Below the pieces are notes generated by a model. The model was not told where the DNA came from and did not search any database. It saw only the letters and a program-made list of their open reading frames with translations. From NCBI RefSeq assembly GCF_000186265.1, contig NC_014934.1, positions 806,001 through 870,000 on the forward strand: a stretch of DNA of 64,000 nucleotides. The letters run 5' to 3'. Every line of letters starts with the position of its first letter. The first letter of the stretch is position 1. Both the position numbers and the translations under genes were made by a program. The DNA is from Cellulophaga algicola DSM 14237 (GTDB taxonomy: Bacteria > Bacteroidota > Bacteroidia > Flavobacteriales > Flavobacteriaceae). Below, piece by piece: positions 1 to 64,000 of the stretch.

Positions 1-2442
1 GCATCACTCTTAGATGAGAGTACTGCTGCGGCAGAAGCAATGACCATGTTGTATGAAGTACGAAGCAGGGAACAAAAGAAAAATAATGTTGTTAAGTTTT
101 TTGTTTCTGAAGAAATATTGCCACAAACACTTTCGCTACTAAAAACAAGAGCTATTCCTTTGGATATAGAATTAGTGATTGGCAACCATGAAACTTTTGA
201 ATTTGGTGCTGATTTTTACGGCGCTATTTTACAATACCCTGGCAAACATGGGCAGGTAAATGATTATGCTAGTTTTATAGCTAAAGCAAAAGAACAAGAA
301 ATTAAAGTTGCGGTTGCAGCAGATATCCTAAGCTTAACCCTTTTAACACCTCCAGGAGAATTTGGTGCTGATGTTGTGGTAGGTACCACACAACGCTTTG
401 GAATTCCTTTAGGATATGGTGGGCCACATGCTGCCTTTTTCGCCACCAAAGATGCGTACAAAAGAAGTATTCCTGGCCGTATTATTGGAGTTACTAAAGA
501 TACGGATGGCAATCCTGCATTGCGTATGGCATTACAAACTAGAGAGCAACATATTAAACGCGACAAAGCAACCTCTAATATTTGTACCGCACAAGTTTTA
601 TTAGCCGTTATGGCAGGAATGTACGCGGTATATCATGGTCCTAAAGGTTTAAAATATATTGCTAAAAAAGTACATACTTCTGCGGCAACACTCGCGGATG
701 CTTTAGAGCAATTAGGCGTATACCAAATTAACACCTCTTATTTTGATACCATTACGGTTAAAGCGGATGCGACATTAGTGAAGCCGGTTGCGGAGAAAAA
801 TGAGGTTAACTTTTTATACAGTGATGACCAAACAATTTCTATTGCATTAAATGAAGCTACCTCTTTAGAAGATCTTCAAAAAGTTGTTGCAATTTTCGCG
901 GAAGCTTTAGATAAAGATGTTATTGCTATTGATGTAGTAAAAGACCTATCAGCAATTGCTCCTGTATCTCAAAGAACTTCGCCATTTTTAGAAAATGTAG
1001 TATTCAATTCGTATCATTCGGAAACTGAAATGATGCGGTATATTAAAAAATTAGAGCGTAAAGATTTAGCCTTAAATCATTCTATGATTTCATTAGGTTC
1101 ATGCACCATGAAATTAAATGCTGCTTCTGAAATGCTTCCATTAAGTTCAGCACAGTGGGGAAACATTCATCCCTTTGCTCCAATTGAGCAAGCAGAAGGC
1201 TACCAAACAATGCTAAAAGCATTGGAGGTCGACTTAAATATTATCACAGGATTTGCAGGTACTTCATTACAGCCAAATTCTGGTGCACAAGGAGAATATG
1301 CCGGTTTAATGGTGATCCGTGCCTACCACGAATCTCGTAATGATAGCCACAGAAACATTTGCTTAATTCCTGCTTCTGCTCATGGTACAAATCCTGCTTC
1401 TGCAGTGATGGCCGGAATGAAAGTAGTGGTTACAAAAACCGATGAAAAAGGAAATATTGACGTTGCAGATTTAGAAGAGAAAGTAGCAAAACATGCAGAT
1501 AATCTTGCTGCCCTAATGGTTACTTACCCTTCTACACACGGTGTTTTTGAATCCTCTATAAAACATATTACTAAACTGATTCACGATAACGGCGGACAAG
1601 TATATATGGATGGTGCCAACATGAATGCGCAAGTAGGACTAACAAATCCTGCTACTATTGGTGCAGATGTTTGCCACTTAAATCTACATAAAACCTTTGC
1701 AATACCTCATGGTGGTGGCGGACCAGGAGTTGGTCCTATCTGCGTTGCAAAACAACTAGTACCCTTTTTACCAGGTAACCCTGTGATCAAAACTGGAGGC
1801 GAAAAAGCCATTAGTGCTATTTCTGCTGCGCCCTGGGGGAGCTCTTTAGTATGCTTAATCTCTTACGGCTATATAAAAATGTTAGGCGAACAAGGACTAA
1901 GACATTCTACAGAAATTGCAATTCTAAACGCTAACTATATCAAACATCGTCTAAGCGGAAATTATGAAGTGCTATATACTGGAGAAAAAGGTAGAGCTGC
2001 ACACGAAATGATTTTAGATTGCAGACCCTTTAAACAAAACGGAATTGAAGTTACGGATATTGCAAAACGCCTAATGGATTATGGTTTCCACGCACCTACT
2101 GTTTCTTTCCCTGTTGCGGGAACAGTAATGATAGAGCCTACAGAAAGTGAAGGCTTAGCAGAATTAGATCGTTTTTGTAGCGCCATGATTTCTATTAGAA
2201 AAGAAATTGATGAAGCTTCTGCTGAGGATGTAGATAATGTACTTAAAAATGCACCACATACTTTAAAAATGGTTACAGCAGATGCATGGAAATTTCCATA
2301 CAGCAGAGAGAAAGCTGCGTTCCCATTAGAGTTTGTATCTGATAATAAGTTCTGGCCATCGGTTAGACGTGTTGACGATGCATATGGAGATCGTAATTTA
2401 ATCTGTACTTGTGCTCCTATTGAAGCCTATATGGAAGCGTAA
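1..2442 (+). CDS. gcvP: Glycine dehydrogenase (decarboxylating), P protein, 3' part
   Basis: This is the PLP-dependent P protein of the glycine cleavage system, which decarboxylates glycine and passes the aminomethyl group to the lipoyl arm of the H protein. The frame is open from base 1 and 813 codons are present. The family is usually about 950 residues, so roughly the first 140 lie outside the window. The PLP-lysine motif NLHKTFAIPHGGGGPG is intact with the Lys codon at 1690-1692, and the second half carries the conserved SLGSCTMKLN segment. The internal Met at 40 is not a start, because the protein homology continues upstream of it. A strong hairpin terminator follows at 2468-2500. No other gcv gene is in view, as is common where gcvP stands apart from gcvT and gcvH. 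Confidence 0.97.
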   Translation, partial: ASLLDESTAAAEAMTMLYEVRSREQKKNNVVKFFVSEEILPQTLSLLKTRAIPLDIELVIGNHETFEFGADFYGAILQYPGKHGQVNDYASFIAKAKEQEIKVAVAADILSLTLLTPPGEFGADVVVGTTQRFGIPLGYGGPHAAFFATKDAYKRSIPGRIIGVTKDTDGNPALRMALQTREQHIKRDKATSNICTAQVLLAVMAGMYAVYHGPKGLKYIAKKVHTSAATLADALEQLGVYQINTSYFDTITVKADATLVKPVAEKNEVNFLYSDDQTISIALNEATSLEDLQKVVAIFAEALDKDVIAIDVVKDLSAIAPVSQRTSPFLENVVFNSYHSETEMMRYIKKLERKDLALNHSMISLGSCTMKLNAASEMLPLSSAQWGNIHPFAPIEQAEGYQTMLKALEVDLNIITGFAGTSLQPNSGAQGEYAGLMVIRAYHESRNDSHRNICLIPASAHGTNPASAVMAGMKVVVTKTDEKGNIDVADLEEKVAKHADNLAALMVTYPSTHGVFESSIKHITKLIHDNGGQVYMDGANMNAQVGLTNPATIGADVCHLNLHKTFAIPHGGGGPGVGPICVAKQLVPFLPGNPVIKTGGEKAISAISAAPWGSSLVCLISYGYIKMLGEQGLRHSTEIAILNANYIKHRLSGNYEVLYTGEKGRAAHEMILDCRPFKQNGIEVTDIAKRLMDYGFHAPTVSFPVAGTVMIEPTESEGLAELDRFCSAMISIRKEIDEASAEDVDNVLKNAPHTLKMVTADAWKFPYSREKAAFPLEFVSDNKFWPSVRRVDDAYGDRNLICTCAPIEAYMEA

Positions 2443-2467
2443 AAACACCAATAAAATCAATGCTTTG

Positions 2468-2500
2468 AGCCTCTTCAATACTATGAAGAGGCTTTTTTTA
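2468..2500 (+). terminator. Rho-independent terminator of gcvP
   Basis: The 10-bp arms AGCCTCTTCA and TGAAGAGGCT enclose a 6-nt loop and run directly into a T tract. It lies 26 bases after the gcvP stop codon. Confidence 0.85.
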
Positions 2501-2579
2501 TTTCTATATTTTAAAATAATAACTAGGTTGAACATCATTTATTTTATTATGCATGCATAACAACTCTTTGATTTTTTAG

Positions 2580-2587
2580 TAACTTCG
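2580..2587 (+). promoter_or_regulatory. Possible Bacteroidota -7 box upstream of the KAS III gene
   Basis: TAACTTCG matches TAnnTTTG with one change and lies 23 bases before the ATG at 2611. No TTTG lies at the expected -33 distance, so this is a weak call. Confidence 0.35.
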
Positions 2588-2610
2588 TGCAGATTTAAAG
2601 AACACCAAAA

Positions 2611-3669
2611 ATGAAAATCGGAATTACAGGAACAGGATCATATATACCACCTGTTTTAACAGCTAATAGCAGCTTTAACAACCACACATTTTTAAATACT
2701 GATGGAACCGCATTTGCGCATTCTAACGAAGTAATAATAGAAAAATTTAAAGCCATTACCGGTATTGAAGAACGCCGTTATGTCACGGATGATTTAAATA
2801 CTTCTGACATTGCATTTTTTGCTGCTGAAAAAGCAATTGCTGATGCAGGAATTGATAAAGAAACTTTAGATTACATCATCTTCGCACATAATTTTGGCGA
2901 TGTAAAACATGGTACGTCTCAAGGAAATACCTTACCTAGTTTAGCGACACGTGTTAAACATAGTTTAAAAATAAAAAATCCAAAATGCGTTGCTTATGAT
3001 CTTCTGTTTGGATGTCCTGGATGGATTGAAGGGGTGATACAAGCCAATGCATTTATTAAAAGTGGTATTGCTAAAAGATGCTTGGTTATTGGCGCAGAAA
3101 CTCTTTCTAGAATTGTAGACGATTACGATCGTGATTCTATGATTTATGCCGATGGTGCTGGAGCTACAATTATTGAAGCTTCTGATAAAAACGGAGAAAT
3201 ATTAGCACATGCTTCTGCTACCTACGCCTATGATGAAGCGAACTACTTATTTTTTGGCCCTTCTTATTCCAAAGAAAATACAACAGACACCAACTACATC
3301 AAAATGCATGGCCGTAAAATCTATGAATTTGCAGTAACAAATGTACCGCAAGCCATGAAAGATTGCTTAGATAGCAGTGGAGTTGCAATTACCGATGTTA
3401 AAAAAATATTCATTCACCAAGCGAATGAAAAAATGGATGAAGCGATTGTAAAACGTTTTTACAAATCTTATGGGATGGAAATGCCAGAAGGTATTATGCC
3501 CATGAATATTAGAGAGAATGGAAATAGTTCCGTAGCTACAATTCCTACCTTATTTGATATGGTGAAGCACGGAAAAATAGAAAATCAGGCTATAGAAAAA
3601 GGAGATGTTGTTATATTTGCAAGCGTTGGCGCAGGAATGAATATAAATGCCATTGTTTACAGACACTAA
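2611..3669 (+). CDS. 3-oxoacyl-ACP synthase III (FabH/KAS III) family protein
   Basis: This is a thiolase-fold condensing enzyme of the KAS III type, 352 residues. The catalytic triad is visible: Cys135 in the FGCPGW motif, His269 in IHQAN, and Asn305 in GNSS. KAS III enzymes join an acyl-CoA or related starter to malonyl-ACP. The departures from FabH in the N-terminal half, including a loop around residues 20-40, leave the acyl substrate open, so this may be an accessory condensing enzyme and not the housekeeping FabH. A predicted SAM methyltransferase follows after 14 bases and probably shares the transcript. The ATG at 2611 lies shortly after a possible -7 box. The family assignment is firm and the specific substrate is unknown. 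Confidence 0.88.
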   Translation: MKIGITGTGSYIPPVLTANSSFNNHTFLNTDGTAFAHSNEVIIEKFKAITGIEERRYVTDDLNTSDIAFFAAEKAIADAGIDKETLDYIIFAHNFGDVKHGTSQGNTLPSLATRVKHSLKIKNPKCVAYDLLFGCPGWIEGVIQANAFIKSGIAKRCLVIGAETLSRIVDDYDRDSMIYADGAGATIIEASDKNGEILAHASATYAYDEANYLFFGPSYSKENTTDTNYIKMHGRKIYEFAVTNVPQAMKDCLDSSGVAITDVKKIFIHQANEKMDEAIVKRFYKSYGMEMPEGIMPMNIRENGNSSVATIPTLFDMVKHGKIENQAIEKGDVVIFASVGAGMNINAIVYRH

Positions 3670-3683
3670 CAGCCTTTTTTTAC

Positions 3684-4205
3684 ATGTACGAAAACACGTT
3701 TCCGAATAAGCGATTTGAGCATACTTTAAGCTTTTTACAAAAACATGTAACTACTTCGCAATCTATTCTTGATTTAGGAGTAGAAAATCCGTTTTCAAAA
3801 ATAATGACGGAACGTGGTTTTAAGGTGAAAAATACAGGTGGTGAAGATTTAGACTTAGACTTTTCTTCAGTCGTTTCTTCTGATGCGGAAGTCGTGACAG
3901 CTTTTGAAATATTTGAGCACCTCATAGCTCCATTTAATGTTTTACGTGAGATAAAGGCTGATAAATTGGTTGCCAGTATTCCTATGCGATTATGGTTCTC
4001 ACCAGCCTACCAGAGTAAAACGGATAAATGGGACCGTCATTATCATGAATTTGAGGATTGGCAGTTTGATTGGCTCTTAGAAAAAGCAGGTTGGAAAATT
4101 GTAGACCGTATTAAATTTACGAATCCTGTCCATAAAATAGGCTTTAGACCCTTACTTAGAAAATTTACCCCTAGATATTATATGGTTTACGCAGAACGCA
4201 TATAA
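3684..4205 (+). CDS. Class I SAM-dependent methyltransferase (Methyltransf_11/23-like)
   Basis: A 173-residue cytoplasmic protein. It has a degenerate class I methyltransferase core: ILDLGVENPFS near residues 29-39 stands for motif I, though the usual glycine-rich loop is poor, and an acidic strand is followed by AFEIFEHL near residues 74-81, a typical post-motif segment. The stretch HYHEFEDWQFDWLLEKAGW matches the conserved C-terminal part of these enzymes. It is short for the family, which usually has 200-250 residues. It begins 14 bases after the KAS III gene and likely forms a two-gene operon with it. The methyl acceptor cannot be read from the sequence. Confidence 0.7.
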   Translation: MYENTFPNKRFEHTLSFLQKHVTTSQSILDLGVENPFSKIMTERGFKVKNTGGEDLDLDFSSVVSSDAEVVTAFEIFEHLIAPFNVLREIKADKLVASIPMRLWFSPAYQSKTDKWDRHYHEFEDWQFDWLLEKAGWKIVDRIKFTNPVHKIGFRPLLRKFTPRYYMVYAERI

Positions 4206-4281
4206 CTATTTTTAGCCTTCAATACCCTACTCATTTTTCCAGTACCTTACAACCAAATATTTTCTTTATTTTAAAATAACT

Positions 4282-4698
4282 ATGCCAAAATTAATAGTAG
4301 AACGTACTTCTGAATGGAACAATAAAGCCCGACAAATAGACTTCTATATTGATGGTGTACAAAAAGGAATTCTTGACAATGGTAAAACGTTAACCTTTGA
4401 TCTTGAACCAGGAACCCACGAAATCGTTGCCAAAATTAATAATCGAAGAAGTGAAAAAATCCAAATTAACTTTACCAAAGACGAAACTAAAACATTTAAA
4501 TTGGCAGGCTTTAAATACGGAAGTTTAGTAATGCCTCTTATTATTGGGTCTGTTTTAATTTTTTTGGTCTGTAAAGCTTTTCTTAATATTGAATTGAAGT
4601 TTCTATTAGCCCTTTCTCTTTTGGCTTTTTTATACCCTGTATATTATATGACATTAGGTAAGAATAATTACCTATCTTTAAGTGATCTAACCTCATAG
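4282..4698 (+). CDS. Small membrane protein with PEGA-like N-terminal domain
   Basis: A 138-residue protein I do not recognise by name. Residues 1-75 are a hydrophilic beta-rich domain whose pattern (YIDGVQKGIL, then LEPGTHEIVAKI) resembles PEGA-type surface domains. Two hydrophobic helices follow at about residues 84-103 and 106-124. A sigma factor gene follows after 20 bases and is probably co-transcribed. No recognisable anti-sigma motif is present, so any regulatory link between the two would be a guess. Confidence 0.6.
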   Translation: MPKLIVERTSEWNNKARQIDFYIDGVQKGILDNGKTLTFDLEPGTHEIVAKINNRRSEKIQINFTKDETKTFKLAGFKYGSLVMPLIIGSVLIFLVCKAFLNIELKFLLALSLLAFLYPVYYMTLGKNNYLSLSDLTS

Positions 4699-4718
4699 AG
4701 CAAGATAAATTCACGATT

Positions 4719-5255
4719 TTGAAAAATGACATAAATATAATTTGGGCTGACCTTAATGAGGAATTATTTGCGTTTATGCTGTCACAATTAAAAGATGAAG
4801 AACTCGCAAAAGACCTACATCAAGAAGTATTCATAAAAGTCCAAACAAAAATTCATCAATTAAAGCACTCCTCCAAACTCACAAGTTGGGTCTATCAAAT
4901 TACGAGAAATACTATTATTGATCATTTTCGAAAAACAACATCAAAAAATATCAGCTTAGAAAATGTTGACATTGCTGAAAGTGAGGTTGACAATTTTAAA
5001 TATTCAAACCTAAGCACCTGTATCAATCAAAAAATAAAATTACTTTCTGCAACACATCAAGAAGTGATTCTTTTAACAGCTTTTCAAAACTACACCCAGA
5101 AAGAACTAGCAGAGCACTTGAAAATATCTTATTCAGGAACAAAATCTAGAGTCCAAAAAGCGAGAGAAATTCTTAAAAACACTATTTTAGATTGTCCTAA
5201 TCTTGAGGCTGATAGTTCTGGTAAGTTATTAAACTTTGAAAAAAAACAAGATTAA
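4719..5255 (+). CDS. sigZ: ECF-type RNA polymerase sigma factor, SigZ-like
   Basis: A 178-residue sigma-70 family protein with region 2 near residues 10-75 (the segment DLHQEVFIKV, then TSWVYQITRNTIIDHFRK for the -10 recognition helices) and region 4 near residues 110-155 (LLTAFQNYTQKELAEHLKIS, then GTKSRVQKAR, a helix-turn-helix). The overall pattern matches SigZ proteins. The only start that keeps region 2 complete is a TTG at 4719; the ATG seven bases later is out of frame, and the first in-frame ATG would remove part of region 2. It follows the small membrane protein gene by 20 bases. No classical anti-sigma gene is beside it, as is usual for SigZ. Confidence 0.8.
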   Translation: MKNDINIIWADLNEELFAFMLSQLKDEELAKDLHQEVFIKVQTKIHQLKHSSKLTSWVYQITRNTIIDHFRKTTSKNISLENVDIAESEVDNFKYSNLSTCINQKIKLLSATHQEVILLTAFQNYTQKELAEHLKISYSGTKSRVQKAREILKNTILDCPNLEADSSGKLLNFEKKQD

Positions 5256-5311
5256 TTACGTCTTTTTAAAACTACCTACGTCCATTAAATATACCTTTAA
5301 AAGAAGATAAA

Positions 5312-6199
5312 ATGGACCAATCAAAAACAATTAAAGTACAGATCATTAATGCCTTTGTAGCAAATAACAAAGGCGGAAACCCCGCAGGGGTAGTTTTGAA
5401 TGCAGGCGAGCTAAGCATTAGAAATAAATTAGAAATTGCTCAAAAAGTAGGACTCTCTGAAACAGCATTTGTTTCAAGCTCTAAAACGGATGCTTTTAAA
5501 TTAGACTTTTATACGCCCACAAAACAAATAGCCCATTGCGGACATGCAACTGTTGCTACTTTCTCTTACCTAAAGCAACAAGGATTACTAAAAGGGAATA
5601 CCTCCTCGAAAGAAACAATAGACGGTAGCCGAGGCATTAGAATAATTGGGGAAAATGCTTTTATGGAACAACGAGCTCCAAAATATGCTTCCTTAGAAAA
5701 TTATAAAGCCGCTATTTTAAAATCAGTAGGACTCGATACAGCTGATCTTCTACCCAATACTTCCATACAACTTGTTAACACCGGTAATTCATTTGTACTT
5801 ATCCCTGTTAAAACAACTAAAGCCTTAAAAAACCTGAAACCCAATTTAGCGCTTATTAAAAAAATTAGTATTGAATTAGAGGCTGTAGGGTATTATGCGT
5901 TTACACCTACCTCATCAAATGTAGAAAGCGATGCAACCACAAGAATGTTTGCACCTAGTTATGGTATTTCTGAAGAAGCAGCTACAGGCATGGCTGCTGG
6001 GCCCCTAGCGAGCTATCTATATGACGTGATGTCTATAGACAAAAGAAGATTTATGATTCAACAAGGAAATTTTATGGATAGCCCATCTCCTAGTTTAATT
6101 ATTGTCGATTTAAATATTGAAAAAGGTAAGATCACACAACTCATGGCTGGAGGAAAAGGAGTTGTTAAAGAGGAGCTAATAATTACCTTAGACCAGTAA
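5312..6199 (+). CDS. PhzF family isomerase/epimerase-like protein
   Basis: A 295-residue protein of the PhzF fold (two diaminopimelate-epimerase-like domains). It shows the N-terminal NAFVANNKGGNPAGVV, the conserved acid Glu50 in the GLSETAF motif, AHCGHATVATF, and the C-terminal ATGMAAGPLASYL. In PhzF the equivalent Glu moves a proton in phenazine biosynthesis. No phenazine genes are nearby, so here it is better read as a family member of unknown substrate. It begins 56 bases after the sigma factor gene and is followed by a long hairpin shared with the convergent HxlR gene. Confidence 0.82.
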   Translation: MDQSKTIKVQIINAFVANNKGGNPAGVVLNAGELSIRNKLEIAQKVGLSETAFVSSSKTDAFKLDFYTPTKQIAHCGHATVATFSYLKQQGLLKGNTSSKETIDGSRGIRIIGENAFMEQRAPKYASLENYKAAILKSVGLDTADLLPNTSIQLVNTGNSFVLIPVKTTKALKNLKPNLALIKKISIELEAVGYYAFTPTSSNVESDATTRMFAPSYGISEEAATGMAAGPLASYLYDVMSIDKRRFMIQQGNFMDSPSPSLIIVDLNIEKGKITQLMAGGKGVVKEELIITLDQ

Positions 6200-6217
6200 A
6201 ATTAATTTTAGACAAAC

Positions 6218-6250
6218 TATAATGGTTCAATAACTGGTTGAACCATTATA
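6218..6250. terminator. Long perfect hairpin between convergent genes
   Basis: Perfect 13-bp arms, TATAATGGTTCAA and TTGAACCATTATA, enclose a 7-nt loop. It lies between the PhzF stop at 6199 and the HxlR stop at 6259. Neither side has a strong T run, so it may stabilise both 3' ends or act as a weak bidirectional terminator. Confidence 0.5.
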
Positions 6251-6258
6251 GCTGCCTA

Positions 6259-6570
6259 TTAAAACGCTTTTTTATCTTCTATGCCCCATTGATCTAAGCT
6301 TTTTAATATAGCTTCTAATGATTTTCCCCTAGCCGTTAAAGCATATTCTACCTTAGGGGGTACCACTGGATATATTTTTCTAGAAATCAATCCGTCTTTT
6401 TCCAATTCTCTAACTGTTTGTGTGAACATTTTATTAGAAATTCCAGGAACTTTCTTCTGTAAAACTCCGGATCGCTCTGCTCCTTCTAATAAATGGAACA
6501 ACACAATTGGCTTCCATTTGGTACCAATTAAATTCATGGTATAATCTAGCGGACAATAATTAGCATTCAT
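6259..6570 (-). CDS. HxlR-family winged-helix transcriptional regulator
   Basis: A 103-residue HxlR/MarR-fold regulator. It has the hallmark N-terminal CPLDYTMNLIGTKWKPIVL, with Cys6 in the position that senses electrophiles or oxidants in some family members (for example YodB/HypR types), then the recognition helix region ISNKMFTQTVRELEKDGL and the wing ending VEYALTARGKSL. The gene is divergent from the VOC-domain protein at 6690, with a 119-bp shared promoter region, the usual arrangement for a local autoregulator. A -7 box for this gene is seen at 6655-6662. The link to the neighbour is inferred from position only. Confidence 0.88.
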   Translation of the reverse strand: MNANYCPLDYTMNLIGTKWKPIVLFHLLEGAERSGVLQKKVPGISNKMFTQTVRELEKDGLISRKIYPVVPPKVEYALTARGKSLEAILKSLDQWGIEDKKAF

Positions 6571-6654
6571 TTAACATATATTAAATAACTATAAATCAGC
6601 AATTTACTCGTTTGGGTAACTAAGCAACTTTTAGGTAAGTTATTACATTTAAGG

Positions 6655-6662
6655 CAAATATA
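6655..6662 (-). promoter_or_regulatory. Bacteroidota -7 box for the HxlR gene
   Basis: TATATTTG on the minus strand, an exact match to TAnnTTTG, 85 bases upstream of the HxlR start codon. No clear -33 TTTG is seen. Confidence 0.45.
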
Positions 6663-6689
6663 GATTTATTTTGTCTTAAAATTAATCTT

Positions 6690-7202
6690 ATGACCACTAA
6701 AAAAGAATATCCAAAATCGTTTTCACATATAGGCATTACTGTTCCAGACATTAAAAAGGCCGTTAGCTTTTATACGGAAGTGATGGGCTGGTACGTAATC
6801 ATGGAACCCTCTACCGTTACCAAAGAAACAGATACCGCTATTGGACAAATGTGTATCGATGTATTTGGTGATGCTTGGGAAACTTTTGAGATTGCCCATT
6901 TAGCGACATCTGATGGCATCGGAGTCGAATTATTTTCATTTCCGCAAGGCATTAAAGAAGCGCCAGAATTTAGTCCGTTCAATACAGGACTTTTCCATTT
7001 TTGCATACAAGACCCAGATATCGAAGGTTTGGTAGAAAAGGTAAAAGAACATGGAGGAAAACAAAGAATGCCTATTCGTGAATATTACCCAAAAGACAAA
7101 CCTTTTAAAATGTGTTATGTAGAAGATCCGTTTGGGATTGTATTCGAGATTTATACGCACAGTTATGAACTCACCTATTCTTCTGGTGCGTATGCAAAAT
7201 AA
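6690..7202 (+). CDS. VOC-superfamily (glyoxalase/bleomycin-resistance fold) protein
   Basis: A 170-residue single-chain VOC protein with two beta-alpha-beta-beta-beta modules. Four metal-ligand candidates are in the canonical places: His13 (FSHIGI), Glu80 (VELF), His103 (LFHFCI) and Glu153 (VFEIY). Such proteins isomerise, cleave or sequester small electrophiles, for example glyoxalase I or dioxygenases. The substrate here is unknown. It is divergent from an HxlR-type regulator with a conserved Cys, a pairing often seen for detoxification enzymes induced by reactive carbonyls or quinones. That functional link is an inference. Confidence 0.8.
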   Translation: MTTKKEYPKSFSHIGITVPDIKKAVSFYTEVMGWYVIMEPSTVTKETDTAIGQMCIDVFGDAWETFEIAHLATSDGIGVELFSFPQGIKEAPEFSPFNTGLFHFCIQDPDIEGLVEKVKEHGGKQRMPIREYYPKDKPFKMCYVEDPFGIVFEIYTHSYELTYSSGAYAK

Positions 7203-7300
7203 TTCTATTAAAGTTTAAAAGCCATAATTATAGTATAGACCACCTTTAGTTCATCTTATGCCTATATTTATTGTAGATTTTAAACGGCAACTTTATACAT

Positions 7301-8998
7301 ATGGAGAAAAACGATAGTAGGGCAAATTATAATTATGGCTTTCCAACACCAGGACCTCAACAACCAACAGGCCAAGATGTAATGAATCATGTGTTTTTCA
7401 CCACTCAGTCTGATTGGAAAAAAATACAAGAAACGGAGCAGTTTGATTTTATAGTTGTGGGCTCTAGTTTTTGCTGTCTTGCATTCGTAGAAAGAACATT
7501 ATCCAAAAATCCATTTGCTAAAATTCTTATTTTGGAGCGTGGAGAATACTTTTTACCTGAGCACTTTCAAAATTTACCTTTACCGTATAAACAGACACTT
7601 GGAGGTTTAAGTGAAACATACCCTTGGACTTTGTCTAAAAAAACCACTGAAGGCGAATATATCAAATGGCAGCATGGCATGTTGCCATTTTTTGGTGGCC
7701 GTTCTACTTTATGGAGTGCTTGGTGCCCTAGACCCACTAAAGAAGAAATGATTAATTGGCCAAAAGAAGTCATTGCCAACGCTCATAATTATTTTGCTAC
7801 AGCGGAAAAACTCTTAAATGTAGTACCAACGGATCAAATTGACTCTCCAATTAAAAGTAAACCAGTATATGGTGTACTACAAAAGGAGATTCAACAAAAG
7901 TTAAATGAAAATTATACAAAAATTAAAGAAATTACAAGAACTTTTGCTGCGCCTTTAGCTGTAAAAACTCCAGACGTAGTAGACTTAGATTTTTCCAAAT
8001 TCTCCGTGCCGGGAAAACTTTTAGAGATCGCAGAAAGGCAAAAAGAATTGTTTAAAAAAGAAAAAGGCGCTTTAGTACATATAGTCACAAATTGCCTTGT
8101 TAGCAAAATAATAGCCCAAGACAATTATCCAACGGCACTAGATACCTCAAGGGGTATTCTTAATATAGGAGAAGCCAAATTAATACTTGCTATGGGAACT
8201 ATGCCTCCTACCACGTTGATTCAAAATTCTTTTCCTGCGCTAGAAAACGTAGGAAAACGATTTACATCACATTTTGTTTCTGCAATCATTGCTAGAATCC
8301 CAAGAGTACATTTTGAATTTTCCAAGGACTTAGCCGAATTAGAGTTAGGCGCATTTTATATTGCAGGTGTAAACCCTGAAAGAGGCCATGAAGGTCAGTT
8401 TCACATTCAACTAACCGCATTATCAGATAAAAATCCGATTAAAAATATCAAAACTGCATTAATTAATATGCCAGATGTCGTGGCCACTGCAACTAAAGAA
8501 CAACTATTAGATTCAAAAGATTATGTCGTATTTGTTTGTGCTACTCTCGGAGAGTTAGATTATAACAATGAAGAAAACTGGTTTTTAAAAAATGCAGATT
8601 TAGACCCAACAACTAATGCTACTTTACAAGTCATTGCTAATCGTAATGATATGAAAGTATGGGATTCTATGGACACAACTACTTTTGAAACCTTAGAAGA
8701 AATAATATCGCCTGAAGGAAAAAAAATGGTGGAGTATTGGGATACTATAACTAAAAAATGGGAAAACAGAAGACCTACAGACAAAAGCTATAGAGTTCCT
8801 GCCTTAGTGCATGAAGCATCAACACTTTGGATCAGTGATAAAAAAGATGAAGGTGTCGTAGACGTAAATTACAAGGTAAAAAAAGTTGAAAATGTATATG
8901 TTACAGGTGCTGCCTTATGGCCCACTGGTGCTTCATGGAATCCAACTCTAACCATGGTGGCTTTAGCGCAACATTTAGCAGATAATTTAAGTAAATAA
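7301..8998 (+). CDS. GMC-type FAD-dependent oxidoreductase with altered dinucleotide motif
   Basis: A 565-residue protein of the glucose-methanol-choline oxidoreductase type. The C-terminal GMC domain is clear (VPALVHEASTLWISD, VYVTGAALWPTGASWNPTLTMVALAQ) and a Rossmann-like start at residues 49-80 ends with the ribose-binding Glu in ILILERG. The usual GxGxxG loop is replaced by VGSSFCC at residues 53-59, so two of three glycines are lost and a Cys pair stands there. No signal peptide is visible. It stands alone between a VOC gene and a convergent response regulator. Substrate unknown. It may bind FAD atypically or covalently, or be a non-catalytic relative. Confidence 0.72.
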   Translation: MEKNDSRANYNYGFPTPGPQQPTGQDVMNHVFFTTQSDWKKIQETEQFDFIVVGSSFCCLAFVERTLSKNPFAKILILERGEYFLPEHFQNLPLPYKQTLGGLSETYPWTLSKKTTEGEYIKWQHGMLPFFGGRSTLWSAWCPRPTKEEMINWPKEVIANAHNYFATAEKLLNVVPTDQIDSPIKSKPVYGVLQKEIQQKLNENYTKIKEITRTFAAPLAVKTPDVVDLDFSKFSVPGKLLEIAERQKELFKKEKGALVHIVTNCLVSKIIAQDNYPTALDTSRGILNIGEAKLILAMGTMPPTTLIQNSFPALENVGKRFTSHFVSAIIARIPRVHFEFSKDLAELELGAFYIAGVNPERGHEGQFHIQLTALSDKNPIKNIKTALINMPDVVATATKEQLLDSKDYVVFVCATLGELDYNNEENWFLKNADLDPTTNATLQVIANRNDMKVWDSMDTTTFETLEEIISPEGKKMVEYWDTITKKWENRRPTDKSYRVPALVHEASTLWISDKKDEGVVDVNYKVKKVENVYVTGAALWPTGASWNPTLTMVALAQHLADNLSK

Positions 8999-9002
8999 AA
9001 AA

Positions 9003-9040
9003 ACTTTTCCAGGTAGTACTGGCATACTACCCAAAAAAGT
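9003..9040. terminator. Bidirectional hairpin terminator
   Basis: Imperfect long inverted repeat with a GGTAGTA/TACTACC core and flanking A and T runs, between the GMC gene (+) and the response regulator gene (-). Read on the minus strand it includes a run of six T. Confidence 0.5.
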
Positions 9041-9067
9041 AATCAAACTGAAATTAAATTGTATGAA

Positions 9068-9706
9068 CTAGCAAGCTTCTTTCAGCTCCATCTCTCTTAG
9101 CTTAACCAAAGCTTCAGATTTAGAGTTTACATTAAGCTTTACATAGATGTTCTGTATATGGAAATTAACAGCACTTGCTGTAATAAATAAGCGTTCTGCA
9201 ATCATTTTATAAGTACTTCCTTGACAAAGGAATTCTATAATTTGATTTTCTCTCTTGGAAAAAGAATCGTATGATTTACTTTGAAACATAGAGATTAACT
9301 TTGAGGCAATATCATGACTCATCGCTGCACCTTCAAACTTTATAGAATCTAAAGCGTGGTGAAGCCTAGCATTAGTAAGAGGTTTTGTTAAGTAGCCGTT
9401 GGCTTGATTTTTAAATGCTTTTTTTACTTGTTCAAAATCGCTATCTGCACTTAGCATGATAACTTTTATGTCTGCCTTTAATTTTCTGAAATATTGAATA
9501 GCATCAATACCATTTAAGTCTGGAATTGCTACTTCTGATACAATAATATCAGGCATTACGGAGTTAAATTGTTGTAGGGCATCATTCACTGAAGTATATA
9601 TACCAGCGAGTGCATAATCTGTGTAGGTTTCAAAGAAGTAACGGTAACCTTTGTGAAATTGTTTATCGTTATCTATGATCATAATTTTTAGAACATTTGA
9701 TTGCAT
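9068..9706 (-). CDS. LuxR/NarL-type response regulator with Glu at the phospho-acceptor site
   Basis: An orphan two-domain regulator: a receiver domain followed by a LuxR-type helix-turn-helix (FSKRENQIIEFLCQG through VNFHIQNIYVKLNV). The receiver keeps the acidic pair (IIDNDK), a hydroxyl residue (MLSAD) and the Lys of YLTKPL. The phospho-acceptor position in PDIIVSEVAIPDLNG is Glu (GAA) in place of Asp, which suggests phosphorylation-independent action. No histidine kinase is adjacent. I start at the ATG ending at 9706, because the alternative ATG at 9733 would translate a C-rich leader (AAAAACCCCCACAA) also seen before the PorP-like gene. An upstream start remains possible. Confidence 0.85.
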   Translation of the reverse strand: MQSNVLKIMIIDNDKQFHKGYRYFFETYTDYALAGIYTSVNDALQQFNSVMPDIIVSEVAIPDLNGIDAIQYFRKLKADIKVIMLSADSDFEQVKKAFKNQANGYLTKPLTNARLHHALDSIKFEGAAMSHDIASKLISMFQSKSYDSFSKRENQIIEFLCQGSTYKMIAERLFITASAVNFHIQNIYVKLNVNSKSEALVKLREMELKEAC

Positions 9707-10500
9707 ATTGTGGGGGTTTTTGGGGATCAACATCCTTCATGTTTGGGCATTAAAAGACATCAACAATTAAAATTTGTTTTAAATAAATCGCTAAAAAAAG
9801 ACACTATACTATGTGGAATAATTAGGGGTAATTATCCTTATATCGTAGTTATAAAATTTTTAATCTTAAGTTAAGGGGGACTATCTCAAGATCTACATCT
9901 TACAGTTAAATGCCTTAAAATCAGCAATTAATAATGTTTGGAATAAAAATTTAGCGCCAATAGAACTGAAGTTCATGTGCTTTTATTTGTTTAATTTCTA
10001 AGAAGAAATCAAAAAGACTTTCGCTAAATTTTTGAAAAAGAGTGTACTGTCCTCTATGAGGAAACTGTAGGTTTATGTTAGTTTTCATTTATTTGGGGGA
10101 TTTGGGAAAATGTAAAATTATTTAATAGGCTTTTTTTTAGGTTTAACTTAATAATTATGCTAAAAGTTCTTTTAAAAAGCAATAACTATTTGTTATTACA
10201 TATTCTAAATTTATATAATTATTCTACAAACCTAGTAAAAATTAGTAATACTTTTCCTACGTAAAATTGTCTTTCGATGAACTACATAGCATTTCATCTA
10301 TAACCACATGTATTTCAATTAAATAAGGGTTTTTACAAAGGAGTGCATTTGGTCGAAAAATTATTTACAACCTAAAAAAAGAGGGCTTAAACGCAAAAAA
10401 CTATCGAAATTACAGAGACTGTCTTACCAATCTTAGTAATTTCAATAGTATTTATTTTCCCAATTAAAGCGTACTATCCCAAATATGTAATTATAATTCT
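9707..10500. other. Long AT-rich intergenic region without a gene
   Basis: About 790 bases between the response regulator start and the PorP/SprF-like gene stop. I see no plausible coding frame. It holds G-runs (AGGGGT near 9831, AAGGGGGAC near 9876, GGGGGATTTGGG near 10095), a short hairpin at 10051-10061, and an 8-bp inverted repeat, GAAATTAC and GTAATTTC, near 10405-10445. The last may lie in the 3' end of no gene or in an unrecognised RNA. It probably contains the regulator's promoter, but no clear TAnnTTTG box was found on the minus strand. Confidence 0.5.
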
Positions 10501-12294
10501 TTAGTCTTCATACATGTTCACTGCTGTAGCAGTAGAATTCATAGTATCTACCTGCATGATCCACTTTTCATCATTATATTTTCCGTTTAAATTAGAAACA
10601 TAAGCTGTTTCTGCTTCTTGCTTAACTTCGTAATCAGCTAAATACACATAAAACAATCCGTTTTCTTTATTGAAGAATTTCTGTGGATTTAAGCCTCTGT
10701 TCTGAAGGTTTTTCATAAATGCATTTAAATACTTTTCTGTCTTATACACATTTGCTATTACATAATATCCCGTTTTTACTCCAACAATATCTGCTTCGTT
10801 TAAAACTTTAATCGATAATTCTTTGTAATCTTTTTTAGCGTGGTCGTTATTAATAGCATAGGTTTTCTTAATTTCTGCTTTAGAAGCTGCAATTAATTCA
10901 TTAGGATTATTGTATGCTGCATTATTTGTACCTGAAGTACTAGCTGTTCTAATTTCATTTTTTAACACTCTAACAATATCGTCAAACCTTCTTTCAAACT
11001 CTTGATTTCTTGTAGACTCTAAAGAATCTAGTCGATAGATCAATTCATCTAATACTAAGCTGTTTTCATATGCTAACGAGTTTACATCTTCTACAACATC
11101 ATTTACTGCCATTCCACTTGAACCAGCACCTCTTTCTATTGTTTTTCTACTTTTCTTTGGAATCCCTTTTTTATTAGATTTTACTGGAGCAGCATTATCA
11201 GCATCATCAACAGCATTATCAATTTCAGATTCTTTCGTTTGCTTTTCTTGAGCAGACATTAATCTAAGGATCTGCTCTTCATAGTTTCTAATAATAGCAT
11301 CTACTTTGCTATCTTGAGAATTATCTACATAATCTGCTAACGTCTTTTTATTGTTCTTAAAAGTGTAGGCTACGGAAACTTCATGATTCCACCCCAAATC
11401 TGCTTCCGTATTAGCCACATCCTTTTCCATTAAATACCCCAAAGACATTTTATCACTTAAATTAAAACCAAACCCTGCAGAAAGCCCATAATCTGCATCA
11501 AACGTTGTTTGTAACCAACCATACTTAGGCAGCTCTAAAACCATTGATCCTACATACGTAAAGCTATTATCACTATTACGTGCAACTTGTAACATTGGTG
11601 TAAACCTCCCATTTGCAAACAACCCCCTTGTTGTGCCCATGGTGTGCGTATACTGTAACGCTGCCTTAATACTCTTATCATTAAAGTTGGTTAAAAACTC
11701 ATTTGTAGATTGGTTGTATTTAAATAAATCTTGTGCATAGACACTAAAATCAAATTTTCCTATAGATAAAGTAACCCCTGGCTGAATCGCTATTTTACTT
11801 TCTTTTTTAGTTTGCGCTAATTGAGGATCATTTTCATCTGCTATTACACGGTTTCTATCTAAACCATCACTAAAATAAGTAACATTTGTTCCAAACGTCA
11901 AGCTGCTTTTATCCCCTAATTGCACTGACGTTGCATAATTTGCATTGAACCCAAATTCTTGAACTACCCCTGACCATTGGCTGTATACCCCTAAACCTAA
12001 TGCCGTATGGTCATTAATTTTATTACTAAAACCTATAAAATAATTTTGATTATTGTCTTCAAAAGTACTGTATTGATTTCTGTGTAAAATATTGATATAA
12101 GATTTGTTCTCTCTTACTAATGAAAAAGTAGGATTAATTAAGAATCTGTTAAAGAACAATTGATTATGGTACGTTGTTTTTGTACCAAAATTTGCAGCGG
12201 CCTCTTCTTGACCAATTACAGACTGGAAACTCATCATTACTATGAATATAAGTACCAGTGTAATTTTGTTCGATATGTTAGTTACGTTGTTCAT
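10501..12294 (-). CDS. PorP/SprF-family outer membrane protein fused to a SPOR-like domain
   Basis: A 597-residue secreted protein with a signal peptide of about 28 residues (hydrophobic stretch, cut after SVIGQ). Residues 30-310 match the PorP/SprF type IX secretion membrane protein family: QLFFNRFLINPTFSLV near the start, then repeated beta-strand patterns such as ALGLGVYSQWSGVVQEFGFN. A charged linker of about 100 residues with a KKGIPKKSRK patch follows. The end (about 500-585) looks like a SPOR peptidoglycan-binding domain (TGYYVIANVYKTEKYLNAFM, FYVYLADYEVKQEAETAYV). Family members accompany gliding adhesins or other T9SS cargo. It lies 81 bases downstream of the PD40 protein gene and probably shares its transcript. 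Confidence 0.85.
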   Translation of the reverse strand: MNNVTNISNKITLVLIFIVMMSFQSVIGQEEAAANFGTKTTYHNQLFFNRFLINPTFSLVRENKSYINILHRNQYSTFEDNNQNYFIGFSNKINDHTALGLGVYSQWSGVVQEFGFNANYATSVQLGDKSSLTFGTNVTYFSDGLDRNRVIADENDPQLAQTKKESKIAIQPGVTLSIGKFDFSVYAQDLFKYNQSTNEFLTNFNDKSIKAALQYTHTMGTTRGLFANGRFTPMLQVARNSDNSFTYVGSMVLELPKYGWLQTTFDADYGLSAGFGFNLSDKMSLGYLMEKDVANTEADLGWNHEVSVAYTFKNNKKTLADYVDNSQDSKVDAIIRNYEEQILRLMSAQEKQTKESEIDNAVDDADNAAPVKSNKKGIPKKSRKTIERGAGSSGMAVNDVVEDVNSLAYENSLVLDELIYRLDSLESTRNQEFERRFDDIVRVLKNEIRTASTSGTNNAAYNNPNELIAASKAEIKKTYAINNDHAKKDYKELSIKVLNEADIVGVKTGYYVIANVYKTEKYLNAFMKNLQNRGLNPQKFFNKENGLFYVYLADYEVKQEAETAYVSNLNGKYNDEKWIMQVDTMNSTATAVNMYED

Positions 12295-12375
12295 CTTTGG
12301 GGATTTTTGTGGGGTTTTTGTTGTAATCGCTAATACCTTGGGGAGTATTATATATTATCTTATTAGCAGTTGGGA

Positions 12376-13617
12376 CTACTTATCTTCAAATATTGAGGTC
12401 GCATAATTTATTTTAGACTCTGTATTCATGGCTTCTAATATGCCATCATCTTTAGTTTCTGGGGTAAAACTACGTCCTGATTTAGAATAACTGAATGCTA
12501 CACGCTCTACAGCGCCTTTATCTTCTCCACGGTTGATTATCACATAACCCGTTCCGTTTTTATTCATAATATCTAAGGAGAATTCATCTTTTGAACTGTT
12601 AATGGGACTACCAAGGTTGACAGAAGCGCCAACCTTGTTATTAGCTACTTCCACCATAAAAACATCTAGTCCCCCATAGCCTTTATGCCCATTTGAGGCG
12701 AAAAATAGCGAAGTCCCTCCCACAATATTTGGATACAAATCATTCTCATTTGTATTGACTTTCTTTCCTAAATTTTTAACAGCACCAAACTTACCGTTTG
12801 ATTTTAAATCTGCTACATAGATATCAAACTTACCAAATGTACCTGGCATGTCTGATGCAAAAAATAAGCGTTTACCGTCTTCTGAAATCGCTGGATGCAT
12901 AGAAGAAGAATTCTTAGGCCCTAAAGCTACTTCTTCAACCGTTTTCCATTGTCCCGATACTTTTTCTGCTTTAAATATTTTATGTACTAATTCTTTTTTT
13001 GAAAATACACCATATTCTGGTTTAACATATATAGCCTTCGTAAAGTATGCAGCCGTACCATCTGGTGTAATTGCAATCTGCAATTCTTCTTGTTTAGTAT
13101 CTATTTGATTTTCTGACGTTATTGAAGATTTAGTCTCTCTAGCCACAAATTCTTCTATAGACTTTTTACTTGCTGTTGGATTGATATAAAAATCATTGAA
13201 TTTATTATCCCTTGATTTTTCTTCATAATATTCTGATTTTACAGCGGCAACCCAATTTTTATCATTTGAAAATTTTGATGCTTTTTGATTGCCTGTCTTT
13301 TCAATTGCAAATTGGTAACGCTCTACATAACTATCACGCACTCCTGCTCCATCACTTAACTTAAAAAGTTTTGTGTACCAGTGTAATGCCGTCTCATAAT
13401 TCTCACTTAAAAAATTGGCATTACCCAAATCTTCATAAATTTCTTTTTCTGAATATCCTAAACTCTTTAGAGTATTAAAATTTTCTTTTCGTTTCGTGTT
13501 TTCTATTTTTTCTGATTTTGACATTCTATTCGTGTCAGAATCTTGTGCTTGAATAGTGTAGCATGAAAATGCAATCATTGTTGCAAAAAACACGTTGTAG
13601 GTTAAATTATTTTTCAT
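12376..13617 (-). CDS. Periplasmic PD40/WD40-like repeat protein, PorE/OmpA-type partner without OmpA domain
   Basis: A 413-residue exported protein. The ATG ending at 13617 starts a proper signal peptide (MKNNLTYNVFFATMIAFSCY, cut after QAQ); an in-frame GTG 42 bases upstream would only add a polar stretch. A short TPR-like segment (YSEKEIYEDLGNANFLSENYETALHWYTKLF) precedes PD40 beta-propeller blades (ISEDGKRLFFASDMPGTFGKFDIYVA; IVGGTSLFFASNGHKGYGGLDVF). This is the layout of the OmpA-family proteins encoded beside PorP/SprF genes, but the chain ends after the propeller, with no OmpA_C peptidoglycan-binding domain. The adjacent PorP-like protein has gained a SPOR-like tail instead. Function: probably cell-envelope anchoring or assembly, inferred. 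Confidence 0.8.
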   Translation of the reverse strand: MKNNLTYNVFFATMIAFSCYTIQAQDSDTNRMSKSEKIENTKRKENFNTLKSLGYSEKEIYEDLGNANFLSENYETALHWYTKLFKLSDGAGVRDSYVERYQFAIEKTGNQKASKFSNDKNWVAAVKSEYYEEKSRDNKFNDFYINPTASKKSIEEFVARETKSSITSENQIDTKQEELQIAITPDGTAAYFTKAIYVKPEYGVFSKKELVHKIFKAEKVSGQWKTVEEVALGPKNSSSMHPAISEDGKRLFFASDMPGTFGKFDIYVADLKSNGKFGAVKNLGKKVNTNENDLYPNIVGGTSLFFASNGHKGYGGLDVFMVEVANNKVGASVNLGSPINSSKDEFSLDIMNKNGTGYVIINRGEDKGAVERVAFSYSKSGRSFTPETKDDGILEAMNTESKINYATSIFEDK

Positions 13618-13860
13618 AACTAATTCGATAAAGGGGTTAATATCTTCGACAAAATTCACTATTTATTCCTAGAGCATAACTAATAAAAAATCATAGGTTT
13701 TTACTAAAAAGATGTATTTCATCGAAAAAAAAGGTTTTTAATCCGATATTTTGTATAAAAAAAATGAAATCTCACTGAAAAAAAATGAAATTTGAGCAAA
13801 TCATCTCCTTCCTAAAGCAGAATTTTAGTTGGATATTTACACCAAGTATTAATTATTTCA

Positions 13861-14712
13861 ATGAAATATTACGTAGTTATTCCCGCGCACAATGAACAAG
13901 ACTTTTTAGAAGGGACTTTACAATCTCTAATATCACAAACTCTTCTGCCTAAAAAAGTAATTATTGTTAACGATAACTCTACCGATAATACGGAAGCGAT
14001 AATCGATAAATTCACTACTAATTGTCCTTTTATTACAAAACTGAATACGACTTCGTCTACGGAACATATGCCAGGCAGTAAAGTTATTAATGCCTTTACT
14101 AAAGGTTTAGCGCTATTAGATGAAGAGTATGACTTTATCGTAAAATTAGACGCAGACCTTATACTGCCTACAAACTATTTTTCCGAAATAGCCACTGTAT
14201 TTAAAACAAACAGTACTGCAGGTGTTGCTGGTGGATTTGTTTTTGAGAAAAATAAACTAGGCGAATGGCAACTTAACCACCCGATGCATAAAAAACATGT
14301 ACGCGGAGCATTTAAAGCCTATTCTAACACATGTTTTAAAGCAATTGGGGGACTTAAGAATGCTATGGGATGGGATACGGTAGACGAACTGCTAACCCAG
14401 TATCATGGATTTGAAGTAATCACCTTAGATGGTTTAAACGTAAAACACTTACGCCCTACTGGAGATGCCTATAACAAAAAAGCCAAGCAGCTTCAAGGAA
14501 AAGCAATGTATCAAATGCATTATGGTTTTATAATTACCTTAATTGCTTCACTAAAAATGGCGTTCAAACAACAGAAATTAAATGCCTTTTTTGATAATAT
14601 AAAGGGATACCTAAATGCAAAAAAACAAAAAACCCCCTTCTTGGTAGCACCAGAAGAGGGTCAGTTTATTCGCAATTTACGTTGGAAAGGAATTAAAAAA
14701 CAATTATTCTAA
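13861..14712 (+). CDS. Family 2 glycosyltransferase
   Basis: A 283-residue GT-A fold glycosyltransferase. The N-terminus VVIPAHNEQDFLEGTLQSL and IIVNDNSTDNT bind the nucleotide sugar, and KLDADLIL holds the DxD metal-binding motif at Asp97/Asp99. GT2 enzymes use UDP- or GDP-sugars to build polysaccharide or lipid-linked glycans; donor and acceptor are not known. No C-terminal membrane helices are evident, so it is soluble or peripheral. The 3' end overlaps the convergent phosphatase gene by 9 bases, so there is no room for a terminator between them. It is a single gene with no surrounding polysaccharide cluster. Confidence 0.88.
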   Translation: MKYYVVIPAHNEQDFLEGTLQSLISQTLLPKKVIIVNDNSTDNTEAIIDKFTTNCPFITKLNTTSSTEHMPGSKVINAFTKGLALLDEEYDFIVKLDADLILPTNYFSEIATVFKTNSTAGVAGGFVFEKNKLGEWQLNHPMHKKHVRGAFKAYSNTCFKAIGGLKNAMGWDTVDELLTQYHGFEVITLDGLNVKHLRPTGDAYNKKAKQLQGKAMYQMHYGFIITLIASLKMAFKQQKLNAFFDNIKGYLNAKKQKTPFLVAPEEGQFIRNLRWKGIKKQLF

Positions 14713-16389
14713 AACCGCTGCAATTGGTTTACCGGTAGCTCCATTAGGGAACGCAATGCCTAACATTGCTGATATTGTTGGTGCTATATCAGGAATTTCA
14801 GTAGGCGCTACTGTTGCTCCCTTTTTTATCCCTTTTCCAAAAAATAATAAAGGAACATGTGTATCATAATTATAAGGAGAACCATGCGTAGATCCCGTAC
14901 CACCATACTGAATGTAATTTGGCTTTAATACCAGCATCACATCTCCGGATCTTAAGGGGTTGTATCCATTCTGGATAATATAAGGAATGCCATGTGTATA
15001 GTTATTTTCTAACATTTGCTCTGCTGTAAACACAAGCTCATAGATACCATAAGTCATGAATTCATTCGCAATTTGTTCTTCTACTTCTCTTAGTTCTAAA
15101 TCTAAATTCTTTACAATCTTATAATCTAAAAATACTTGACTGTTAGATATGTTTTTAACAATATCTTCGGTACCATAGGTGTACTTTAAAAACTGAGTAA
15201 ACTTATCCTTCAAGGCATTATTATCTGTATATCCTGCTGGTATTTTCTGGTCTTTTAAATAAGAAGGTACATCTACTGCTGCATGATCTGCGGTTAAGAA
15301 AACAGTATATTCTCCTTCACCAACTTTTTCATCTAAGGTATTTAATAACCGTTCTAAATCGGCATCTAAATTTAAATAGGTGTCTTCTACTTCTTTAGAA
15401 TTAACACCATACATATGCCCTACATAATCTGTACTTGAAAAACTTACGGCTAAAAAGTCGGTAATTGCATCTGCCCCTAAACTTTCACCATCTAAAGCTG
15501 CAATAGCAAAATCTGCCGTTAAACTATTCCCAGAAGGAGTTGCTTTAAGAAGGTCAAACTGCCCATTTTCATCCCAAAGTGCAGGAATATCATGTGGAAA
15601 AGCAGAATTCACTTCTCCTTTAAACTTACCTTCATAAGCATTATCATCTGTACCACTCTCTAAATACGTGTCAATACTTTTTAAGGTATTCCATGGTTTT
15701 TTATACGAAACTGCTTTCCCTGAGGCATTAAAATCTAACACCCACTTTGGCAAATCACTTCTATAAAAACTACTCGTAATCCAGCGGCCTTCATCTTTAC
15801 CATGAAACCAATACGCTGCGTTTGCCGTATGTCCGGCAGGTAAAACAGCTCCTCTATCTTTAAGCGCTATCCCTATTACTTTACCTCGCATTTGTGTATG
15901 CAAACGCAATTCATCTGTTACCGTAGTAACCGCATTTTGAAAAGGAGATACTTGACCCGCATCAGAAGTAGTACCTACTGAAGTGTAATTAGCATCCGTA
16001 ACACAATACACTTCCTTGTCTAGCTCCTTATCATACCAGTTATTTCCAATTATTCCGTGAGTAGCTGGTGTCGTACCAGTATACACGGAGGTATGCCCTG
16101 GTGCCGTATAGGTAGGGGCATAATTAAAATGATTATTTTTACAATTAAAACCTTCATTCATTAAGCGCTTAAAACCTCCTTCTCCATATTGATCATAAAA
16201 ACGAGTCAGATAATCGTACCGCATTTGATCAACCACAATACCCACCACCAATTTTGGCCTTACAAAAGGAGCTTCAACAATTGTCTTTTCTTCTTTGTTC
16301 TTTTTTGATTTTCGTTGTGCTTGTACTGTACTAGTCGTAAAGTACATAAATGCTGTAAGCAATACCACAGCAGAATTTTTATAATTCAT
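14704..16389 (-). CDS. pafA: PafA-type alkaline phosphatase (phosphate monoesterase)
   Basis: A 561-residue exported phosphatase (signal peptide cut after TVQAQ). It matches the PafA group of the alkaline phosphatase superfamily: metal ligand Asp54 (VVDQMRYDY), nucleophile Thr95 in the YTAPGHTS segment, Asn116 in GNNWYD, and the Lys177/Arg179 pair in ALKDRGAVLPAGH that marks phosphate monoesterases. Further metal ligands lie in SSTDYVGH, TADHAAVD and the C-terminal DTHVPLL. In Bacteroidota such PafA enzymes are periplasmic, release phosphate from many organic esters and can be made regardless of phosphate supply. It is divergent from mlaE and overlaps the GT2 gene end-to-end. Confidence 0.88.
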   Translation of the reverse strand: MNYKNSAVVLLTAFMYFTTSTVQAQRKSKKNKEEKTIVEAPFVRPKLVVGIVVDQMRYDYLTRFYDQYGEGGFKRLMNEGFNCKNNHFNYAPTYTAPGHTSVYTGTTPATHGIIGNNWYDKELDKEVYCVTDANYTSVGTTSDAGQVSPFQNAVTTVTDELRLHTQMRGKVIGIALKDRGAVLPAGHTANAAYWFHGKDEGRWITSSFYRSDLPKWVLDFNASGKAVSYKKPWNTLKSIDTYLESGTDDNAYEGKFKGEVNSAFPHDIPALWDENGQFDLLKATPSGNSLTADFAIAALDGESLGADAITDFLAVSFSSTDYVGHMYGVNSKEVEDTYLNLDADLERLLNTLDEKVGEGEYTVFLTADHAAVDVPSYLKDQKIPAGYTDNNALKDKFTQFLKYTYGTEDIVKNISNSQVFLDYKIVKNLDLELREVEEQIANEFMTYGIYELVFTAEQMLENNYTHGIPYIIQNGYNPLRSGDVMLVLKPNYIQYGGTGSTHGSPYNYDTHVPLLFFGKGIKKGATVAPTEIPDIAPTISAMLGIAFPNGATGKPIAAVLE

Positions 16390-16431
16390 TAGAAATAGTT
16401 TAAGGGATAAAAGTAAAGAAATAAATAATTT

Positions 16432-16439
16432 TATATTTG
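16432..16439 (+). promoter_or_regulatory. Candidate -7 box for the mlaEF operon
   Basis: TATATTTG exactly matches TAnnTTTG, but lies about 150 bases before the mlaE start and has no clear -33 partner. The implied leader holds an 8-bp inverted repeat, GTTACTTG (16491-16498) and CAAGTAAC (16532-16539). Confidence 0.3.
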
Positions 16440-16588
16440 AATAAAAAGTTAAATCGAAATTAAGAAAGCTACTTTAAAATTTACACCCAAGTTACTTGCG
16501 GGACTAGTTCTTTTTTCTTTTCTTACAATAACAAGTAACAACCGGTTTAATATTATTATTTTTACATCAACTAGATTCTAATTAATTA

Positions 16589-17326
16589 ATGAACTACCTA
16601 GCATCAATTGGCAGTTATTTTATTATGATACGTGAGGTTTTTAAAAAACCTACGAAATGGAGAATAATGAAATCGCTTATTCTTAAAGAGATAGATGAAC
16701 TTATTTATGGCTCTTTAGGTATCATCATATTTATTTCCTTTTTTATTGGAGGGGTTGTAGCCATACAAACCGCCTTAAATATGACGAACCCATTAATCCC
16801 GAGAAATCTTATAGGTTTTGCCACGAGACAATCGGTTATTTTAGAGTTCGCCCCTACGTTTACCTCTATTATCATGGCAGGGAAAGTAGGCTCTTATATT
16901 ACTTCTAGCATTGGTACAATGCGGGTTACAGAACAAATTGATGCCTTAGAAGTCATGGGTGTAAATTCGTTAAATTACCTCGTATTCCCTAAAATTGTTG
17001 CCTTACTATTATATCCTTTCGCTATTGCTATAGCCATGTATGTGGGTATTTTTGGTGGGTGGATTGCCGGAGTATTTGGCGGATTTAGCACGAGTGCTGA
17101 TTTTGTTGAAGGTATTCAATTAGATTTTATTCCGTTTCATGTGACCTATTCCTTTATAAAAACAATAATCTTTGCTTTTATTATTGCAACGATACCTTCT
17201 TTTCACGGGTTTTATATGAAAGGTGGGGCTTTAGAAGTTGGTAAAGCAAGTACAACATCGTTTGTATGGACGAGTGTGGTTATCATTATTGTAAATTATG
17301 TACTAACACAATTATTACTAGGATAA
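16589..17326 (+). CDS. mlaE: MlaE-family ABC transporter permease
   Basis: A 245-residue inner-membrane permease of the MlaE/YrbE family, part of the Mla system that moves phospholipids between the inner and outer membranes. It has an amphipathic N-terminus, about five hydrophobic helices, and the family signatures SVILEFAPTFTSIIMAGKVGS and GTMRVTEQIDALEVMGVN. The stop codon overlaps the ATG of the ATPase gene (TAATG), so the two are translationally coupled. The MCE-domain partner (MlaD) is not in this window; in Bacteroidota it is often encoded elsewhere. Confidence 0.92.
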   Translation: MNYLASIGSYFIMIREVFKKPTKWRIMKSLILKEIDELIYGSLGIIIFISFFIGGVVAIQTALNMTNPLIPRNLIGFATRQSVILEFAPTFTSIIMAGKVGSYITSSIGTMRVTEQIDALEVMGVNSLNYLVFPKIVALLLYPFAIAIAMYVGIFGGWIAGVFGGFSTSADFVEGIQLDFIPFHVTYSFIKTIIFAFIIATIPSFHGFYMKGGALEVGKASTTSFVWTSVVIIIVNYVLTQLLLG

Positions 17327-18093
17327 TGATAGAAGTAAACGACATACACAAATCATTCGGAGAGGCTGAAATCTTAAAAGGAGTTACTACTCAATTTGAG
17401 AAAGGTAAAACCAATTTAGTCATTGGGCAAAGTGGTTCTGGTAAAACTGTATTTCTAAAGTGCCTATTGGGGCTTTTTGAACCAGAAGAAGGGTCTATTT
17501 GCTATGATGGAAGAACCTATTCTAGTCTATCTGGTGATGAGAAAAGAGATTTACGTCAAGAAATGGGAATGGTCTTTCAAGGAAGCGCCTTGTTTGATTC
17601 TATGACCGTGGAAGGCAATGTAACGTTCCCTTTAGAGATGTTTACCAAGCAATCTAAATCTGAAATGCAAGATAGAGTTAATGCGGTTTTAAAACGCGTT
17701 AACCTTATTGATGCACACCATAAATATCCATCAGAAATATCTGGAGGAATGCAAAAAAGAGTTGCTATTGCGCGTGCAATTGTAATGAACCCTAAGTATT
17801 TATTCTGTGATGAACCTAACTCTGGTTTAGACCCGAAAACGGCTATTCTAATTGATAATCTTATTCAAGAAATTACAGAAGAATATGATATTACTACGGT
17901 AATTAATACTCATGATATGAATTCTGTGATGGAAATAGGGCAAAAGATCTTATTCTTAAAAAATGGATTAAAAGAATGGGAAGGGACTAATAAAGAGATA
18001 TTCAAAACCGATAACGCTGCCGTTACCGATTTTGTTTATTCTTCTGAGTTATTTAAAAAAGTACGCCAGATGTATATTGAAGAACGTAATTAA
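17326..18093 (+). CDS. mlaF: MlaF-type ABC transporter ATP-binding protein
   Basis: A 255-residue ABC ATPase: Walker A IGQSGSGKT, Q-loop GMVFQGSALFDSMTV, signature EISGGMQKRVAIARAI, Walker B YLFCDEPNSGLDP, and the switch His in NTHDM. The family-typical unorthodox signature and the LFDSMTVEGNV segment fit the MlaF group. The start is the ATG at 17326, whose A is the last base of the mlaE stop; an earlier in-frame start at 17266 would lie inside mlaE and is rejected. With MlaE it powers lipid transfer across the envelope. The 3' end overlaps the convergent DUF389 gene by 4 bases. Confidence 0.92.
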   Translation: MIEVNDIHKSFGEAEILKGVTTQFEKGKTNLVIGQSGSGKTVFLKCLLGLFEPEEGSICYDGRTYSSLSGDEKRDLRQEMGMVFQGSALFDSMTVEGNVTFPLEMFTKQSKSEMQDRVNAVLKRVNLIDAHHKYPSEISGGMQKRVAIARAIVMNPKYLFCDEPNSGLDPKTAILIDNLIQEITEEYDITTVINTHDMNSVMEIGQKILFLKNGLKEWEGTNKEIFKTDNAAVTDFVYSSELFKKVRQMYIEERN

Positions 18094-19604
18094 TCTACTT
18101 TTTCTCTAACTTCAATTTTAGAATTTTTTAAACGAAGCTTTAACCATTCGGTTATTTTCTTTGTATCCGCTTCTACTTGCGTTTTCTTTAAGTCTTTTTG
18201 CCAATCCACTTCAAAAACAGGAATAGTATCTAATTTTTTAAAATCTGTTCTTATCGTATAAGAATAGCTTAACGATTCTAATTCTTTATAATTTACTTTC
18301 GCTTCTGCACTAATATCTTCAAAAGGTATCTGTAAACGCTTTAGCTTATTTAATTTCACTAAATCATCTTCTAAGATTTTAATTCGCTCATCTTTAGTGA
18401 GCAATTCTGCTTTTTTAGATTCATACAGTTCGTTTACATATTTAAACTGATCGACAGCCTCATTTTTAGATCCTTGAATAATTTTTAAATTGGTCCCTTT
18501 TAATTCGGGATACTCTTCATTTTTAATAGACTCCCAACTGGCAATAATATTATCAGGAACTAATTCTTCTCCCATGAACATTACTTCAATTGAAGATTTT
18601 TTATCTTTGGCTTTACTACCAAAAATCATGTCAAAGAAGTTTTTATCACTACCGTGATATTCAATATTGGTAAAGTTCTCTAAAAACATTCCGTTTCCTG
18701 AAAATTTATACTTTGCTACATTATCTGCTATAAAACTTTGTGCTTCACTTTTAAACTTAGACTCTTTCCAAGCCTGAAAAAACGTATAACTAGCAGGAAT
18801 CATTACTAAAATAGCTACTAAAGAGGCTAATCTGGCGATTGTTCTTCTGCGCTGAGAATTGGCATAACGCACCATTGGAAACCCTAAAATCTTAATCACT
18901 AAGAATGTAGCTAAACCAATAAAAATGGTATTGATTGTAAATAAATACATGGCACCACTAGCATAATCCCAATTGCCTATTGCGAGTCCAAAACCAACCG
19001 TACATAAAGGTGGCATTAAGGCAGTTGCAATTGCAACTCCAAAAATAACACTGGCAATAGTTCCTTTTTTCGCTCGCGCAATAACTAATGCTAAACCACC
19101 AAAAAATGCAATTAAAACATCTCGAATATCTGGTGCAGTTCGCGCCAAAAGCTCAGAAGACTCATCGCGTAAAGGAAAAAATTTAAAGAATAAAAAGGCG
19201 GTCAGAATACTCAAGACCACCATAACTCCAAAATTCTTTAAAGACCTGCGTAACGTATCAACATCATTAATAGCCAATGATAGTCCCATTCCTAAGATAG
19301 GGCCCATTAAAGGCGAAATTAACATCGCACCAATCACTACCGCTGTAGAGTTTGCATTTAAACCAATTGACGCAATAAATATAGAGCAAATTAAAATCCA
19401 GGAAGTATGTCCTTTAAAGGGAATATCTGCCACAATAGATTCTCTCGTAGCTTCCTGATCTGTATTCTTTCTTATGTCTAATAATTCCGATAAAAATTGC
19501 TTTGTAGAATCCAGAAGACCATGAAGATCTTTTTTTACTTCCTCACCCTTTTGTTCTTCATTACTATTAGGAGCTATGTGGTCTTTATTTAATTCGTCTT
19601 GCAT
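18090..19604 (-). CDS. DUF389-domain integral membrane protein
   Basis: A 504-residue inner-membrane protein. Residues about 65-285 are a DUF389 domain with roughly six helices, including the characteristic IGLNANSTAVVIGAMLISPLMGPILG and the small-residue-rich GVAIATALMPPLCTVGFGLAIG. Residues 290-504 form a soluble, coiled-coil-prone C-terminal part without a known name. DUF389 proteins have no settled function. The gene starts 3 bases after manC ends and probably ends the SprT-like/manC operon. The long open frame on the other strand (18973-19458) is a shadow. Confidence 0.82.
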   Translation of the reverse strand: MQDELNKDHIAPNSNEEQKGEEVKKDLHGLLDSTKQFLSELLDIRKNTDQEATRESIVADIPFKGHTSWILICSIFIASIGLNANSTAVVIGAMLISPLMGPILGMGLSLAINDVDTLRRSLKNFGVMVVLSILTAFLFFKFFPLRDESSELLARTAPDIRDVLIAFFGGLALVIARAKKGTIASVIFGVAIATALMPPLCTVGFGLAIGNWDYASGAMYLFTINTIFIGLATFLVIKILGFPMVRYANSQRRRTIARLASLVAILVMIPASYTFFQAWKESKFKSEAQSFIADNVAKYKFSGNGMFLENFTNIEYHGSDKNFFDMIFGSKAKDKKSSIEVMFMGEELVPDNIIASWESIKNEEYPELKGTNLKIIQGSKNEAVDQFKYVNELYESKKAELLTKDERIKILEDDLVKLNKLKRLQIPFEDISAEAKVNYKELESLSYSYTIRTDFKKLDTIPVFEVDWQKDLKKTQVEADTKKITEWLKLRLKNSKIEVREKVD

Positions 19605-19607
19605 ATA

Positions 19608-20687
19608 TTAGGTATACTGTTTGCCAAACTTATCTTTTACTTTGGTAAGTACTTGTTTAATATCTTGCTCTTTAGACTTTGGATAAATTAATAATACATC
19701 TTCCTTATCTACGATAATATAATCATTTAAGCCATCTACGACAACTACCTTACCTTTAGGAGATCTAATCATGTTACCACTAGCATCCTGACTTAAAACT
19801 TGACTATTGACTACCGCATTGTTATCACTGTCTTTGTCTAACTTGTCATATAAAGAACCCCAAGTACCTAAATCATTCCAATCAAAAGTTGCTGGTTTTA
19901 CATAGATACTTTTTGATTGCTCCAAAATAGCGTAATCAATAGAAATATTCTCTGCTTTTGGGTAGTTCTCATTTATAAACTCCTGCTCAGTAGGCGTATT
20001 ATAAACACTCATACCCTTTTCAAATAAAGCATATTGAGAGGGTTGGTAGTTTTTAAATGCCGCAACAATTGTTTTAACACTCCACATAAAAATACCTGCA
20101 TTCCAAAGAAAATTACCTTGAGCTAAAAATTCTTTAGCAGTTTCATAATCTGGTTTTTCTCTAAATTGATTTACTTTTTTCAATCCTTCGGCATTCCCTT
20201 TTTCAAATTCAATATACCCAAAACCGGTATTAGGAAATGTTGGCTTAATCCCTAAAGTACAAAGTACATCTTCCTTTTCACACTTATCAAAACAAGCTTT
20301 TACATCACTCGCAAATGCCGCCTCATCTTCAATCCAATGATCACTAGGTGCCACTATCATTACAGCATCAGGATTTTGTTTTTGAATTTTTAACGCTGCA
20401 TATAAAATACAAGGGGCGGTATTACGCATTGCAGGTTCTAAAACTACCTGTTCTTGTTTTACTAAAGGTAACTGCTCAAGAACCAAATCATTATACCTTT
20501 CATTGGTTAGGATGAGAATATTCTCTTGAGGTACAAACTTATTTAAACGCTTAAATGTTTTTTGAATTAGTGTATCACCAGTACCCAACATATCATGAAA
20601 CTGTTTTGGATTTTCTGATGTGCTTATAGGCCAAAATCTTGATCCTACTCCTCCTGCCATTAAAACGGCATAATAATTTTTATTCAT
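19608..20687 (-). CDS. manC: Mannose-1-phosphate guanylyltransferase
   Basis: A 359-residue sugar-phosphate nucleotidyltransferase that makes GDP-mannose from mannose 1-phosphate and GTP, the donor for surface glycans, GDP-fucose and protein mannosylation. It shows the pyrophosphorylase signature MAGGVGSRFWPIST, the FPNTGFGYIEF motif that binds the sugar, FWNAG/W, and the FDWNDLGTWGSLYD signature of the GMP group. The length fits the single-domain type, with no C-terminal isomerase domain. It lies 4 bases after the SprT-like gene and 3 bases before the DUF389 gene, so all three probably form one transcript. The neighbours give no single pathway. Confidence 0.93.
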   Translation of the reverse strand: MNKNYYAVLMAGGVGSRFWPISTSENPKQFHDMLGTGDTLIQKTFKRLNKFVPQENILILTNERYNDLVLEQLPLVKQEQVVLEPAMRNTAPCILYAALKIQKQNPDAVMIVAPSDHWIEDEAAFASDVKACFDKCEKEDVLCTLGIKPTFPNTGFGYIEFEKGNAEGLKKVNQFREKPDYETAKEFLAQGNFLWNAGIFMWSVKTIVAAFKNYQPSQYALFEKGMSVYNTPTEQEFINENYPKAENISIDYAILEQSKSIYVKPATFDWNDLGTWGSLYDKLDKDSDNNAVVNSQVLSQDASGNMIRSPKGKVVVVDGLNDYIIVDKEDVLLIYPKSKEQDIKQVLTKVKDKFGKQYT

Positions 20688-20691
20688 TTTA

Positions 20692-21294
20692 TTAGTCTTT
20701 TATTAATTCTACTTCTGCATTTGGCTGAAATAAATACATCTTACCTGTTGCCAATTCTGAGCATTCGTATCGTTTTACTTTTCTGTTCCCTTTTTTAAAA
20801 ATTCTACCATTGTGTATTCTAAAAACACTTCCAATAGGTATTTCAAAAACGTAAGAGTTTTCCTTTAATTGTTCGTCATATTGTTTTAACGCTAAGGATA
20901 ATCTTGCATCAGTATCACTACTTGCACTTGGGTTTTTAAAATGATTAGCGATTAATGGCAATACTTTATTTGGAAATACATCTGGGTGTATAAATGGTAA
21001 CATAAGACCTTGAAAAGTGCGTTTCCACTCTAAGCCATGTGGCTTTATTTGGCGTCCAAACCTTTCAAAGGCTACTAAATGTGCAATTTCATGCACTAAT
21101 GTTATTAAAAATCGATATTTATTTAAAGATGCATTTACTGTAATTTTATGAGATCCATCTGGTAATTTGCGGTAATCTCCATGACGCGTTACCCGTTGAT
21201 TTACTATTTTTAAATTAACACCATTATCCTTGATTAAGGTGATGCATAATGCAACAGCTCGTTCTGGAATATATTTTTCTAGTGTTTTCTGCAT
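20692..21294 (-). CDS. SprT-like zinc metalloprotease-domain protein
   Basis: A 200-residue cytoplasmic protein with an SprT-like domain: the HEIAH zinc-binding motif near residue 68, followed by a second His region (KPHGLEWKRTF) that supplies the third ligand. The C-terminal part is basic and lacks the usual four-Cys zinc ribbon, though the segment KRYECSELATGKMYLFQP keeps its shape. Related proteins in other organisms act on DNA-bound proteins; the bacterial role is unclear. It is the first gene of the SprT-like/manC/DUF389 run. Confidence 0.82.
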   Translation of the reverse strand: MQKTLEKYIPERAVALCITLIKDNGVNLKIVNQRVTRHGDYRKLPDGSHKITVNASLNKYRFLITLVHEIAHLVAFERFGRQIKPHGLEWKRTFQGLMLPFIHPDVFPNKVLPLIANHFKNPSASSDTDARLSLALKQYDEQLKENSYVFEIPIGSVFRIHNGRIFKKGNRKVKRYECSELATGKMYLFQPNAEVELIKD

Positions 21295-21639
21295 AAAACA
21301 AAAATAACATAAAAATCAAAAAATATTATTTGTGTAAAAGAATATTAAAATAAATAATAAAAACTTAATCTAAAACGAGTATTATTTCCTAAAACCGAAC
21401 TAAAACATAACCATTATTTGTTTTTCGATAAAGATTATCCCTCCACACCCGATAATATGCATCTCTTTTACTAAGTTTTTACCATTTATTTATCTTTTCT
21501 ACGTCTAATTACTCTCAGAAAAGACTTCAAAACTAGTATAAGTACTAGCTATAGTAAATAAGATAGGCCACATCATAAAAAATATAGGATGCTCAGAGCT
21601 ATAATTTAGCAACAAAATACTACGTAATAGAAACAAATA
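21295..21639. other. AT-rich intergenic region, nothing recognised
   Basis: About 345 bases between the start of the SprT-like gene and the end of the SDR gene, both on the minus strand. I see no coding frame, no hairpin with a T run and no clear TAnnTTTG box. It should contain the promoter of the SprT-like/manC/DUF389 operon. Confidence 0.4.
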
Positions 21640-22320
21640 TTAAGGTGTACTGCTGCTTACTTGAAGAAGTTTACCGTTGTAAAATTTATTTCCGGTCAAT
21701 GAAAACTCTTTAATATAAGTTGCCATTTCTAAGGCTGTATTTGGTGCTTGATATCCAGGAAAAGCCTCTTCTAACATTTCCGTTTGTACCGCCCCCAAAG
21801 CCAATACATTAAATGACGGTCCTTTTTCTTTAAACTCTTCTGCCCATAGCTCTGTTAACGTAATTACTGCTGCTTTACTAGAACTATATGCTGCTAACCC
21901 AGGAAACTTTAAACTCCCTTGTACGCCCCCCATAGAACTTATGGTTACTACATGACCAGATTTATGCATGCGCGGCAAAACAGTCTTAGTAACACTGGCT
22001 ACTCCAAAAACATTTACCCGATAAACCGCTTCAAATTCTTGATCAGAAATTTCAAGAAAAGGTTTATTTAACAACATTCCGGCGTTATTAATTAGAACAT
22101 CTACTTGCTCCCATGTTGTTGTAATAAAATCATGAAGAATTTCTAAATCTCTAGAAGAAGATAAGTCAAAAGGGAAAGTGGTAATATTAGGATGGTTTAA
22201 AGCTAATATAGGCTTGTCATTCCTAGATAATGCCAACACTTGGTGTCCGTCATTTGCAAACAACTTCGCCATTTCAAAACCAATACCTCTACTAGAACCT
22301 GTAATAATAATATTCGCCAT
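21640..22320 (-). CDS. Short-chain dehydrogenase/reductase (SDR)
   Basis: A 226-residue classical SDR: cofactor loop TGSSRGIG at residues 7-14, NNAG after the fourth strand, a catalytic Ser in ISSMGG and the YSSSK Tyr/Lys pair. It is slightly short at the C-terminus, ending soon after the substrate loop. Substrate unknown. It starts 2 bases after the M28 peptidase lipoprotein ends and is surely co-transcribed, although the two proteins work in different compartments. Confidence 0.88.
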   Translation of the reverse strand: MANIIITGSSRGIGFEMAKLFANDGHQVLALSRNDKPILALNHPNITTFPFDLSSSRDLEILHDFITTTWEQVDVLINNAGMLLNKPFLEISDQEFEAVYRVNVFGVASVTKTVLPRMHKSGHVVTISSMGGVQGSLKFPGLAAYSSSKAAVITLTELWAEEFKEKGPSFNVLALGAVQTEMLEEAFPGYQAPNTALEMATYIKEFSLTGNKFYNGKLLQVSSSTP

Positions 22321-22322
22321 CT

Positions 22323-23375
22323 TTAGTTGTACTTTATTTCCTTAGTAGGTGCATTAATAATACCGGTTACCATTGGAATTGATTTATTAACCACAAGTGC
22401 CATATGATCAAAATCCATCAACTCAGCTTCGTCATCTACCCCATGGTAATGATCAAAATTTGTAAAATCGAAAGTGCAAAACGTTTGAGATGGCACTCCA
22501 AATTCGGTATGAAAAGCATAATTATCTGAACGCTGAAATAAATTCATTTTTTGTGCAGATGGTAAAAAGCCAATTAATTTCTCTCCTGCATAGTCATTAG
22601 CAACTTCCGCTAAATTAGTACTTTGGTAGCCTGTTACGTACATAAAATAGTCTTTATCTTGCAAGGCTACACCAACCATTTCAAAATTTAGCATGGTGTA
22701 TAAGTCAATGTTTTTTTCTTTTAATCTTTTTGCTAAATCTTTAGAACCCAAAAGGCCTTTTTCTTCTGCTGTAAATAAAGCAAAAATAACAGTGCGTTTA
22801 TTAAGCTTGTTTAAAGCAAAATAACGAGCAAGCTCTAAAACCGTGGTTGTTCCTGATGCATTATCATTAGCTCCGTTTGCAATTTCATCTCCATTTTTAG
22901 GAGAAATTAATCCTATATGATCATAATGTGCGCCGATAACAACAACTTCATTTTTTAATTTAGGATCATTACCTTCTAACACCCCTACAACATTATAAGC
23001 AGGTTCGCTAAAATTCGAAATGGTATCCTTATAAGAGTCAAAAAATGGTTTTACCCCATTTTTTTTGAAGATTTCCTCTATATAGTTTGCTGCTTTTTCT
23101 ATTCCTTCACTCCCTGCTTCTCTTCCTTTTAATTCATCAGAGGCCAGATAAGTAATAATATCGCCTACATCTTTTGAAGAACTAAAATCTATAAACGGCA
23201 CTGCTTTTCTAGATTGAAGAAGTACGCCATCATCTGTTTCCGTTTCGCTTATCATAAGCTCACCGCCACCCTCGCGAGCTACTGGGGCAATATTTTCAGG
23301 ATCTGTTTCTTTCATTTTAACAGTACCACATGCTGTTAATATCAAAACAGAAAAAAGACAAATAATTGATTTCAT
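22323..23375 (-). CDS. M28-family zinc metallopeptidase lipoprotein
   Basis: A 350-residue secreted aminopeptidase of the M28 type. The N-terminus is a lipoprotein signal (FSVLILTACG) with the lipidated Cys at about residue 16. The zinc ligands are in order: His/Asp in GAHYDHIG, the bridging Asp in ANGANDNASGT, Glu-Glu in FTAEEKGLLGS, then Asp and His in the C-terminal half. It probably trims peptides in the periplasm or at the outer membrane. It is separated from pdhC upstream by a strong terminator and runs into the SDR gene. Confidence 0.88.
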   Translation of the reverse strand: MKSIICLFSVLILTACGTVKMKETDPENIAPVAREGGGELMISETETDDGVLLQSRKAVPFIDFSSSKDVGDIITYLASDELKGREAGSEGIEKAANYIEEIFKKNGVKPFFDSYKDTISNFSEPAYNVVGVLEGNDPKLKNEVVVIGAHYDHIGLISPKNGDEIANGANDNASGTTTVLELARYFALNKLNKRTVIFALFTAEEKGLLGSKDLAKRLKEKNIDLYTMLNFEMVGVALQDKDYFMYVTGYQSTNLAEVANDYAGEKLIGFLPSAQKMNLFQRSDNYAFHTEFGVPSQTFCTFDFTNFDHYHGVDDEAELMDFDHMALVVNKSIPMVTGIINAPTKEIKYN

Positions 23376-23403
23376 ACTATTTATATTTAGATTTTAAAGA
23401 TAA

Positions 23404-23434
23404 AAAAAGCATCCTAATTACTTAGGATGCTTTT
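23404..23434 (-). terminator. Terminator of the pdhA-pdhC transcript
   Basis: 13-bp perfect arms (AAAAGCATCCTAA and TTAGGATGCTTTT) with a 4-nt loop. Read on the minus strand they run into seven T. It lies between the pdhC stop and the M28 peptidase start. Confidence 0.88.
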
Positions 23435-23457
23435 AAATTATATTATGCTTATTTTAA

Positions 23458-25098
23458 TTAAGCTAACATGGTCACTGGATTCTCAATGAATGCACGTAAT
23501 GTTTGCAAAAATTGAGCCCCTGTAGCACCATCTACTGTTCTATGATCACAAGCAAGTGTCAATTTCATGGTATTACCCACAACAATTTGCCCATCTTTAA
23601 CTACTGGTTTCTCTACAATTGCTCCTACGGATAGGATTGCTGAATTAGGCTGATTGATGATTGAGGTAAAACTCTCAACGCCAAACATACCCAAGTTAGA
23701 AACTGTAAATGTACTACCTTCCATCTCGGCTGGTGTCAATTTCTTAGTTCTAGCCTTCCCTGCTAAATCTCTTACAGAAGCACCAATCTGAGATAATCCC
23801 ATTTGATCTGTAAATTTCAATACAGGAACTACCAAACCATCTTCTACTGCAACTGCAACACCAACACTAATATGGTGATTATAACGTGTTGTATCGCCAT
23901 TCCAAGATGTATTTACTTGTGGATGCTTTCTAAGTGCCATTGCACAAGCCTTTACTACCATATCATTAAATGATACTTTTGTATCTGGCAAAGCATTAAT
24001 CTGCACTCTTGAAGCTTTCGCATTATCCATGTCTACCTCTATATTAAGGTAGTAATGTGGTGCTGTAAACTTAGACTCTCCCAAACGCTTAGCAATAACT
24101 TTACGCATTTGGTTGTTCTTAATATCTTCAACACTTTCTTCACCCACTGGCAATGCTAATGGAGCACTTGCACTAGAAGCTTTTGCTGCTGGAGCTGCCG
24201 CTTTAGGAGCAGGAACAAAGTTTTCTACATCTTTCTTTACAATTCTTCCGTTATCTCCAGAACCTGTAACATCATTTAAGTTTACTCCTTTTTCTGATGC
24301 AATTTTCTTAGCTAGTGGAGAAACAAATATTCTTTGTCCGTCTTTAACAACAACTTCTTGCGTTTCTGCTGGAGCACTAGGCGCAGCTTTTGCTTCTGTT
24401 TTAGTTGCTTCTTTTGGAGCTGTTGCAGCTGGCTTAGCCGCTGTTGATGGTTTTGATGGTTTTGATGCTAAAAGTGCATCTACATCTGTTCCTTCTGGGC
24501 CAATAATAGCTAGAATAACATCAACTGGAGAAGACTCTCCTTCTTGAGTTCCTATATACAATAATGTTCCTGAATAGAAAGACTCAAACTCCATGGTAGC
24601 TTTATCTGTTTCTATCTCAGCAAGAATATCTCCTTCTTCAATCTTATCACCAACTTTTTTCAACCAAGAAGCTACTGTACCTTCTTCCATGGTATCACTT
24701 AAACGTGGCATTTTAATGATTTCTACTCCTTCAGGAATCGCTACAGACGCTGCAGCTTCATCAGTAGTTTCTGGTTCAGAAGCTACTTCTTCTTGTTTTT
24801 CCTCTGTTTTAGCTTCTGGAGCCGAAGCACCACCACTTAATAAACCAGAAATATCTTCGCCTTCTTCACCAATTATAGCTAGTAAGGTATCTACAGGAGC
24901 ACCATCACCTTCTTGAATTCCTATATGAAGTAACGTTCCTTCATTAAAAGATTCAAATTCCATGGTTGCTTTGTCGGTTTCTATTTCTGCTAAAATATCA
25001 CCTTCTTCAACTTTATCTCCTACTTTTTTTAACCACTTAGCTACGGTACCTTCTTCCATGGTATCACTAAGTCTCGGCATATTTATTACTATTGCCAT
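23458..25098 (-). CDS. pdhC: Pyruvate dehydrogenase E2, dihydrolipoamide acetyltransferase
   Basis: A 546-residue E2 component of the pyruvate dehydrogenase complex. Two N-terminal lipoyl domains carry the lipoylated Lys43 and Lys166, each in an identical ETDKATMEFES context. Ala/Pro/Lys-rich linkers follow, then an E1/E3-binding domain (VSPLAKKIASEKGVNLNDVTGSG, about 270-305) and the acyltransferase core ending in the catalytic DHRTVDGATGAQFL. It lies 4 bases after pdhA, as is common in flavobacteria; the E1-beta gene is not in the window. The two lipoyl modules are near-identical in DNA, giving an internal repeat. A strong terminator follows. Confidence 0.96.
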   Translation of the reverse strand: MAIVINMPRLSDTMEEGTVAKWLKKVGDKVEEGDILAEIETDKATMEFESFNEGTLLHIGIQEGDGAPVDTLLAIIGEEGEDISGLLSGGASAPEAKTEEKQEEVASEPETTDEAAASVAIPEGVEIIKMPRLSDTMEEGTVASWLKKVGDKIEEGDILAEIETDKATMEFESFYSGTLLYIGTQEGESSPVDVILAIIGPEGTDVDALLASKPSKPSTAAKPAATAPKEATKTEAKAAPSAPAETQEVVVKDGQRIFVSPLAKKIASEKGVNLNDVTGSGDNGRIVKKDVENFVPAPKAAAPAAKASSASAPLALPVGEESVEDIKNNQMRKVIAKRLGESKFTAPHYYLNIEVDMDNAKASRVQINALPDTKVSFNDMVVKACAMALRKHPQVNTSWNGDTTRYNHHISVGVAVAVEDGLVVPVLKFTDQMGLSQIGASVRDLAGKARTKKLTPAEMEGSTFTVSNLGMFGVESFTSIINQPNSAILSVGAIVEKPVVKDGQIVVGNTMKLTLACDHRTVDGATGAQFLQTLRAFIENPVTMLA

Positions 25099-25102
25099 CT
25101 AA

Positions 25103-26101
25103 CTATAATTTATGTTTCAAAAATGGATAATCTTCTTGCTCGTAAACCATATCATACATTTGGCTTACTGGAGGGAAATCTGACTCTTCTGCAAATTTCT
25201 CACATTCTGCTACTAACTTTTTAATTTTCTTGCCTATGGCACTAATCTCGTCATCAGTTGCATATTTCTTATCCTTAATTACGTCTAAAACTTGCGTAAT
25301 AGGATCTATCTTTTTATACTCTTCAACCTCATCTTTTGTTCTATACTGCTGTGCATCTGACATAGAATGACCTCTATATCTATATGTTTTCATCTCTAAG
25401 AAAGTTGGTCCACCACCACTTCTTGCTCTTTCAATGGCTTTACTCATTTCTTTAGCAACGGTAACAGGATCCATACCATCTACTGGTCCACATGGCATTT
25501 CATAGCCTAAACCTAATTTCCAGATATCTGTTGAATATGAAGTTCTAGCTACTGATGTTCCCATTGCATACCCATTGTTCTCACAAACAAAAACTACTGG
25601 TAATTGCCAAAGCATGGCTAAATTGAAAGTTTCATGCAATGAACCTTGTCTTACAGCACCATCACCCATATAACATAAGGTAACCGCATCACTTTTTTTA
25701 TATTTATCGGCAAAAGCTAAGCCTGCACCTAATGGAATTTGACCTCCAACGATACCATGCCCACCATAAAAGCGGTGCTCTTTTGAGAAAATATGCATTG
25801 AACCACCCATACCTTGTGAGGTACCCGTAACTTTACCAAATAATTCGGCCATTACTCTTCGTGGATCTACACCCATACCAATTGGCTGCACGTGATTTCT
25901 ATATGCAGTAATCATCTTATCTTTTGTAAGATCCATAGCATGAAGAGCTCCTGCTAAAACAGCTTCTTGTCCGTTATAAAGGTGTAAAAAACCTCTAACT
26001 TTCTGTTGAATATAAACTGCTGCTAATTTATCCTCGAATTTTCTCCAGAATAACATGTCTTCATACCATTTAAGGTAGACCTCTTTTGTGATTTTTTCCA
26101 T
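25103..26101 (-). CDS. pdhA: Pyruvate dehydrogenase E1, alpha subunit
   Basis: A 332-residue thiamine-diphosphate subunit of the pyruvate dehydrogenase complex, which starts conversion of pyruvate to acetyl-CoA. The ThDP-binding motif GDGAVRQGSLHETFN to ENN is intact, as are GGHGIVGGQIPLGAGLA and the RYRGHSMSDAQQYR phosphorylation-loop region. It is the first gene of a two-gene unit with pdhC. The beta subunit is encoded elsewhere. A -7 box is seen about 60 bases upstream. Confidence 0.95.
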   Translation of the reverse strand: MEKITKEVYLKWYEDMLFWRKFEDKLAAVYIQQKVRGFLHLYNGQEAVLAGALHAMDLTKDKMITAYRNHVQPIGMGVDPRRVMAELFGKVTGTSQGMGGSMHIFSKEHRFYGGHGIVGGQIPLGAGLAFADKYKKSDAVTLCYMGDGAVRQGSLHETFNLAMLWQLPVVFVCENNGYAMGTSVARTSYSTDIWKLGLGYEMPCGPVDGMDPVTVAKEMSKAIERARSGGGPTFLEMKTYRYRGHSMSDAQQYRTKDEVEEYKKIDPITQVLDVIKDKKYATDDEISAIGKKIKKLVAECEKFAEESDFPPVSQMYDMVYEQEDYPFLKHKL

Positions 26102-26163
26102 TTAAATATGAATTTATAGAACTTATTCACTTCTATCCAACTTTAGAAGCGAAAATTGAAAAG

Positions 26164-26171
26164 CAAAAATA
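26164..26171 (-). promoter_or_regulatory. Candidate -7 box for pdhA-pdhC
   Basis: TATTTTTG on the minus strand fits TAnnTTTG and lies 62 bases before the pdhA start. No -33 TTTG at the expected spacing. Confidence 0.35.
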
Positions 26172-26292
26172 CACATATAAATCAATAGGGAAAAAAAATT
26201 CAAGAAAAAGCGCATGGTCTACCAAAAATTAAACGAATACTTCTTTAAAAGTGAGAATTTCGTAAAAAAGATGAAACGTCAGTAAGATTCTT

Positions 26293-26775
26293 CTATTCTA
26301 AAAAAGAGCTATTGAAAGCTAAAGGCAAAATATCGGATAGTGAATTTATCTTTATCACTTCTCCTTTTTCCCCCATTAAAAGAATTGAAATAGGTTGTTT
26401 TTGTTTTTGCTCATATTCTATCATTGCTTGTCTGCAATTACCACAAGGTGCTGCAGGCTCTTCTACAGCATAATTTTTTGAAGTTGCTGTAATTGCTACT
26501 GATTTAATAGCTACTCCTGGAAATTTTGCTCCTGCCTGGAAAATAGCTACCCGTTCTGCACAAAGGCCCGAAGGGTATGATGCGTTTTCTTGATTATTAC
26601 CAATCACTACTTCTCCGTTTTCTAATAAAACCGCAGCACCAACATGAAAATTAGAATATGGTGCATAAGCATTACCTCTTGCCAAAACAGCTTGTTTCAT
26701 CAATTGTAAATCTTCTTCCGCTAATTTTTCTATAGACGGGTATACTTCGTACTCTATTGTTATTTGTTTTTTCAA
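26293..26775 (-). CDS. cdd: Cytidine deaminase
   Basis: A 160-residue homotetrameric-type cytidine deaminase, which turns cytidine and deoxycytidine into uridine forms for pyrimidine salvage. The zinc site is complete: Cys and catalytic Glu in SGLCAERVA, then PCGNCRQ. The start must be the TTG ending at 26775 to give the usual length; no in-frame ATG lies upstream before a stop, and the first internal Met would cut into the fold. It is preceded by the porV terminator, so it has its own transcript. The order porV-cdd-pdhA-pdhC is a common flavobacterial arrangement. Confidence 0.92.
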   Translation of the reverse strand: MKKQITIEYEVYPSIEKLAEEDLQLMKQAVLARGNAYAPYSNFHVGAAVLLENGEVVIGNNQENASYPSGLCAERVAIFQAGAKFPGVAIKSVAITATSKNYAVEEPAAPCGNCRQAMIEYEQKQKQPISILLMGEKGEVIKINSLSDILPLAFNSSFLE

Positions 26776-26831
26776 AGCTTTTTTTTTTGAAAGATACTAC
26801 ATTTCGAAAAATAGTTAATCTTAAAACAAAA

Positions 26832-26867
26832 AATCCAAATTCAAAATATAAATTTCGAATTTGGATT
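26832..26867 (-). terminator. Terminator of porV
   Basis: 11-bp arms AATCCAAATTC and GAATTTGGATT, with a further 4-bp inner stem; on the minus strand it is followed by a T run. It lies between porV and cdd. Confidence 0.8.
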
Positions 26868-26887
26868 CCTCATCTAACTATTTAAAC

Positions 26888-28036
26888 TTAATCGTTGATA
26901 AACTCTTCTCCTAAATTAAAAGTTAAGGAAAAACGCAATGTATTCTCTAAAGGGTTTTGAATTTTAGAGGATGAAAATAAGTAAGATAAATCTACCTGAG
27001 CTGCTTTAAATTTAAAACCAGCACCAAGAGAGAAAAATTTTCTTGATCCTTTTTCTTCGCTTTCATTAAAGTACCCTGTTCTTAACATAAAAGAATCTTG
27101 ATAACTATATTCTGCGCCAAGTGCCCATGAAAACTCTTTTAATTCTTCTGAGAAACCATCAGGGGCATCACCAAAAGATTTAAATACACCACTTAAAAAA
27201 CCTATCTCCTGATATTCTGCATTATCATCGCCATTAATTACACCATCCTCATTAAAATCTTGAGGTGTTGGTACTAATAGTTTATTAAATTCTGTTGAGA
27301 TTGCTAATTTATTATCTGCATCTAAAATAAAGTCAAACCCTGTACCAAATTTTAAATTTGTTGGTAAGAAATTCTCTTGCCCACCTTCATCATAAGAAAT
27401 TTTATTTCCTAAATTAGAAAGGTTAAAACCAAGTCTCCAACGACCATCAAAATTATTGTAGGCAATTTCTCTTGAACGATAGAAACCAGCAATATCTACA
27501 GCAAAAGCACTAGCTGCTTTTGTATCTGCAGAACCTGCTTGATCCGGAAATTTTAAATTGGAACTAATAAAACGCGCTCCAACCCCCATAGAAAAAGTTT
27601 CGCTAAGTTTTAAAGAATACGAGCCATCAATAGCAAATTCATTTGGTTTTACTACCGTACCTTCTTCATTTGCAAACTGTCTAAGCTCAATTTCACCTAA
27701 AGTAAAATAACGTATACTTGCTGCAAATGCACTTCTATCATCTATTTTATTATAAAAACTTGCATTTAATAACGCAATATCTGTAATGATACTCTCTAAA
27801 TAAGGAGTATAACTAATTCCTATTCCCATTTTCTGTTCTGCAAAAGCAAATTTTGCAGGATTCCATTGCTGTGAATACGCATCTACCGATGTTGCTACAC
27901 CAATATCTCCCATACCAGAAGAACGAGCATCTGCAGCGATTGTTAAAAAAGGAACTCCAGTTGTAATAACACGTTCATTTTGAGCGGATACTTTAAACAA
28001 ACCTAAAATTAGGGTAATTACTAATATTTTTTTCAT
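26888..28036 (-). CDS. porV: Type IX secretion system outer membrane protein PorV
   Basis: A 382-residue outer-membrane beta-barrel protein (signal peptide cut after KVSAQ). It matches PorV/LptO: TTGVPFLTIAADARSSGMGDIGVA near the mature N-terminus, then QQWNPAKFAF and long barrel strands. PorV hands type IX cargo from the translocon to the PorU sortase. The C-terminal end (about 260-380) includes ELKEFSWALGAEYSYQD and ends LRFSLTFNLGEEF. It is divergent from gldJ with a 427-base gap, where porU would normally be expected. Confidence 0.93.
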   Translation of the reverse strand: MKKILVITLILGLFKVSAQNERVITTGVPFLTIAADARSSGMGDIGVATSVDAYSQQWNPAKFAFAEQKMGIGISYTPYLESIITDIALLNASFYNKIDDRSAFAASIRYFTLGEIELRQFANEEGTVVKPNEFAIDGSYSLKLSETFSMGVGARFISSNLKFPDQAGSADTKAASAFAVDIAGFYRSREIAYNNFDGRWRLGFNLSNLGNKISYDEGGQENFLPTNLKFGTGFDFILDADNKLAISTEFNKLLVPTPQDFNEDGVINGDDNAEYQEIGFLSGVFKSFGDAPDGFSEELKEFSWALGAEYSYQDSFMLRTGYFNESEEKGSRKFFSLGAGFKFKAAQVDLSYLFSSSKIQNPLENTLRFSLTFNLGEEFIND

Positions 28037-28463
28037 CTCTCGTTTTCTATACTTAAAATTTATTGGTATAAATAGGTTACTAGTTTTCGGTAATAAATAA
28101 AAATCATATAAATATTATAACACTAACGTTCTATTTCAAGAAAACTTATTCAAAAGAAAAAAAAAGCAAAAAATAATTTCATTATCCTATTAATATACCG
28201 TCAGAAATTAAATATTAAAACAAATAAAAATCGCTATTTGATAAAAAAGGAAAAAACAAAATACTAATACGATTATTACTGCGTTATTAATCTGTAAATG
28301 CAATTTGGCCTACGAAATTAAAAATCTAGAAATATTTTAGAATTGAATAAAATATTCTTTAGAAAACACCGTTCTTTAAGCCGAAAGCAGTAATTGCAAA
28401 CCAAAATATAATGTTTTACCTAACTACATAAAGTAGTTATTTTATTGAACTCAAGTCCTAATT
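28037..28463. other. gldJ-porV intergenic region; no porU
   Basis: About 427 AT-rich bases between the divergent porV and gldJ starts. I find no frame or remnant of porU, which flanks porV at this locus in Flavobacterium johnsoniae as I recall it. No exact TAnnTTTG box was found for either gene. It must hold both promoters. Confidence 0.6.
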
Positions 28464-30125
28464 ATGAAAAAACAATTCATCAAAGTTGTACTCTCTTGCG
28501 CTGTTATTGCAGGTGGTTTTAGTAGTTGTAAAAATTCTTCTTCTTCAAAAAACACTTCAAGAGCTACAGGTTGGAAAATAAATGCAAAGGAAGGTGGTTT
28601 TCAACACAACACAGACTATAAAGAGCAAGAAACTGCTCCTGGTTTGGTTTTTGTTGAAGGTGGTACCTTTACAAAAGGTAAAGTACAAGACGATGTTATG
28701 CATGATTGGAACAACACTCCTACATCACAACACGTAATGTCTTTCTATATGGATGAAACGGAAGTTACTAACTCCATGTACTTAGAGTATTTAGATTATT
28801 TAAAGAGCGTTTATCCTCCTGAAGATCCTAGATATGTAAATATCTATACAGGTGCTTTACCTGATACTTTAGTATGGAGAAACCGTTTAGGTTTCAATGA
28901 GACCATGACCAATAACTATTTACGTCACCCAGCATACGCGGAGTATCCTGTAGTAGGTGTAAACTGGATCCAAGCAGTACAATTTGCTGAATGGAGAACA
29001 GATAGAGTGAACGAAATTATGCTAGAGAGAGAAGGATATCTTTCTGAAGAAGCAAAATATAAAGTTGTAAATGGTGATATTGAAGGTACTTTTAGTACTG
29101 AAGCCTACCTAAATAGACCTGAGTCTGTTTACAATGGTCAGATTGATTCATTACAAGGAAAAATGAAAAAAGATTCTGTATCGAACTTCGCATCAAGAAG
29201 TACAGGTATTATTTTACCAGAATATAGATTACCAACAGAAACAGAGTGGGAATATGCTGCTGCTGCTCAAGTAGGATCAAGAGAATACAACAACCAAAGA
29301 GGTAGAAAAAAATATCCTTGGGAAGGTGATTATACAAGAAACGGACAACGTCTTGGTCGTGGTGATCAATTAGCCAACTTTAAACAAGGTAAAGGTGATT
29401 ACGGTGGAATCGCAGGATGGTCTGATGATGGTGCTGATATTACAGCTCAAGTTAAATCATACAAACCAAATGATCTTGGATTATACGAAATGGCGGGTAA
29501 CGTTGCAGAATGGGTTGCTGATGTTTACAGACCTATTGTAGATGATGAAGTAAGTGATTTTAATTACTATCGCGGAAATATCTATATGAAAACGGCAATC
29601 GGTGAAGACGGAAAAGTAAACGTAATTAGAGATTCTATTGTTTACGATACCTTACCAAACGGAAAAGTTGTTGCTGTAAATTTACCAGGCGAATTAAAAA
29701 TGGTTCCTGTAGATGAAAACGAAACATACTTAAGAACAAACTTCTCTTCTAGTGATAACAGAGGCTACAGAGATGGCGAGCCAGGATCTTCAAGATTTTA
29801 CGATAGATTCAGTGATGATGAAGATGGTGACGAAAAGAAGAAAATGTACAACTCACCTAAACATAAAGTACAACGTGATTCTTTAGGAGCTGTGACTCGT
29901 AATTATGATAAGTCTAACTACAGAACTACATTAATAAATGATGAAGTTAGAGTTTACAAAGGTGGTTCTTGGAGAGATAGAGCATATTGGTTAGATCCTG
30001 CACAACGTAGATTCCTACCTCAATATATGGCTACTGATTACATCGGGTTTAGATGTGCAATGTCTAGAGTAGGTTCTAAATCTAAAACAAAGAACAAAAC
30101 GGTTAGAAGTAAAAAAGTAAAATAA
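28464..30125 (+). CDS. gldJ: Gliding motility lipoprotein GldJ
   Basis: A 553-residue outer-membrane-associated lipoprotein with a lipobox ending at Cys22 (GGFSSC). Most of the chain (about 60-535) is a formylglycine-generating-enzyme (FGE-sulfatase) fold: PGLVFVEGGTF, MDETEVTNSMYLEY, YRLPTETEWEYAAAAQ, MAGNVAEWVADVY and GGSWRDRAYW to DYIGFRCA. In GldJ this fold is structural and not an active FGE. GldJ stabilises other Gld proteins and is needed for gliding and type IX secretion in F. johnsoniae. A strong terminator follows, then murF. Confidence 0.93.
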   Translation: MKKQFIKVVLSCAVIAGGFSSCKNSSSSKNTSRATGWKINAKEGGFQHNTDYKEQETAPGLVFVEGGTFTKGKVQDDVMHDWNNTPTSQHVMSFYMDETEVTNSMYLEYLDYLKSVYPPEDPRYVNIYTGALPDTLVWRNRLGFNETMTNNYLRHPAYAEYPVVGVNWIQAVQFAEWRTDRVNEIMLEREGYLSEEAKYKVVNGDIEGTFSTEAYLNRPESVYNGQIDSLQGKMKKDSVSNFASRSTGIILPEYRLPTETEWEYAAAAQVGSREYNNQRGRKKYPWEGDYTRNGQRLGRGDQLANFKQGKGDYGGIAGWSDDGADITAQVKSYKPNDLGLYEMAGNVAEWVADVYRPIVDDEVSDFNYYRGNIYMKTAIGEDGKVNVIRDSIVYDTLPNGKVVAVNLPGELKMVPVDENETYLRTNFSSSDNRGYRDGEPGSSRFYDRFSDDEDGDEKKKMYNSPKHKVQRDSLGAVTRNYDKSNYRTTLINDEVRVYKGGSWRDRAYWLDPAQRRFLPQYMATDYIGFRCAMSRVGSKSKTKNKTVRSKKVK

Positions 30126-30145
30126 TCTTTTTTAAATAAAATATT

Positions 30146-30178
30146 AAAAGTCCCGATGCAACCATCGGGACTTTTTTT
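30146..30178 (+). terminator. Terminator of gldJ
   Basis: 13-bp arms AAAAGTCCCGATG and CATCGGGACTTTT with a 4-nt loop, then seven T. It lies between the gldJ stop and the murF start and is one of the strongest hairpins in the window. Confidence 0.92.
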
Positions 30179-30191
30179 ATACATTAGTTTT

Positions 30192-31466
30192 ATGAAAATA
30201 GAAAAGCTACACGAACTTTTTTTAAAGTTCTCAACGATAAGTACAGATACCCGAAAGGTTACTAAAGACTGCATCTTCTTTGCGCTAAAGGGCGAAAATT
30301 TTGATGGCAACACCTACGCTAAAAAAGCATTAGAAAGTGGCGCTAAATACGCTGTAATAGATGACGAAAGGTTTGCGGATAGTGATGCCACTATTTTGGT
30401 TCCAGATGTTTTAACCTGCTTACAACAATTAGCTAATTTTCATCGAAATTTCTACAAAACAAAGGTTATTGCACTTACTGGAAGCAATGGAAAAACAACC
30501 ACCAAAGAACTTATAAATTCCGTTTTATGTACCACGTATAAAACCATTGCCACAGTCGGGAATTTAAATAACCACATAGGAGTACCTTTAACACTACTCG
30601 CTATAAAAGAAGATACCGAAATTGCGATTATTGAAATGGGTGCTAACCATCAAAAAGAAATTGAATTTCTTTGCAACATAGCTGAACCTGATTTTGGCTA
30701 TATCACAAATTTCGGAAAAGCACATTTAGAAGGTTTTGGCAGCTTTGAAGGTGTTATCAAAGGAAAAAGTGAACTTTACGATTACCTTCAAAAAGATGAG
30801 AAACCTATTTTCTTTAATGCTGATGATGAATTGCAAGCAAACAAATTATCAAACTACATTAATAAATTTGGTTTTAGCGAAACAGATTCCCATTACTATA
30901 ACATACAACTAAAGGAAGCGGATCCTTTTGTGCAGATCATTTTTGAAAATCAAGAAATCGTTTCAAATTTGATTGGCGCTTATAATTTTATTAATTGTTG
31001 TGCCGCTATAATCATGGGTAAGTATTTTAACGTTTCCATTGATCAAATTAAAAACGGAATAGAACGCTACATCCCTTCTAATAACCGTTCACAAGTACTA
31101 ACACAAAATACGAATGAAATAATTTTAGATGCTTACAATGCCAACCCAAGTAGCATGAAAGCGGCTTTGGATAATTTTAGCAAATTAAAGACCACTAAGA
31201 AGATTGTTTTTTTAGGTGATATGTTTGAATTAGGAAGTACCGCACCAGAAGAACATCAACATATTGCGGAATTAACTTCAGCATTAAACTTCACCGAAGC
31301 TTTTTTAATTGGTGAAAATTTTGATGTAACCACTTCAGATTTAAAAACATTCAAGTCTTTCAATGAACTCGCTGTATTTTTAAAAACAAACACATTTAAA
31401 GATGCCTCTATATTAATTAAAGGATCAAGAGGAATGGCTTTAGAAAGAGTACTAGATTTACTATAA
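30192..31466 (+). CDS. murF: UDP-N-acetylmuramoyl-tripeptide-D-alanyl-D-alanine ligase
   Basis: A 424-residue cytoplasmic Mur ligase that adds D-Ala-D-Ala to the muramyl tripeptide, the last soluble step of peptidoglycan precursor synthesis. The ATP loop is ALTGSNGKTTTKELI near residue 105, and the MurF signatures NLNNHIGVPLTLL and ILDAYNANPSSMKAAL are present. I take the ATG at 30192. An earlier in-frame ATG at 30156 lies inside the gldJ terminator and would add a stretch encoded by the hairpin, so it is rejected. It ends at a long hairpin shared with glpD. Confidence 0.95.
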   Translation: MKIEKLHELFLKFSTISTDTRKVTKDCIFFALKGENFDGNTYAKKALESGAKYAVIDDERFADSDATILVPDVLTCLQQLANFHRNFYKTKVIALTGSNGKTTTKELINSVLCTTYKTIATVGNLNNHIGVPLTLLAIKEDTEIAIIEMGANHQKEIEFLCNIAEPDFGYITNFGKAHLEGFGSFEGVIKGKSELYDYLQKDEKPIFFNADDELQANKLSNYINKFGFSETDSHYYNIQLKEADPFVQIIFENQEIVSNLIGAYNFINCCAAIIMGKYFNVSIDQIKNGIERYIPSNNRSQVLTQNTNEIILDAYNANPSSMKAALDNFSKLKTTKKIVFLGDMFELGSTAPEEHQHIAELTSALNFTEAFLIGENFDVTTSDLKTFKSFNELAVFLKTNTFKDASILIKGSRGMALERVLDLL

Positions 31467-31517
31467 ATAACAAGATGAATACCTCAACGAGGCATTCATC
31501 TTGTTATCTTTTTTTAA
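31467..31517. terminator. Bidirectional terminator between murF and glpD
   Basis: 14-bp perfect outer arms (ATAACAAGATGAAT and ATTCATCTTGTTAT) plus a 4-bp inner stem and a 3-nt loop. On the + strand it ends in TCTTTTTTT. It closes murF and probably also the glycoside cluster arriving from the other side. Confidence 0.88.
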
Positions 31518-31524
31518 AAAAGTA

Positions 31525-33174
31525 TTAGAATTCTGAATGTGATTTTATCAAAGCATCTAATTCTGAATTATAGGCTGATAAGGTTTCTTCACTTAAAGCA
31601 AAAGTCTCTTTAAAAACTGCAAAAACTTTTTCTCTATACGCTTTTACACTCTCTATATTAAAATACAGTCTTCCTGTTCTCCGTATAAAAAAATCTAATG
31701 GCGTAACCACCATTTCATGGTGCATACAAAATTCTAACTCAGCCATGATTAAATTCTCCTTAGGATTAGCCCCTGTACTGGAAGCATAAATTTGTAATAT
31801 AGCTTCTGTTTGTTTCCCATATGTGGTAACCAAATACCATGCTTCATGTGCCTCAAAATTATCCTTTTCTAATATGTCATTAATTTTAGTGATGTATTTC
31901 TTAACTTCTTTGTATTTTTTCCATGGCCCACCAGTTAGCGGAATTTTATCCGTAAAAACATCCTTGAACCTTGCACTTGTCTGTTTTTCTAATTTTTTGT
32001 GAACTTTATCTACTACTCGTTCTGCCATTTTACGATACCCCGTAAGCTTACCTCCTGCCATACTCAATAATCCAGAATCAGAATTAAATATTTCATCTTT
32101 CCTAGATAGCTCTGAAGGCGACTTCCCTTCTTCATGTATTAAAGGCCTTAAACCTGCCCAAGAAGACACAATATCTTTACGCTCTAAATGAACACTAGGA
32201 AACATGTTATTAATAGCATCTAACAAATAATCTGCATCTTCTACAGTAGCCACAACATCTTCCTTAGAATGTTTGTAATTGGTATCCGTTGTACCTGCAT
32301 AAGTTACATTTCCTCTAGGAATAGCAAACATCATGCGACCATCTGGAATATCAAAGTAAACGGATTGTTTTAAAGGTAGTTTCGCTTTTTCAAAAACCAA
32401 ATGCACTCCTTTGGTCAGATGTAATTGCTTTCCTTCTTTAGAATGATTGATCGTCCTCAACTCATCTACCCACGGACCCGCAGCATTAATTACGTATTTA
32501 GAATGTATCTGATAAGATTCTCCACTCACTGCATCGGTAACCGTGACTCCCGAAATTTGGTCGCCATCATACAAAAAGTCAGTTACTTTCGTATAATTAA
32601 TAGCTGTTGCATTGTAATTTAATGCCGTTTTAATGTTCTCTAAAGTCAAACGTGCATCATCCGTTCTATATTCCGCATAATACCCAGACCCTTTCAAGAT
32701 GCCTTCTGGCAATAATGGCTCTAATGCTAAGGTTTCTTCCTTATTCATCATTTTACGCTTATCATCACCTTCTACATCAGCAAGAATATCATAAACTTTT
32801 AAGCCAATTGAAGTCATCCATTCTCCATAAGAACCGTCTTCAATAAGCGGTAATAGCATTTTTTCAGGAATGACTAAATGTGGTGCTAATTTATGCACTA
32901 TAGCACGTTCTGTACCTACTTCCTTTACAAGCATTAGCTCAAATTGCTTTAAGTACCGAAGACCTCCATGAATTAATTTAGAAGACTTGCTACTGGTTCC
33001 TGAAGCAAAATCGCCTTTTTCTATTAAAGCAACTTTCATTCCTCTTGAGGATGCATCTAATAAAATACCTGCTCCTGTAATTCCTCCACCAATAACTACT
33101 AAATCAAACGTATTAGCCTTTAATTCTTCTGTTATCTTATCTCTTTTTAAATAGGTAAAATTTTCTTTTTTCAT
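31525..33174 (-). CDS. glpD: FAD-dependent glycerol-3-phosphate dehydrogenase
   Basis: A 549-residue flavoenzyme that oxidises glycerol 3-phosphate to dihydroxyacetone phosphate and passes electrons to the quinone pool at the inner membrane. It begins with a dinucleotide-binding site DLVVIGGGITGAGILLDA, has the GlpD motifs GTSSKSSKLIHGGLRYL and GTTDTNYKHS, and SMAGGKLTGYRKMAERV near residue 380. It is the last gene of the minus-strand cluster, 25 bases after glpK, and probably handles the glycerol released by the GH36 enzyme. The cluster ends at a strong hairpin. Confidence 0.94.
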   Translation of the reverse strand: MKKENFTYLKRDKITEELKANTFDLVVIGGGITGAGILLDASSRGMKVALIEKGDFASGTSSKSSKLIHGGLRYLKQFELMLVKEVGTERAIVHKLAPHLVIPEKMLLPLIEDGSYGEWMTSIGLKVYDILADVEGDDKRKMMNKEETLALEPLLPEGILKGSGYYAEYRTDDARLTLENIKTALNYNATAINYTKVTDFLYDGDQISGVTVTDAVSGESYQIHSKYVINAAGPWVDELRTINHSKEGKQLHLTKGVHLVFEKAKLPLKQSVYFDIPDGRMMFAIPRGNVTYAGTTDTNYKHSKEDVVATVEDADYLLDAINNMFPSVHLERKDIVSSWAGLRPLIHEEGKSPSELSRKDEIFNSDSGLLSMAGGKLTGYRKMAERVVDKVHKKLEKQTSARFKDVFTDKIPLTGGPWKKYKEVKKYITKINDILEKDNFEAHEAWYLVTTYGKQTEAILQIYASSTGANPKENLIMAELEFCMHHEMVVTPLDFFIRRTGRLYFNIESVKAYREKVFAVFKETFALSEETLSAYNSELDALIKSHSEF

Positions 33175-33199
33175 AACTTTATTTCCCCAACTAAATTAA

Positions 33200-34687
33200 T
33201 TAATTGCACTCCCAATTCATAGTACGTTTTACCGCTTTTTTCCAACCAGCATACATTTTATTTCTGAGTTGCTTAGAAACATTTGGTTCAAATATTTTAT
33301 CGACAGTTCTACTCTTCAGAATATCATCTTCAGACCACATACCCACGGTAATCCCTGCCATATATGCTGCGCCTAATGCCGTAGATTCTATAGATTTTGG
33401 TCTGATTACATTTTTATTTAATATATCTGCCTGGAACTGCATTAAGTAATTATTTGCTGCTGCACCTCCATCTACTTTTAAGCATTTAAGCTTTATACCA
33501 GAATCGCTTTGCATGGCCTGTAAAATATCTTTTACTTGATACCCTAAACTATCTAAGGTAGCCTTTGCGATATGTGCTTTTCCTGTATCTCTCGTAAGTC
33601 CAAAAATTGCACCCCGTGCATACATGTCCCAATATGGGGCCCCTAAACCTGCAAAAGCAGGAACTACATAAACAGGATTCTCTACATCTAGACTCAAAGC
33701 CAACTTCTCAGATTCACATGCAGATTCTATAACATTTAACTCATCTCTTAACCACTGTACTGCCGCGCCTGCAATAAAGATACTACCTTCTAAAGCGTAC
33801 CGCACTTTACCATTTACGCCCCACGCTATTGTGGTGATCAGTCCGTTTTTTGAAAACTGGGGTTTTTTCCCTGTATTCATTAGTAAGAAACAACCTGTTC
33901 CATAGGTATTTTTAGCGTCTCCCTTTTTTAAACATGCCTGACCGAATAATGCCGCTTGTTGATCCCCAAGTACACTTGCTATTGGGATTTTAACTCCATT
34001 GAGTTCATACATTCCAAATACACTTGACGAAGGAAAAACTTTTGGCAGCATACTTGCCGGAATTTCTAATTCTGAAAGTAGCTTTTTATCCCATTCTAAG
34101 GTATTAATATTGAATAACAAACTTCGTGAAGCGTTGCTATAATCTGTAACATGGACATTCTCTTTTGTTAAATTCCAAATTAACCAGGAATCTATAGTTC
34201 CAAACCGCAACACTCCTTTATCTGCCTTTTCCTGAGCCCCTTCTATGTTATCAAGAATCCATTTTATTTTAGTTCCTGAAAAATAAGAATCTATTACTAG
34301 TCCCGTATTTTTTCTAACATAATCTGTAAGTCCGCGTTTTTTTAATTTTTCACAAAATGGTGCTGTTCTCTTATCTTGCCAAACTATAGCATTATAAATA
34401 GGTTTTCCGGTTTCTGAATCCCAAACCACCGTGGTTTCTCGTTGATTTGTTATACCTATTGCTACAATTTGGTCTGGTGTTACCTTAGTATTCTTGATTA
34501 GTTTTTCAAAAACGCGTAGTTGACTTTGTAATATTACAGCAGGGTCATGCTCTACCCAACCTGATTGCGGATAGATCTGTTCAAACTCCTCTTGCTCCAT
34601 GCCTATAATTTTTCCTTGATGATCAATCAAAAGAGCGCGAGAACTTGTTGTTCCTTGATCTAAAGAGACGATAAATGAAGTGTTCAT
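33200..34687 (-). CDS. glpK: Glycerol kinase
   Basis: A 495-residue FGGY-family kinase that makes glycerol 3-phosphate from glycerol and ATP. Signatures are clear: [13 protein letters not shown] at the N-terminus, [13 protein letters not shown] and IVWQDKRT, the glycerol-binding R/E/W residues, and the C-terminal ATP segment [20 protein letters not shown]. It is 28 bases after the symporter gene and 25 bases before glpD. No glycerol facilitator (glpF) lies in the cluster, which suggests that its glycerol comes from inside the cell. Confidence 0.95.
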
Positions 34688-34715
34688 TCTAGAAAATTTA
34701 TATTAGTTATCTCAA

Positions 34716-36371
34716 TTAAAAAATTAAATAGGTACTCAGTACGAGTATTGTTATCAATATACCTGCTACTATGGCATACTTCCAAGGAGTTATATTTAAA
34801 TCGTCTGTTTGCATAGGAACATAATCAGTATCACGAGGATACAATTTACCTATGACTAGCATTATAATGATATTCAACACAAAAAGTATCGCCATCACGT
34901 GTAAGAAGTGCGGATAAGCTTCTGCTTGAATGACATTTAATGCATGAAGATCTGTAATACCATTCTGCTGCGCTTCTAAAAGTGCTTTTTCAATAAATCG
35001 AGGTTTTATTATAAATTGACTAATTGAATAAAGTACTACTCCAGAAATAACGCCAACTTTTGCTGCAATCGCTGGTACTCTTTTCGTAAAGAACCCTATA
35101 ACAATTACTGTTAATATCGGAATACTATAACAACCATTGGCTTCTTGCAACCATGCGAATAATCCATTAGGCGCATTTGCTATTAGTGGTGCAACACACA
35201 TACCCAAAATTCCAAGAACTAGACCAAATATTTTACCTGCTTGAACCACTTGTTTTTCAGAAGCATTTTTTTTGAAATACTGCTTATATAAATCAAAACC
35301 AAAAAGTGTTGCACTACTATTTAATAAGCTATTAAATGAACTTAGTACTGCCCCAAACAATACTGCTGCAAAAAAGCCAGTGAATACTGTTGGCAATACT
35401 GTTTTTACCAATTGCGGATATGCTTGGTCAGGGTTTTCTAAATCGCCATTAAAAACATGCCACGCTATTATACCTGGAAGTACTACAATTATTGGAATTA
35501 AAAATTTAGCAAGCGCAGCCAAAATCATTCCTTTTTGACCTTCTTTTAAATTTTTAGCACCAAATACACGTTGCAATATTGCCTGATTAGTACCCCAATA
35601 GAACATCTGAACCAACATCATCCCCGTAAAAACCGTTCCAAAAGGAATGGAAGCATCAACCCCGCCTTTAACATTAAATTTCTCTGGATTTTCTTTCCAT
35701 AAAATATCTAATCCGTCTAATACATTACCATCTCCTATCAACATCAATCCGAATACAGGAACTAAAAGTCCCCCAATGATAAGACCTATAGCATTTATTA
35801 AATCTGAAACAACCACTGCCTTTAGTCCTCCAAAAACTGCATAAATAATACCTATTATTCCAATACTCCATACACATACCCAAATGGTTGCATTCTGTGA
35901 AATTCCTAAAATTTGCGGAATATCAAACATAGTACTAAAAGCTAAAGAACCAGAATACAAGACTGATGGCAATACAACCAAAACATATCCAGATAAAAAT
36001 AAAATTGTTAATATGGCTTTAGTTTGATGATCGAATCTATTTTCAACAAATTGAGGAATCGTAGTTATTCCCCCTTTCATATATTTTGGAAGTAAGAATA
36101 TAGCGGTAATAATCATGGCAATTGCGGCTAGTGTTTCCCAAGCCATGACCAAAACACCTTCTGTAAATGCTTGCCCATTTAAACCCACAATCTGTTCTGC
36201 AGACAAATTAGTTAGCAAAATAGAACCTGCAATAGTAACTGCTCCTAAGCTCCTGCCTGCCAAAAAATAACCATCGGCAGATTTTTCATCTGTTTTCCTA
36301 GTAGCATACCATGCTATAATTGCGACTAAAAGCGTAAAACCGACAAAAGAAATGATTGCTAAAAAATCCAT
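34716..36371 (-). CDS. SSS-family sodium/solute symporter (SGLT-like)
   Basis: A 551-residue inner-membrane transporter of the solute:sodium symporter (SLC5) family with about 13-14 helices. It has the N-terminal FVGFTLLVAIIAWYATRKTDEKSADGYFLAGRSLG, NLSAEQIVGLNGQAF and the substrate-path region FWGTNQAILQRVFGAKNLKEGQKG. The closest well-known homologues include the Vibrio galactose/Na+ symporter and sugar or inositol carriers, so a sugar or small glycoside is a sensible cargo. It sits between the alpha-galactosidase and glycerol kinase genes (12- and 28-base gaps). Within this cluster it is the only visible inner-membrane permease, so it probably imports the substrate delivered by SusC/SusD. 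Confidence 0.9.
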   Translation of the reverse strand: MDFLAIISFVGFTLLVAIIAWYATRKTDEKSADGYFLAGRSLGAVTIAGSILLTNLSAEQIVGLNGQAFTEGVLVMAWETLAAIAMIITAIFLLPKYMKGGITTIPQFVENRFDHQTKAILTILFLSGYVLVVLPSVLYSGSLAFSTMFDIPQILGISQNATIWVCVWSIGIIGIIYAVFGGLKAVVVSDLINAIGLIIGGLLVPVFGLMLIGDGNVLDGLDILWKENPEKFNVKGGVDASIPFGTVFTGMMLVQMFYWGTNQAILQRVFGAKNLKEGQKGMILAALAKFLIPIIVVLPGIIAWHVFNGDLENPDQAYPQLVKTVLPTVFTGFFAAVLFGAVLSSFNSLLNSSATLFGFDLYKQYFKKNASEKQVVQAGKIFGLVLGILGMCVAPLIANAPNGLFAWLQEANGCYSIPILTVIVIGFFTKRVPAIAAKVGVISGVVLYSISQFIIKPRFIEKALLEAQQNGITDLHALNVIQAEAYPHFLHVMAILFVLNIIIMLVIGKLYPRDTDYVPMQTDDLNITPWKYAIVAGILITILVLSTYLIF

Positions 36372-36383
36372 ATAGTTTGGTTG

Positions 36384-38153
36384 TTATTTTTTGATTAACT
36401 GAATAATACCACAAGAAGGTACGCTTATTTCAACAATTACAGCATTTATAGTTAATGCTGCTTTAGAGACTTCATTGCCCATACAATCAAAAACGATATA
36501 TTCATACATACCTAAGTTTGTAGTTGCTTTCAAGGCAATATTTGTACTCATTTTTCCATTATGCAAATGAATGTGCTCATAAGAATTTGAAATAGTTGTA
36601 ATTAAATTATCATAAACTCCTATAATGATACTTTTATCTTTAGTGACTTTTTGAGTAGTGTAATTACCTAAAGGATTAGAGGGGGTAAACTCTCCATTCA
36701 TTAACACATCGGCATTTCTATTCCAGTATGCAGTATAAAACGCAATCATTTTTCTATGTGCAACAGATACTTTAGAAATAAACATTGAAAGTTGCGGTAC
36801 TCCAAAAAGAGTATTTATCAATTGCAAAGCTGCAACCTCAACAGGTTCTTTATCATGCCAAGTAACCATATCTGAATGTACCGCAGTGTTCCCTGCTAAC
36901 AGTCTAATATCTGCAATACGGATTCTATTCATGGTAGCATCTCCTGGACAATCAAAAGCGCGAAGCATGTTCCCAAATTTACGCATCGCAGGACCAACAT
37001 ATTTTTGTCTAAATTCTATGAAAATATCTGGATTTATCGCTTGTAAATTGTGCATAACATCGGTCATCAATTTATCTACAGCATCATTAATAGATGCAAA
37101 ATCTCGACCATTACCTAAACCTAGAGGTGTACTTTCATACAAACGAAAATCATCAATAAAATCTAACTTCAATCCATCAAGATTCCACTCTTTAACTGCA
37201 TTAGCATAAATGGTAATTAAATACTCCCTTACTTCTGGGTATCTTGGATCAAATACAGGAGCCCACCTATGATCTTCGGTCAAAAATTTACCTTTAAATC
37301 TTTTGAAAGCTTCTGATTTTGGACCACAAAAAGGAACGGAATACCACAAAGCTGCTTTCAGCCCTGTTGCCTGAATTTTTGCAATATATTCTGCCATATT
37401 AGGAATACGGTCTGGTCTCCAATCTCCGGTATAATCATACCCTCTATTCGTATCGAAAGTCTGCCAACCATCATCAATAATTATTGCCTTATATCCCAAA
37501 TCACTAGCTAACTTGCATTCTTCTAAAAGTAATTCTAAATCTAAATTTTGATGAAATTGATACCACGTAGAATATAGTGGCATTTTTGCAATTGCCGGTA
37601 CCGATGCTGGCTTTAGATTTTCAAAAGTTTCCCACCAAGCTGAAACCTGCTTTATAGCCTCTGAAAAAAGTGTATTTCTGGTATCTATTCTAACCTGAGC
37701 TTTAAAACTTTCTAAGGCTTGTTCTTCTTCTGAAAAGAAGGTTATATGGCAATAAAAATAATTATCCTCTTCTCTAATACGCGCATTCATTTGCAACTTA
37801 TTGATTGCATTTGAACAGGCAAAAGTGATGATATTTTCATCCTTATGACCAAATAAGCTAATTACTGGAGCATCAATTGAGATTCTAGATTCCATATGAT
37901 CTAACTCCCAATCTGCCTGTATCCTCTTAGCAAAATCTGTAGTAGGTTTCCAAACCCCTTTTACATTTATTCCAGGAATTTTCCATTTGAGCGTAATTGG
38001 TTTTGGAAAATGTTTTTCACCACACTTTACCTCAAACTCATAAATATCTAATCCTTTTTCTGAACTAATTTTCTGGACGGAAGAAGACACCATTGCATCA
38101 TCTCCAATTATTTCCATAGCTTCTATAGCAGCTTCAATACTATCAACATTCAT
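36384..38153 (-). CDS. Cytoplasmic GH36-type alpha-galactosidase
   Basis: A 589-residue glycoside hydrolase without a signal peptide. Residues 1-180 form a beta-sandwich-like N-terminal part and 190-480 a TIM barrel with GH36/melibiase features: YSTWYQFHQ, IIIDDGWQ (the DDGW motif also found in plant raffinose-synthase/SIP-type GH36 proteins), the likely nucleophile Asp331 in LKLDF, and a probable acid/base Asp401 in RAFDCPGD. A small C-terminal beta domain follows. It starts 10 bases after the FG-GAP lipoprotein gene ends and is followed by the SSS transporter gene. GH36 enzymes cleave terminal alpha-galactosides. Given its cytoplasmic place and glycerol-using neighbours, a galactosyl-glycerol such as floridoside is an attractive substrate, but that is inferred. 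Confidence 0.82.
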   Translation of the reverse strand: MNVDSIEAAIEAMEIIGDDAMVSSSVQKISSEKGLDIYEFEVKCGEKHFPKPITLKWKIPGINVKGVWKPTTDFAKRIQADWELDHMESRISIDAPVISLFGHKDENIITFACSNAINKLQMNARIREEDNYFYCHITFFSEEEQALESFKAQVRIDTRNTLFSEAIKQVSAWWETFENLKPASVPAIAKMPLYSTWYQFHQNLDLELLLEECKLASDLGYKAIIIDDGWQTFDTNRGYDYTGDWRPDRIPNMAEYIAKIQATGLKAALWYSVPFCGPKSEAFKRFKGKFLTEDHRWAPVFDPRYPEVREYLITIYANAVKEWNLDGLKLDFIDDFRLYESTPLGLGNGRDFASINDAVDKLMTDVMHNLQAINPDIFIEFRQKYVGPAMRKFGNMLRAFDCPGDATMNRIRIADIRLLAGNTAVHSDMVTWHDKEPVEVAALQLINTLFGVPQLSMFISKVSVAHRKMIAFYTAYWNRNADVLMNGEFTPSNPLGNYTTQKVTKDKSIIIGVYDNLITTISNSYEHIHLHNGKMSTNIALKATTNLGMYEYIVFDCMGNEVSKAALTINAVIVEISVPSCGIIQLIKK

Positions 38154-38163
38154 TTTATATACT

Positions 38164-41100
38164 TTATCTATTTTGTGAAAACACTTTCATTTCATTATTA
38201 TATTGGGTAGCTATAATAAAAGCTTTCCCTTTTATATCTATCAATTTTATTACATGATTAGATTGCTCTGGGACATAAAACCCTGAATCCTTACTTGGTA
38301 CTACTTCAAAAAAATCATCCTTACCTTTTAAAAAGATTCCTGTTAGCGCATCTTGATTACCAAAATGTGTTTCTGCTGTTTTATCATTACCAACCAGAAG
38401 CATATCTAATTTGCCATCTTCATCAAAATCATCAACTAAAATATCTTTTATAGGAGCTACTTGACATGTAGCAGGAAGTGGTCTTAATTTAAATTTACCA
38501 TTACCTAAATTTTCTACATAACTACTTTCAAAAATTGATGCCTGTACAGTTTCTGAAGCCAGCTTTTTTATCTGAAGTAACTCTTGAAAACTTGTACTCG
38601 CAAAAGATTCATACGTTGAGTAGTCATTTTTCAAGACGGATAATTGCTTCATTATATCATCTCTTGTTTGCAATGGCAACAGAACCTCTCCCTTATCCGT
38701 AGTAAAATATTTTGCCAGAATAGGATCTAAACTACCATTATGATCAAAATCTTTAGTATACAAATAGACAGGCTTAGCTTGTGTTGGCCTCATAAAACTA
38801 TTTGTACCTTGATTACCTATAACAAAATCAATATCGCCATCCTTATCAAAATCTGCAGCCTTTATTTTGTTCCACCAACCAGAGGTATTCATTGGCTGGT
38901 CATTTTCATCAAGCCAAGTAATTTTCATGGGCTGTAGAGTTCCTCTATTATTTTTAAAAACAGTAATTTCCATGAACTCCCCTACTACAATTAAATCTTG
39001 CCAGGTATCATTATCAATATCTTGCCAAATTGCGCTGGTTACCATTCCTAAGTGAGAAAATATTGTTTTAAACGCCCCCTTAAAAACACCACTTTCATTA
39101 ATTAAAAAAGAACTGATTGGTACCGACGGATATTCTTTTGGTGTAAGTCTAGCCCCTATAAAAACATCTACATCACCATCTTTATCAAAATCTGTTGCCG
39201 CTATTGCCCCAGTACTTTGTATAATTTCGGGGAGCTTACCTTCTGCTTTCTCAAAAAATCCTTTTCCATTATTCAAGTATAATCTATCTTTATAACTACG
39301 AGATTCTTTGGTATGTCTATTACCTCCACTACCCACATATAAATCTAAATCGCCATCTGCATCGGCATCAATAAAAACTGCCTGACTATTATCAAAATTG
39401 CTTTCTAAATATTGAGCTACTTTATACACGCCGGCTTCATCCTGGAACCAAATGCTGCTAGGCACACCATTAGTTCCTCCAACAAACAACTCATCACCCA
39501 TGTGATTATCAATATTAGCTGCAACCACACAAGGACTTTTTGGTGTATACTGCTTTACCATTAAATGCTGTACTAAGTATTCATTTAACGGAAGAACTTT
39601 TTGATTATATTTTAGTAAGCTTGTATCCATACTAAATAAAAAATCTCTTTTCTTATTAAAAACGGAATGCTCAGAAGCGTCTTCCTGCTTTAAGGACAAT
39701 ACCTGATTAGCTGCAATTTTATAATGCATACTATTTTTACCGTTTGGCCACTGAATTTTTAGAGAATCTACAACAGTATCTTTAATTCCGAAATGCACTA
39801 TGGGTTCTACAGATGATAAATACCCACGAATAACAGATTGGTAATGACTTTGTGTAGTACCATTTTGATAAAGGGTAACTTTTGCACCAATTGCCTTTGA
39901 ATTATGTGTGCCTCCTTTAAGGAGTATTCTAAGGTAATTGTTATTGTTTTTTTGTCTAGAACGATTTTCTAAAATAAATGCTTTTTCATTATTATTATTG
40001 ACAATCAAATCTAAATCTCCATCATTATCTAGATCTGCATATGCAGCGCCATTGGAGAAAGATTCTTTGTTTTGAATCCATGTATTAGATACATCATTGA
40101 AATTTGTATCATCATCTTGTTCGTAAATAAAATTGGGTAAATGAATCCCAGGTAGTTTAGCAACAGCCTCTTTTAATCTTTTACTTTTTGCTTCTGGTGT
40201 ACCAAAAATTCCGTTTTGATTGGAGTAGTTTATAAAATCTAAATCTGTAATATCTTTTACATACCCATTTGTAATGTAAATATCTTTATCTCCATCATTA
40301 TCAAAATCTACCATTAACGGCGCCCAGCTCCAATCTGTGCTAGCAATTCCTTTCTGAAAACCAAGTTCACTAGATTTGAGGGGTTTATCTGCTAAAAAAC
40401 CATTACTTAATTGTAGGGTATTATGCATATACTGTGGCGTATACTCATTTCTTTGAGATAGAAGAAATTTATCATAATTCATGCTTCCCAGCATCATTTT
40501 TTGTCTCTTATACGCTTTTGGCAACATATCTAAAACCAAAATATCTGGTAAAGTATCATTGTTAATATCTGCAACATCAACCCCCATAGCATTGTAGGTT
40601 TCATGAGAAAGATAGGCCTTGCTAGATTCTATAAAAGTTGGATTTTCATTCGTATGAGATGCCCTATTAATGTATAAAATATCATCCGTAATAAAATCAT
40701 TGGAAACATAAATATCAGGCAGATTATCTCCATTAAAATCATTGATTGCAACGCCCAACCCAAAGCCTTTACTATTCATATTTAAACGATCTGAAACATT
40801 TATATAAACCGGATGATTAACTCCTTGTATTGTTTCATTTTTTAATAGATAGTCGGACAAGTGATTAGGTAAGTACCTTTTAGGCATTGGTGTATTTTTA
40901 TCATGCGTGGTATTCCCATTGTGCACGATATACACATCCAAATCCCCATCTAAATCATAATCAAAAAATACTGCTTGTTGTGCATAGTTTGCATCATCTA
41001 AACCATATGCCTTTGCTTCTTCTATGAATTTAGGTACTCCATTTTTAGTTAATCCTTGATTCACAAACAATAAATTCTGACAATTATCAGTACAATTTGC

Positions 41101-41499
41101 ACCTCCTACACTTAAATAAATATCATCCCAACCGTCTGAATTTATATCTACTATAGAAACCCCAGTAACCCAAGTATTAGTAAAAAAATTAGCCTTTTCA
41201 GAAATATCTGTAAAGGTTAATTTTCCATTATTTAAATAGATTTTTGAAGAAACTTGATTTCCTGTAAATACAATATCTTGAAGACCGTCATTATTAAAAT
41301 CTCCTATTCCGACACCTCCACCATTGTAACAGTATTGAAAATCGATTATATTGATTTCATTATTTTCTGTGATTGTATTTTCAAAATTTATGTTTGATGT
41401 ATTTTCTGAAACATGTACAAATAAAAAATCCTCGTTATTCGTAACGCAACCTGTAAATAGTAACGATAGCAAAATAATAAGAGTAGAATATTTAAACAT
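38164..41499 (-). CDS. FG-GAP/VCBS-repeat and ASPIC/UnbV lipoprotein (CRTAC1-like)
   Basis: A 1111-residue lipoprotein (signal ending FTGC, Cys18). Two FG-GAP beta-propeller regions with Ca-type loops such as DFNNDGLQD, DYDLDGDLD and DFDNDGDKD lie before and after an ASPIC/UnbV domain at about residues 520-590. The ATG ending at 41499 is chosen because it starts the lipoprotein signal; the in-frame TTG at 41529 is rejected. Related proteins occur in many marine SusCD loci and are thought to be on the cell surface. They may bind or present the substrate; no catalytic site is visible. It is 89 bases after susD, with a hairpin between, and 10 bases before the GH36 gene. Confidence 0.85.
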   Translation of the reverse strand: MFKYSTLIILLSLLFTGCVTNNEDFLFVHVSENTSNINFENTITENNEINIIDFQYCYNGGGVGIGDFNNDGLQDIVFTGNQVSSKIYLNNGKLTFTDISEKANFFTNTWVTGVSIVDINSDGWDDIYLSVGGANCTDNCQNLLFVNQGLTKNGVPKFIEEAKAYGLDDANYAQQAVFFDYDLDGDLDVYIVHNGNTTHDKNTPMPKRYLPNHLSDYLLKNETIQGVNHPVYINVSDRLNMNSKGFGLGVAINDFNGDNLPDIYVSNDFITDDILYINRASHTNENPTFIESSKAYLSHETYNAMGVDVADINNDTLPDILVLDMLPKAYKRQKMMLGSMNYDKFLLSQRNEYTPQYMHNTLQLSNGFLADKPLKSSELGFQKGIASTDWSWAPLMVDFDNDGDKDIYITNGYVKDITDLDFINYSNQNGIFGTPEAKSKRLKEAVAKLPGIHLPNFIYEQDDDTNFNDVSNTWIQNKESFSNGAAYADLDNDGDLDLIVNNNNEKAFILENRSRQKNNNNYLRILLKGGTHNSKAIGAKVTLYQNGTTQSHYQSVIRGYLSSVEPIVHFGIKDTVVDSLKIQWPNGKNSMHYKIAANQVLSLKQEDASEHSVFNKKRDFLFSMDTSLLKYNQKVLPLNEYLVQHLMVKQYTPKSPCVVAANIDNHMGDELFVGGTNGVPSSIWFQDEAGVYKVAQYLESNFDNSQAVFIDADADGDLDLYVGSGGNRHTKESRSYKDRLYLNNGKGFFEKAEGKLPEIIQSTGAIAATDFDKDGDVDVFIGARLTPKEYPSVPISSFLINESGVFKGAFKTIFSHLGMVTSAIWQDIDNDTWQDLIVVGEFMEITVFKNNRGTLQPMKITWLDENDQPMNTSGWWNKIKAADFDKDGDIDFVIGNQGTNSFMRPTQAKPVYLYTKDFDHNGSLDPILAKYFTTDKGEVLLPLQTRDDIMKQLSVLKNDYSTYESFASTSFQELLQIKKLASETVQASIFESSYVENLGNGKFKLRPLPATCQVAPIKDILVDDFDEDGKLDMLLVGNDKTAETHFGNQDALTGIFLKGKDDFFEVVPSKDSGFYVPEQSNHVIKLIDIKGKAFIIATQYNNEMKVFSQNR

Positions 41500-41524
41500 G
41501 ATACAGCTAATATTTTTAATTAAA

Positions 41525-41552
41525 GCCAAGTATTTCTCTCAAAACACTTGGC
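41525..41552 (-). terminator. Hairpin between susD and the FG-GAP gene, possible attenuator
   Basis: 7-bp arms GCCAAGT and ACTTGGC with a 14-nt loop; on the minus strand it is followed by TTTAATT. It could lower read-through from susCD into the downstream genes or stabilise the susCD message. Confidence 0.45.
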
Positions 41553-41588
41553 CTAAAACTCAACTTCAATTAAACTTAACAACAATTC

Positions 41589-43178
41589 TTAATACCCCGG
41601 ATTTTGCTTTAAATTAGGGTTTGCATCAATCTCTGAGCCTGGAATCCAAACTAGTTCATGTTTATTTTCTTGAAAAATTCCTCCACTTAACGATTTTGGA
41701 TTTGCACCATGTAATGAAGTTGCTCCCATATAATCATCTGCAAGGCCCCAACGCACAAGATCAAAAAATCTATGCCCCTCACCTGCCAATTCCATGGCAC
41801 GCTCATCTATTATTGCTTGACGCATTGCAGTTTGATCTAAACTTAAATCTGAAACTGTAGAAAGTTCTGCTCTTAAGCGAACCTGATCTACAAATGGTCC
41901 TGCAAGGTCTGGTTGATTGTTTTCATTCAGTGCTTCGGCAAGCATTAACAAAACATCTGCATACCTAATGATTCTCCAGTTATTACCTACATTAGTTCCT
42001 AGAAGATCTACTTGTTCTCTTGTTCCTAATTCCATTCCGGTATACTTTCTACTGAAAATTGGCTCTACACCAGCATCAATTGCAATCGTAACCGCATCAG
42101 AGGGTTCACCTTCCGGCTCAGGCGTTTCATCTCCCATATCCGTGACAAAATCTACACCACCATAACCTGTGGCTCCTGCATAATTATACGTTAGTGTTTC
42201 ATTTCTTCTTATAACGTCATTATTATCATTGAACAAATCTTTTAACCAAGGGTTAATAACATGCCCTTTATCTGGTGACTTAACAGGAGGAGCATAATCA
42301 ATATGATAATTCCCCATGGTGCCTGTTCCAGGAATATCTGTTCCCCAAATAAAAGTGGTCTGTCCTAAAAATTGTAGCTCAAAAACAGATTCTTGGTTAT
42401 TTTCATTTGTACTTGAAAAATTATCACCATAAAATGATCCGGGAAGCAAACTGTATTTACCAACTAAACTCTGCAATGCAGTGATCGCTAATGGATACTC
42501 TTTCATGTATAAATAACTCTTCCCTTTTAATGCTGTTGCTGCACCTGCAGTCGGTCTACCTAAATCATCACCACTCCAACTATCTGGCAACATTCCTTCA
42601 GCCATTTCTAAATCGGCAATTATTTGTGCCCAAACTGCAGACGGTTCTGCTTGGTCTACTAATAAATTATCTAAATCTGGTAATGTTGTAATTAACGGTA
42701 CACTACCGTATAAATTTAGTAAATACCAATAATCAAATGCTCTTAAAAAATAAGCCTGACCAATAAGACTATTTCTTATTTCTTCATCTGCTATATCTTC
42801 TTCATTAATATTTATGATGATATTGTTACATCTAGCGATTGATTTATACAATTGCTGAAACGGCTCTAATGCCCAACGATCTCCGGGATTTCCTTGTAAG
42901 GTAGACATCGCCGTATTACTCCCAAACGGAAATATATTAAACTCATCAGAACGCAATAATGCTCCTGTGTGCACTATTCTTCCCCAGAAAAAAGTATCTG
43001 TAATTGGGTGAAATGCTCCATTTACTGCGGCCTTTACCTGAGCTACAGAAGTACCAAAATTTTCTGTTGAAGTAGCATTATTATTTTCTTGATCCAAAAC
43101 ATCATCTGAACACGAACCAAATAAAACAATACTGGATAGCGCTAGTGCTAAATTTCTTGATTTAAAAATATTTTTCAT
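41589..43178 (-). CDS. SusD/RagB-family nutrient-binding outer membrane lipoprotein
   Basis: A 529-residue surface lipoprotein with a lipobox ending at Cys23 (VLFGSC). It has the SusD pattern: TPR-like helices (IRNSLIGQAYFLRAFDYWYLLNLYGSVPLI), KGKSYLYMKEYPLAITALQSLV, and the C-terminal signature RAMELAGEGHRFFDLVRWG. SusD-like proteins cap the SusC transporter and capture the glycan or glycoside. It lies 15 bases after susC. The binding specificity cannot be read from the sequence. Confidence 0.93.
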   Translation of the reverse strand: MKNIFKSRNLALALSSIVLFGSCSDDVLDQENNNATSTENFGTSVAQVKAAVNGAFHPITDTFFWGRIVHTGALLRSDEFNIFPFGSNTAMSTLQGNPGDRWALEPFQQLYKSIARCNNIIININEEDIADEEIRNSLIGQAYFLRAFDYWYLLNLYGSVPLITTLPDLDNLLVDQAEPSAVWAQIIADLEMAEGMLPDSWSGDDLGRPTAGAATALKGKSYLYMKEYPLAITALQSLVGKYSLLPGSFYGDNFSSTNENNQESVFELQFLGQTTFIWGTDIPGTGTMGNYHIDYAPPVKSPDKGHVINPWLKDLFNDNNDVIRRNETLTYNYAGATGYGGVDFVTDMGDETPEPEGEPSDAVTIAIDAGVEPIFSRKYTGMELGTREQVDLLGTNVGNNWRIIRYADVLLMLAEALNENNQPDLAGPFVDQVRLRAELSTVSDLSLDQTAMRQAIIDERAMELAGEGHRFFDLVRWGLADDYMGATSLHGANPKSLSGGIFQENKHELVWIPGSEIDANPNLKQNPGY

Positions 43179-43193
43179 TGTCTAATTTTTTAA

Positions 43194-46100
43194 TTAAAAT
43201 GTAGCTTGTACACCAAACATTATTGTTCTTGCATTCGGATATGCTCTTGCATCTAATCCTCTTCCTAATAACGGGTTAACATTATTTCTTAATCCCGGAA
43301 CACCACTATCTCTATTTGCTCTACCTCCATTTGTAGAAGAAACATCTGGATCATACCCACTGTAACTAGTAAGTACAAATACATTTTGAACATTAAGAGA
43401 TAAACGAACATCTTTCACCCAGTCTAAACCAGCAATACCGTCTCTAAAATTATATCCAACATCTAAATTTTTCAATCTGAAATAAGAACCGTCTTCTACA
43501 AAGAAAGAAGATGGAGCCTTATTACCAGCAGCATCTGATATAGAAGCTCTAGGAATATTAGTATCTGTATTTGAAGGCGTCCAAGAGTTTAAAACTTCAG
43601 TAAGTTTACCTCCATCTTGCCATAAAATACTATAATATCTACCCAAATTATAAATTTCATTTCCTTGTACCCCGTTAAAACTTAATCCAAAATCGAAATT
43701 CTTGTATTCAGCGTTAAAGTTTAAACCATAGGTAAAATCTGGTGTAGGATTACCTATGTTCGTAATATCATCTGCAGTTATAGCGCCGTCTCCATTTACA
43801 TCAACTCTTACAAAATCTCCAGTTGCTGGATTTACTTTATCTTCTACTTTATACCCATAAAATGCACCAATGGACTCATTGGAAGTTGTTCTATTTACAA
43901 TACGTTGATCTTCATCGATTGCTGGACCAAGAATTGGATTAGGCAAATCTCCTGCTTCACTTTTTAAATTGAAAGAAAAGTTGGTTCCTACTGTATACGT
44001 AAAATCACCATCATTTTTGCGATAGGTTAAATCCCACTCTAAACCATTATTGACAAGTGTTCCTGCATTTCTAGTAACAGGTATACTTACGCCACTTGTG
44101 GAAGGCACATTAATCCCAACCAATACGTCTTCTATATTCTTAGAATAGTAGTCCATTGTAAAATTCATCTTATTATTCATAAAAGCTAAATCGATGCCAA
44201 TGTCAAACGTTTTTGATGTTTCCCATACTAAGGAAGGATCTGCCAAAGTGGTTTGCGACAAGCCTGTTGCTAAACCACCCCCGAATGAAGTATTAGAATT
44301 GGTTTGAAATGTAGCTTTCGTTGGATAAAATGTGTCAGGATATGAACCCAAAACACCATAAGAAGCACGTAATTTAAAATAATTGATAGCTTCTGATTTC
44401 CAAAAATCTTCGTCGCTAATATTCCATCCCGCAGAAAAAGAAGGGAAATACCCAACTCTATTCTCTGGAGCAAAACGAGAAGAAGCATCTCTTCTTATGG
44501 TAGCAGATACTAAATACTTACCATCATAACCATAATTTACACGTCCAAAATAGGATTGTAAAGCAGCCGCATTATTATCCCCTAACAATACCAATTGCTC
44601 GGTTGATGGCAATGCTCCAACATTTTGAATTACATTTGATGGAGTACCTTGCCCATAAACACCATTGCCTTTTTGTGTTTCTTTAAAAAGCGTATACCCT
44701 GCTACAGCGCCAAATTTGTGTACACCAAATTTTTTATCATAAGCTAAGGTAGGTTCTACCAAAATATTAACATCTTCTTGTCTGTAATCTGTTAAATCAT
44801 TTTCTGTATTTACGTTTAAAACAGCATCTACATTACTCATGAAGTAAGTAGGCGTAAACTGAAAACTATTTCTGTTGGTATAATCTATACCAAAATTTAG
44901 TGATGCTGTTAACCCTTCTATGATTTCATAATCTAACTTTGCATTACCAAAAATAGTTCTCGTAGTTTCTAAATTATTTTCCAAGCTTGCTAAACCATAC
45001 TGGTTGACACCACCTGGCCCATGAATTACTGATGAAGGAGCTTCAAAACCACCATCATTAGCAGTATTCGTAAAGGCCAAAGTTGGTACAGAAGCACCGT
45101 CCCAACCATACCAATTGTTCTCCTGTAGTTTACCTTCTGCAATACCTAAAGACTGAGTAAGTGTAAATTTCCCGAAATCTGACCTACTATTAAATCTCAT
45201 ATTAATTCTCTTGAAACCAGAACCTACCAAAATACCATCTTGATTAAAGTAATTTCCTGAAGCAAAATATGAAGTATGCTCTCCTCCACCAGAAATAGAA
45301 AAGCCTAAATCTTCAACAATTCCTGAACTTAAAGATTCATCTTGCCAATCTGTATTAACGCCATTATAAGTTACTCTTGTAGCCTCTCCATCGTTAGCAA
45401 AGCGTTGATTTAAATAATCTGTATATTGTTGACCATTGATATAATCTAACTTCTTACTAGGCGTATCAAAACCAATTCTTGAATTAATTTTAACCTCAAC
45501 AGCCCTATTCTTCCTTCCGTGATTTGTTTTTATTAAAACAACACCATTCGCTGCTCTTGAACCATAAATAGAAGCTGCTGCTGCATCTTTAAGAATAGAG
45601 ATATCTTCTATGTCTTGCGGATTTACATAATCCATATTATCAACAAATAATCCATCAACAATAAAAAGAGGATCTGCATTACTTAAAGAGTTAACCCCTC
45701 TGATAAAAACATTTGCAGAACCTCCAGGCTGACCACCAAAACTCTCTACCTGTATTCCCGAAAGTTTTCCTTGCAATGCTGTTGTAGGGTTACTTGCAAC
45801 CACATTAACAATGGCTTCCTTTTTAATTGTAGCAACTGCACTGGTAAGTTCTCGCTTATTTGAAGTTCCGTATCCTACAATAACCACTTCGCCTAATGCC
45901 TGAGCGTCTGGCTCTAGAGTAATATTTACAGTAGATCTACCCGCTATAGGGATTGCTTGAGTTGCATACCCAATATAGCTAAAAACTAATACACTATTTT
46001 CAGTCAAATCTGAAAACGTATAATTACCGTCAAAATCTGTTGTAATTCCGTTTGTTGTTCCTTTTACCACAATATTTACACCAGGTAAAGGGCCATCTAC

Positions 46101-46202
46101 ATCGGAAACAATTCCTGAGACCTTTCCGGTTTGCGCAAAAGCAATACTACTCAGTAATACTAAAGCCAAACCAATAAATTGTTTGAGTGTTTTTCTGATC
46201 AT
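43194..46202 (-). CDS. SusC/RagA-family TonB-linked outer membrane transporter
   Basis: A 1002-residue TonB-dependent transporter (signal peptide cut after IAFAQ). An N-terminal carboxypeptidase-regulatory-like domain (about 25-100, VSGIVSDVDGPLPGVNIVVKGT) precedes the plug (ALQGKLSGIQVESFGGQPGG, VFIRGVNSLSNADPLFIVDG) and a large barrel ending in MFGVQATF. The ATG ending at 46202 is preferred over a TTG at 46211, as it opens directly on the signal peptide. It pairs with the SusD gene 15 bases downstream and would bring the substrate into the periplasm using TonB/ExbBD energy. Confidence 0.94.
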   Translation of the reverse strand: MIRKTLKQFIGLALVLLSSIAFAQTGKVSGIVSDVDGPLPGVNIVVKGTTNGITTDFDGNYTFSDLTENSVLVFSYIGYATQAIPIAGRSTVNITLEPDAQALGEVVIVGYGTSNKRELTSAVATIKKEAIVNVVASNPTTALQGKLSGIQVESFGGQPGGSANVFIRGVNSLSNADPLFIVDGLFVDNMDYVNPQDIEDISILKDAAAASIYGSRAANGVVLIKTNHGRKNRAVEVKINSRIGFDTPSKKLDYINGQQYTDYLNQRFANDGEATRVTYNGVNTDWQDESLSSGIVEDLGFSISGGGEHTSYFASGNYFNQDGILVGSGFKRINMRFNSRSDFGKFTLTQSLGIAEGKLQENNWYGWDGASVPTLAFTNTANDGGFEAPSSVIHGPGGVNQYGLASLENNLETTRTIFGNAKLDYEIIEGLTASLNFGIDYTNRNSFQFTPTYFMSNVDAVLNVNTENDLTDYRQEDVNILVEPTLAYDKKFGVHKFGAVAGYTLFKETQKGNGVYGQGTPSNVIQNVGALPSTEQLVLLGDNNAAALQSYFGRVNYGYDGKYLVSATIRRDASSRFAPENRVGYFPSFSAGWNISDEDFWKSEAINYFKLRASYGVLGSYPDTFYPTKATFQTNSNTSFGGGLATGLSQTTLADPSLVWETSKTFDIGIDLAFMNNKMNFTMDYYSKNIEDVLVGINVPSTSGVSIPVTRNAGTLVNNGLEWDLTYRKNDGDFTYTVGTNFSFNLKSEAGDLPNPILGPAIDEDQRIVNRTTSNESIGAFYGYKVEDKVNPATGDFVRVDVNGDGAITADDITNIGNPTPDFTYGLNFNAEYKNFDFGLSFNGVQGNEIYNLGRYYSILWQDGGKLTEVLNSWTPSNTDTNIPRASISDAAGNKAPSSFFVEDGSYFRLKNLDVGYNFRDGIAGLDWVKDVRLSLNVQNVFVLTSYSGYDPDVSSTNGGRANRDSGVPGLRNNVNPLLGRGLDARAYPNARTIMFGVQATF

Positions 46203-46262
46203 AAGAATCAATGTTAATTAATAGTTTTTTTAAGTTAGTTAATTAAAACATAAGCCATTATA

Positions 46263-46289
46263 ATAGTCTATGATAGTCTATGCTACTAT
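46263..46289. promoter_or_regulatory. Candidate operator: 10-bp tandem repeat at the susC start site
   Basis: ATAGTCTATG occurs twice in tandem (46263-46272, 46273-46282). The second copy also forms the inverted pair ATAGT-N7-ACTAT (46273-46289). It lies just downstream of the -7 box, over the expected transcription start, a good place for the neighbouring GntR-type regulator to block or tune susC. Confidence 0.45.
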
Positions 46290-46290
46290 G

Positions 46291-46320
46291 CAAATATAAT
46301 TATATTTTAATAATATCAAA
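46291..46320 (-). promoter_or_regulatory. Canonical Bacteroidota promoter of the susC operon
   Basis: On the minus strand TTTG (46320-46317), an 18-base spacer and TATATTTG (46298-46291) fit TTTG-N17-20-TAnnTTTG. The predicted start is about 80 bases before the susC ATG. Confidence 0.8.
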
Positions 46321-46374
46321 ATATTATGTAGTTAATTTGAGAATATCACATATTAGTACGCCTATTTATATGCA

Positions 46375-46389
46375 TACTATATAATAGTA
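46375..46389. promoter_or_regulatory. Inverted repeat TACTAT-ATA-ATAGTA, candidate operator
   Basis: Perfect 6-bp inverted repeat with a 3-base centre, about 55 bases upstream of the susC -33 box and just past the regulator gene's stop. Its half-site recurs in the regulator's own promoter. Confidence 0.4.
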
Positions 46390-46409
46390 AAAATAACCTC
46401 TAAGTAAGT

Positions 46410-47423
46410 TTATAGGGAGTTTCTTTTGATTAGATCCGAAGGCATAATCAATTGTGTAATTTTTTTATTTTTAATATGGCTCGCCGCTTTTCTTGCCATT
46501 TCTTTAAAATCCGTAGAAATAGTAGTGATCCCTCCGAAAATAATTTCTTTAACCACATGATCATTGTGAGACAAGATTCCAATTTCTTTGCCTACTTTAA
46601 ACTCACTGTTTCTAATATCCTTTAAAACATCCCAGAGGTAGGTGTCACTTACAAAAAAATAGACGTTTCCTCTCTGAACAGCTCCAGGTTTATATTTTTC
46701 CAAAATACTATTGCTTATAGAATAGTCTGAACAAAATCTATTAAAAGCATTTAATATGCCAACAGGATAATCTGCATCCTCCTTGAAGAAAAGTATAAAT
46801 TTTTTGTATTTGGTAATTTTCGGAAGCAGTTCTACCAATTTGGAATAAGTAGATTCCTCAAACTCTTGCGCTATATAGGAATATGATTTATTCAGCGGTA
46901 TGAACCTATCTATAATTAATAACTTCTCAGGAGGAATTACCTCCATAAGAGGCCTTAAATTTAAATCTGGAATAGGAGCAACGACGTACATACCATATTT
47001 GCCTTGTATATTTTGGAATACACTACTAAATATAGCACTATTATTATGATGAAAAAAAACATCAATTTGATATTTTTTACCAAGTTCTTTTCTAAAGGTA
47101 TTATAAAATTCTTCTTGAAAACGTTGAAAAGAAAACAAGATGAGTGCCACCCTCAACACTACTTTAGTTTCTTCACTTACAACAAAATACCCTTTGAGTT
47201 TTTTTGATTCTATGAGTCCACGATCTTTGAGCTCTTCATAAGCCTTAACGATAGTTTTTCTTGCAAACCCTAATTCAGAGACCATTGTATTAATAGAAGG
47301 CAATTGATCTCCTATTTTTAGAATACCAGATTGTATAGCATCTAATACTCCATGAACTATTTGCTCATGTTTTGATAATAAATTTACCTCTTGAAGGTTT
47401 TTTATTTTATCTATTAACGTCAT
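46410..47423 (-). CDS. GntR-type regulator with LacI/periplasmic-binding-like sensor domain
   Basis: A 337-residue regulator. Residues about 10-80 are a GntR winged helix (ILKIGDQLPSINTMVSELGFARKTIVKAYEELKDRGLIESKKLKGYFV). The remainder (about 90-325) has the layout of a LacI/periplasmic-binding-protein sensor domain (KYGMYVVAPIPDLNLRPLMEVIPPEKLLIIDR, then EIGILSHNDHVVKEIIFGGITTISTDFKEMARKAA), the same domain pair as AraR. Such proteins bind a sugar or glycoside inside the cell. It reads toward susC, 207 bases away, and most likely controls the galactoside cluster. Matching inverted half-sites flank it on both sides. Confidence 0.88.
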   Translation of the reverse strand: MTLIDKIKNLQEVNLLSKHEQIVHGVLDAIQSGILKIGDQLPSINTMVSELGFARKTIVKAYEELKDRGLIESKKLKGYFVVSEETKVVLRVALILFSFQRFQEEFYNTFRKELGKKYQIDVFFHHNNSAIFSSVFQNIQGKYGMYVVAPIPDLNLRPLMEVIPPEKLLIIDRFIPLNKSYSYIAQEFEESTYSKLVELLPKITKYKKFILFFKEDADYPVGILNAFNRFCSDYSISNSILEKYKPGAVQRGNVYFFVSDTYLWDVLKDIRNSEFKVGKEIGILSHNDHVVKEIIFGGITTISTDFKEMARKAASHIKNKKITQLIMPSDLIKRNSL

Positions 47424-47447
47424 CTTAAAAAAATCAATCGTACATAA

Positions 47448-47500
47448 GAATACTATTACAAAATAAATATCGAGAAATTTATCTAGAATAAATAGTATTC
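47448..47500. promoter_or_regulatory. Spaced inverted repeat in the regulator's promoter region
   Basis: GAATACTATT (47448-47457) and AATAGTATTC (47491-47500) are perfect reverse complements separated by 33 bases, just upstream of the GntR-type gene. They contain the same TACTAT/ATAGTA half-site as 46375-46389, suggesting autoregulation, perhaps by looping. Confidence 0.45.
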
Positions 47501-47505
47501 AAAAA

Positions 47506-47534
47506 AAAAACCCATCAATTTCTTGATGGGTTTT
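47506..47534 (-). terminator. Terminator after tRNA-Val
   Basis: 12-bp arms AAAACCCATCAA and TTGATGGGTTTT with a 4-nt loop; on the minus strand a run of ten T follows. It lies 10 bases after the tRNA. Confidence 0.9.
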
Positions 47535-47544
47535 AAATTATCGG

Positions 47545-47619
47545 TGGGCCTTGTAGGATTCGAACCTACGACCCCCTGCTTGTAAGGCAGGTGCTCTAAA
47601 CCAACTGAGCTAAAAGCCC
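47545..47619 (-). tRNA. tRNA-Val (anticodon UAC)
   Basis: A 75-base cloverleaf on the minus strand: acceptor GGGCUUU pairing with AAGGCCC, D-arm AGCUCAGUUGGUUUAGAGC, anticodon arm CCUGC-CUUACAA-GCAGG with UAC (47582-47584), and T-arm GUAGGUUCGAAUCCUAC. The discriminator is A and the 3' CCA is not encoded. It sits between folC and the GntR-type regulator. Confidence 0.95.
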
Positions 47620-47698
47620 GATTTGCAAAACTTGTTTCGTTAAGCGAGTGCAAATATATAATAGTTTTTCAATTCTCAAAAGAAAAAAATGATTTTTT

Positions 47699-48910
47699 TT
47701 ATAAAATTTCTGCTACAACAAAAGTACTTCCTCCTACATAGATAAAATCTTCATCAGACGCTGCCATCAAAGCACTTTCAAGTGCCTTATTTACAGAAGA
47801 ATAAGATGCTCCGATCAATTTATGTGCTCCCGCAGTATTTTTTAAAATAATTTCATCTAAACCTCTATTTATTTTTGGTGCACAAAAATAATAAGTCGCT
47901 TCTTTAGGAAAAAGCGGTAAAATTAGCGCCAGGTCTTTATCTTTCACAAAACCTAAAACCACATGCAACTGATCATATTCTTGTTTCAATAACTGATTAA
48001 CTACTATTTTAATTCCGTCTGAATTGTGTGCGGTATCGCAAACTACGGTTGGATGTTCCGATAGTGTTTGCCACCTCCCTAAAAGACCTGTATTTACAAT
48101 AACATTCAACAAGCCCCTCTCAATAGCTTCTTTTGACACCTGAAACCCCTTAAGCTTATGAATAACCTCAAGTACACCTTTCATGTTTTTCTCTTGATAG
48201 GAGCCTAATAAGCTAGTCTGATAGAGTTCTACTACGACTTGATCAGCAAACGTAATTTCAGCACCCTTAGATTCTGCAATGGCCTTAAAAACATCTTGAG
48301 TTTCTAATTGCGTTTCACTCACCACCACAGGAACATCATTCTTTATAATCCCAGCTTTCTCCGCCGCAATTTTTGCAAGCGTGTCACCTAGCATTTCTAT
48401 ATGATCTAAACCTATATTTGTAATTAAAGAAACTTCTGGAATAACAATATTTGTAGAATCCAAACGGCCACCTAATCCGACCTCTACAATAGCTATATCA
48501 ATATTTTGAGTTACAAAATAATCAAACGCCATCCCTACAGTCATTTCAAAAAAAGACAACTTATTTTCTTGGAGGTACTCAAAATTAGCTGCTATAAAGT
48601 CAACTACTTCTTGCTCACTAATACTGCTACCATTAATTTTTATTCGCTCTCTAAAATCCTTTAAATGGGGAGAGGTATACAAACCCACCTTATACCCTGC
48701 CTCTTGTAAGATAGATGCAAGCATATGACTACTAGAACCCTTTCCGTTGGTCCCAGCTACATGTATACTTTTAAATTTATTCTCTGGATTGTTTAAATGT
48801 GTAGAAAATTTGATAATGCCATCCAATTTACCTGAATGTGCAATGACTCCTTTTTGTTGATACATTGGAAGTTGCGCAAACATCCAATCTAACACCTCTT
48901 GATAAGTCAT
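47699..48910 (-). CDS. folC: Bifunctional dihydrofolate/folylpolyglutamate synthase
   Basis: A 403-residue Mur-ligase-like enzyme that adds glutamate to dihydropteroate and to folates. The ATP loop HVAGTNGKGSSSHMLASIL, the Mg-binding region VGLGGRLDSTNIV, ITNIGLDHIEMLGDTLAKIAAEKAGI and the C-terminal VCDTAHNSDG are all present. It starts 3 bases after tonB ends, so it is the last protein gene of the long run from glutamate dehydrogenase. Confidence 0.95.
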   Translation of the reverse strand: MTYQEVLDWMFAQLPMYQQKGVIAHSGKLDGIIKFSTHLNNPENKFKSIHVAGTNGKGSSSHMLASILQEAGYKVGLYTSPHLKDFRERIKINGSSISEQEVVDFIAANFEYLQENKLSFFEMTVGMAFDYFVTQNIDIAIVEVGLGGRLDSTNIVIPEVSLITNIGLDHIEMLGDTLAKIAAEKAGIIKNDVPVVVSETQLETQDVFKAIAESKGAEITFADQVVVELYQTSLLGSYQEKNMKGVLEVIHKLKGFQVSKEAIERGLLNVIVNTGLLGRWQTLSEHPTVVCDTAHNSDGIKIVVNQLLKQEYDQLHVVLGFVKDKDLALILPLFPKEATYYFCAPKINRGLDEIILKNTAGAHKLIGASYSSVNKALESALMAASDEDFIYVGGSTFVVAEIL

Positions 48911-48913
48911 TTT

Positions 48914-49801
48914 CTAGTCCCTCAATTTAAAATTTATCACAACAAAACCAACTTGTTGGTTAGGTGCATTAGGGTCAGGTTTCCAGGAATGAGAGCGCGC
49001 TGTTTGCTCTGCAGGCTTCATCAAACAAGGATTTGTATTTGTAGTCCCTTTTACTCCTGGGGTAGCACTAATTACACGACCAGTTCTATCTACCACAATT
49101 TTAACCACAACCCTACCTTCTTCGTTACAGTCTTGTTTTACAGAACTACTCCCTGATAATGATCTACCATTTAAACCATAGCCACCTGTACCATTTCCAG
49201 AACCTGGAGCCCCATAGTAACTTGTTGCATAAGGATCTCCGTTAGGATTACCCTTATCACCAGCTTTATTATCATTACCCTCACCACCAGATGCTGAACC
49301 GTCGGATTGATTAAGTCCTCCCATCATTTCATCAAGCTTTTTCTTTTTAGCGTCTTGTTCTTTCTGAGCTTTTACTTTTGCTTCTTGCTTTTCACGAGCA
49401 ACGCGATCTGCCGCAGTCTTAGCTGCCTTTTCTGCTGCATCTGCCTTTCGCTTAGCTTCCTTTTGCTGCTTAATTACTAAAGACTCTTCACTATCCTGAG
49501 TAACCACTTTTTCAGTTGGTTGTTCACTCGATGCGGTTTCCTCTGGAACTACTTCCTCTACTTTTTCCTGTTGAGAAGGCGGTACTACAGGTTTATCTAT
49601 AGGTTCTGATTTAATTTTTTCTTTTGGTTGAACAGTACCACTTCCGTACTCTGTTGTCCCAAAATTTATAGAAATTCCATTTTCTTCAGGAGGATCTAAA
49701 TAAGTTAGTCCCACATAGAAAAGCACCAACAACAGTAAACTTAAAAGTACTGTTGTTAGTGTAAAAGATTTCTTCTTGTGTCTCGTGTCTAGTAATGACA
49801 T
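48914..49801 (-). CDS. tonB: Energy transducer TonB
   Basis: A 295-residue periplasm-spanning protein: cytoplasmic start, one N-terminal membrane helix (about 13-34, LTTVLLSLLLLVLFYVGLTYL), a Pro/Lys/Glu linker, an Ala/Lys-rich coiled segment, a Gly/Asn/Ser-rich stretch (about 165-215), and a C-terminal TonB-like domain (EEGRVVVKIVVDRTGRVISA to VGFVVINFKLRD). Its start overlaps the exbD stop by one base. With ExbB and ExbD it converts ion motive force into opening of SusC-type transporters. It is one of probably several TonB proteins. Confidence 0.9.
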   Translation of the reverse strand: MSLLDTRHKKKSFTLTTVLLSLLLLVLFYVGLTYLDPPEENGISINFGTTEYGSGTVQPKEKIKSEPIDKPVVPPSQQEKVEEVVPEETASSEQPTEKVVTQDSEESLVIKQQKEAKRKADAAEKAAKTAADRVAREKQEAKVKAQKEQDAKKKKLDEMMGGLNQSDGSASGGEGNDNKAGDKGNPNGDPYATSYYGAPGSGNGTGGYGLNGRSLSGSSSVKQDCNEEGRVVVKIVVDRTGRVISATPGVKGTTNTNPCLMKPAEQTARSHSWKPDPNAPNQQVGFVVINFKLRD

Positions 49802-50187
49802 TATTTTGGTCGCACTGCCAATATCACCTTGTACTTATTCTTATTTGCAATATCCATAACGCTAACTGCTTCTTTAATTGCAACGCTTTCTTCTGCTCTT
49901 AGAATAATTGTAGGGTTCTCTTGTCCTTTTAGTGCTTTTTTTAGTTCAATTTCTATATACTCTCCATTAATTCTCTCATTATTAACGAAGTACTCTAAAT
50001 CTTTATTAATACTTACAGAAACATTCTGAGTACTTGTAGATTTCCCTTTTGCTTTTGGCAATAATAAATCTAATGCATTTGGTGAGTTAGACGTTAACAT
50101 AAAAAACACCAATAACAAGAATACAATATCTGTCATTGAAGACATACTGAAATCTGGACTAACTTTATTTCTTCCTTTTAGTTTCAT
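49801..50187 (-). CDS. exbD: ExbD/TolR-family biopolymer transporter
   Basis: A 128-residue inner-membrane protein with one membrane helix (SSMTDIVFLLLVFFMLTS) that carries the essential Asp of the proton path, followed by a periplasmic domain. It is 9 bases after exbB and overlaps tonB by one base. Confidence 0.93.
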   Translation of the reverse strand: MKLKGRNKVSPDFSMSSMTDIVFLLLVFFMLTSNSPNALDLLLPKAKGKSTSTQNVSVSINKDLEYFVNNERINGEYIEIELKKALKGQENPTIILRAEESVAIKEAVSVMDIANKNKYKVILAVRPK

Positions 50188-50196
50188 AACTAAAAA

Positions 50197-50895
50197 TTAA
50201 AGAGGTTCGTTTAATAAATCCAAGAAATCAACAGCATTTGCTTCCATGCTATGAACAACTTTATCTGTTCTATTCACCAAATGGTTATATCCAATGTAAG
50301 CAATAATTCCTACAATTAAACCCGCTACCGTAGTTGTCATTGCCGTATAAATACCTGATGCTAAAGAACCCATTTCTGCCTGACCACCACTTGAAGCCAT
50401 TTCATGGAACGCTAAAATCATACCAATTACAGTACCTAAAAACCCAATCATAGGGGCAGCACCAGCAACAGTAGCCAAAATACTAACATTTTTCTCTAGT
50501 TTGTACACTTCTAATGTACCAGCATTTTCTATGGCTTTATTGATATCTTCTAAAGGCTTACCTATACGAGATATTCCTTTTTCAGTTAACCTAGCTACAG
50601 GAGAATCTGTTTGAGCACAAAGCAATTTTGCAGCTTCTAATTTTCCGTTTGACACATGATCACGAATTTGATTCATGAAATTTTTATCAATTTTTGATGC
50701 TGCTTTTATAGCAAATATTCTTTCGAAATAAATGTACAAGGCAACAAAAAGCATTACAAATAATACTGAGATAATAATGATACTCCCTGCACCACCATCA
50801 ATAATTAAATCGATGATGGAAAGTGTTTTTTCTTCAGGTAAAGCATCTCCTATTTGAGCCTCTTCAACAAGGTCTTGGAACAATAACATATACAT
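50197..50895 (-). CDS. exbB: ExbB/TolQ/MotA-family proton channel protein
   Basis: A 232-residue inner-membrane protein with three helices: about 33-55, then GTLEVYKLEKNVSILATVAGAAPMIGFLGTVIGMILAF, and MTTTVAGLIVGIIAYIGYN. The last two match the MotA_ExbB channel signature. It forms the ion channel that powers TonB. It follows nhaD by 42 bases and precedes exbD by 9. The start may be Met1 or Met3. Confidence 0.93.
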   Translation of the reverse strand: MYMLLFQDLVEEAQIGDALPEEKTLSIIDLIIDGGAGSIIIISVLFVMLFVALYIYFERIFAIKAASKIDKNFMNQIRDHVSNGKLEAAKLLCAQTDSPVARLTEKGISRIGKPLEDINKAIENAGTLEVYKLEKNVSILATVAGAAPMIGFLGTVIGMILAFHEMASSGGQAEMGSLASGIYTAMTTTVAGLIVGIIAYIGYNHLVNRTDKVVHSMEANAVDFLDLLNEPL

Positions 50896-50937
50896 ATTCT
50901 ATTAAGTTGCTGTTATAACGGTATTATACGGATAAAA

Positions 50938-52299
50938 TTATACGTTTAAAATAAAATTTCTCATCAAAATGAAAACAACCGCTCCAGATAGAAATCCTAT
51001 CAAGGCTAACCAAGATATTTTCTTGAAATACCAGAAGAAATCTATTTTTTCCATTCCCATTGCAACAACACCTGCAGCAGAACCAATAATCAGCATACTA
51101 CCACCTGTACCTGCAGAATACGCTATAAAATGCCAAGCCGGTTCATCTAACCCTATTTGGAACATTCCGATACTTGCTGCTACCAATGGCACGTTATCAA
51201 TAACCGCAGAACCTACCCCTAACAACAAGACCACTAAATCAGAAATTATTGTAGAATGTAGTTCAGTTCCTAATCTTGGAACAGAATCATTTAAAACTCC
51301 TGCAAAGTCAAAAAGTAAGCCTAATGATTCTAATGCCGCAACAGCTAACAATATACCTAAGAAAAACAAAATACTTGGCAATTCAATTTTAGATAGAGAA
51401 CTGTGTACCGGACTATGATGACCTGCAGCATCTGATTCTCCATCTATTGTAGAAATACTAAATTTAGAACTACTATATATCTCTGCAAAAGTTGCAACGA
51501 AAGCTAATGACAGCATCATCCCCATATAAGGAGGCAAATGTGTTACTGTTTTAAAAATTGGTACAAAAATAATTGCCCCTAATCCCAAATAAAACATTAC
51601 TGCTCCATATTTAGATTTAGGTTTATCATTATCAGATCCATCATCTTCAATACTTCCTTTAAAAACCTTCATGCGAGATGCAATAAATGTTGGAATAACA
51701 AAACAGAATATTGACGGAATTAATACATGCTCTACTAAAACACCTGCAGTAACTTTATTCGCAATCCATAACATTGTTGTCGTAACATCTCCTATTGGAG
51801 ACCAAGCACCACCTGCATTTGCAGCTATAATAATCAAACCTGCAAACCACAGTCTTAAATCGCGTTCTTTAATTAATTTCTGAAGTATCGTTATCAACAC
51901 GATAGTAGCCGTAAGGTTATCTATAATTGCTGACAAGACAAATGCCAACGAAGAAATAATCCATAACAGACTCCCTTTCTTTTTGGTTTTTATATACCCT
52001 TTAATCGTAGAAAAACCATCAAAGTAATCTATAATTTCAACAATAGTCATCGCTCCTAATAAGAAAACTAAAATTTCAGCTGTTTTCCCTAAATGATGAA
52101 GTAAAACACCCTCTAAGTGATGCGCCTCCTTCCCTACTCCTGGAATAATCTCATAAACATCCATATGTGTCAATGCGATAATAGCCCATAAAATAGCCAT
52201 CATCCCTAAAGCAGGAATAAGCTTATCTATTTTTAAGTTATGTTCTAGAGTAATTGCCAAATAACCCAGTACAAATACAATAATAATAATGGTTTCCAT
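50938..52299 (-). CDS. nhaD: Sodium/proton antiporter NhaD
   Basis: A 453-residue inner-membrane antiporter of the NhaD type (ion transporter superfamily) with about 12 helices. Signatures include AIIDNLTATIVLITIL, IIIAANAGGAWSPIGDVTTTMLWI and the mirror motif GVGSAVIDNVPLVAASIGMF with SAGTGGSMLIIGSAAGVVAMG. It exports Na+ for protons and suits a marine cell. It is 13 bases after the glutamate dehydrogenase gene and just before exbB, an arrangement that puts ion homeostasis and TonB energisation in one transcript. Confidence 0.93.
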   Translation of the reverse strand: METIIIIVFVLGYLAITLEHNLKIDKLIPALGMMAILWAIIALTHMDVYEIIPGVGKEAHHLEGVLLHHLGKTAEILVFLLGAMTIVEIIDYFDGFSTIKGYIKTKKKGSLLWIISSLAFVLSAIIDNLTATIVLITILQKLIKERDLRLWFAGLIIIAANAGGAWSPIGDVTTTMLWIANKVTAGVLVEHVLIPSIFCFVIPTFIASRMKVFKGSIEDDGSDNDKPKSKYGAVMFYLGLGAIIFVPIFKTVTHLPPYMGMMLSLAFVATFAEIYSSSKFSISTIDGESDAAGHHSPVHSSLSKIELPSILFFLGILLAVAALESLGLLFDFAGVLNDSVPRLGTELHSTIISDLVVLLLGVGSAVIDNVPLVAASIGMFQIGLDEPAWHFIAYSAGTGGSMLIIGSAAGVVAMGMEKIDFFWYFKKISWLALIGFLSGAVVFILMRNFILNV

Positions 52300-52312
52300 A
52301 AAATTAGTTAGT

Positions 52313-53539
52313 TTAAATTAATTGTTTCAATGCGATTTCAAAAGCTGTCTTACTTATGTTCTTTTTTGTTGTATTTTCTTCAAATATATTTAAAATTGCG
52401 TTTCTAATTGTAGTTGATGTATCTGTAAATATCAATTCATCATCCATAGAAACTCTTCCTTCCATGAAAAAAGCAAATACACGTGCCATTCCACAGTTCG
52501 AAATAAAATCAGGTATCAAACTTACTCTTTCATCTGTAAATTCCATAATTGGACCGAAGAAAATTTCTTTATCCGCAAAAGGAACATTAGCTCCGCAAGA
52601 AATTACTTCCAAACCAGTATCAATCATCTTACTTATTTGATCTTTCTTCACCAATCTTGATGCAGCACATGGCGCAAAAATTTCAGCCTTGATATTCCAA
52701 ATACGCTCATTAATTTCATCAAACGGAATCATAGCATCAGAAACCAACGTATTCCCATCTTTATTTTTATAGAGGTTTACAATTTCTTCAAACGTAAATC
52801 CATCTTCATTAATAACACCACCTACTCTATCTATAATTCCTACAACCTTAGCGCCCATTTTGGCCAAGTAAAATGCTGCAGCAGCACCTACATTACCAAA
52901 ACCTTGAACAATTGCTCTTTTACCTTCTACAGAACCTCCATAAATATCATAATAATGCTTTACAGCTTCAGCAACACCAAAGCCCGTAATCATATCTGCA
53001 ACGGTATACTTTCTAGAAACATCAGGAGAATAATTAGTTCCTTCTAAAACTTTTATAACCCCTAATCTTAATTGCCCTATTCTATTTATTTTGTCTGCCT
53101 CTGTAGGTCTAAAATGCCCATTAAAAACACCTTCTTGCGGGTGCCAAACTCCTGCATCTTCCGTAATCGGAATTACCTCATGTATTTCATCTACATTTAA
53201 ATCTCCTCCCGTACCATAATAGCTTTTTAACAATGGAGCTACCGCATGATACCATCGCTCTAGTACGCCTTTTTTTCTTGGATCCTTAGGATCAAAATTT
53301 ATTCCAGATTTAGCACCTCCAATTGGAGGACCTGATACTGTAAATTTAACTTCCATAGTTTTTGCTAATGACAAAACTTCATTAACATCTAGACCTTCTC
53401 TCATACGTGTTCCGCCACCAGCAGCTCCACCTCTAAGAGAATTTATAACCGTCCAACCCTCTGCTTCTGTTTCCGCATCTTTCCAATGGAATACAATTTC
53501 TGGTTGTTTATTCTCGTATATCGCTAGTAAATCTTTCAT
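52313..53539 (-). CDS. Glu/Leu/Phe/Val-type dehydrogenase, probable glutamate dehydrogenase
   Basis: A 408-residue NAD(P)-dependent amino acid dehydrogenase. The catalytic Lys is in PPIGGAKSGINFDP, the Asp in YGTGGDLNVDE, and the Rossmann motif is VQGFGNVGAAAAFYLAKMGAKVVGI. The length and the start (WKDAETEAEGWTVINSLRGG) fit the short bacterial Glu/Leu/Phe/Val group. Glutamate is a likely substrate because gltB-gltD lie 2 kb away on the other strand, but leucine or valine cannot be excluded. It leads the minus-strand run into nhaD and the TonB genes, and is divergent from an acyl-CoA dehydrogenase. Confidence 0.87.
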   Translation of the reverse strand: MKDLLAIYENKQPEIVFHWKDAETEAEGWTVINSLRGGAAGGGTRMREGLDVNEVLSLAKTMEVKFTVSGPPIGGAKSGINFDPKDPRKKGVLERWYHAVAPLLKSYYGTGGDLNVDEIHEVIPITEDAGVWHPQEGVFNGHFRPTEADKINRIGQLRLGVIKVLEGTNYSPDVSRKYTVADMITGFGVAEAVKHYYDIYGGSVEGKRAIVQGFGNVGAAAAFYLAKMGAKVVGIIDRVGGVINEDGFTFEEIVNLYKNKDGNTLVSDAMIPFDEINERIWNIKAEIFAPCAASRLVKKDQISKMIDTGLEVISCGANVPFADKEIFFGPIMEFTDERVSLIPDFISNCGMARVFAFFMEGRVSMDDELIFTDTSTTIRNAILNIFEENTTKKNISKTAFEIALKQLI

Positions 53540-53684
53540 GTATGTAATTTTTAAAAAAAAATAATGTGACTTTTAATTAGTTACTTATAAAATAGTATCC
53601 GAAAAACTAAAATGAATATCCCCCTAAGGGGTTACTGTTGCCTCATAATTTTATTTTAAAAAAAAATTAATTTGATAGATGTAG

Positions 53685-53692
53685 CAAATATA
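53685..53692 (-). promoter_or_regulatory. -7 box of the dehydrogenase-nhaD-TonB operon
   Basis: TATATTTG on the minus strand, exact match to TAnnTTTG, about 146 bases before the start codon. A TTTG at 53710-53707 is only 14 bases further upstream, shorter than usual. Confidence 0.5.
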
Positions 53693-53826
53693 AAAATAAT
53701 GAAACGCAAAAAAAGCATTTAACACAAACTAAACACGATTTTTTTGAGTATTTTAAAGGCTTCAAACTATACTTATGAAATTCTTTGCTTTGAAAGGTTT
53801 TTTTTAATCATATAACAATAATCAGT

Positions 53827-53834
53827 TATATTTG
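53827..53834 (+). promoter_or_regulatory. -7 box of the acyl-CoA dehydrogenase gene
   Basis: TATATTTG followed by CAG, 29 bases before the ATG at 53864. The nearest TTTG upstream is too far away to be the -33 element. Confidence 0.6.
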
Positions 53835-53863
53835 CAGTAGTTTTTTAATTATATCGTAATTAT

Positions 53864-55006
53864 ATGGATTTTACATTATCAGAAGAACAATTAATGATTC
53901 AACAAGCGGCTAGAGATTTTGCTCAAAATGAATTACTGCCAGGAGTTATAGAAAGAGATGAAGAGCAAAAATTCCCAAAAGAACAAATTAAAAAACTAGG
54001 CGAGCTTGGGTTTTTAGGTATGATGGTTGACCCAAAATACGGAGGGAGCGGACTTGACACCTTATCTTATGCTATTGCCATGGAGGAGCTTTCTAAAATT
54101 GATGCTTCGGCCTCTGTAGTTGTTTCTGTAAACAATTCTTTAGTTTGTTGGGGATTAGAAATGTTTGCAAACGAAGAACAAAAACAAAAATACCTTACCA
54201 AATTGGCTACCGGCGAAATGATCGGTGCTTTTTGCTTATCTGAACCTGAAGCTGGCAGTGATGCAACATCGCAAAAAACAACCGCTATAGACAAAGGAGA
54301 TCACTACCTATTAAATGGAACCAAAAACTGGATCACAAACGGTAGTACCGCGGGAGTTTATTTAGTGATTGCCCAAACAGATATTGAAAAAGGCCACAAA
54401 GGTATTAACGCCCTTATTGTAGAAAAAGGCACCCCAGGATTTGAAATTGGCCCTAAAGAAAATAAACTAGGTATTAGAGGTAGCGACACGCATTCTTTAA
54501 TGTTTAATGATGTAAAAGTACCTAAAGAAAATAGAATTGGTGAAGATGGTTTTGGCTTTAAATTTGCAATGAAAACCTTGAGCGGAGGAAGAATTGGCAT
54601 TGCAGCACAAGCATTAGGTATTGCAGCAGGAGCTTACGAACTTGCGCTTAAATATTCAAAAGAACGCAAATCTTTTGGTACAGAAATATGCAACCACCAA
54701 GCAATAGCCTTTAAATTGGCAGATATGCATACCGAAATTGAGGCTGCTCGTTTGTTAGTTTACAAAGCTGCATTAGACAAAGACAACGGGAAAAACTACG
54801 ACCTGTCTAGCGCTATGGCAAAACTATACGCATCAAAAGTAGCTATGGATACCACCGTAGAAGCGGTTCAAATTCACGGAGGAAATGGTTTCGTAAAAGA
54901 TTACCATGTAGAACGATTAATGAGAGATGCTAAAATCACTCAAATCTATGAAGGAACATCAGAAATACAAAAAATAGTCATTTCAAGAAGTATTATTAGC
55001 AAGTAA
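53864..55006 (+). CDS. Acyl-CoA dehydrogenase
   Basis: A 380-residue FAD flavoenzyme that introduces the alpha-beta double bond in acyl-CoA during beta-oxidation or branched-chain amino acid breakdown. It has all ACAD features: FCLSEPEAGSDA, KNWITNGSTAGVYLV, the C-terminal QIHGGNGFVKDYHVERLMRDAKI and the catalytic Glu in IYEGTSEIQ. The chain-length preference (short-chain type, by overall look) is not certain. It is a single gene with its own -7 box and a strong terminator. It is divergent from the glutamate dehydrogenase operon. Confidence 0.94.
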   Translation: MDFTLSEEQLMIQQAARDFAQNELLPGVIERDEEQKFPKEQIKKLGELGFLGMMVDPKYGGSGLDTLSYAIAMEELSKIDASASVVVSVNNSLVCWGLEMFANEEQKQKYLTKLATGEMIGAFCLSEPEAGSDATSQKTTAIDKGDHYLLNGTKNWITNGSTAGVYLVIAQTDIEKGHKGINALIVEKGTPGFEIGPKENKLGIRGSDTHSLMFNDVKVPKENRIGEDGFGFKFAMKTLSGGRIGIAAQALGIAAGAYELALKYSKERKSFGTEICNHQAIAFKLADMHTEIEAARLLVYKAALDKDNGKNYDLSSAMAKLYASKVAMDTTVEAVQIHGGNGFVKDYHVERLMRDAKITQIYEGTSEIQKIVISRSIISK

Positions 55007-55022
55007 AAATTATTTTAAACAC

Positions 55023-55053
55023 AAAACACCCCTATATAATTAGGGGTGTTTTT
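55023..55053 (+). terminator. Terminator of the acyl-CoA dehydrogenase gene
   Basis: 12-bp arms AAAACACCCCTA and TAGGGGTGTTTT with a 6-nt loop, then further T. Confidence 0.85.
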
Positions 55054-55324
55054 ATTTTTAAAGGCATTTTACAACAAACACCCCTCCTTAAATCACATTA
55101 AATAACAAGTAATCATTATTTTAAAAGTCGTTACCCCTTAAAAAACAAGGTACACCTCCCTGCAACTTACTAAATTATCATAATCTTAAATTAACATCAC
55201 CTTAAGGTCAATTATGATTATATTTTAATGTTTTATTCCAAACGATGTTTTTTTTGTTACATAACACAATAAGAGGTATGAATAATTCAATAAAAATGAT
55301 ATTTTTGAGGAAATACAATAATTT
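55054..55324. other. gltB upstream region
   Basis: About 270 bases without a gene. It contains a -7 box just before gltB and, further up, a TTTTTTTTG stretch at 55248-55256. I see no riboswitch-like fold. Confidence 0.4.
55300..55307 (+). promoter_or_regulatory. -7 box of gltB-gltD
   Basis: TATTTTTG fits TAnnTTTG; a TATG at 55277-55280 lies 19 bases upstream where TTTG is expected. The leader would be only about a dozen bases. Confidence 0.45.
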
Positions 55325-58300
55325 ATGGCGTTGAAAAAGCAAGGGTTATACCTACCGGAATTTGAGCATGATAACTGTGGTGCAGGTTTTATATGCAGTC
55401 TTAAAGGAAAGAAGTCTAATGATATAATCCATAAAGCACTTGAGATTCTAGAGAAACTAGAGCACCGTGGTGCAGTAAGCTCGGATGGTAAAACAGGTGA
55501 TGGTGCAGGAATATTAATTGATATCCCTCATGATTTTTTCCAAGAAGTTTGCAACTTTGAACTACCAGCTGCTGGAGAATATGCTACCGGAAATATTTTT
55601 CTACCTCAAAAAGACAATCAAAGAGATTTTTGTATTTCAGTTTTCGAAGAAAATATAAAAAAACAAGGCTTAAAACTTCTAGGCTGGAGAGATGTTCCTG
55701 TAAACAAATCTGTTCCTGGACGAATTGCTATGGAAACAGAGCCGTTTGTAAAACAAATATTTGTTGCTAAAGAAAATTCAGCGCAAACTTTTTTCGATTT
55801 TAATTTAAAGCTGTACATCGCCAGAAAAACTACAGAACACACTATAATTGACTCTAAGTTATCAGAAAGTAAATTTTTCTATGTACCTAGCTTGTCAACA
55901 AAAATTATCATATTTAAAGGCTTATTAATGCCTGAAGACATTAGTCTTTACTACAAAGATTTAATGGATCCTAGGGTAGTAACAAGGCTTGCTCTTGTAC
56001 ACCAACGTTTTTCTACGAACACATTCCCTACTTGGGATTTGGCACAACCGTTTAGGTACATGTGTCATAACGGAGAGATAAACACCTTAAGAGGTAATGT
56101 TACCCGTATGCGTTCTCGTGAAGAATTACTTAAGAGTGATTTCTTTGGCGACGAAATAAAAAATATTATCCCTATAATTCTTCCAGGAAAGTCAGATTCT
56201 GCAACTATGGATATGGTTGTTGAATTATTATTGATGACTGGACGCTCATTACCTGAAGTAATGATGATCTTAGTTCCTGAAGCTTGGGAGAAAAATCCTG
56301 ACATGTCTGAAGCTAAAAGAGCTTTTTATGAATATAACTCTTGTTTATCTGAACCATGGGATGGCCCAGCGTCAATTCCGTTTACAGATGGAAACTATAT
56401 TGGAGCTGTATTAGACAGAAATGGACTAAGACCTTCTCGATACACCGTAACTAAAGATGGTAATGTTATCATGTCTTCTGAAACTGGTGTTGTAGATATT
56501 GAACCAGAAAACATTGAAATGCATGGTCGTTTAGAGCCAGGCAAAATGTTTTTGGTAAATATGGAGGAAGGCCGTATTGTAAATGACGAAGAAATAAAAG
56601 AAGAAATTGCGAATAGACATCCTTATAAAAAATGGCTAGATAAAAATTTAGTCCACCTTAAAGATATTCCTTATAATGATTGTCCATTATTTTTAAATGA
56701 AGCATCATTAGCTAAGAGAAAAGCAACTTTTGGATACACGTTAGAAGATATAAATACGATTATTCTTCCTATGGGAAAAACGGCAAAAGAACCTCTAGGT
56801 TCTATGGGTAGTGATACTCCTATTGCCATATTATCCGAACGTCCTCAATTAATCTATAATTACTTTAAACAGTTATTCGCTCAAGTTACGAATCCTCCAT
56901 TAGACGGTATTCGCGAAGAGTTAATTACAGATATTAGTTTAACATTAGGTAGCGATCATAATATTTTTGATTTTACAGAACTTCATTGTCGTAAATTAAA
57001 AATTCAGAATCCTGTTATTTCTAAAGAGGATTTAGATAAGATTAAAAACTACGATGCTAGTCCAGATTATAAAGTAACGTCAATTCCCATTTTATATGAA
57101 GTAAGTAAAGGGAATAACGGACTTGAAGACGCTCTTCAAGATATGCTTAACCAAGCTAGTAAAGCTATTGATGAGGGTACAAATATTATTATCCTTTCTG
57201 ATAGAAATGTTAGCGAGAAATTAGCACCAATTCCTGCACTTTTAGCATGTTCATTTGTTAATAGCGGTTTACAAAGACTTAAAAAAAGGTCTAAACTAAG
57301 CGTTATTATTGAGTCTGCAGAACCAAGAGAAGTACATCACTTTGCTTTATTATTTGGTTTTGGAGCAAGTGCTATTAACCCTTATTTGGTTAACGAAATT
57401 ATTGCAGAACAAATAGAAGAACACGACATTACTGAGTTTACAAAAGAAGAGGCTATTAGAAATTACAACAAAGCTGTTGGAAAAGGCATCTTAAAAGTAA
57501 TGAACAAAATAGGAATCTCTACCTTAAACTCTTACAGAGGCTCGCAATTATTTGAATGTATAGGAATTAACACGAAAGTTGTTGAGAAATATTTTCCAAA
57601 TACAGCGACAAGGATTCAAGGTATCGGACTTTACGAAATTGAAAAAGAAATTGCTAAACGCCACCAGACCGCGTTTACCAACAAACATATTGCCGCCAAC
57701 TTAGACCTAGAAATGGGTGGTGAGTACCGATGGAGAAGAGATGGAGAAAAACACATGTTCAATCCATTATCTATTGCTAAACTGCAACAGTCTGTTCGTA
57801 ATAATGAGCCAGAATCTTACAAGGAATTTGCTAAGATGGTGAATGAGCAGTCTAAAAGTTTAATGACAATTAGAGGTTTGTTTGAATTCTCTAACTACGA
57901 TCCTATTCCTTTAGATGAAGTTGAACCTTGGACAGAAATTGTAAAACGTTTTAAAACGGGTGCAATGTCTTATGGCTCTATTAGTAAGGAAGCTCATGAG
58001 AACTTAGCCATCGCTATGAATAGAATTGGCGGAAAAAGTAATTCTGGTGAAGGAGGAGAAGATGCGGAACGTTTTTACAAAAATTCTACTGGAGATTGGA
58101 AAAACAGTGCTATAAAACAAGTAGCGTCAGGTAGGTTTGGAGTAACCTCTAACTACTTAACGAATGCTTCAGAGATACAAATAAAAATGGCACAAGGTGC
58201 CAAACCAGGAGAAGGTGGTCAATTACCCGGTGCAAAAGTAAATCCATCAATTGCTAAGACTAGAAATTCTACGCCTTATGTTGGTTTAATTTCGCCACCA

Positions 58301-59833
58301 CCCCATCATGATATTTATTCTATTGAAGATTTATCACAATTAATTTTCGATTTAAAGTCTGCCAATAGAGAAGCACGTATTAATGTAAAACTTGTTTCCG
58401 AAGTTGGTGTTGGTACTGTTGCTGCAGGAGTTTCTAAAGCAAAAGCAGATGTAATTTTAATCTCTGGTTTTGATGGTGGTACAGGAGCATCTCCTTTAAC
58501 CTCTTTAAAACATTGTGGCTTACCATGGGAACTTGGTATAGCAGAAGCCCAACAAACTTTAGTAATGAACGATCTTAGAAATAGAATTGTTCTAGAATGC
58601 GATGGTCAATTAAAAACAGGTCGTGATGTTGCTGTAGCTTGCTTATTAGGTGCAGAAGAATTTGGTTTCGCAACAGCGCCCTTAGTAGCCTCTGGTTGTA
58701 TTATGATGCGTGTATGTCACTTAAATACATGCCCAGTAGGGATTGCAACCCAAAATCCGGATTTGAGAAAAAAATTCAAAGGGAAACCGGAGCATGTTGT
58801 AAACTATATGTATTTTGTAGCACAAGAACTGAGAGAGATTATGGCTCAGTTAGGCTTTAGAACCATTAATGAAATGGTAGGTCAAGTACAGAAACTGGAC
58901 AGAAATAAAGCTATTGATCATTATAAAGCAGCAGGAATAGATTTAACTCCTATTCTATATAAGGTTGATGTACCTGCGGGAACTAAATTTTACAATACAC
59001 AAAAACAACAACACCATATAGAAGAATCTATTGAGTTTGATATTATTGCAAAAGCTCACCCAGCTCTTTTTAGAAAAGAAAAGATGAGTATTGATTATCC
59101 TATCAAAAATACAGATAGAGCGGTTGGAGCTATTATTAGTAACGAGATTTCGAAAATTTATGGTGCTGAAGGTTTACCTGAAAACACTTTAAAACTAAAT
59201 TTCACAGGTTCTGCTGGTCAAAGTTTTGGCGCATTTAGTACCAAAGGAATTACGATGATTGTTAACGGTAACACCAATGATTACCTCGGAAAAGGTTTAT
59301 CTGGAGCTAAATTAATCATTAAGGTTCCTGGTAAAGCAACATTTAAACCAGAAGAGAATGTTATCACCGGAAATGTAACCCTTTATGGAGCTACTTCTGG
59401 AGAGGCGTATATAAATGGTAAAGCAGGAGAACGTTTTTGTGTACGTAACTCTGGCGCAAAAGCTGTAGTAGAAGGTATTGGAGATCACGGTTGTGAATAT
59501 ATGACAGGAGGTATCGCTGTTATCTTAGGAGAAGTTGGTCGTAATTTCGGCGCAGGTATGAGTGGCGGTGTTGCTTATATCTATGACAAGAATAAAACCT
59601 TTGAGAAAAACTGCAATAAAGAGGCACTAAACTTACTACCTGTTGATGAAGATAAAGATATTGCTGAATTAAGAGCATTGATTGAAAATCACTACAACGC
59701 AACTTTTAGTCCACTTGCACAGCGTATATTAGAGAAATGGGAAGAAGCACTTCCGCTATTCACTAAAATATTACCTGAAGAATACAAACAAGCATTAATT
59801 CGTTTAGAAAAAGAAAAATTAGAAACTATATAA
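55325..59833 (+). CDS. gltB: Glutamate synthase, large subunit
   Basis: A 1502-residue enzyme that makes two glutamates from glutamine and 2-oxoglutarate. The N-terminal amidotransferase has the nucleophile Cys18 (EHDNCGAGF), exposed after removal of a short propeptide. The FMN synthase domain (about 800-1200) includes KSNSGEGGED and GAKPGEGGQLPG and the 3Fe-4S cluster motif CIMMRVCHLNTCPVG, with three Cys. The C-terminal beta-helix domain is rich in Gly (GATSGEAYINGKAGERFCVRNSG). It is 9 bases before gltD. Confidence 0.97.
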   Translation: MALKKQGLYLPEFEHDNCGAGFICSLKGKKSNDIIHKALEILEKLEHRGAVSSDGKTGDGAGILIDIPHDFFQEVCNFELPAAGEYATGNIFLPQKDNQRDFCISVFEENIKKQGLKLLGWRDVPVNKSVPGRIAMETEPFVKQIFVAKENSAQTFFDFNLKLYIARKTTEHTIIDSKLSESKFFYVPSLSTKIIIFKGLLMPEDISLYYKDLMDPRVVTRLALVHQRFSTNTFPTWDLAQPFRYMCHNGEINTLRGNVTRMRSREELLKSDFFGDEIKNIIPIILPGKSDSATMDMVVELLLMTGRSLPEVMMILVPEAWEKNPDMSEAKRAFYEYNSCLSEPWDGPASIPFTDGNYIGAVLDRNGLRPSRYTVTKDGNVIMSSETGVVDIEPENIEMHGRLEPGKMFLVNMEEGRIVNDEEIKEEIANRHPYKKWLDKNLVHLKDIPYNDCPLFLNEASLAKRKATFGYTLEDINTIILPMGKTAKEPLGSMGSDTPIAILSERPQLIYNYFKQLFAQVTNPPLDGIREELITDISLTLGSDHNIFDFTELHCRKLKIQNPVISKEDLDKIKNYDASPDYKVTSIPILYEVSKGNNGLEDALQDMLNQASKAIDEGTNIIILSDRNVSEKLAPIPALLACSFVNSGLQRLKKRSKLSVIIESAEPREVHHFALLFGFGASAINPYLVNEIIAEQIEEHDITEFTKEEAIRNYNKAVGKGILKVMNKIGISTLNSYRGSQLFECIGINTKVVEKYFPNTATRIQGIGLYEIEKEIAKRHQTAFTNKHIAANLDLEMGGEYRWRRDGEKHMFNPLSIAKLQQSVRNNEPESYKEFAKMVNEQSKSLMTIRGLFEFSNYDPIPLDEVEPWTEIVKRFKTGAMSYGSISKEAHENLAIAMNRIGGKSNSGEGGEDAERFYKNSTGDWKNSAIKQVASGRFGVTSNYLTNASEIQIKMAQGAKPGEGGQLPGAKVNPSIAKTRNSTPYVGLISPPPHHDIYSIEDLSQLIFDLKSANREARINVKLVSEVGVGTVAAGVSKAKADVILISGFDGGTGASPLTSLKHCGLPWELGIAEAQQTLVMNDLRNRIVLECDGQLKTGRDVAVACLLGAEEFGFATAPLVASGCIMMRVCHLNTCPVGIATQNPDLRKKFKGKPEHVVNYMYFVAQELREIMAQLGFRTINEMVGQVQKLDRNKAIDHYKAAGIDLTPILYKVDVPAGTKFYNTQKQQHHIEESIEFDIIAKAHPALFRKEKMSIDYPIKNTDRAVGAIISNEISKIYGAEGLPENTLKLNFTGSAGQSFGAFSTKGITMIVNGNTNDYLGKGLSGAKLIIKVPGKATFKPEENVITGNVTLYGATSGEAYINGKAGERFCVRNSGAKAVVEGIGDHGCEYMTGGIAVILGEVGRNFGAGMSGGVAYIYDKNKTFEKNCNKEALNLLPVDEDKDIAELRALIENHYNATFSPLAQRILEKWEEALPLFTKILPEEYKQALIRLEKEKLETI

Positions 59834-59842
59834 ATCGAAACT

Positions 59843-61312
59843 ATGGGTAAGATTACAGGATTTTTAGAATTCGATAGAAAAGTTGAAGCATATGCTCCAG
59901 TTGAGGAACGTATAAAAAATTATAAAGAATTTACAGAGCCGCTTGATTCTAAAGAAATGAAGGATCAAGGCGCTAGATGTATGGATTGTGGTATTCCTTT
60001 TTGCCATAGTGGCTGTCCTTTAGGAAACTTAATTCCTGATTTTAACGATGCCGTGTATCGTGGGAAATGGGAAAAAGCAGCAACCATCTTACATTCTACT
60101 AATAACTTTCCAGAATTTACAGGCCGCTTATGTCCTGCTCCATGCGAAGAAGCTTGTGTGTTAGGCATTAACGAAGATCCTGTTACAATAGAAAATATTG
60201 AAAAGAATATTGTGGAAACTGCTTTTGAAAAAGGATGGATTATAGCTAATCCTCCTGAAACAAGAACAGGAAAAACTGTTGCTGTAATTGGCTCTGGTCC
60301 TTCTGGACTAGCTGCTGCGCAACAATTAAACCGCGCAGGTCATTTAGTTACCGTTTTTGAAAGAGATCAAAAAGTTGGTGGATTAATGCGTTATGGTATT
60401 CCAGACTTTAAAATGGAAAAAAATGTTATCGATCGAAGAGTTAAAGTTCTTGAAGAGGAAGGCATTATTTTTAAAACTGGTGTTCATATTGGCGTTGATA
60501 TAAAGGCTGATGCTCTGAAAAATGATTTTGATGCACTCGTTTTATGTGGAGGCGCTACTGTTAGAAGAAGTCTTCCAATAGAAGGCTCTGATTTAAAAGG
60601 AGTTGTACAAGCAATGGATTTCTTAGCACAGAATAATAGACGTGTAGATGGCATAACAGACTTAGGAGAAGAGATAAAGGCTACAGGCAAAGATGTTGTG
60701 GTTATTGGTGGTGGAGATACGGGTTCTGATTGTATCGGAACTTCTATTAGACATGGTGCTAATTCTGTTTCTAACTTTGAGATTATGTCAAAAGGAACTC
60801 CAGAAAGACCAGAAGACCAACCTTGGCCATTTTGGCCAATGCGTTTACGTACAAGTTCTTCTCACAAAGAAGGTGCAGAACGTTTCTTTAGTATTTCTAC
60901 CAAGAAATTTGTGGGAGATAAAGACGGCAACCTAAAAGGTTTGATCACTTCTGAAGTAGAATGGATCAAAGAACCTGGCAAAAGACCACTTTTAAAAGAG
61001 GTTGAAGGCACAGAAAAAGAGTGGAAATGTAATCTAGTTTTATTAGCCTTAGGATTTACAGGTTCAGAGATGACTATCGCAGATCAACTTGGCCTGCAAG
61101 CGGACCCTAGAACTAATATAAAGGCAACAGCTAAAGATTATATGACAAATGTTCCTGGAGTATTTGTTGCAGGAGATCAGCGAAGAGGACAATCCTTAAT
61201 CGTTTGGGCTATTTCTGAAGGAAGACAAGCTGCCTATCATATAGATACGTATTTAATGGGAACTACATCTGCCTTACCTCTAAAAGGTGAAGGAGATTTA
61301 CCTAGAATCTAA
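59843..61312 (+). CDS. gltD: Glutamate synthase, small subunit
   Basis: A 489-residue FAD and iron-sulfur protein that feeds NAD(P)H electrons to GltB. N-terminal Cys clusters (CMDCGIPFCHSGCPLGN and CPAPCEEACVLG) bind two 4Fe-4S centres; a FAD site VAVIGSGPSGLAAAQQL and an NAD(P)H site VVIGGGDTGSDCIGTS follow, and the C-terminal VFVAGDQRRGQSLIVWAI closes the flavin pocket. It is the second gene of the gltBD operon and ends at a perfect hairpin. Confidence 0.97.
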   Translation: MGKITGFLEFDRKVEAYAPVEERIKNYKEFTEPLDSKEMKDQGARCMDCGIPFCHSGCPLGNLIPDFNDAVYRGKWEKAATILHSTNNFPEFTGRLCPAPCEEACVLGINEDPVTIENIEKNIVETAFEKGWIIANPPETRTGKTVAVIGSGPSGLAAAQQLNRAGHLVTVFERDQKVGGLMRYGIPDFKMEKNVIDRRVKVLEEEGIIFKTGVHIGVDIKADALKNDFDALVLCGGATVRRSLPIEGSDLKGVVQAMDFLAQNNRRVDGITDLGEEIKATGKDVVVIGGGDTGSDCIGTSIRHGANSVSNFEIMSKGTPERPEDQPWPFWPMRLRTSSSHKEGAERFFSISTKKFVGDKDGNLKGLITSEVEWIKEPGKRPLLKEVEGTEKEWKCNLVLLALGFTGSEMTIADQLGLQADPRTNIKATAKDYMTNVPGVFVAGDQRRGQSLIVWAISEGRQAAYHIDTYLMGTTSALPLKGEGDLPRI

Positions 61313-61334
61313 TTACATACATAGCAAACTATAT

Positions 61335-61371
61335 AAACACCCTTTAAGATTTAGTTCTTAAAGGGTGTTTT
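61335..61371 (+). terminator. Terminator of gltB-gltD
   Basis: 15-bp perfect arms AAACACCCTTTAAGA and TCTTAAAGGGTGTTT with a 6-nt loop and a short T run. Confidence 0.85.
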
Positions 61372-61380
61372 AATACAACA

Positions 61381-61412
61381 AAACTCCAAAAGCTTTACAG
61401 CCTTTGGAGTTT
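61381..61412 (-). terminator. Terminator for the DUF4302 operon
   Basis: 10-bp arms AAACTCCAAA and TTTGGAGTTT with a short loop region; on the minus strand it reads into TTTTG. It lies back-to-back with the gltBD terminator. Confidence 0.65.
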
Positions 61413-61450
61413 AAACATAACTAACAAAATAAATAATAAACTCTTATCTC

Positions 61451-62803
61451 CTATTGAAAGGCATAGGTTGTCATTCTAAAACTAGGATCTGCCGCACTGG
61501 TAAATGTGAATATGGCACTCCCTGTAAAAGGTTGAACTCTAAAAATTTCTTCTTTTACATATAAGCCTTCCGTATTTAAGAGTGCCTCATCTAAACTTGC
61601 GAAAAGAGGAGCAAATGAAGGAATATCCCAACCATTATCACTTAAAATTAACTTTCCATTCAAATTTTCATACGTAACAAAATGAGACACTGTTCCTGCA
61701 AACGAACCGTCCGAAGTATTTGCCAACCCATAACCAACAGAATTTACAACAGGATCTCCATCTATATTAAAATTAAGTACAGCTGTTGAAAGAGTATAAC
61801 CAAAAGGAGCTAATTGAACGTTTATTTCATCGATACTTTTTCTGAAATTAATGGAAGAAGTATTCGTACTGTATAAATTTTCAGTAAAAAAACCATACCT
61901 ATTTACCGCACTTACCACTAGTAAATTATCATCGGTAGGATTAGAAGGCGCATCCAAGAATGCGATCTCTGCCATATTTCCAGAGCCTAGGTCTGCTATA
62001 AACTTATCAGCCTCTACGTTGTATGTAAACTCAGAAATTTCTTGCCCCTTAATCTCAAGAGGCGGACTCACCGTAAAACCTTTTTCATTATAAGCGATCC
62101 CAAAAGAATAGGAATCAGAATCATTTGAAATAGCAATGAATCTTCTATTTACATTCAATGAAAAATCAAAAACCTCTGTAGTTCCTTCAATAGTAACAAT
62201 AACATTTTGATACACAGATTTTTCTGAATCTGTTAACTCCCTAGCAATATTCCTGCTATCAATAATATTTTGAACTTCATTAGGAGCTGCTTTCGTAAAG
62301 CGCAACTCTTCTTGGGTTCTATTGGTTCTAAAGATTAAATCTCCTGTAGTCTCGTCAATACCATAATATAAAAACTCAAAATCTCCTAAATATCCCTCAC
62401 CCAATAAATCTGAATCTGGAGGATTAGCAGAGTCTGATAATTTATGAATATCATTCTTAGTGGTAAATGACAATTTGATGGTACTCCCTAAAACAACATC
62501 ATATTTACTTTTGGTAACCGTAAAATCATCATCAAAATCTGAGGTCATTTCTACCGTTTCATCATCTAAAAAATTAAAAAAGAATGTAAAACCTCCTAAC
62601 TCTTCTGGGCTAGTAAAATAAACAGCTTTCCAACCCGTCTCAGAAGACTGTAGTGCTGTTTTTAACTCTTGCTTTTGAGCATTTGTTCTTTCCGCGGGAC
62701 TTTCATTAAAAACCTCAGAATTCTCTTCATCTGAGCAATTTATCAGAAAAAGACTCAGGAGCACTACTAATAAATTAGGTATTATATATTTACTTTTTTT
62801 CAT
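61451..62803 (-). CDS. DUF4302 lipoprotein
   Basis: A 450-residue lipoprotein (lipobox ending INC, Cys23). The stretch AQKQELKTALQSSETGWKAVYFTSPEELGGFTFFFNF is characteristic of DUF4302 proteins, which are encoded beside SusC/SusD-type pairs in Bacteroidota. The rest is a beta-rich extracellular domain without catalytic motifs. It lies 8 bases after the metallohydrolase gene. Probable role: a surface component of the same uptake system; the substrate is unknown. Confidence 0.8.
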   Translation of the reverse strand: MKKSKYIIPNLLVVLLSLFLINCSDEENSEVFNESPAERTNAQKQELKTALQSSETGWKAVYFTSPEELGGFTFFFNFLDDETVEMTSDFDDDFTVTKSKYDVVLGSTIKLSFTTKNDIHKLSDSANPPDSDLLGEGYLGDFEFLYYGIDETTGDLIFRTNRTQEELRFTKAAPNEVQNIIDSRNIARELTDSEKSVYQNVIVTIEGTTEVFDFSLNVNRRFIAISNDSDSYSFGIAYNEKGFTVSPPLEIKGQEISEFTYNVEADKFIADLGSGNMAEIAFLDAPSNPTDDNLLVVSAVNRYGFFTENLYSTNTSSINFRKSIDEINVQLAPFGYTLSTAVLNFNIDGDPVVNSVGYGLANTSDGSFAGTVSHFVTYENLNGKLILSDNGWDIPSFAPLFASLDEALLNTEGLYVKEEIFRVQPFTGSAIFTFTSAADPSFRMTTYAFQ

Positions 62804-62811
62804 AATGATCT

Positions 62812-63696
62812 CTAATTATTTATAACTTCTTGTGTATTTCTAGCCGTTACCTCCTGTAATTCGTAGATATTTATATCCCATTGCTTAATAAAATAATCAG
62901 CTACAATTACCTCTTTACTTCTAATACTATTCCTAGCATCTTCATCAGTTATCCCATCAATTATAGCATTATATTCCTCATTAGAATTGATCAACATAAA
63001 GTTTACCATTTCAGCAAAATCCTCCACAACACTACTCCTAGCGTAATCAGAAATAAAACCTAATTCTCTAGCATCTGCAATACTCGTATTAAACCATTGG
63101 CCAGTGTATTCTGATGGGGTAATCTCCCCGAACCCGTCTTCATTAAAAGGAATTGTTTGATTTAAAATATGACAATATTCGTGTTGAATCGTAGATAAAA
63201 AACGCGTAATGTTTGCTTTATCAGAAACATCTACCAAATCTGTTTCAAACAGCGTAATACGTTTACCACCCTCTGCAAGACCTAAAAGAATAGTCCCAGA
63301 TTGGTTATAATTTCGCCCACCCACTAACAACAATTGTCTAGGTGCTACTAACTTTACAAAATTAGTTCCTCCAACTTCCGAATAAGAGTCTAACCATATT
63401 TTCTCTACAACTTCTAGAACCGGCTGTACATTTTGCTCAACTGGCGGAAATAAAAACCTATTATTATCTACCACATTTTCATTCCATTTATAAAGCACAT
63501 CAATATTATATGCAGAAACATAATTGGTTCTAATATAGGAGTCTAATACGGAAAGTTTAGGGGTACTAGTATCTAAAGCACTACCTTCAAAAGAATCTTC
63601 TTCCGAACAAGAGCTCAAAATAATAATGGCAATTACAGCTATTAAATAAGCACATGCATTTGCCAATTTTATATCTTTTTTATTTTTAATATTCAT
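62812..63696 (-). CDS. Substrate import-associated zinc metallohydrolase lipoprotein
   Basis: A 294-residue lipoprotein (lipobox ending SSC, Cys30) with a zinc-protease motif HEYCH at residues 172-176 (Glu173 catalytic) and a downstream segment with acidic residues. It matches the family described as metallohydrolases accompanying SusC/SusD transporters, and it lies 18 bases after a SusD gene and 8 bases before the DUF4302 gene. It may cleave a protein or peptide substrate at the cell surface, but the real substrate is unknown. Confidence 0.83.
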   Translation of the reverse strand: MNIKNKKDIKLANACAYLIAVIAIIILSSCSEEDSFEGSALDTSTPKLSVLDSYIRTNYVSAYNIDVLYKWNENVVDNNRFLFPPVEQNVQPVLEVVEKIWLDSYSEVGGTNFVKLVAPRQLLLVGGRNYNQSGTILLGLAEGGKRITLFETDLVDVSDKANITRFLSTIQHEYCHILNQTIPFNEDGFGEITPSEYTGQWFNTSIADARELGFISDYARSSVVEDFAEMVNFMLINSNEEYNAIIDGITDEDARNSIRSKEVIVADYFIKQWDINIYELQEVTARNTQEVINN

Positions 63697-63714
63697 TTTC
63701 TTAAATTTTAATAG

Positions 63715-64000
63715 TTAGCGTGGATTTTGTTCTAAACCTCTTTCTAATGCAAAATTTGGAATCTGCAATTGACGCCTATTATCTCCTTTTTCTAAAATTA
63801 AATCGTCTTCTCCGATAATCAAATGTGTAACTTCTAAATCAAACCTTCTTACATCAAACCATCTTAGTCCTTCATGATAAAACTCTCTTCTTTTTAACTC
63901 TGCTATTGCCTTAATGAAAGCAGATTGCTCACTATTTAGTTGATAAAAAGGAGTATATTCATTTAAATCTGTAGAAAAAATAGCTACAACATCTTCCTTA
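63715..64000 (-). CDS. SusD/RagB-family lipoprotein, C-terminal end (cut by the window)
   Basis: The minus-strand frame read from the right edge gives 94 residues up to a stop at 63715. It contains the SusD C-terminal signature ELKRREFYHEGLRWFDVRRF and the usual ending FALERGLEQNPR. The N-terminal part and the partner SusC lie beyond base 64000. It heads the visible metallohydrolase/DUF4302 unit. Confidence 0.88.
   Translation of the reverse strand, partial: KEDVVAIFSTDLNEYTPFYQLNSEQSAFIKAIAELKRREFYHEGLRWFDVRRFDLEVTHLIIGEDDLILEKGDNRRQLQIPNFALERGLEQNPR

Follow-up and report, generated by a model that had tools for sequence, protein, structure and literature searches.

Within the window, the 64,000-nucleotide stretch of Cellulophaga algicola DSM 14237 DNA that we analysed, eight co-directional genes on the minus strand (31525-47423) probably constitute an operon under GntR control that serves an alpha-galactosyl-glycerol, the likeliest candidates being floridoside (2-O-alpha-D-galactosyl-glycerol), an osmolyte of red algae, and its isomer isofloridoside. 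In order, they encode a GntR regulator, SusC, SusD, an FG-GAP/ASPIC lipoprotein, a GH36-like hydrolase, an SSS symporter, GlpK and GlpD, and each of them was confirmed at the position and in the direction that the original prediction had given. Its reading of the locus as one for galactosyl-glycerol utilisation is supported by the two GlpK clades found at hydrolase loci, by an operator ahead of remote glpK genes, by Leloir genes in or beside the loci of some relatives, by three loci without recognisable SusC/SusD, and by the bacterium's own genome, which has a single GlpK above the cut-off, GalK-GalT and no GlpF.

We hypothesize that the intact heteroside would cross the outer membrane via SusC/SusD, with the FG-GAP/ASPIC lipoprotein perhaps helping. 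The SSS sodium symporter would bring it into the cytoplasm, where the GH36-like hydrolase would split it to galactose and glycerol. The glycerol would then be converted by GlpK and GlpD to dihydroxyacetone phosphate, while the galactose would follow the GalK/GalT route, encoded elsewhere in the genome. When substrate is absent, the GntR protein would bind an operator immediately 3' of the -7 box and thereby keep the operon shut off. In this scheme, we infer the identity of the substrate and of the inducer, the cleavage reaction, the direction of transport and the repression.

Organization of the operon

From SusC to GlpD, all intergenic gaps fall within 10-59 bases (SusC-SusD 15, SusD-ASPIC 59, ASPIC-hydrolase 10, hydrolase-SSS 12, SSS-GlpK 28, GlpK-GlpD 25), and the spacing of 10-28 bases previously claimed for the last five genes is exact, as the gaps measured from ASPIC-hydrolase to GlpK-GlpD span just this range. 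A strong 21-bp hairpin 3' of glpD (31465-31509, no strand assigned; folding energy -28.9 kcal/mol), located between the convergent glpD and murF genes, is a probable terminator. The operon contains the adjacent SusC and SusD genes that mark a polysaccharide utilisation locus (PUL), and no secreted depolymerase was present among its genes, in line with the earlier claim that the locus holds no secreted hydrolase. A PUL for a polymer was rejected on this lack of a depolymerase in the operon.

The SusC-type TonB-dependent receptor (43194-46211) scored 798.8 bits against TIGR04056 (cut-off 368), and the SusD-type lipoprotein (41589-43178) 132.6 bits against PF07980. The FG-GAP/ASPIC-UnbV lipoprotein (38164-41529) was recognised by PF13517, PF07593 and its N-terminus. 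Both SusC and the ASPIC lipoprotein are listed with TTG starts; judged from the sequence letters, an in-frame ATG at 46202 looks better for SusC, and so does one at 41499 for the ASPIC lipoprotein, where it is followed by a lipobox-like LFTGC, and these ATGs are probably the true starts. The sodium:solute symporter (34716-36371) passed the family cut-offs of both NF007790 (750.1 bits, cut-off 401) and PF00474 (180, cut-off 22.8).

The hydrolase (589 aa; 36384-38153) had been described as a GH36-type alpha-galactosidase, and Pfam profiles, structure-sequence matches and a motif alignment bear this out as a distant likeness: it exceeded the cut-off of the related Raffinose_syn profile (21.9 bits, cut-off 20), and the solved structures closest to it by sequence were those of GH36-type and GH31 alpha-galactosidases, but it fell short of the curated Melibiase cut-off (23.9 bits, cut-off 27). 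Hence, it appears to be only distantly related to GH36, far from the characterised enzymes of that family. In GH36 enzymes, the Asp pair of a DDGW motif binds galactose, the Asp of K-x-D is the nucleophile and an Asp further along the barrel is the acid/base. Across 26 sequences, D227/D228 (DDGW) and K329-L-D331 were invariant and aligned with the DDGW and KWD motifs of 3mi6, 4fnr and 8k1a, by which alignment D331 would be the nucleophile. The likewise invariant D401 (RAxDCP) is a candidate acid/base, the structure alignments ending ahead of it. In a profile-profile alignment to two relatives of GH36 type (A2), the match ended before the catalytic residues and the K-x-D region was wrongly paired. 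As claimed, the enzyme appears to bear no signal peptide, its N-terminus showing no hydrophobic stretch when read by eye.

The regulator (337 aa; 46410-47423) combines a helix-turn-helix domain (PF00392, 42.8 bits, cut-off 27) with a Peripla_BP_3-like sensor domain that scored below its cut-off (PF13377, 22.9 bits, cut-off 26.5), and an orthologue was present at 33 of 50 hydrolase loci. It is followed by a 198-base gap containing a promoter-like stretch and an operator. The promoter consensus of Bacteroidota comprises a -33 box with TTTTG and a -7 box TAnnTTTG; on the minus strand of the gap, a TTTTG stretch (46309-46321) is a possible -33 box and TATATTTG (46291-46298) a possible -7 box, and in many relatives a TAnnTTTG-like box likewise precedes the operator. 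Scans with sigma-70 models were uninformative (61 sites versus 72.7 in shuffles). The putative operator GTAGCATAGACTATCATAG (46268-46286, minus strand), an instance of the conserved pattern GTAGCATAGNNTATCATAG situated between promoter and SusC, is the single exact site in the genome. A second site elsewhere in the genome has 2 mismatches and falls within a reading frame of 106 aa; it was ascribed to chance.

Size and sugar of the substrate

Oligosaccharides are the usual cargo of SusC/SusD and surface lipoproteins, and a SusC/SusD pair is unusual equipment for so small a compound, which counts against a galactosyl-glycerol. Three related loci (L019, L022, L126) lack recognisable SusC/SusD, which is compatible with the small soluble substrate of the original prediction. 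The pair would suit a somewhat larger molecule such as digalactosyl-glycerol, the head group of the plastid galactolipid DGDG, which bears a terminal alpha-galactose and whose breakdown would also yield galactose and glycerol. We nevertheless regard this head group as unlikely to be the substrate in place of floridoside, as removal of its alpha-galactose would leave beta-galactosyl-glycerol, and neither the beta-galactosidase then needed nor a lipase is among the identified genes of the loci. It is quite unlikely, too, that the locus performs the last step for a larger glycan bearing alpha-galactosyl-glycerol (teichoic-acid-like or a glycerol-substituted galactan) that enzymes encoded elsewhere would trim outside the cell. 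Such a glycan would agree with the usual role of SusC/SusD and surface lipoproteins and with the second SusC/SusD/ASPIC set that some relatives carry under the same type of operator; against it stand the window operon, which encodes no extracellular hydrolase, and the three loci without recognisable SusC/SusD.

For a galactosyl-glycerol, the sugar half can be read from the neighbouring genes of relatives. Leloir genes occur in the orders hydrolase-SSS-galK-galT (L131), hydrolase-galK-galT (L134) and hydrolase-SSS-glpD-galK (L004), galT-, galE- and galK-like genes adjoin a relative in another family (L183), and galE lies downstream at 16 of the 50 loci, 9 of which also have glpK-glpD. Therefore, the sugar half is probably galactose. 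In the window genome, a search for the galactose pathway away from the locus, as originally suggested, located galK-galT at C1:546 kb. These galactose genes in relatives, together with the alpha-galactosidases that are the best profile matches of the hydrolase, make it very unlikely that another glycosyl-glycerol (e.g., glucosylglycerol) is used or another sugar of the clan, such as beta-L-arabinopyranose, released, even though the enzyme is divergent, GH31 enzymes are among its matches and its sole NCBIfam match, far below the cut-off, is a beta-L-arabinopyranosidase.

Glycerol genes and the operator in relatives

The window GlpK (33200-34687) scored 717.6 bits against TIGR01311 (cut-off 590.35) and is the only one in its genome above the curated cut-off, the other match reaching 135 bits. 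GlpD, a GlpD-type FAD-dependent glycerol-3-phosphate dehydrogenase (31525-33174), exceeded the cut-offs of both DAO (PF01266, 188 bits) and DAO_C (PF16901, 71.6 bits) and passed no NCBIfam equivalog cut-off (PRK12266 339, cut-off 360; type 1 oxidase 491, cut-off 840). The lack of glpF noted earlier for the locus extends to the whole genome, which contains no MIP/GlpF gene. A plain glycerol operon was rejected because of this absence and the operator links described below.

The original prediction suggested looking for the same gene order in other red-alga-associated Bacteroidota. GlpK and GlpD adjoin the hydrolase at 18 of 50 related loci, 11 of them as a single fused reading frame, but the pair is missing from the other 32, some of which lie on short contigs. 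In the GlpK tree, the window clade (5 rows, SH-aLRT 97) is separate from a second one, in which 28 GlpKs, dedicated or fused, share a long branch with support 100; the GlpK-GlpD genes at hydrolase loci thus come from two different GlpK clades. In a sample of one genome per genus (199 genera, 14 with the close form of the hydrolase), GlpK above cut-off was present in 14 of 14 genera with this form versus 75 of 185 others (Fisher p 7e-6), and lay within about 4 kb of it in 7 of the 14; GalT was absent in 3 of the 14. For the second hydrolase subfamily, no glycerol link was seen.

Where the only glpK of a hydrolase-bearing genome lies away from the locus, the operator occurred no more than 300 bases upstream of that gene in 19 of the 29 cases, compared with 0 of 30 control genera without the hydrolase (p 1.4e-8); the remaining 10 glpK genes had no upstream operator. 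Excluded from the 29 were G078, which has only the second subfamily (best site with 5 mismatches), the additional housekeeping glpK genes of G001 and G040 (6 and 5 mismatches), two genomes with another glpK at the locus, and L151-L154, where GlpK is fused and the hydrolase absent (6-8 mismatches); the glpK of G390 and the genomes of L008, L034 and L038 also lie outside the count. That the two halves serve separate substrates, the glycerol genes being only fortuitously placed next to an operon for alpha-galactosides, is scarcely credible given the two GlpK clades and these operators at remote glpK genes, despite the many loci that lack the pair. In an operator count that takes in congeners and is therefore not one of independent cases, 55 of 56 hydrolase genomes contained the operator at some position, versus 2 of 24 without the hydrolase; across these 80 genomes the pattern had 99 sites, and 11 when reversed. 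The weaker sites followed in relatives (L220, L221, L223-L227 and L229-L232) had no reference-set partner gene close by, and L222, also weak, carries a second hydrolase/SSS pair. One genome (G121) has the regulator, an exact copy of the operator and a glpK that bears the operator, but no match to the window-type hydrolase.

We propose more tentatively, and with confidence a little short of even, that alga-associated Flavobacteriaceae possess a dedicated floridoside regulon. It would comprise an operator of its own, clan GH-D hydrolases that form an undescribed branch and act on alpha-galactosyl-glycerol and, in many Aquimarina, a GlpK-GlpD fusion, of the kind seen at L030, as sole glycerol kinase. 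The glycerol genes would have been joined to it independently on several occasions, either through capture into the operon or through acquisition of the operator at a distance.

Known systems and algal context

GlpF-GlpK-GlpD glycerol operons are known and share the GlpK and GlpD enzymes with the window operon, whereas the window genome encodes its GlpK and GlpD inside a glycosidase operon and has no GlpF. Dudek and colleagues reportedly described, in 2020, a GntR-type repressor that governs alginate catabolism in Zobellia, a likeness in that a GntR-family protein controls an algal-carbohydrate regulon in Flavobacteriaceae. The beta-mannan locus of Bacteroides ovatus, with the GH36 enzyme BoGal36A, is likewise a Bacteroidota utilisation locus with an alpha-galactosidase, but its substrate is galactomannan and the window hydrolase is only distantly GH36-like (PMC5094572). 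Bacteroides loci for raffinose-family oligosaccharides also serve small oligosaccharides, whereas the accessible part of that report names no glycerol part (PMC11501099). Red algae such as Neoporphyra haitanensis turn over their own floridoside with alpha-galactosidase, glycerol kinase, glycerol-3-phosphate dehydrogenase (GPDH), GALT and GALE, functions that the bacterial loci bring together as well; unlike these, the algal turnover is endogenous, with synthesis by TPS/TPP-type enzymes, and no such import system or regulator is named in the accessible text (PMC8703398).

Red algae commonly use floridoside as an osmolyte and store (PMC12323150), and it therefore should be good food for seaweed bacteria. 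Among the open-access matches listed, with subscription papers and preprints outside that set, none described a bacterial floridoside system by its title or the start of its abstract. As relatives connect the same functions in several separate ways, the galactosyl-glycerol idea is directly testable; floridoside can be purchased (PMC12323150 gives a supplier) and the locus is present in Zobellia strains in culture, among them Zobellia uliginosa (locus L123, with the operator at its remote glpK L144), allowing immediate testing, and locus and operator together provide marker genes countable in metagenomes. The window bacterium is marine and belongs to a seaweed-associated group. Its genome contains the porphyranase-type domain PF18206, which was present in 6 of the 14 hydrolase genera versus 8 of the 185 others (p 8e-5).

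The locus and its hydrolase

Upon re-examining the window (C1:806001-870000, within a 4.89-Mb single-contig genome), we found the same genes, domains and gaps as in the original prediction for the minus-strand run at 31525..47423, which comprises GntR, SusC, SusD, an FG-GAP/ASPIC lipoprotein, a hydrolase, an SSS symporter, GlpK and GlpD. The earlier suggestion that this locus serves an alpha-galactosyl-glycerol stands, and is now better grounded by glycerol neighbours, GlpK ancestry, an operator and galactose genes. Upstream, the locus is flanked by tRNA-Val and a Mur-ligase-type gene, which we read as folC-like, and downstream by a convergent murF, separated from glpD by a 21-bp hairpin. PorV and GldJ (type IX secretion, gliding) adjoin the locus at window 26888-30125.

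The 589-aa hydrolase (36384..38153) had been described as a signal-less GH36-type alpha-galactosidase. Judged by eye, it indeed lacks a signal peptide; the GH36 type holds only in the looser form "GH36-like", as the match to the GH36 profile is weak. In a family profile search, the best-matching solved structures were alpha-galactosidases (3mi6, E 1.2e-11; 4fnr, 1.7e-8), and the DDGW and K-x-D motifs pair with those of the solved enzymes in alignments that reach only as far as K-x-D. Because the stretch beyond K-x-D lies outside these alignments, we call the protein GH36-like, of clan GH-D, and a candidate rather than an established family member, as judged from sequence. Residues W197, D227, D228, D244, K329, D331, R382, R398 and D401 are invariant in 26 aligned sequences. 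In Aquimarina sp. RZ0, a further GH36-type protein (DDGW, KWD) lies between the hydrolase and a GlpK-GlpD fusion (L028:10725-12959).

A non-exhaustive scan of named genomes with short peptide patterns found at least 50 loci with hydrolase relatives, in Maribacter, Zobellia, Cellulophaga, Polaribacter, Aquimarina and Dokdonia, as well as in many uncultured Flavobacteriaceae and a small number of more distant MAGs. Among 199 genera of Flavobacteriaceae, 14 had a close form (914-1074 bits), and a second subfamily gave six more matches (725-790 bits), one of these being in a genome where the close form occurs too. Across the phylum, 7 of 395 genomes matched at E 1e-50.

Glycerol and galactose genes beside the hydrolase

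GlpK and GlpD are both present in 18 of the 50 loci (L003, L005, L006, L020, L023-L025, L027, L028, L030-L033, L037, L043-L045 and L051), some of the others being on short contigs; in 11 of the 18 the two form a single fused frame of 1055-1091 aa, and L004 has GlpD without GlpK. In the genus sample, GlpK exceeded the cut-off in all 14 hydrolase genera versus 75 of 185 others (p 7e-6), and lay within ~4 kb of the hydrolase in 7 of the 14. Fused frames of about 1060 aa, such as L030:11984-15163, are the sole glycerol kinase over the curated cut-off in many Aquimarina genomes.

In a tree of 80 GlpK sequences, built by a quick method whose program flagged long branches meeting, the window GlpK clustered with four other locus GlpKs (SH-aLRT 97), with GlpKs from outside hydrolase loci as sister group (support for the join, 80). 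A separate clade of 28 sequences, set off by a long branch (support 100), held all 20 fused forms and the remaining 8 locus GlpKs. Since locus GlpKs fall in two clades, two separate recruitments to hydrolase loci would best explain the tree. The sister-group GlpKs are often preceded by an ORF of about 780-800 aa; in L143, the one case checked, it encodes a penicillin-binding protein.

Related gene sets also occur in other contexts. Genome G003 carries a second hydrolase-SSS-GlpK-GlpD set (L161), with no operator of up to 2 mismatches in the stretch examined. L153 (G194, 2136-9990), which has no hydrolase of this kind, combines a GlpK-GlpD fusion and an SSS symporter (68% identity to that of the window) with a Gfo/Idh/MocA oxidoreductase, a xylose-isomerase-like TIM barrel and a 3-keto-disaccharide hydrolase; this set may form a 3-keto route for a glycosyl-glycerol. 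L154 (G190, 5734-11889), also without the hydrolase, has an aldose 1-epimerase, a GlpK-GlpD fusion, a HAD-IIA-like gene and a galE-like gene in series.

The galactose half is represented as well. Leloir genes join the loci in L131 (GntR-SusC-SusD-GH-SSS-galK-galT, with galT named from its resemblance to the L134 gene and from a further search), L134 (GntR-SusC-SusD-GH-galK-galT) and L004 (GH-SSS-glpD-galK); galK and a galT-like gene are also close by in L029. A galE-like gene, in L030 galE by profile, lies downstream in 16 of the 50 loci, 9 of which also have glpK-glpD. By BLAST only, galT-, galE- and galK-similar genes adjoin the hydrolase in L183, from another family of the phylum, and galK- and galT-like genes adjoin a second-subfamily hydrolase in L185. 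GalT was present in 11 of 14 hydrolase genera versus 69 of 185 others (p 0.003); it was not found in the sampled hydrolase genomes G047, G064 and G096, which would need a non-GalT galactose route. The galactose pathway expected elsewhere in the window's genome was located at C1:546 kb, where galK and galT are adjacent.

An operator shared with distant glycerol kinase genes

The site GTAGCATAGNNTATCATAG or a near form is common to 46 regions downstream of a GntR gene, at least three of which are one locus taken twice and some of which have 2-3 mismatches (L003's hydrolase locus, 3), usually directly past a TAnnTTTG-like box. In the window's genome the exact site occurs once, at window 46268-46286; a second site, with 2 mismatches, falls within a short reading frame. 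When we scanned 80 selected genomes for the pattern, 55 of the 56 hydrolase-bearing ones contained the operator somewhere (G078 having only the second subfamily), the exception being G096, versus 2 of the 24 hydrolase-less ones; the scan gave 99 sites in total versus 11 for the reversed pattern.

The operator also marks glycerol kinase genes at a distance. Within 300 bases upstream and allowing at most 4 mismatches, it was found 41-163 bases ahead of GlpK in 19 of 29 hydrolase genomes whose sole GlpK is remote (G005, G007-G013, G015, G018, G023, G026, G031, G032, G036, G037, G046, G047 and G064; lacking in G002, G016, G019, G034, G035, G072, G096, G132, G148 and G166). GlpK upstream regions of 30 hydrolase-less genera had no operator, the best site having at least 6 mismatches (Fisher p 1.4e-8, with congeners included and thus non-independent). 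None of 26 GlpKs inside hydrolase loci had its own upstream operator (best, 5 mismatches), which would follow if the whole operon were served by the SusC operator. Zobellia-like genomes carry the glpK operator at -41 to -56 in one orientation, whereas in Aquimarina it is opposite in orientation at -125 to -163, ahead of the fused gene; because orientation and spacing differ, this distant coupling, too, probably arose more than once.

Not all sites are at the hydrolase locus: the one detected in G001 accompanies a second SusC/SusD set (L219). Of the genomes without the hydrolase, G121 has the regulator, an exact operator and a SusC/SusD/ASPIC set, and an operator also stands 74 bases from its glpK; G140 has a single 1-mismatch site with no partner gene recognised. 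In L217, L219 and L228, second SusC/SusD sets with FG-GAP/ASPIC proteins, a similar operator and a similar regulator include a PAP2 protein, which we liken to vanadium haloperoxidase.

Substrate size and a possible red-algal link

Titles and abstract beginnings of the matches listed in the open-access literature, which excludes subscription papers and preprints, contained no bacterial floridoside locus. By word search, floridoside and GH36 are both absent from the main text of PMC9296495, PMC5698469 and PMC5613140, which concern Zobellia on macroalgae, the carrageenan regulon and Zobellia transcriptomes. Passages of PMC12323150 describe floridoside as a common osmolyte and store of red algae, and those of PMC8703398 assign Neoporphyra's own floridoside turnover to GALE, GK, GPDH, GLA and GALT.

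Within the stretches examined, GntR and the hydrolase are the only reference-set genes in L126, and these two plus SSS the only ones in L019 and L022. Hence SusC/SusD resembling the window's appear dispensable, judging from gene content in which a very different transporter could escape notice. Some relatives have a maltose/galactoside O-acetyltransferase-like gene between hydrolase and SSS. The porphyranase-type domain PF18206, which we take as a marker of red-algal feeding, is present in the window's genome and in 6 of 14 hydrolase genera versus 8 of 185 others (p 8e-5).
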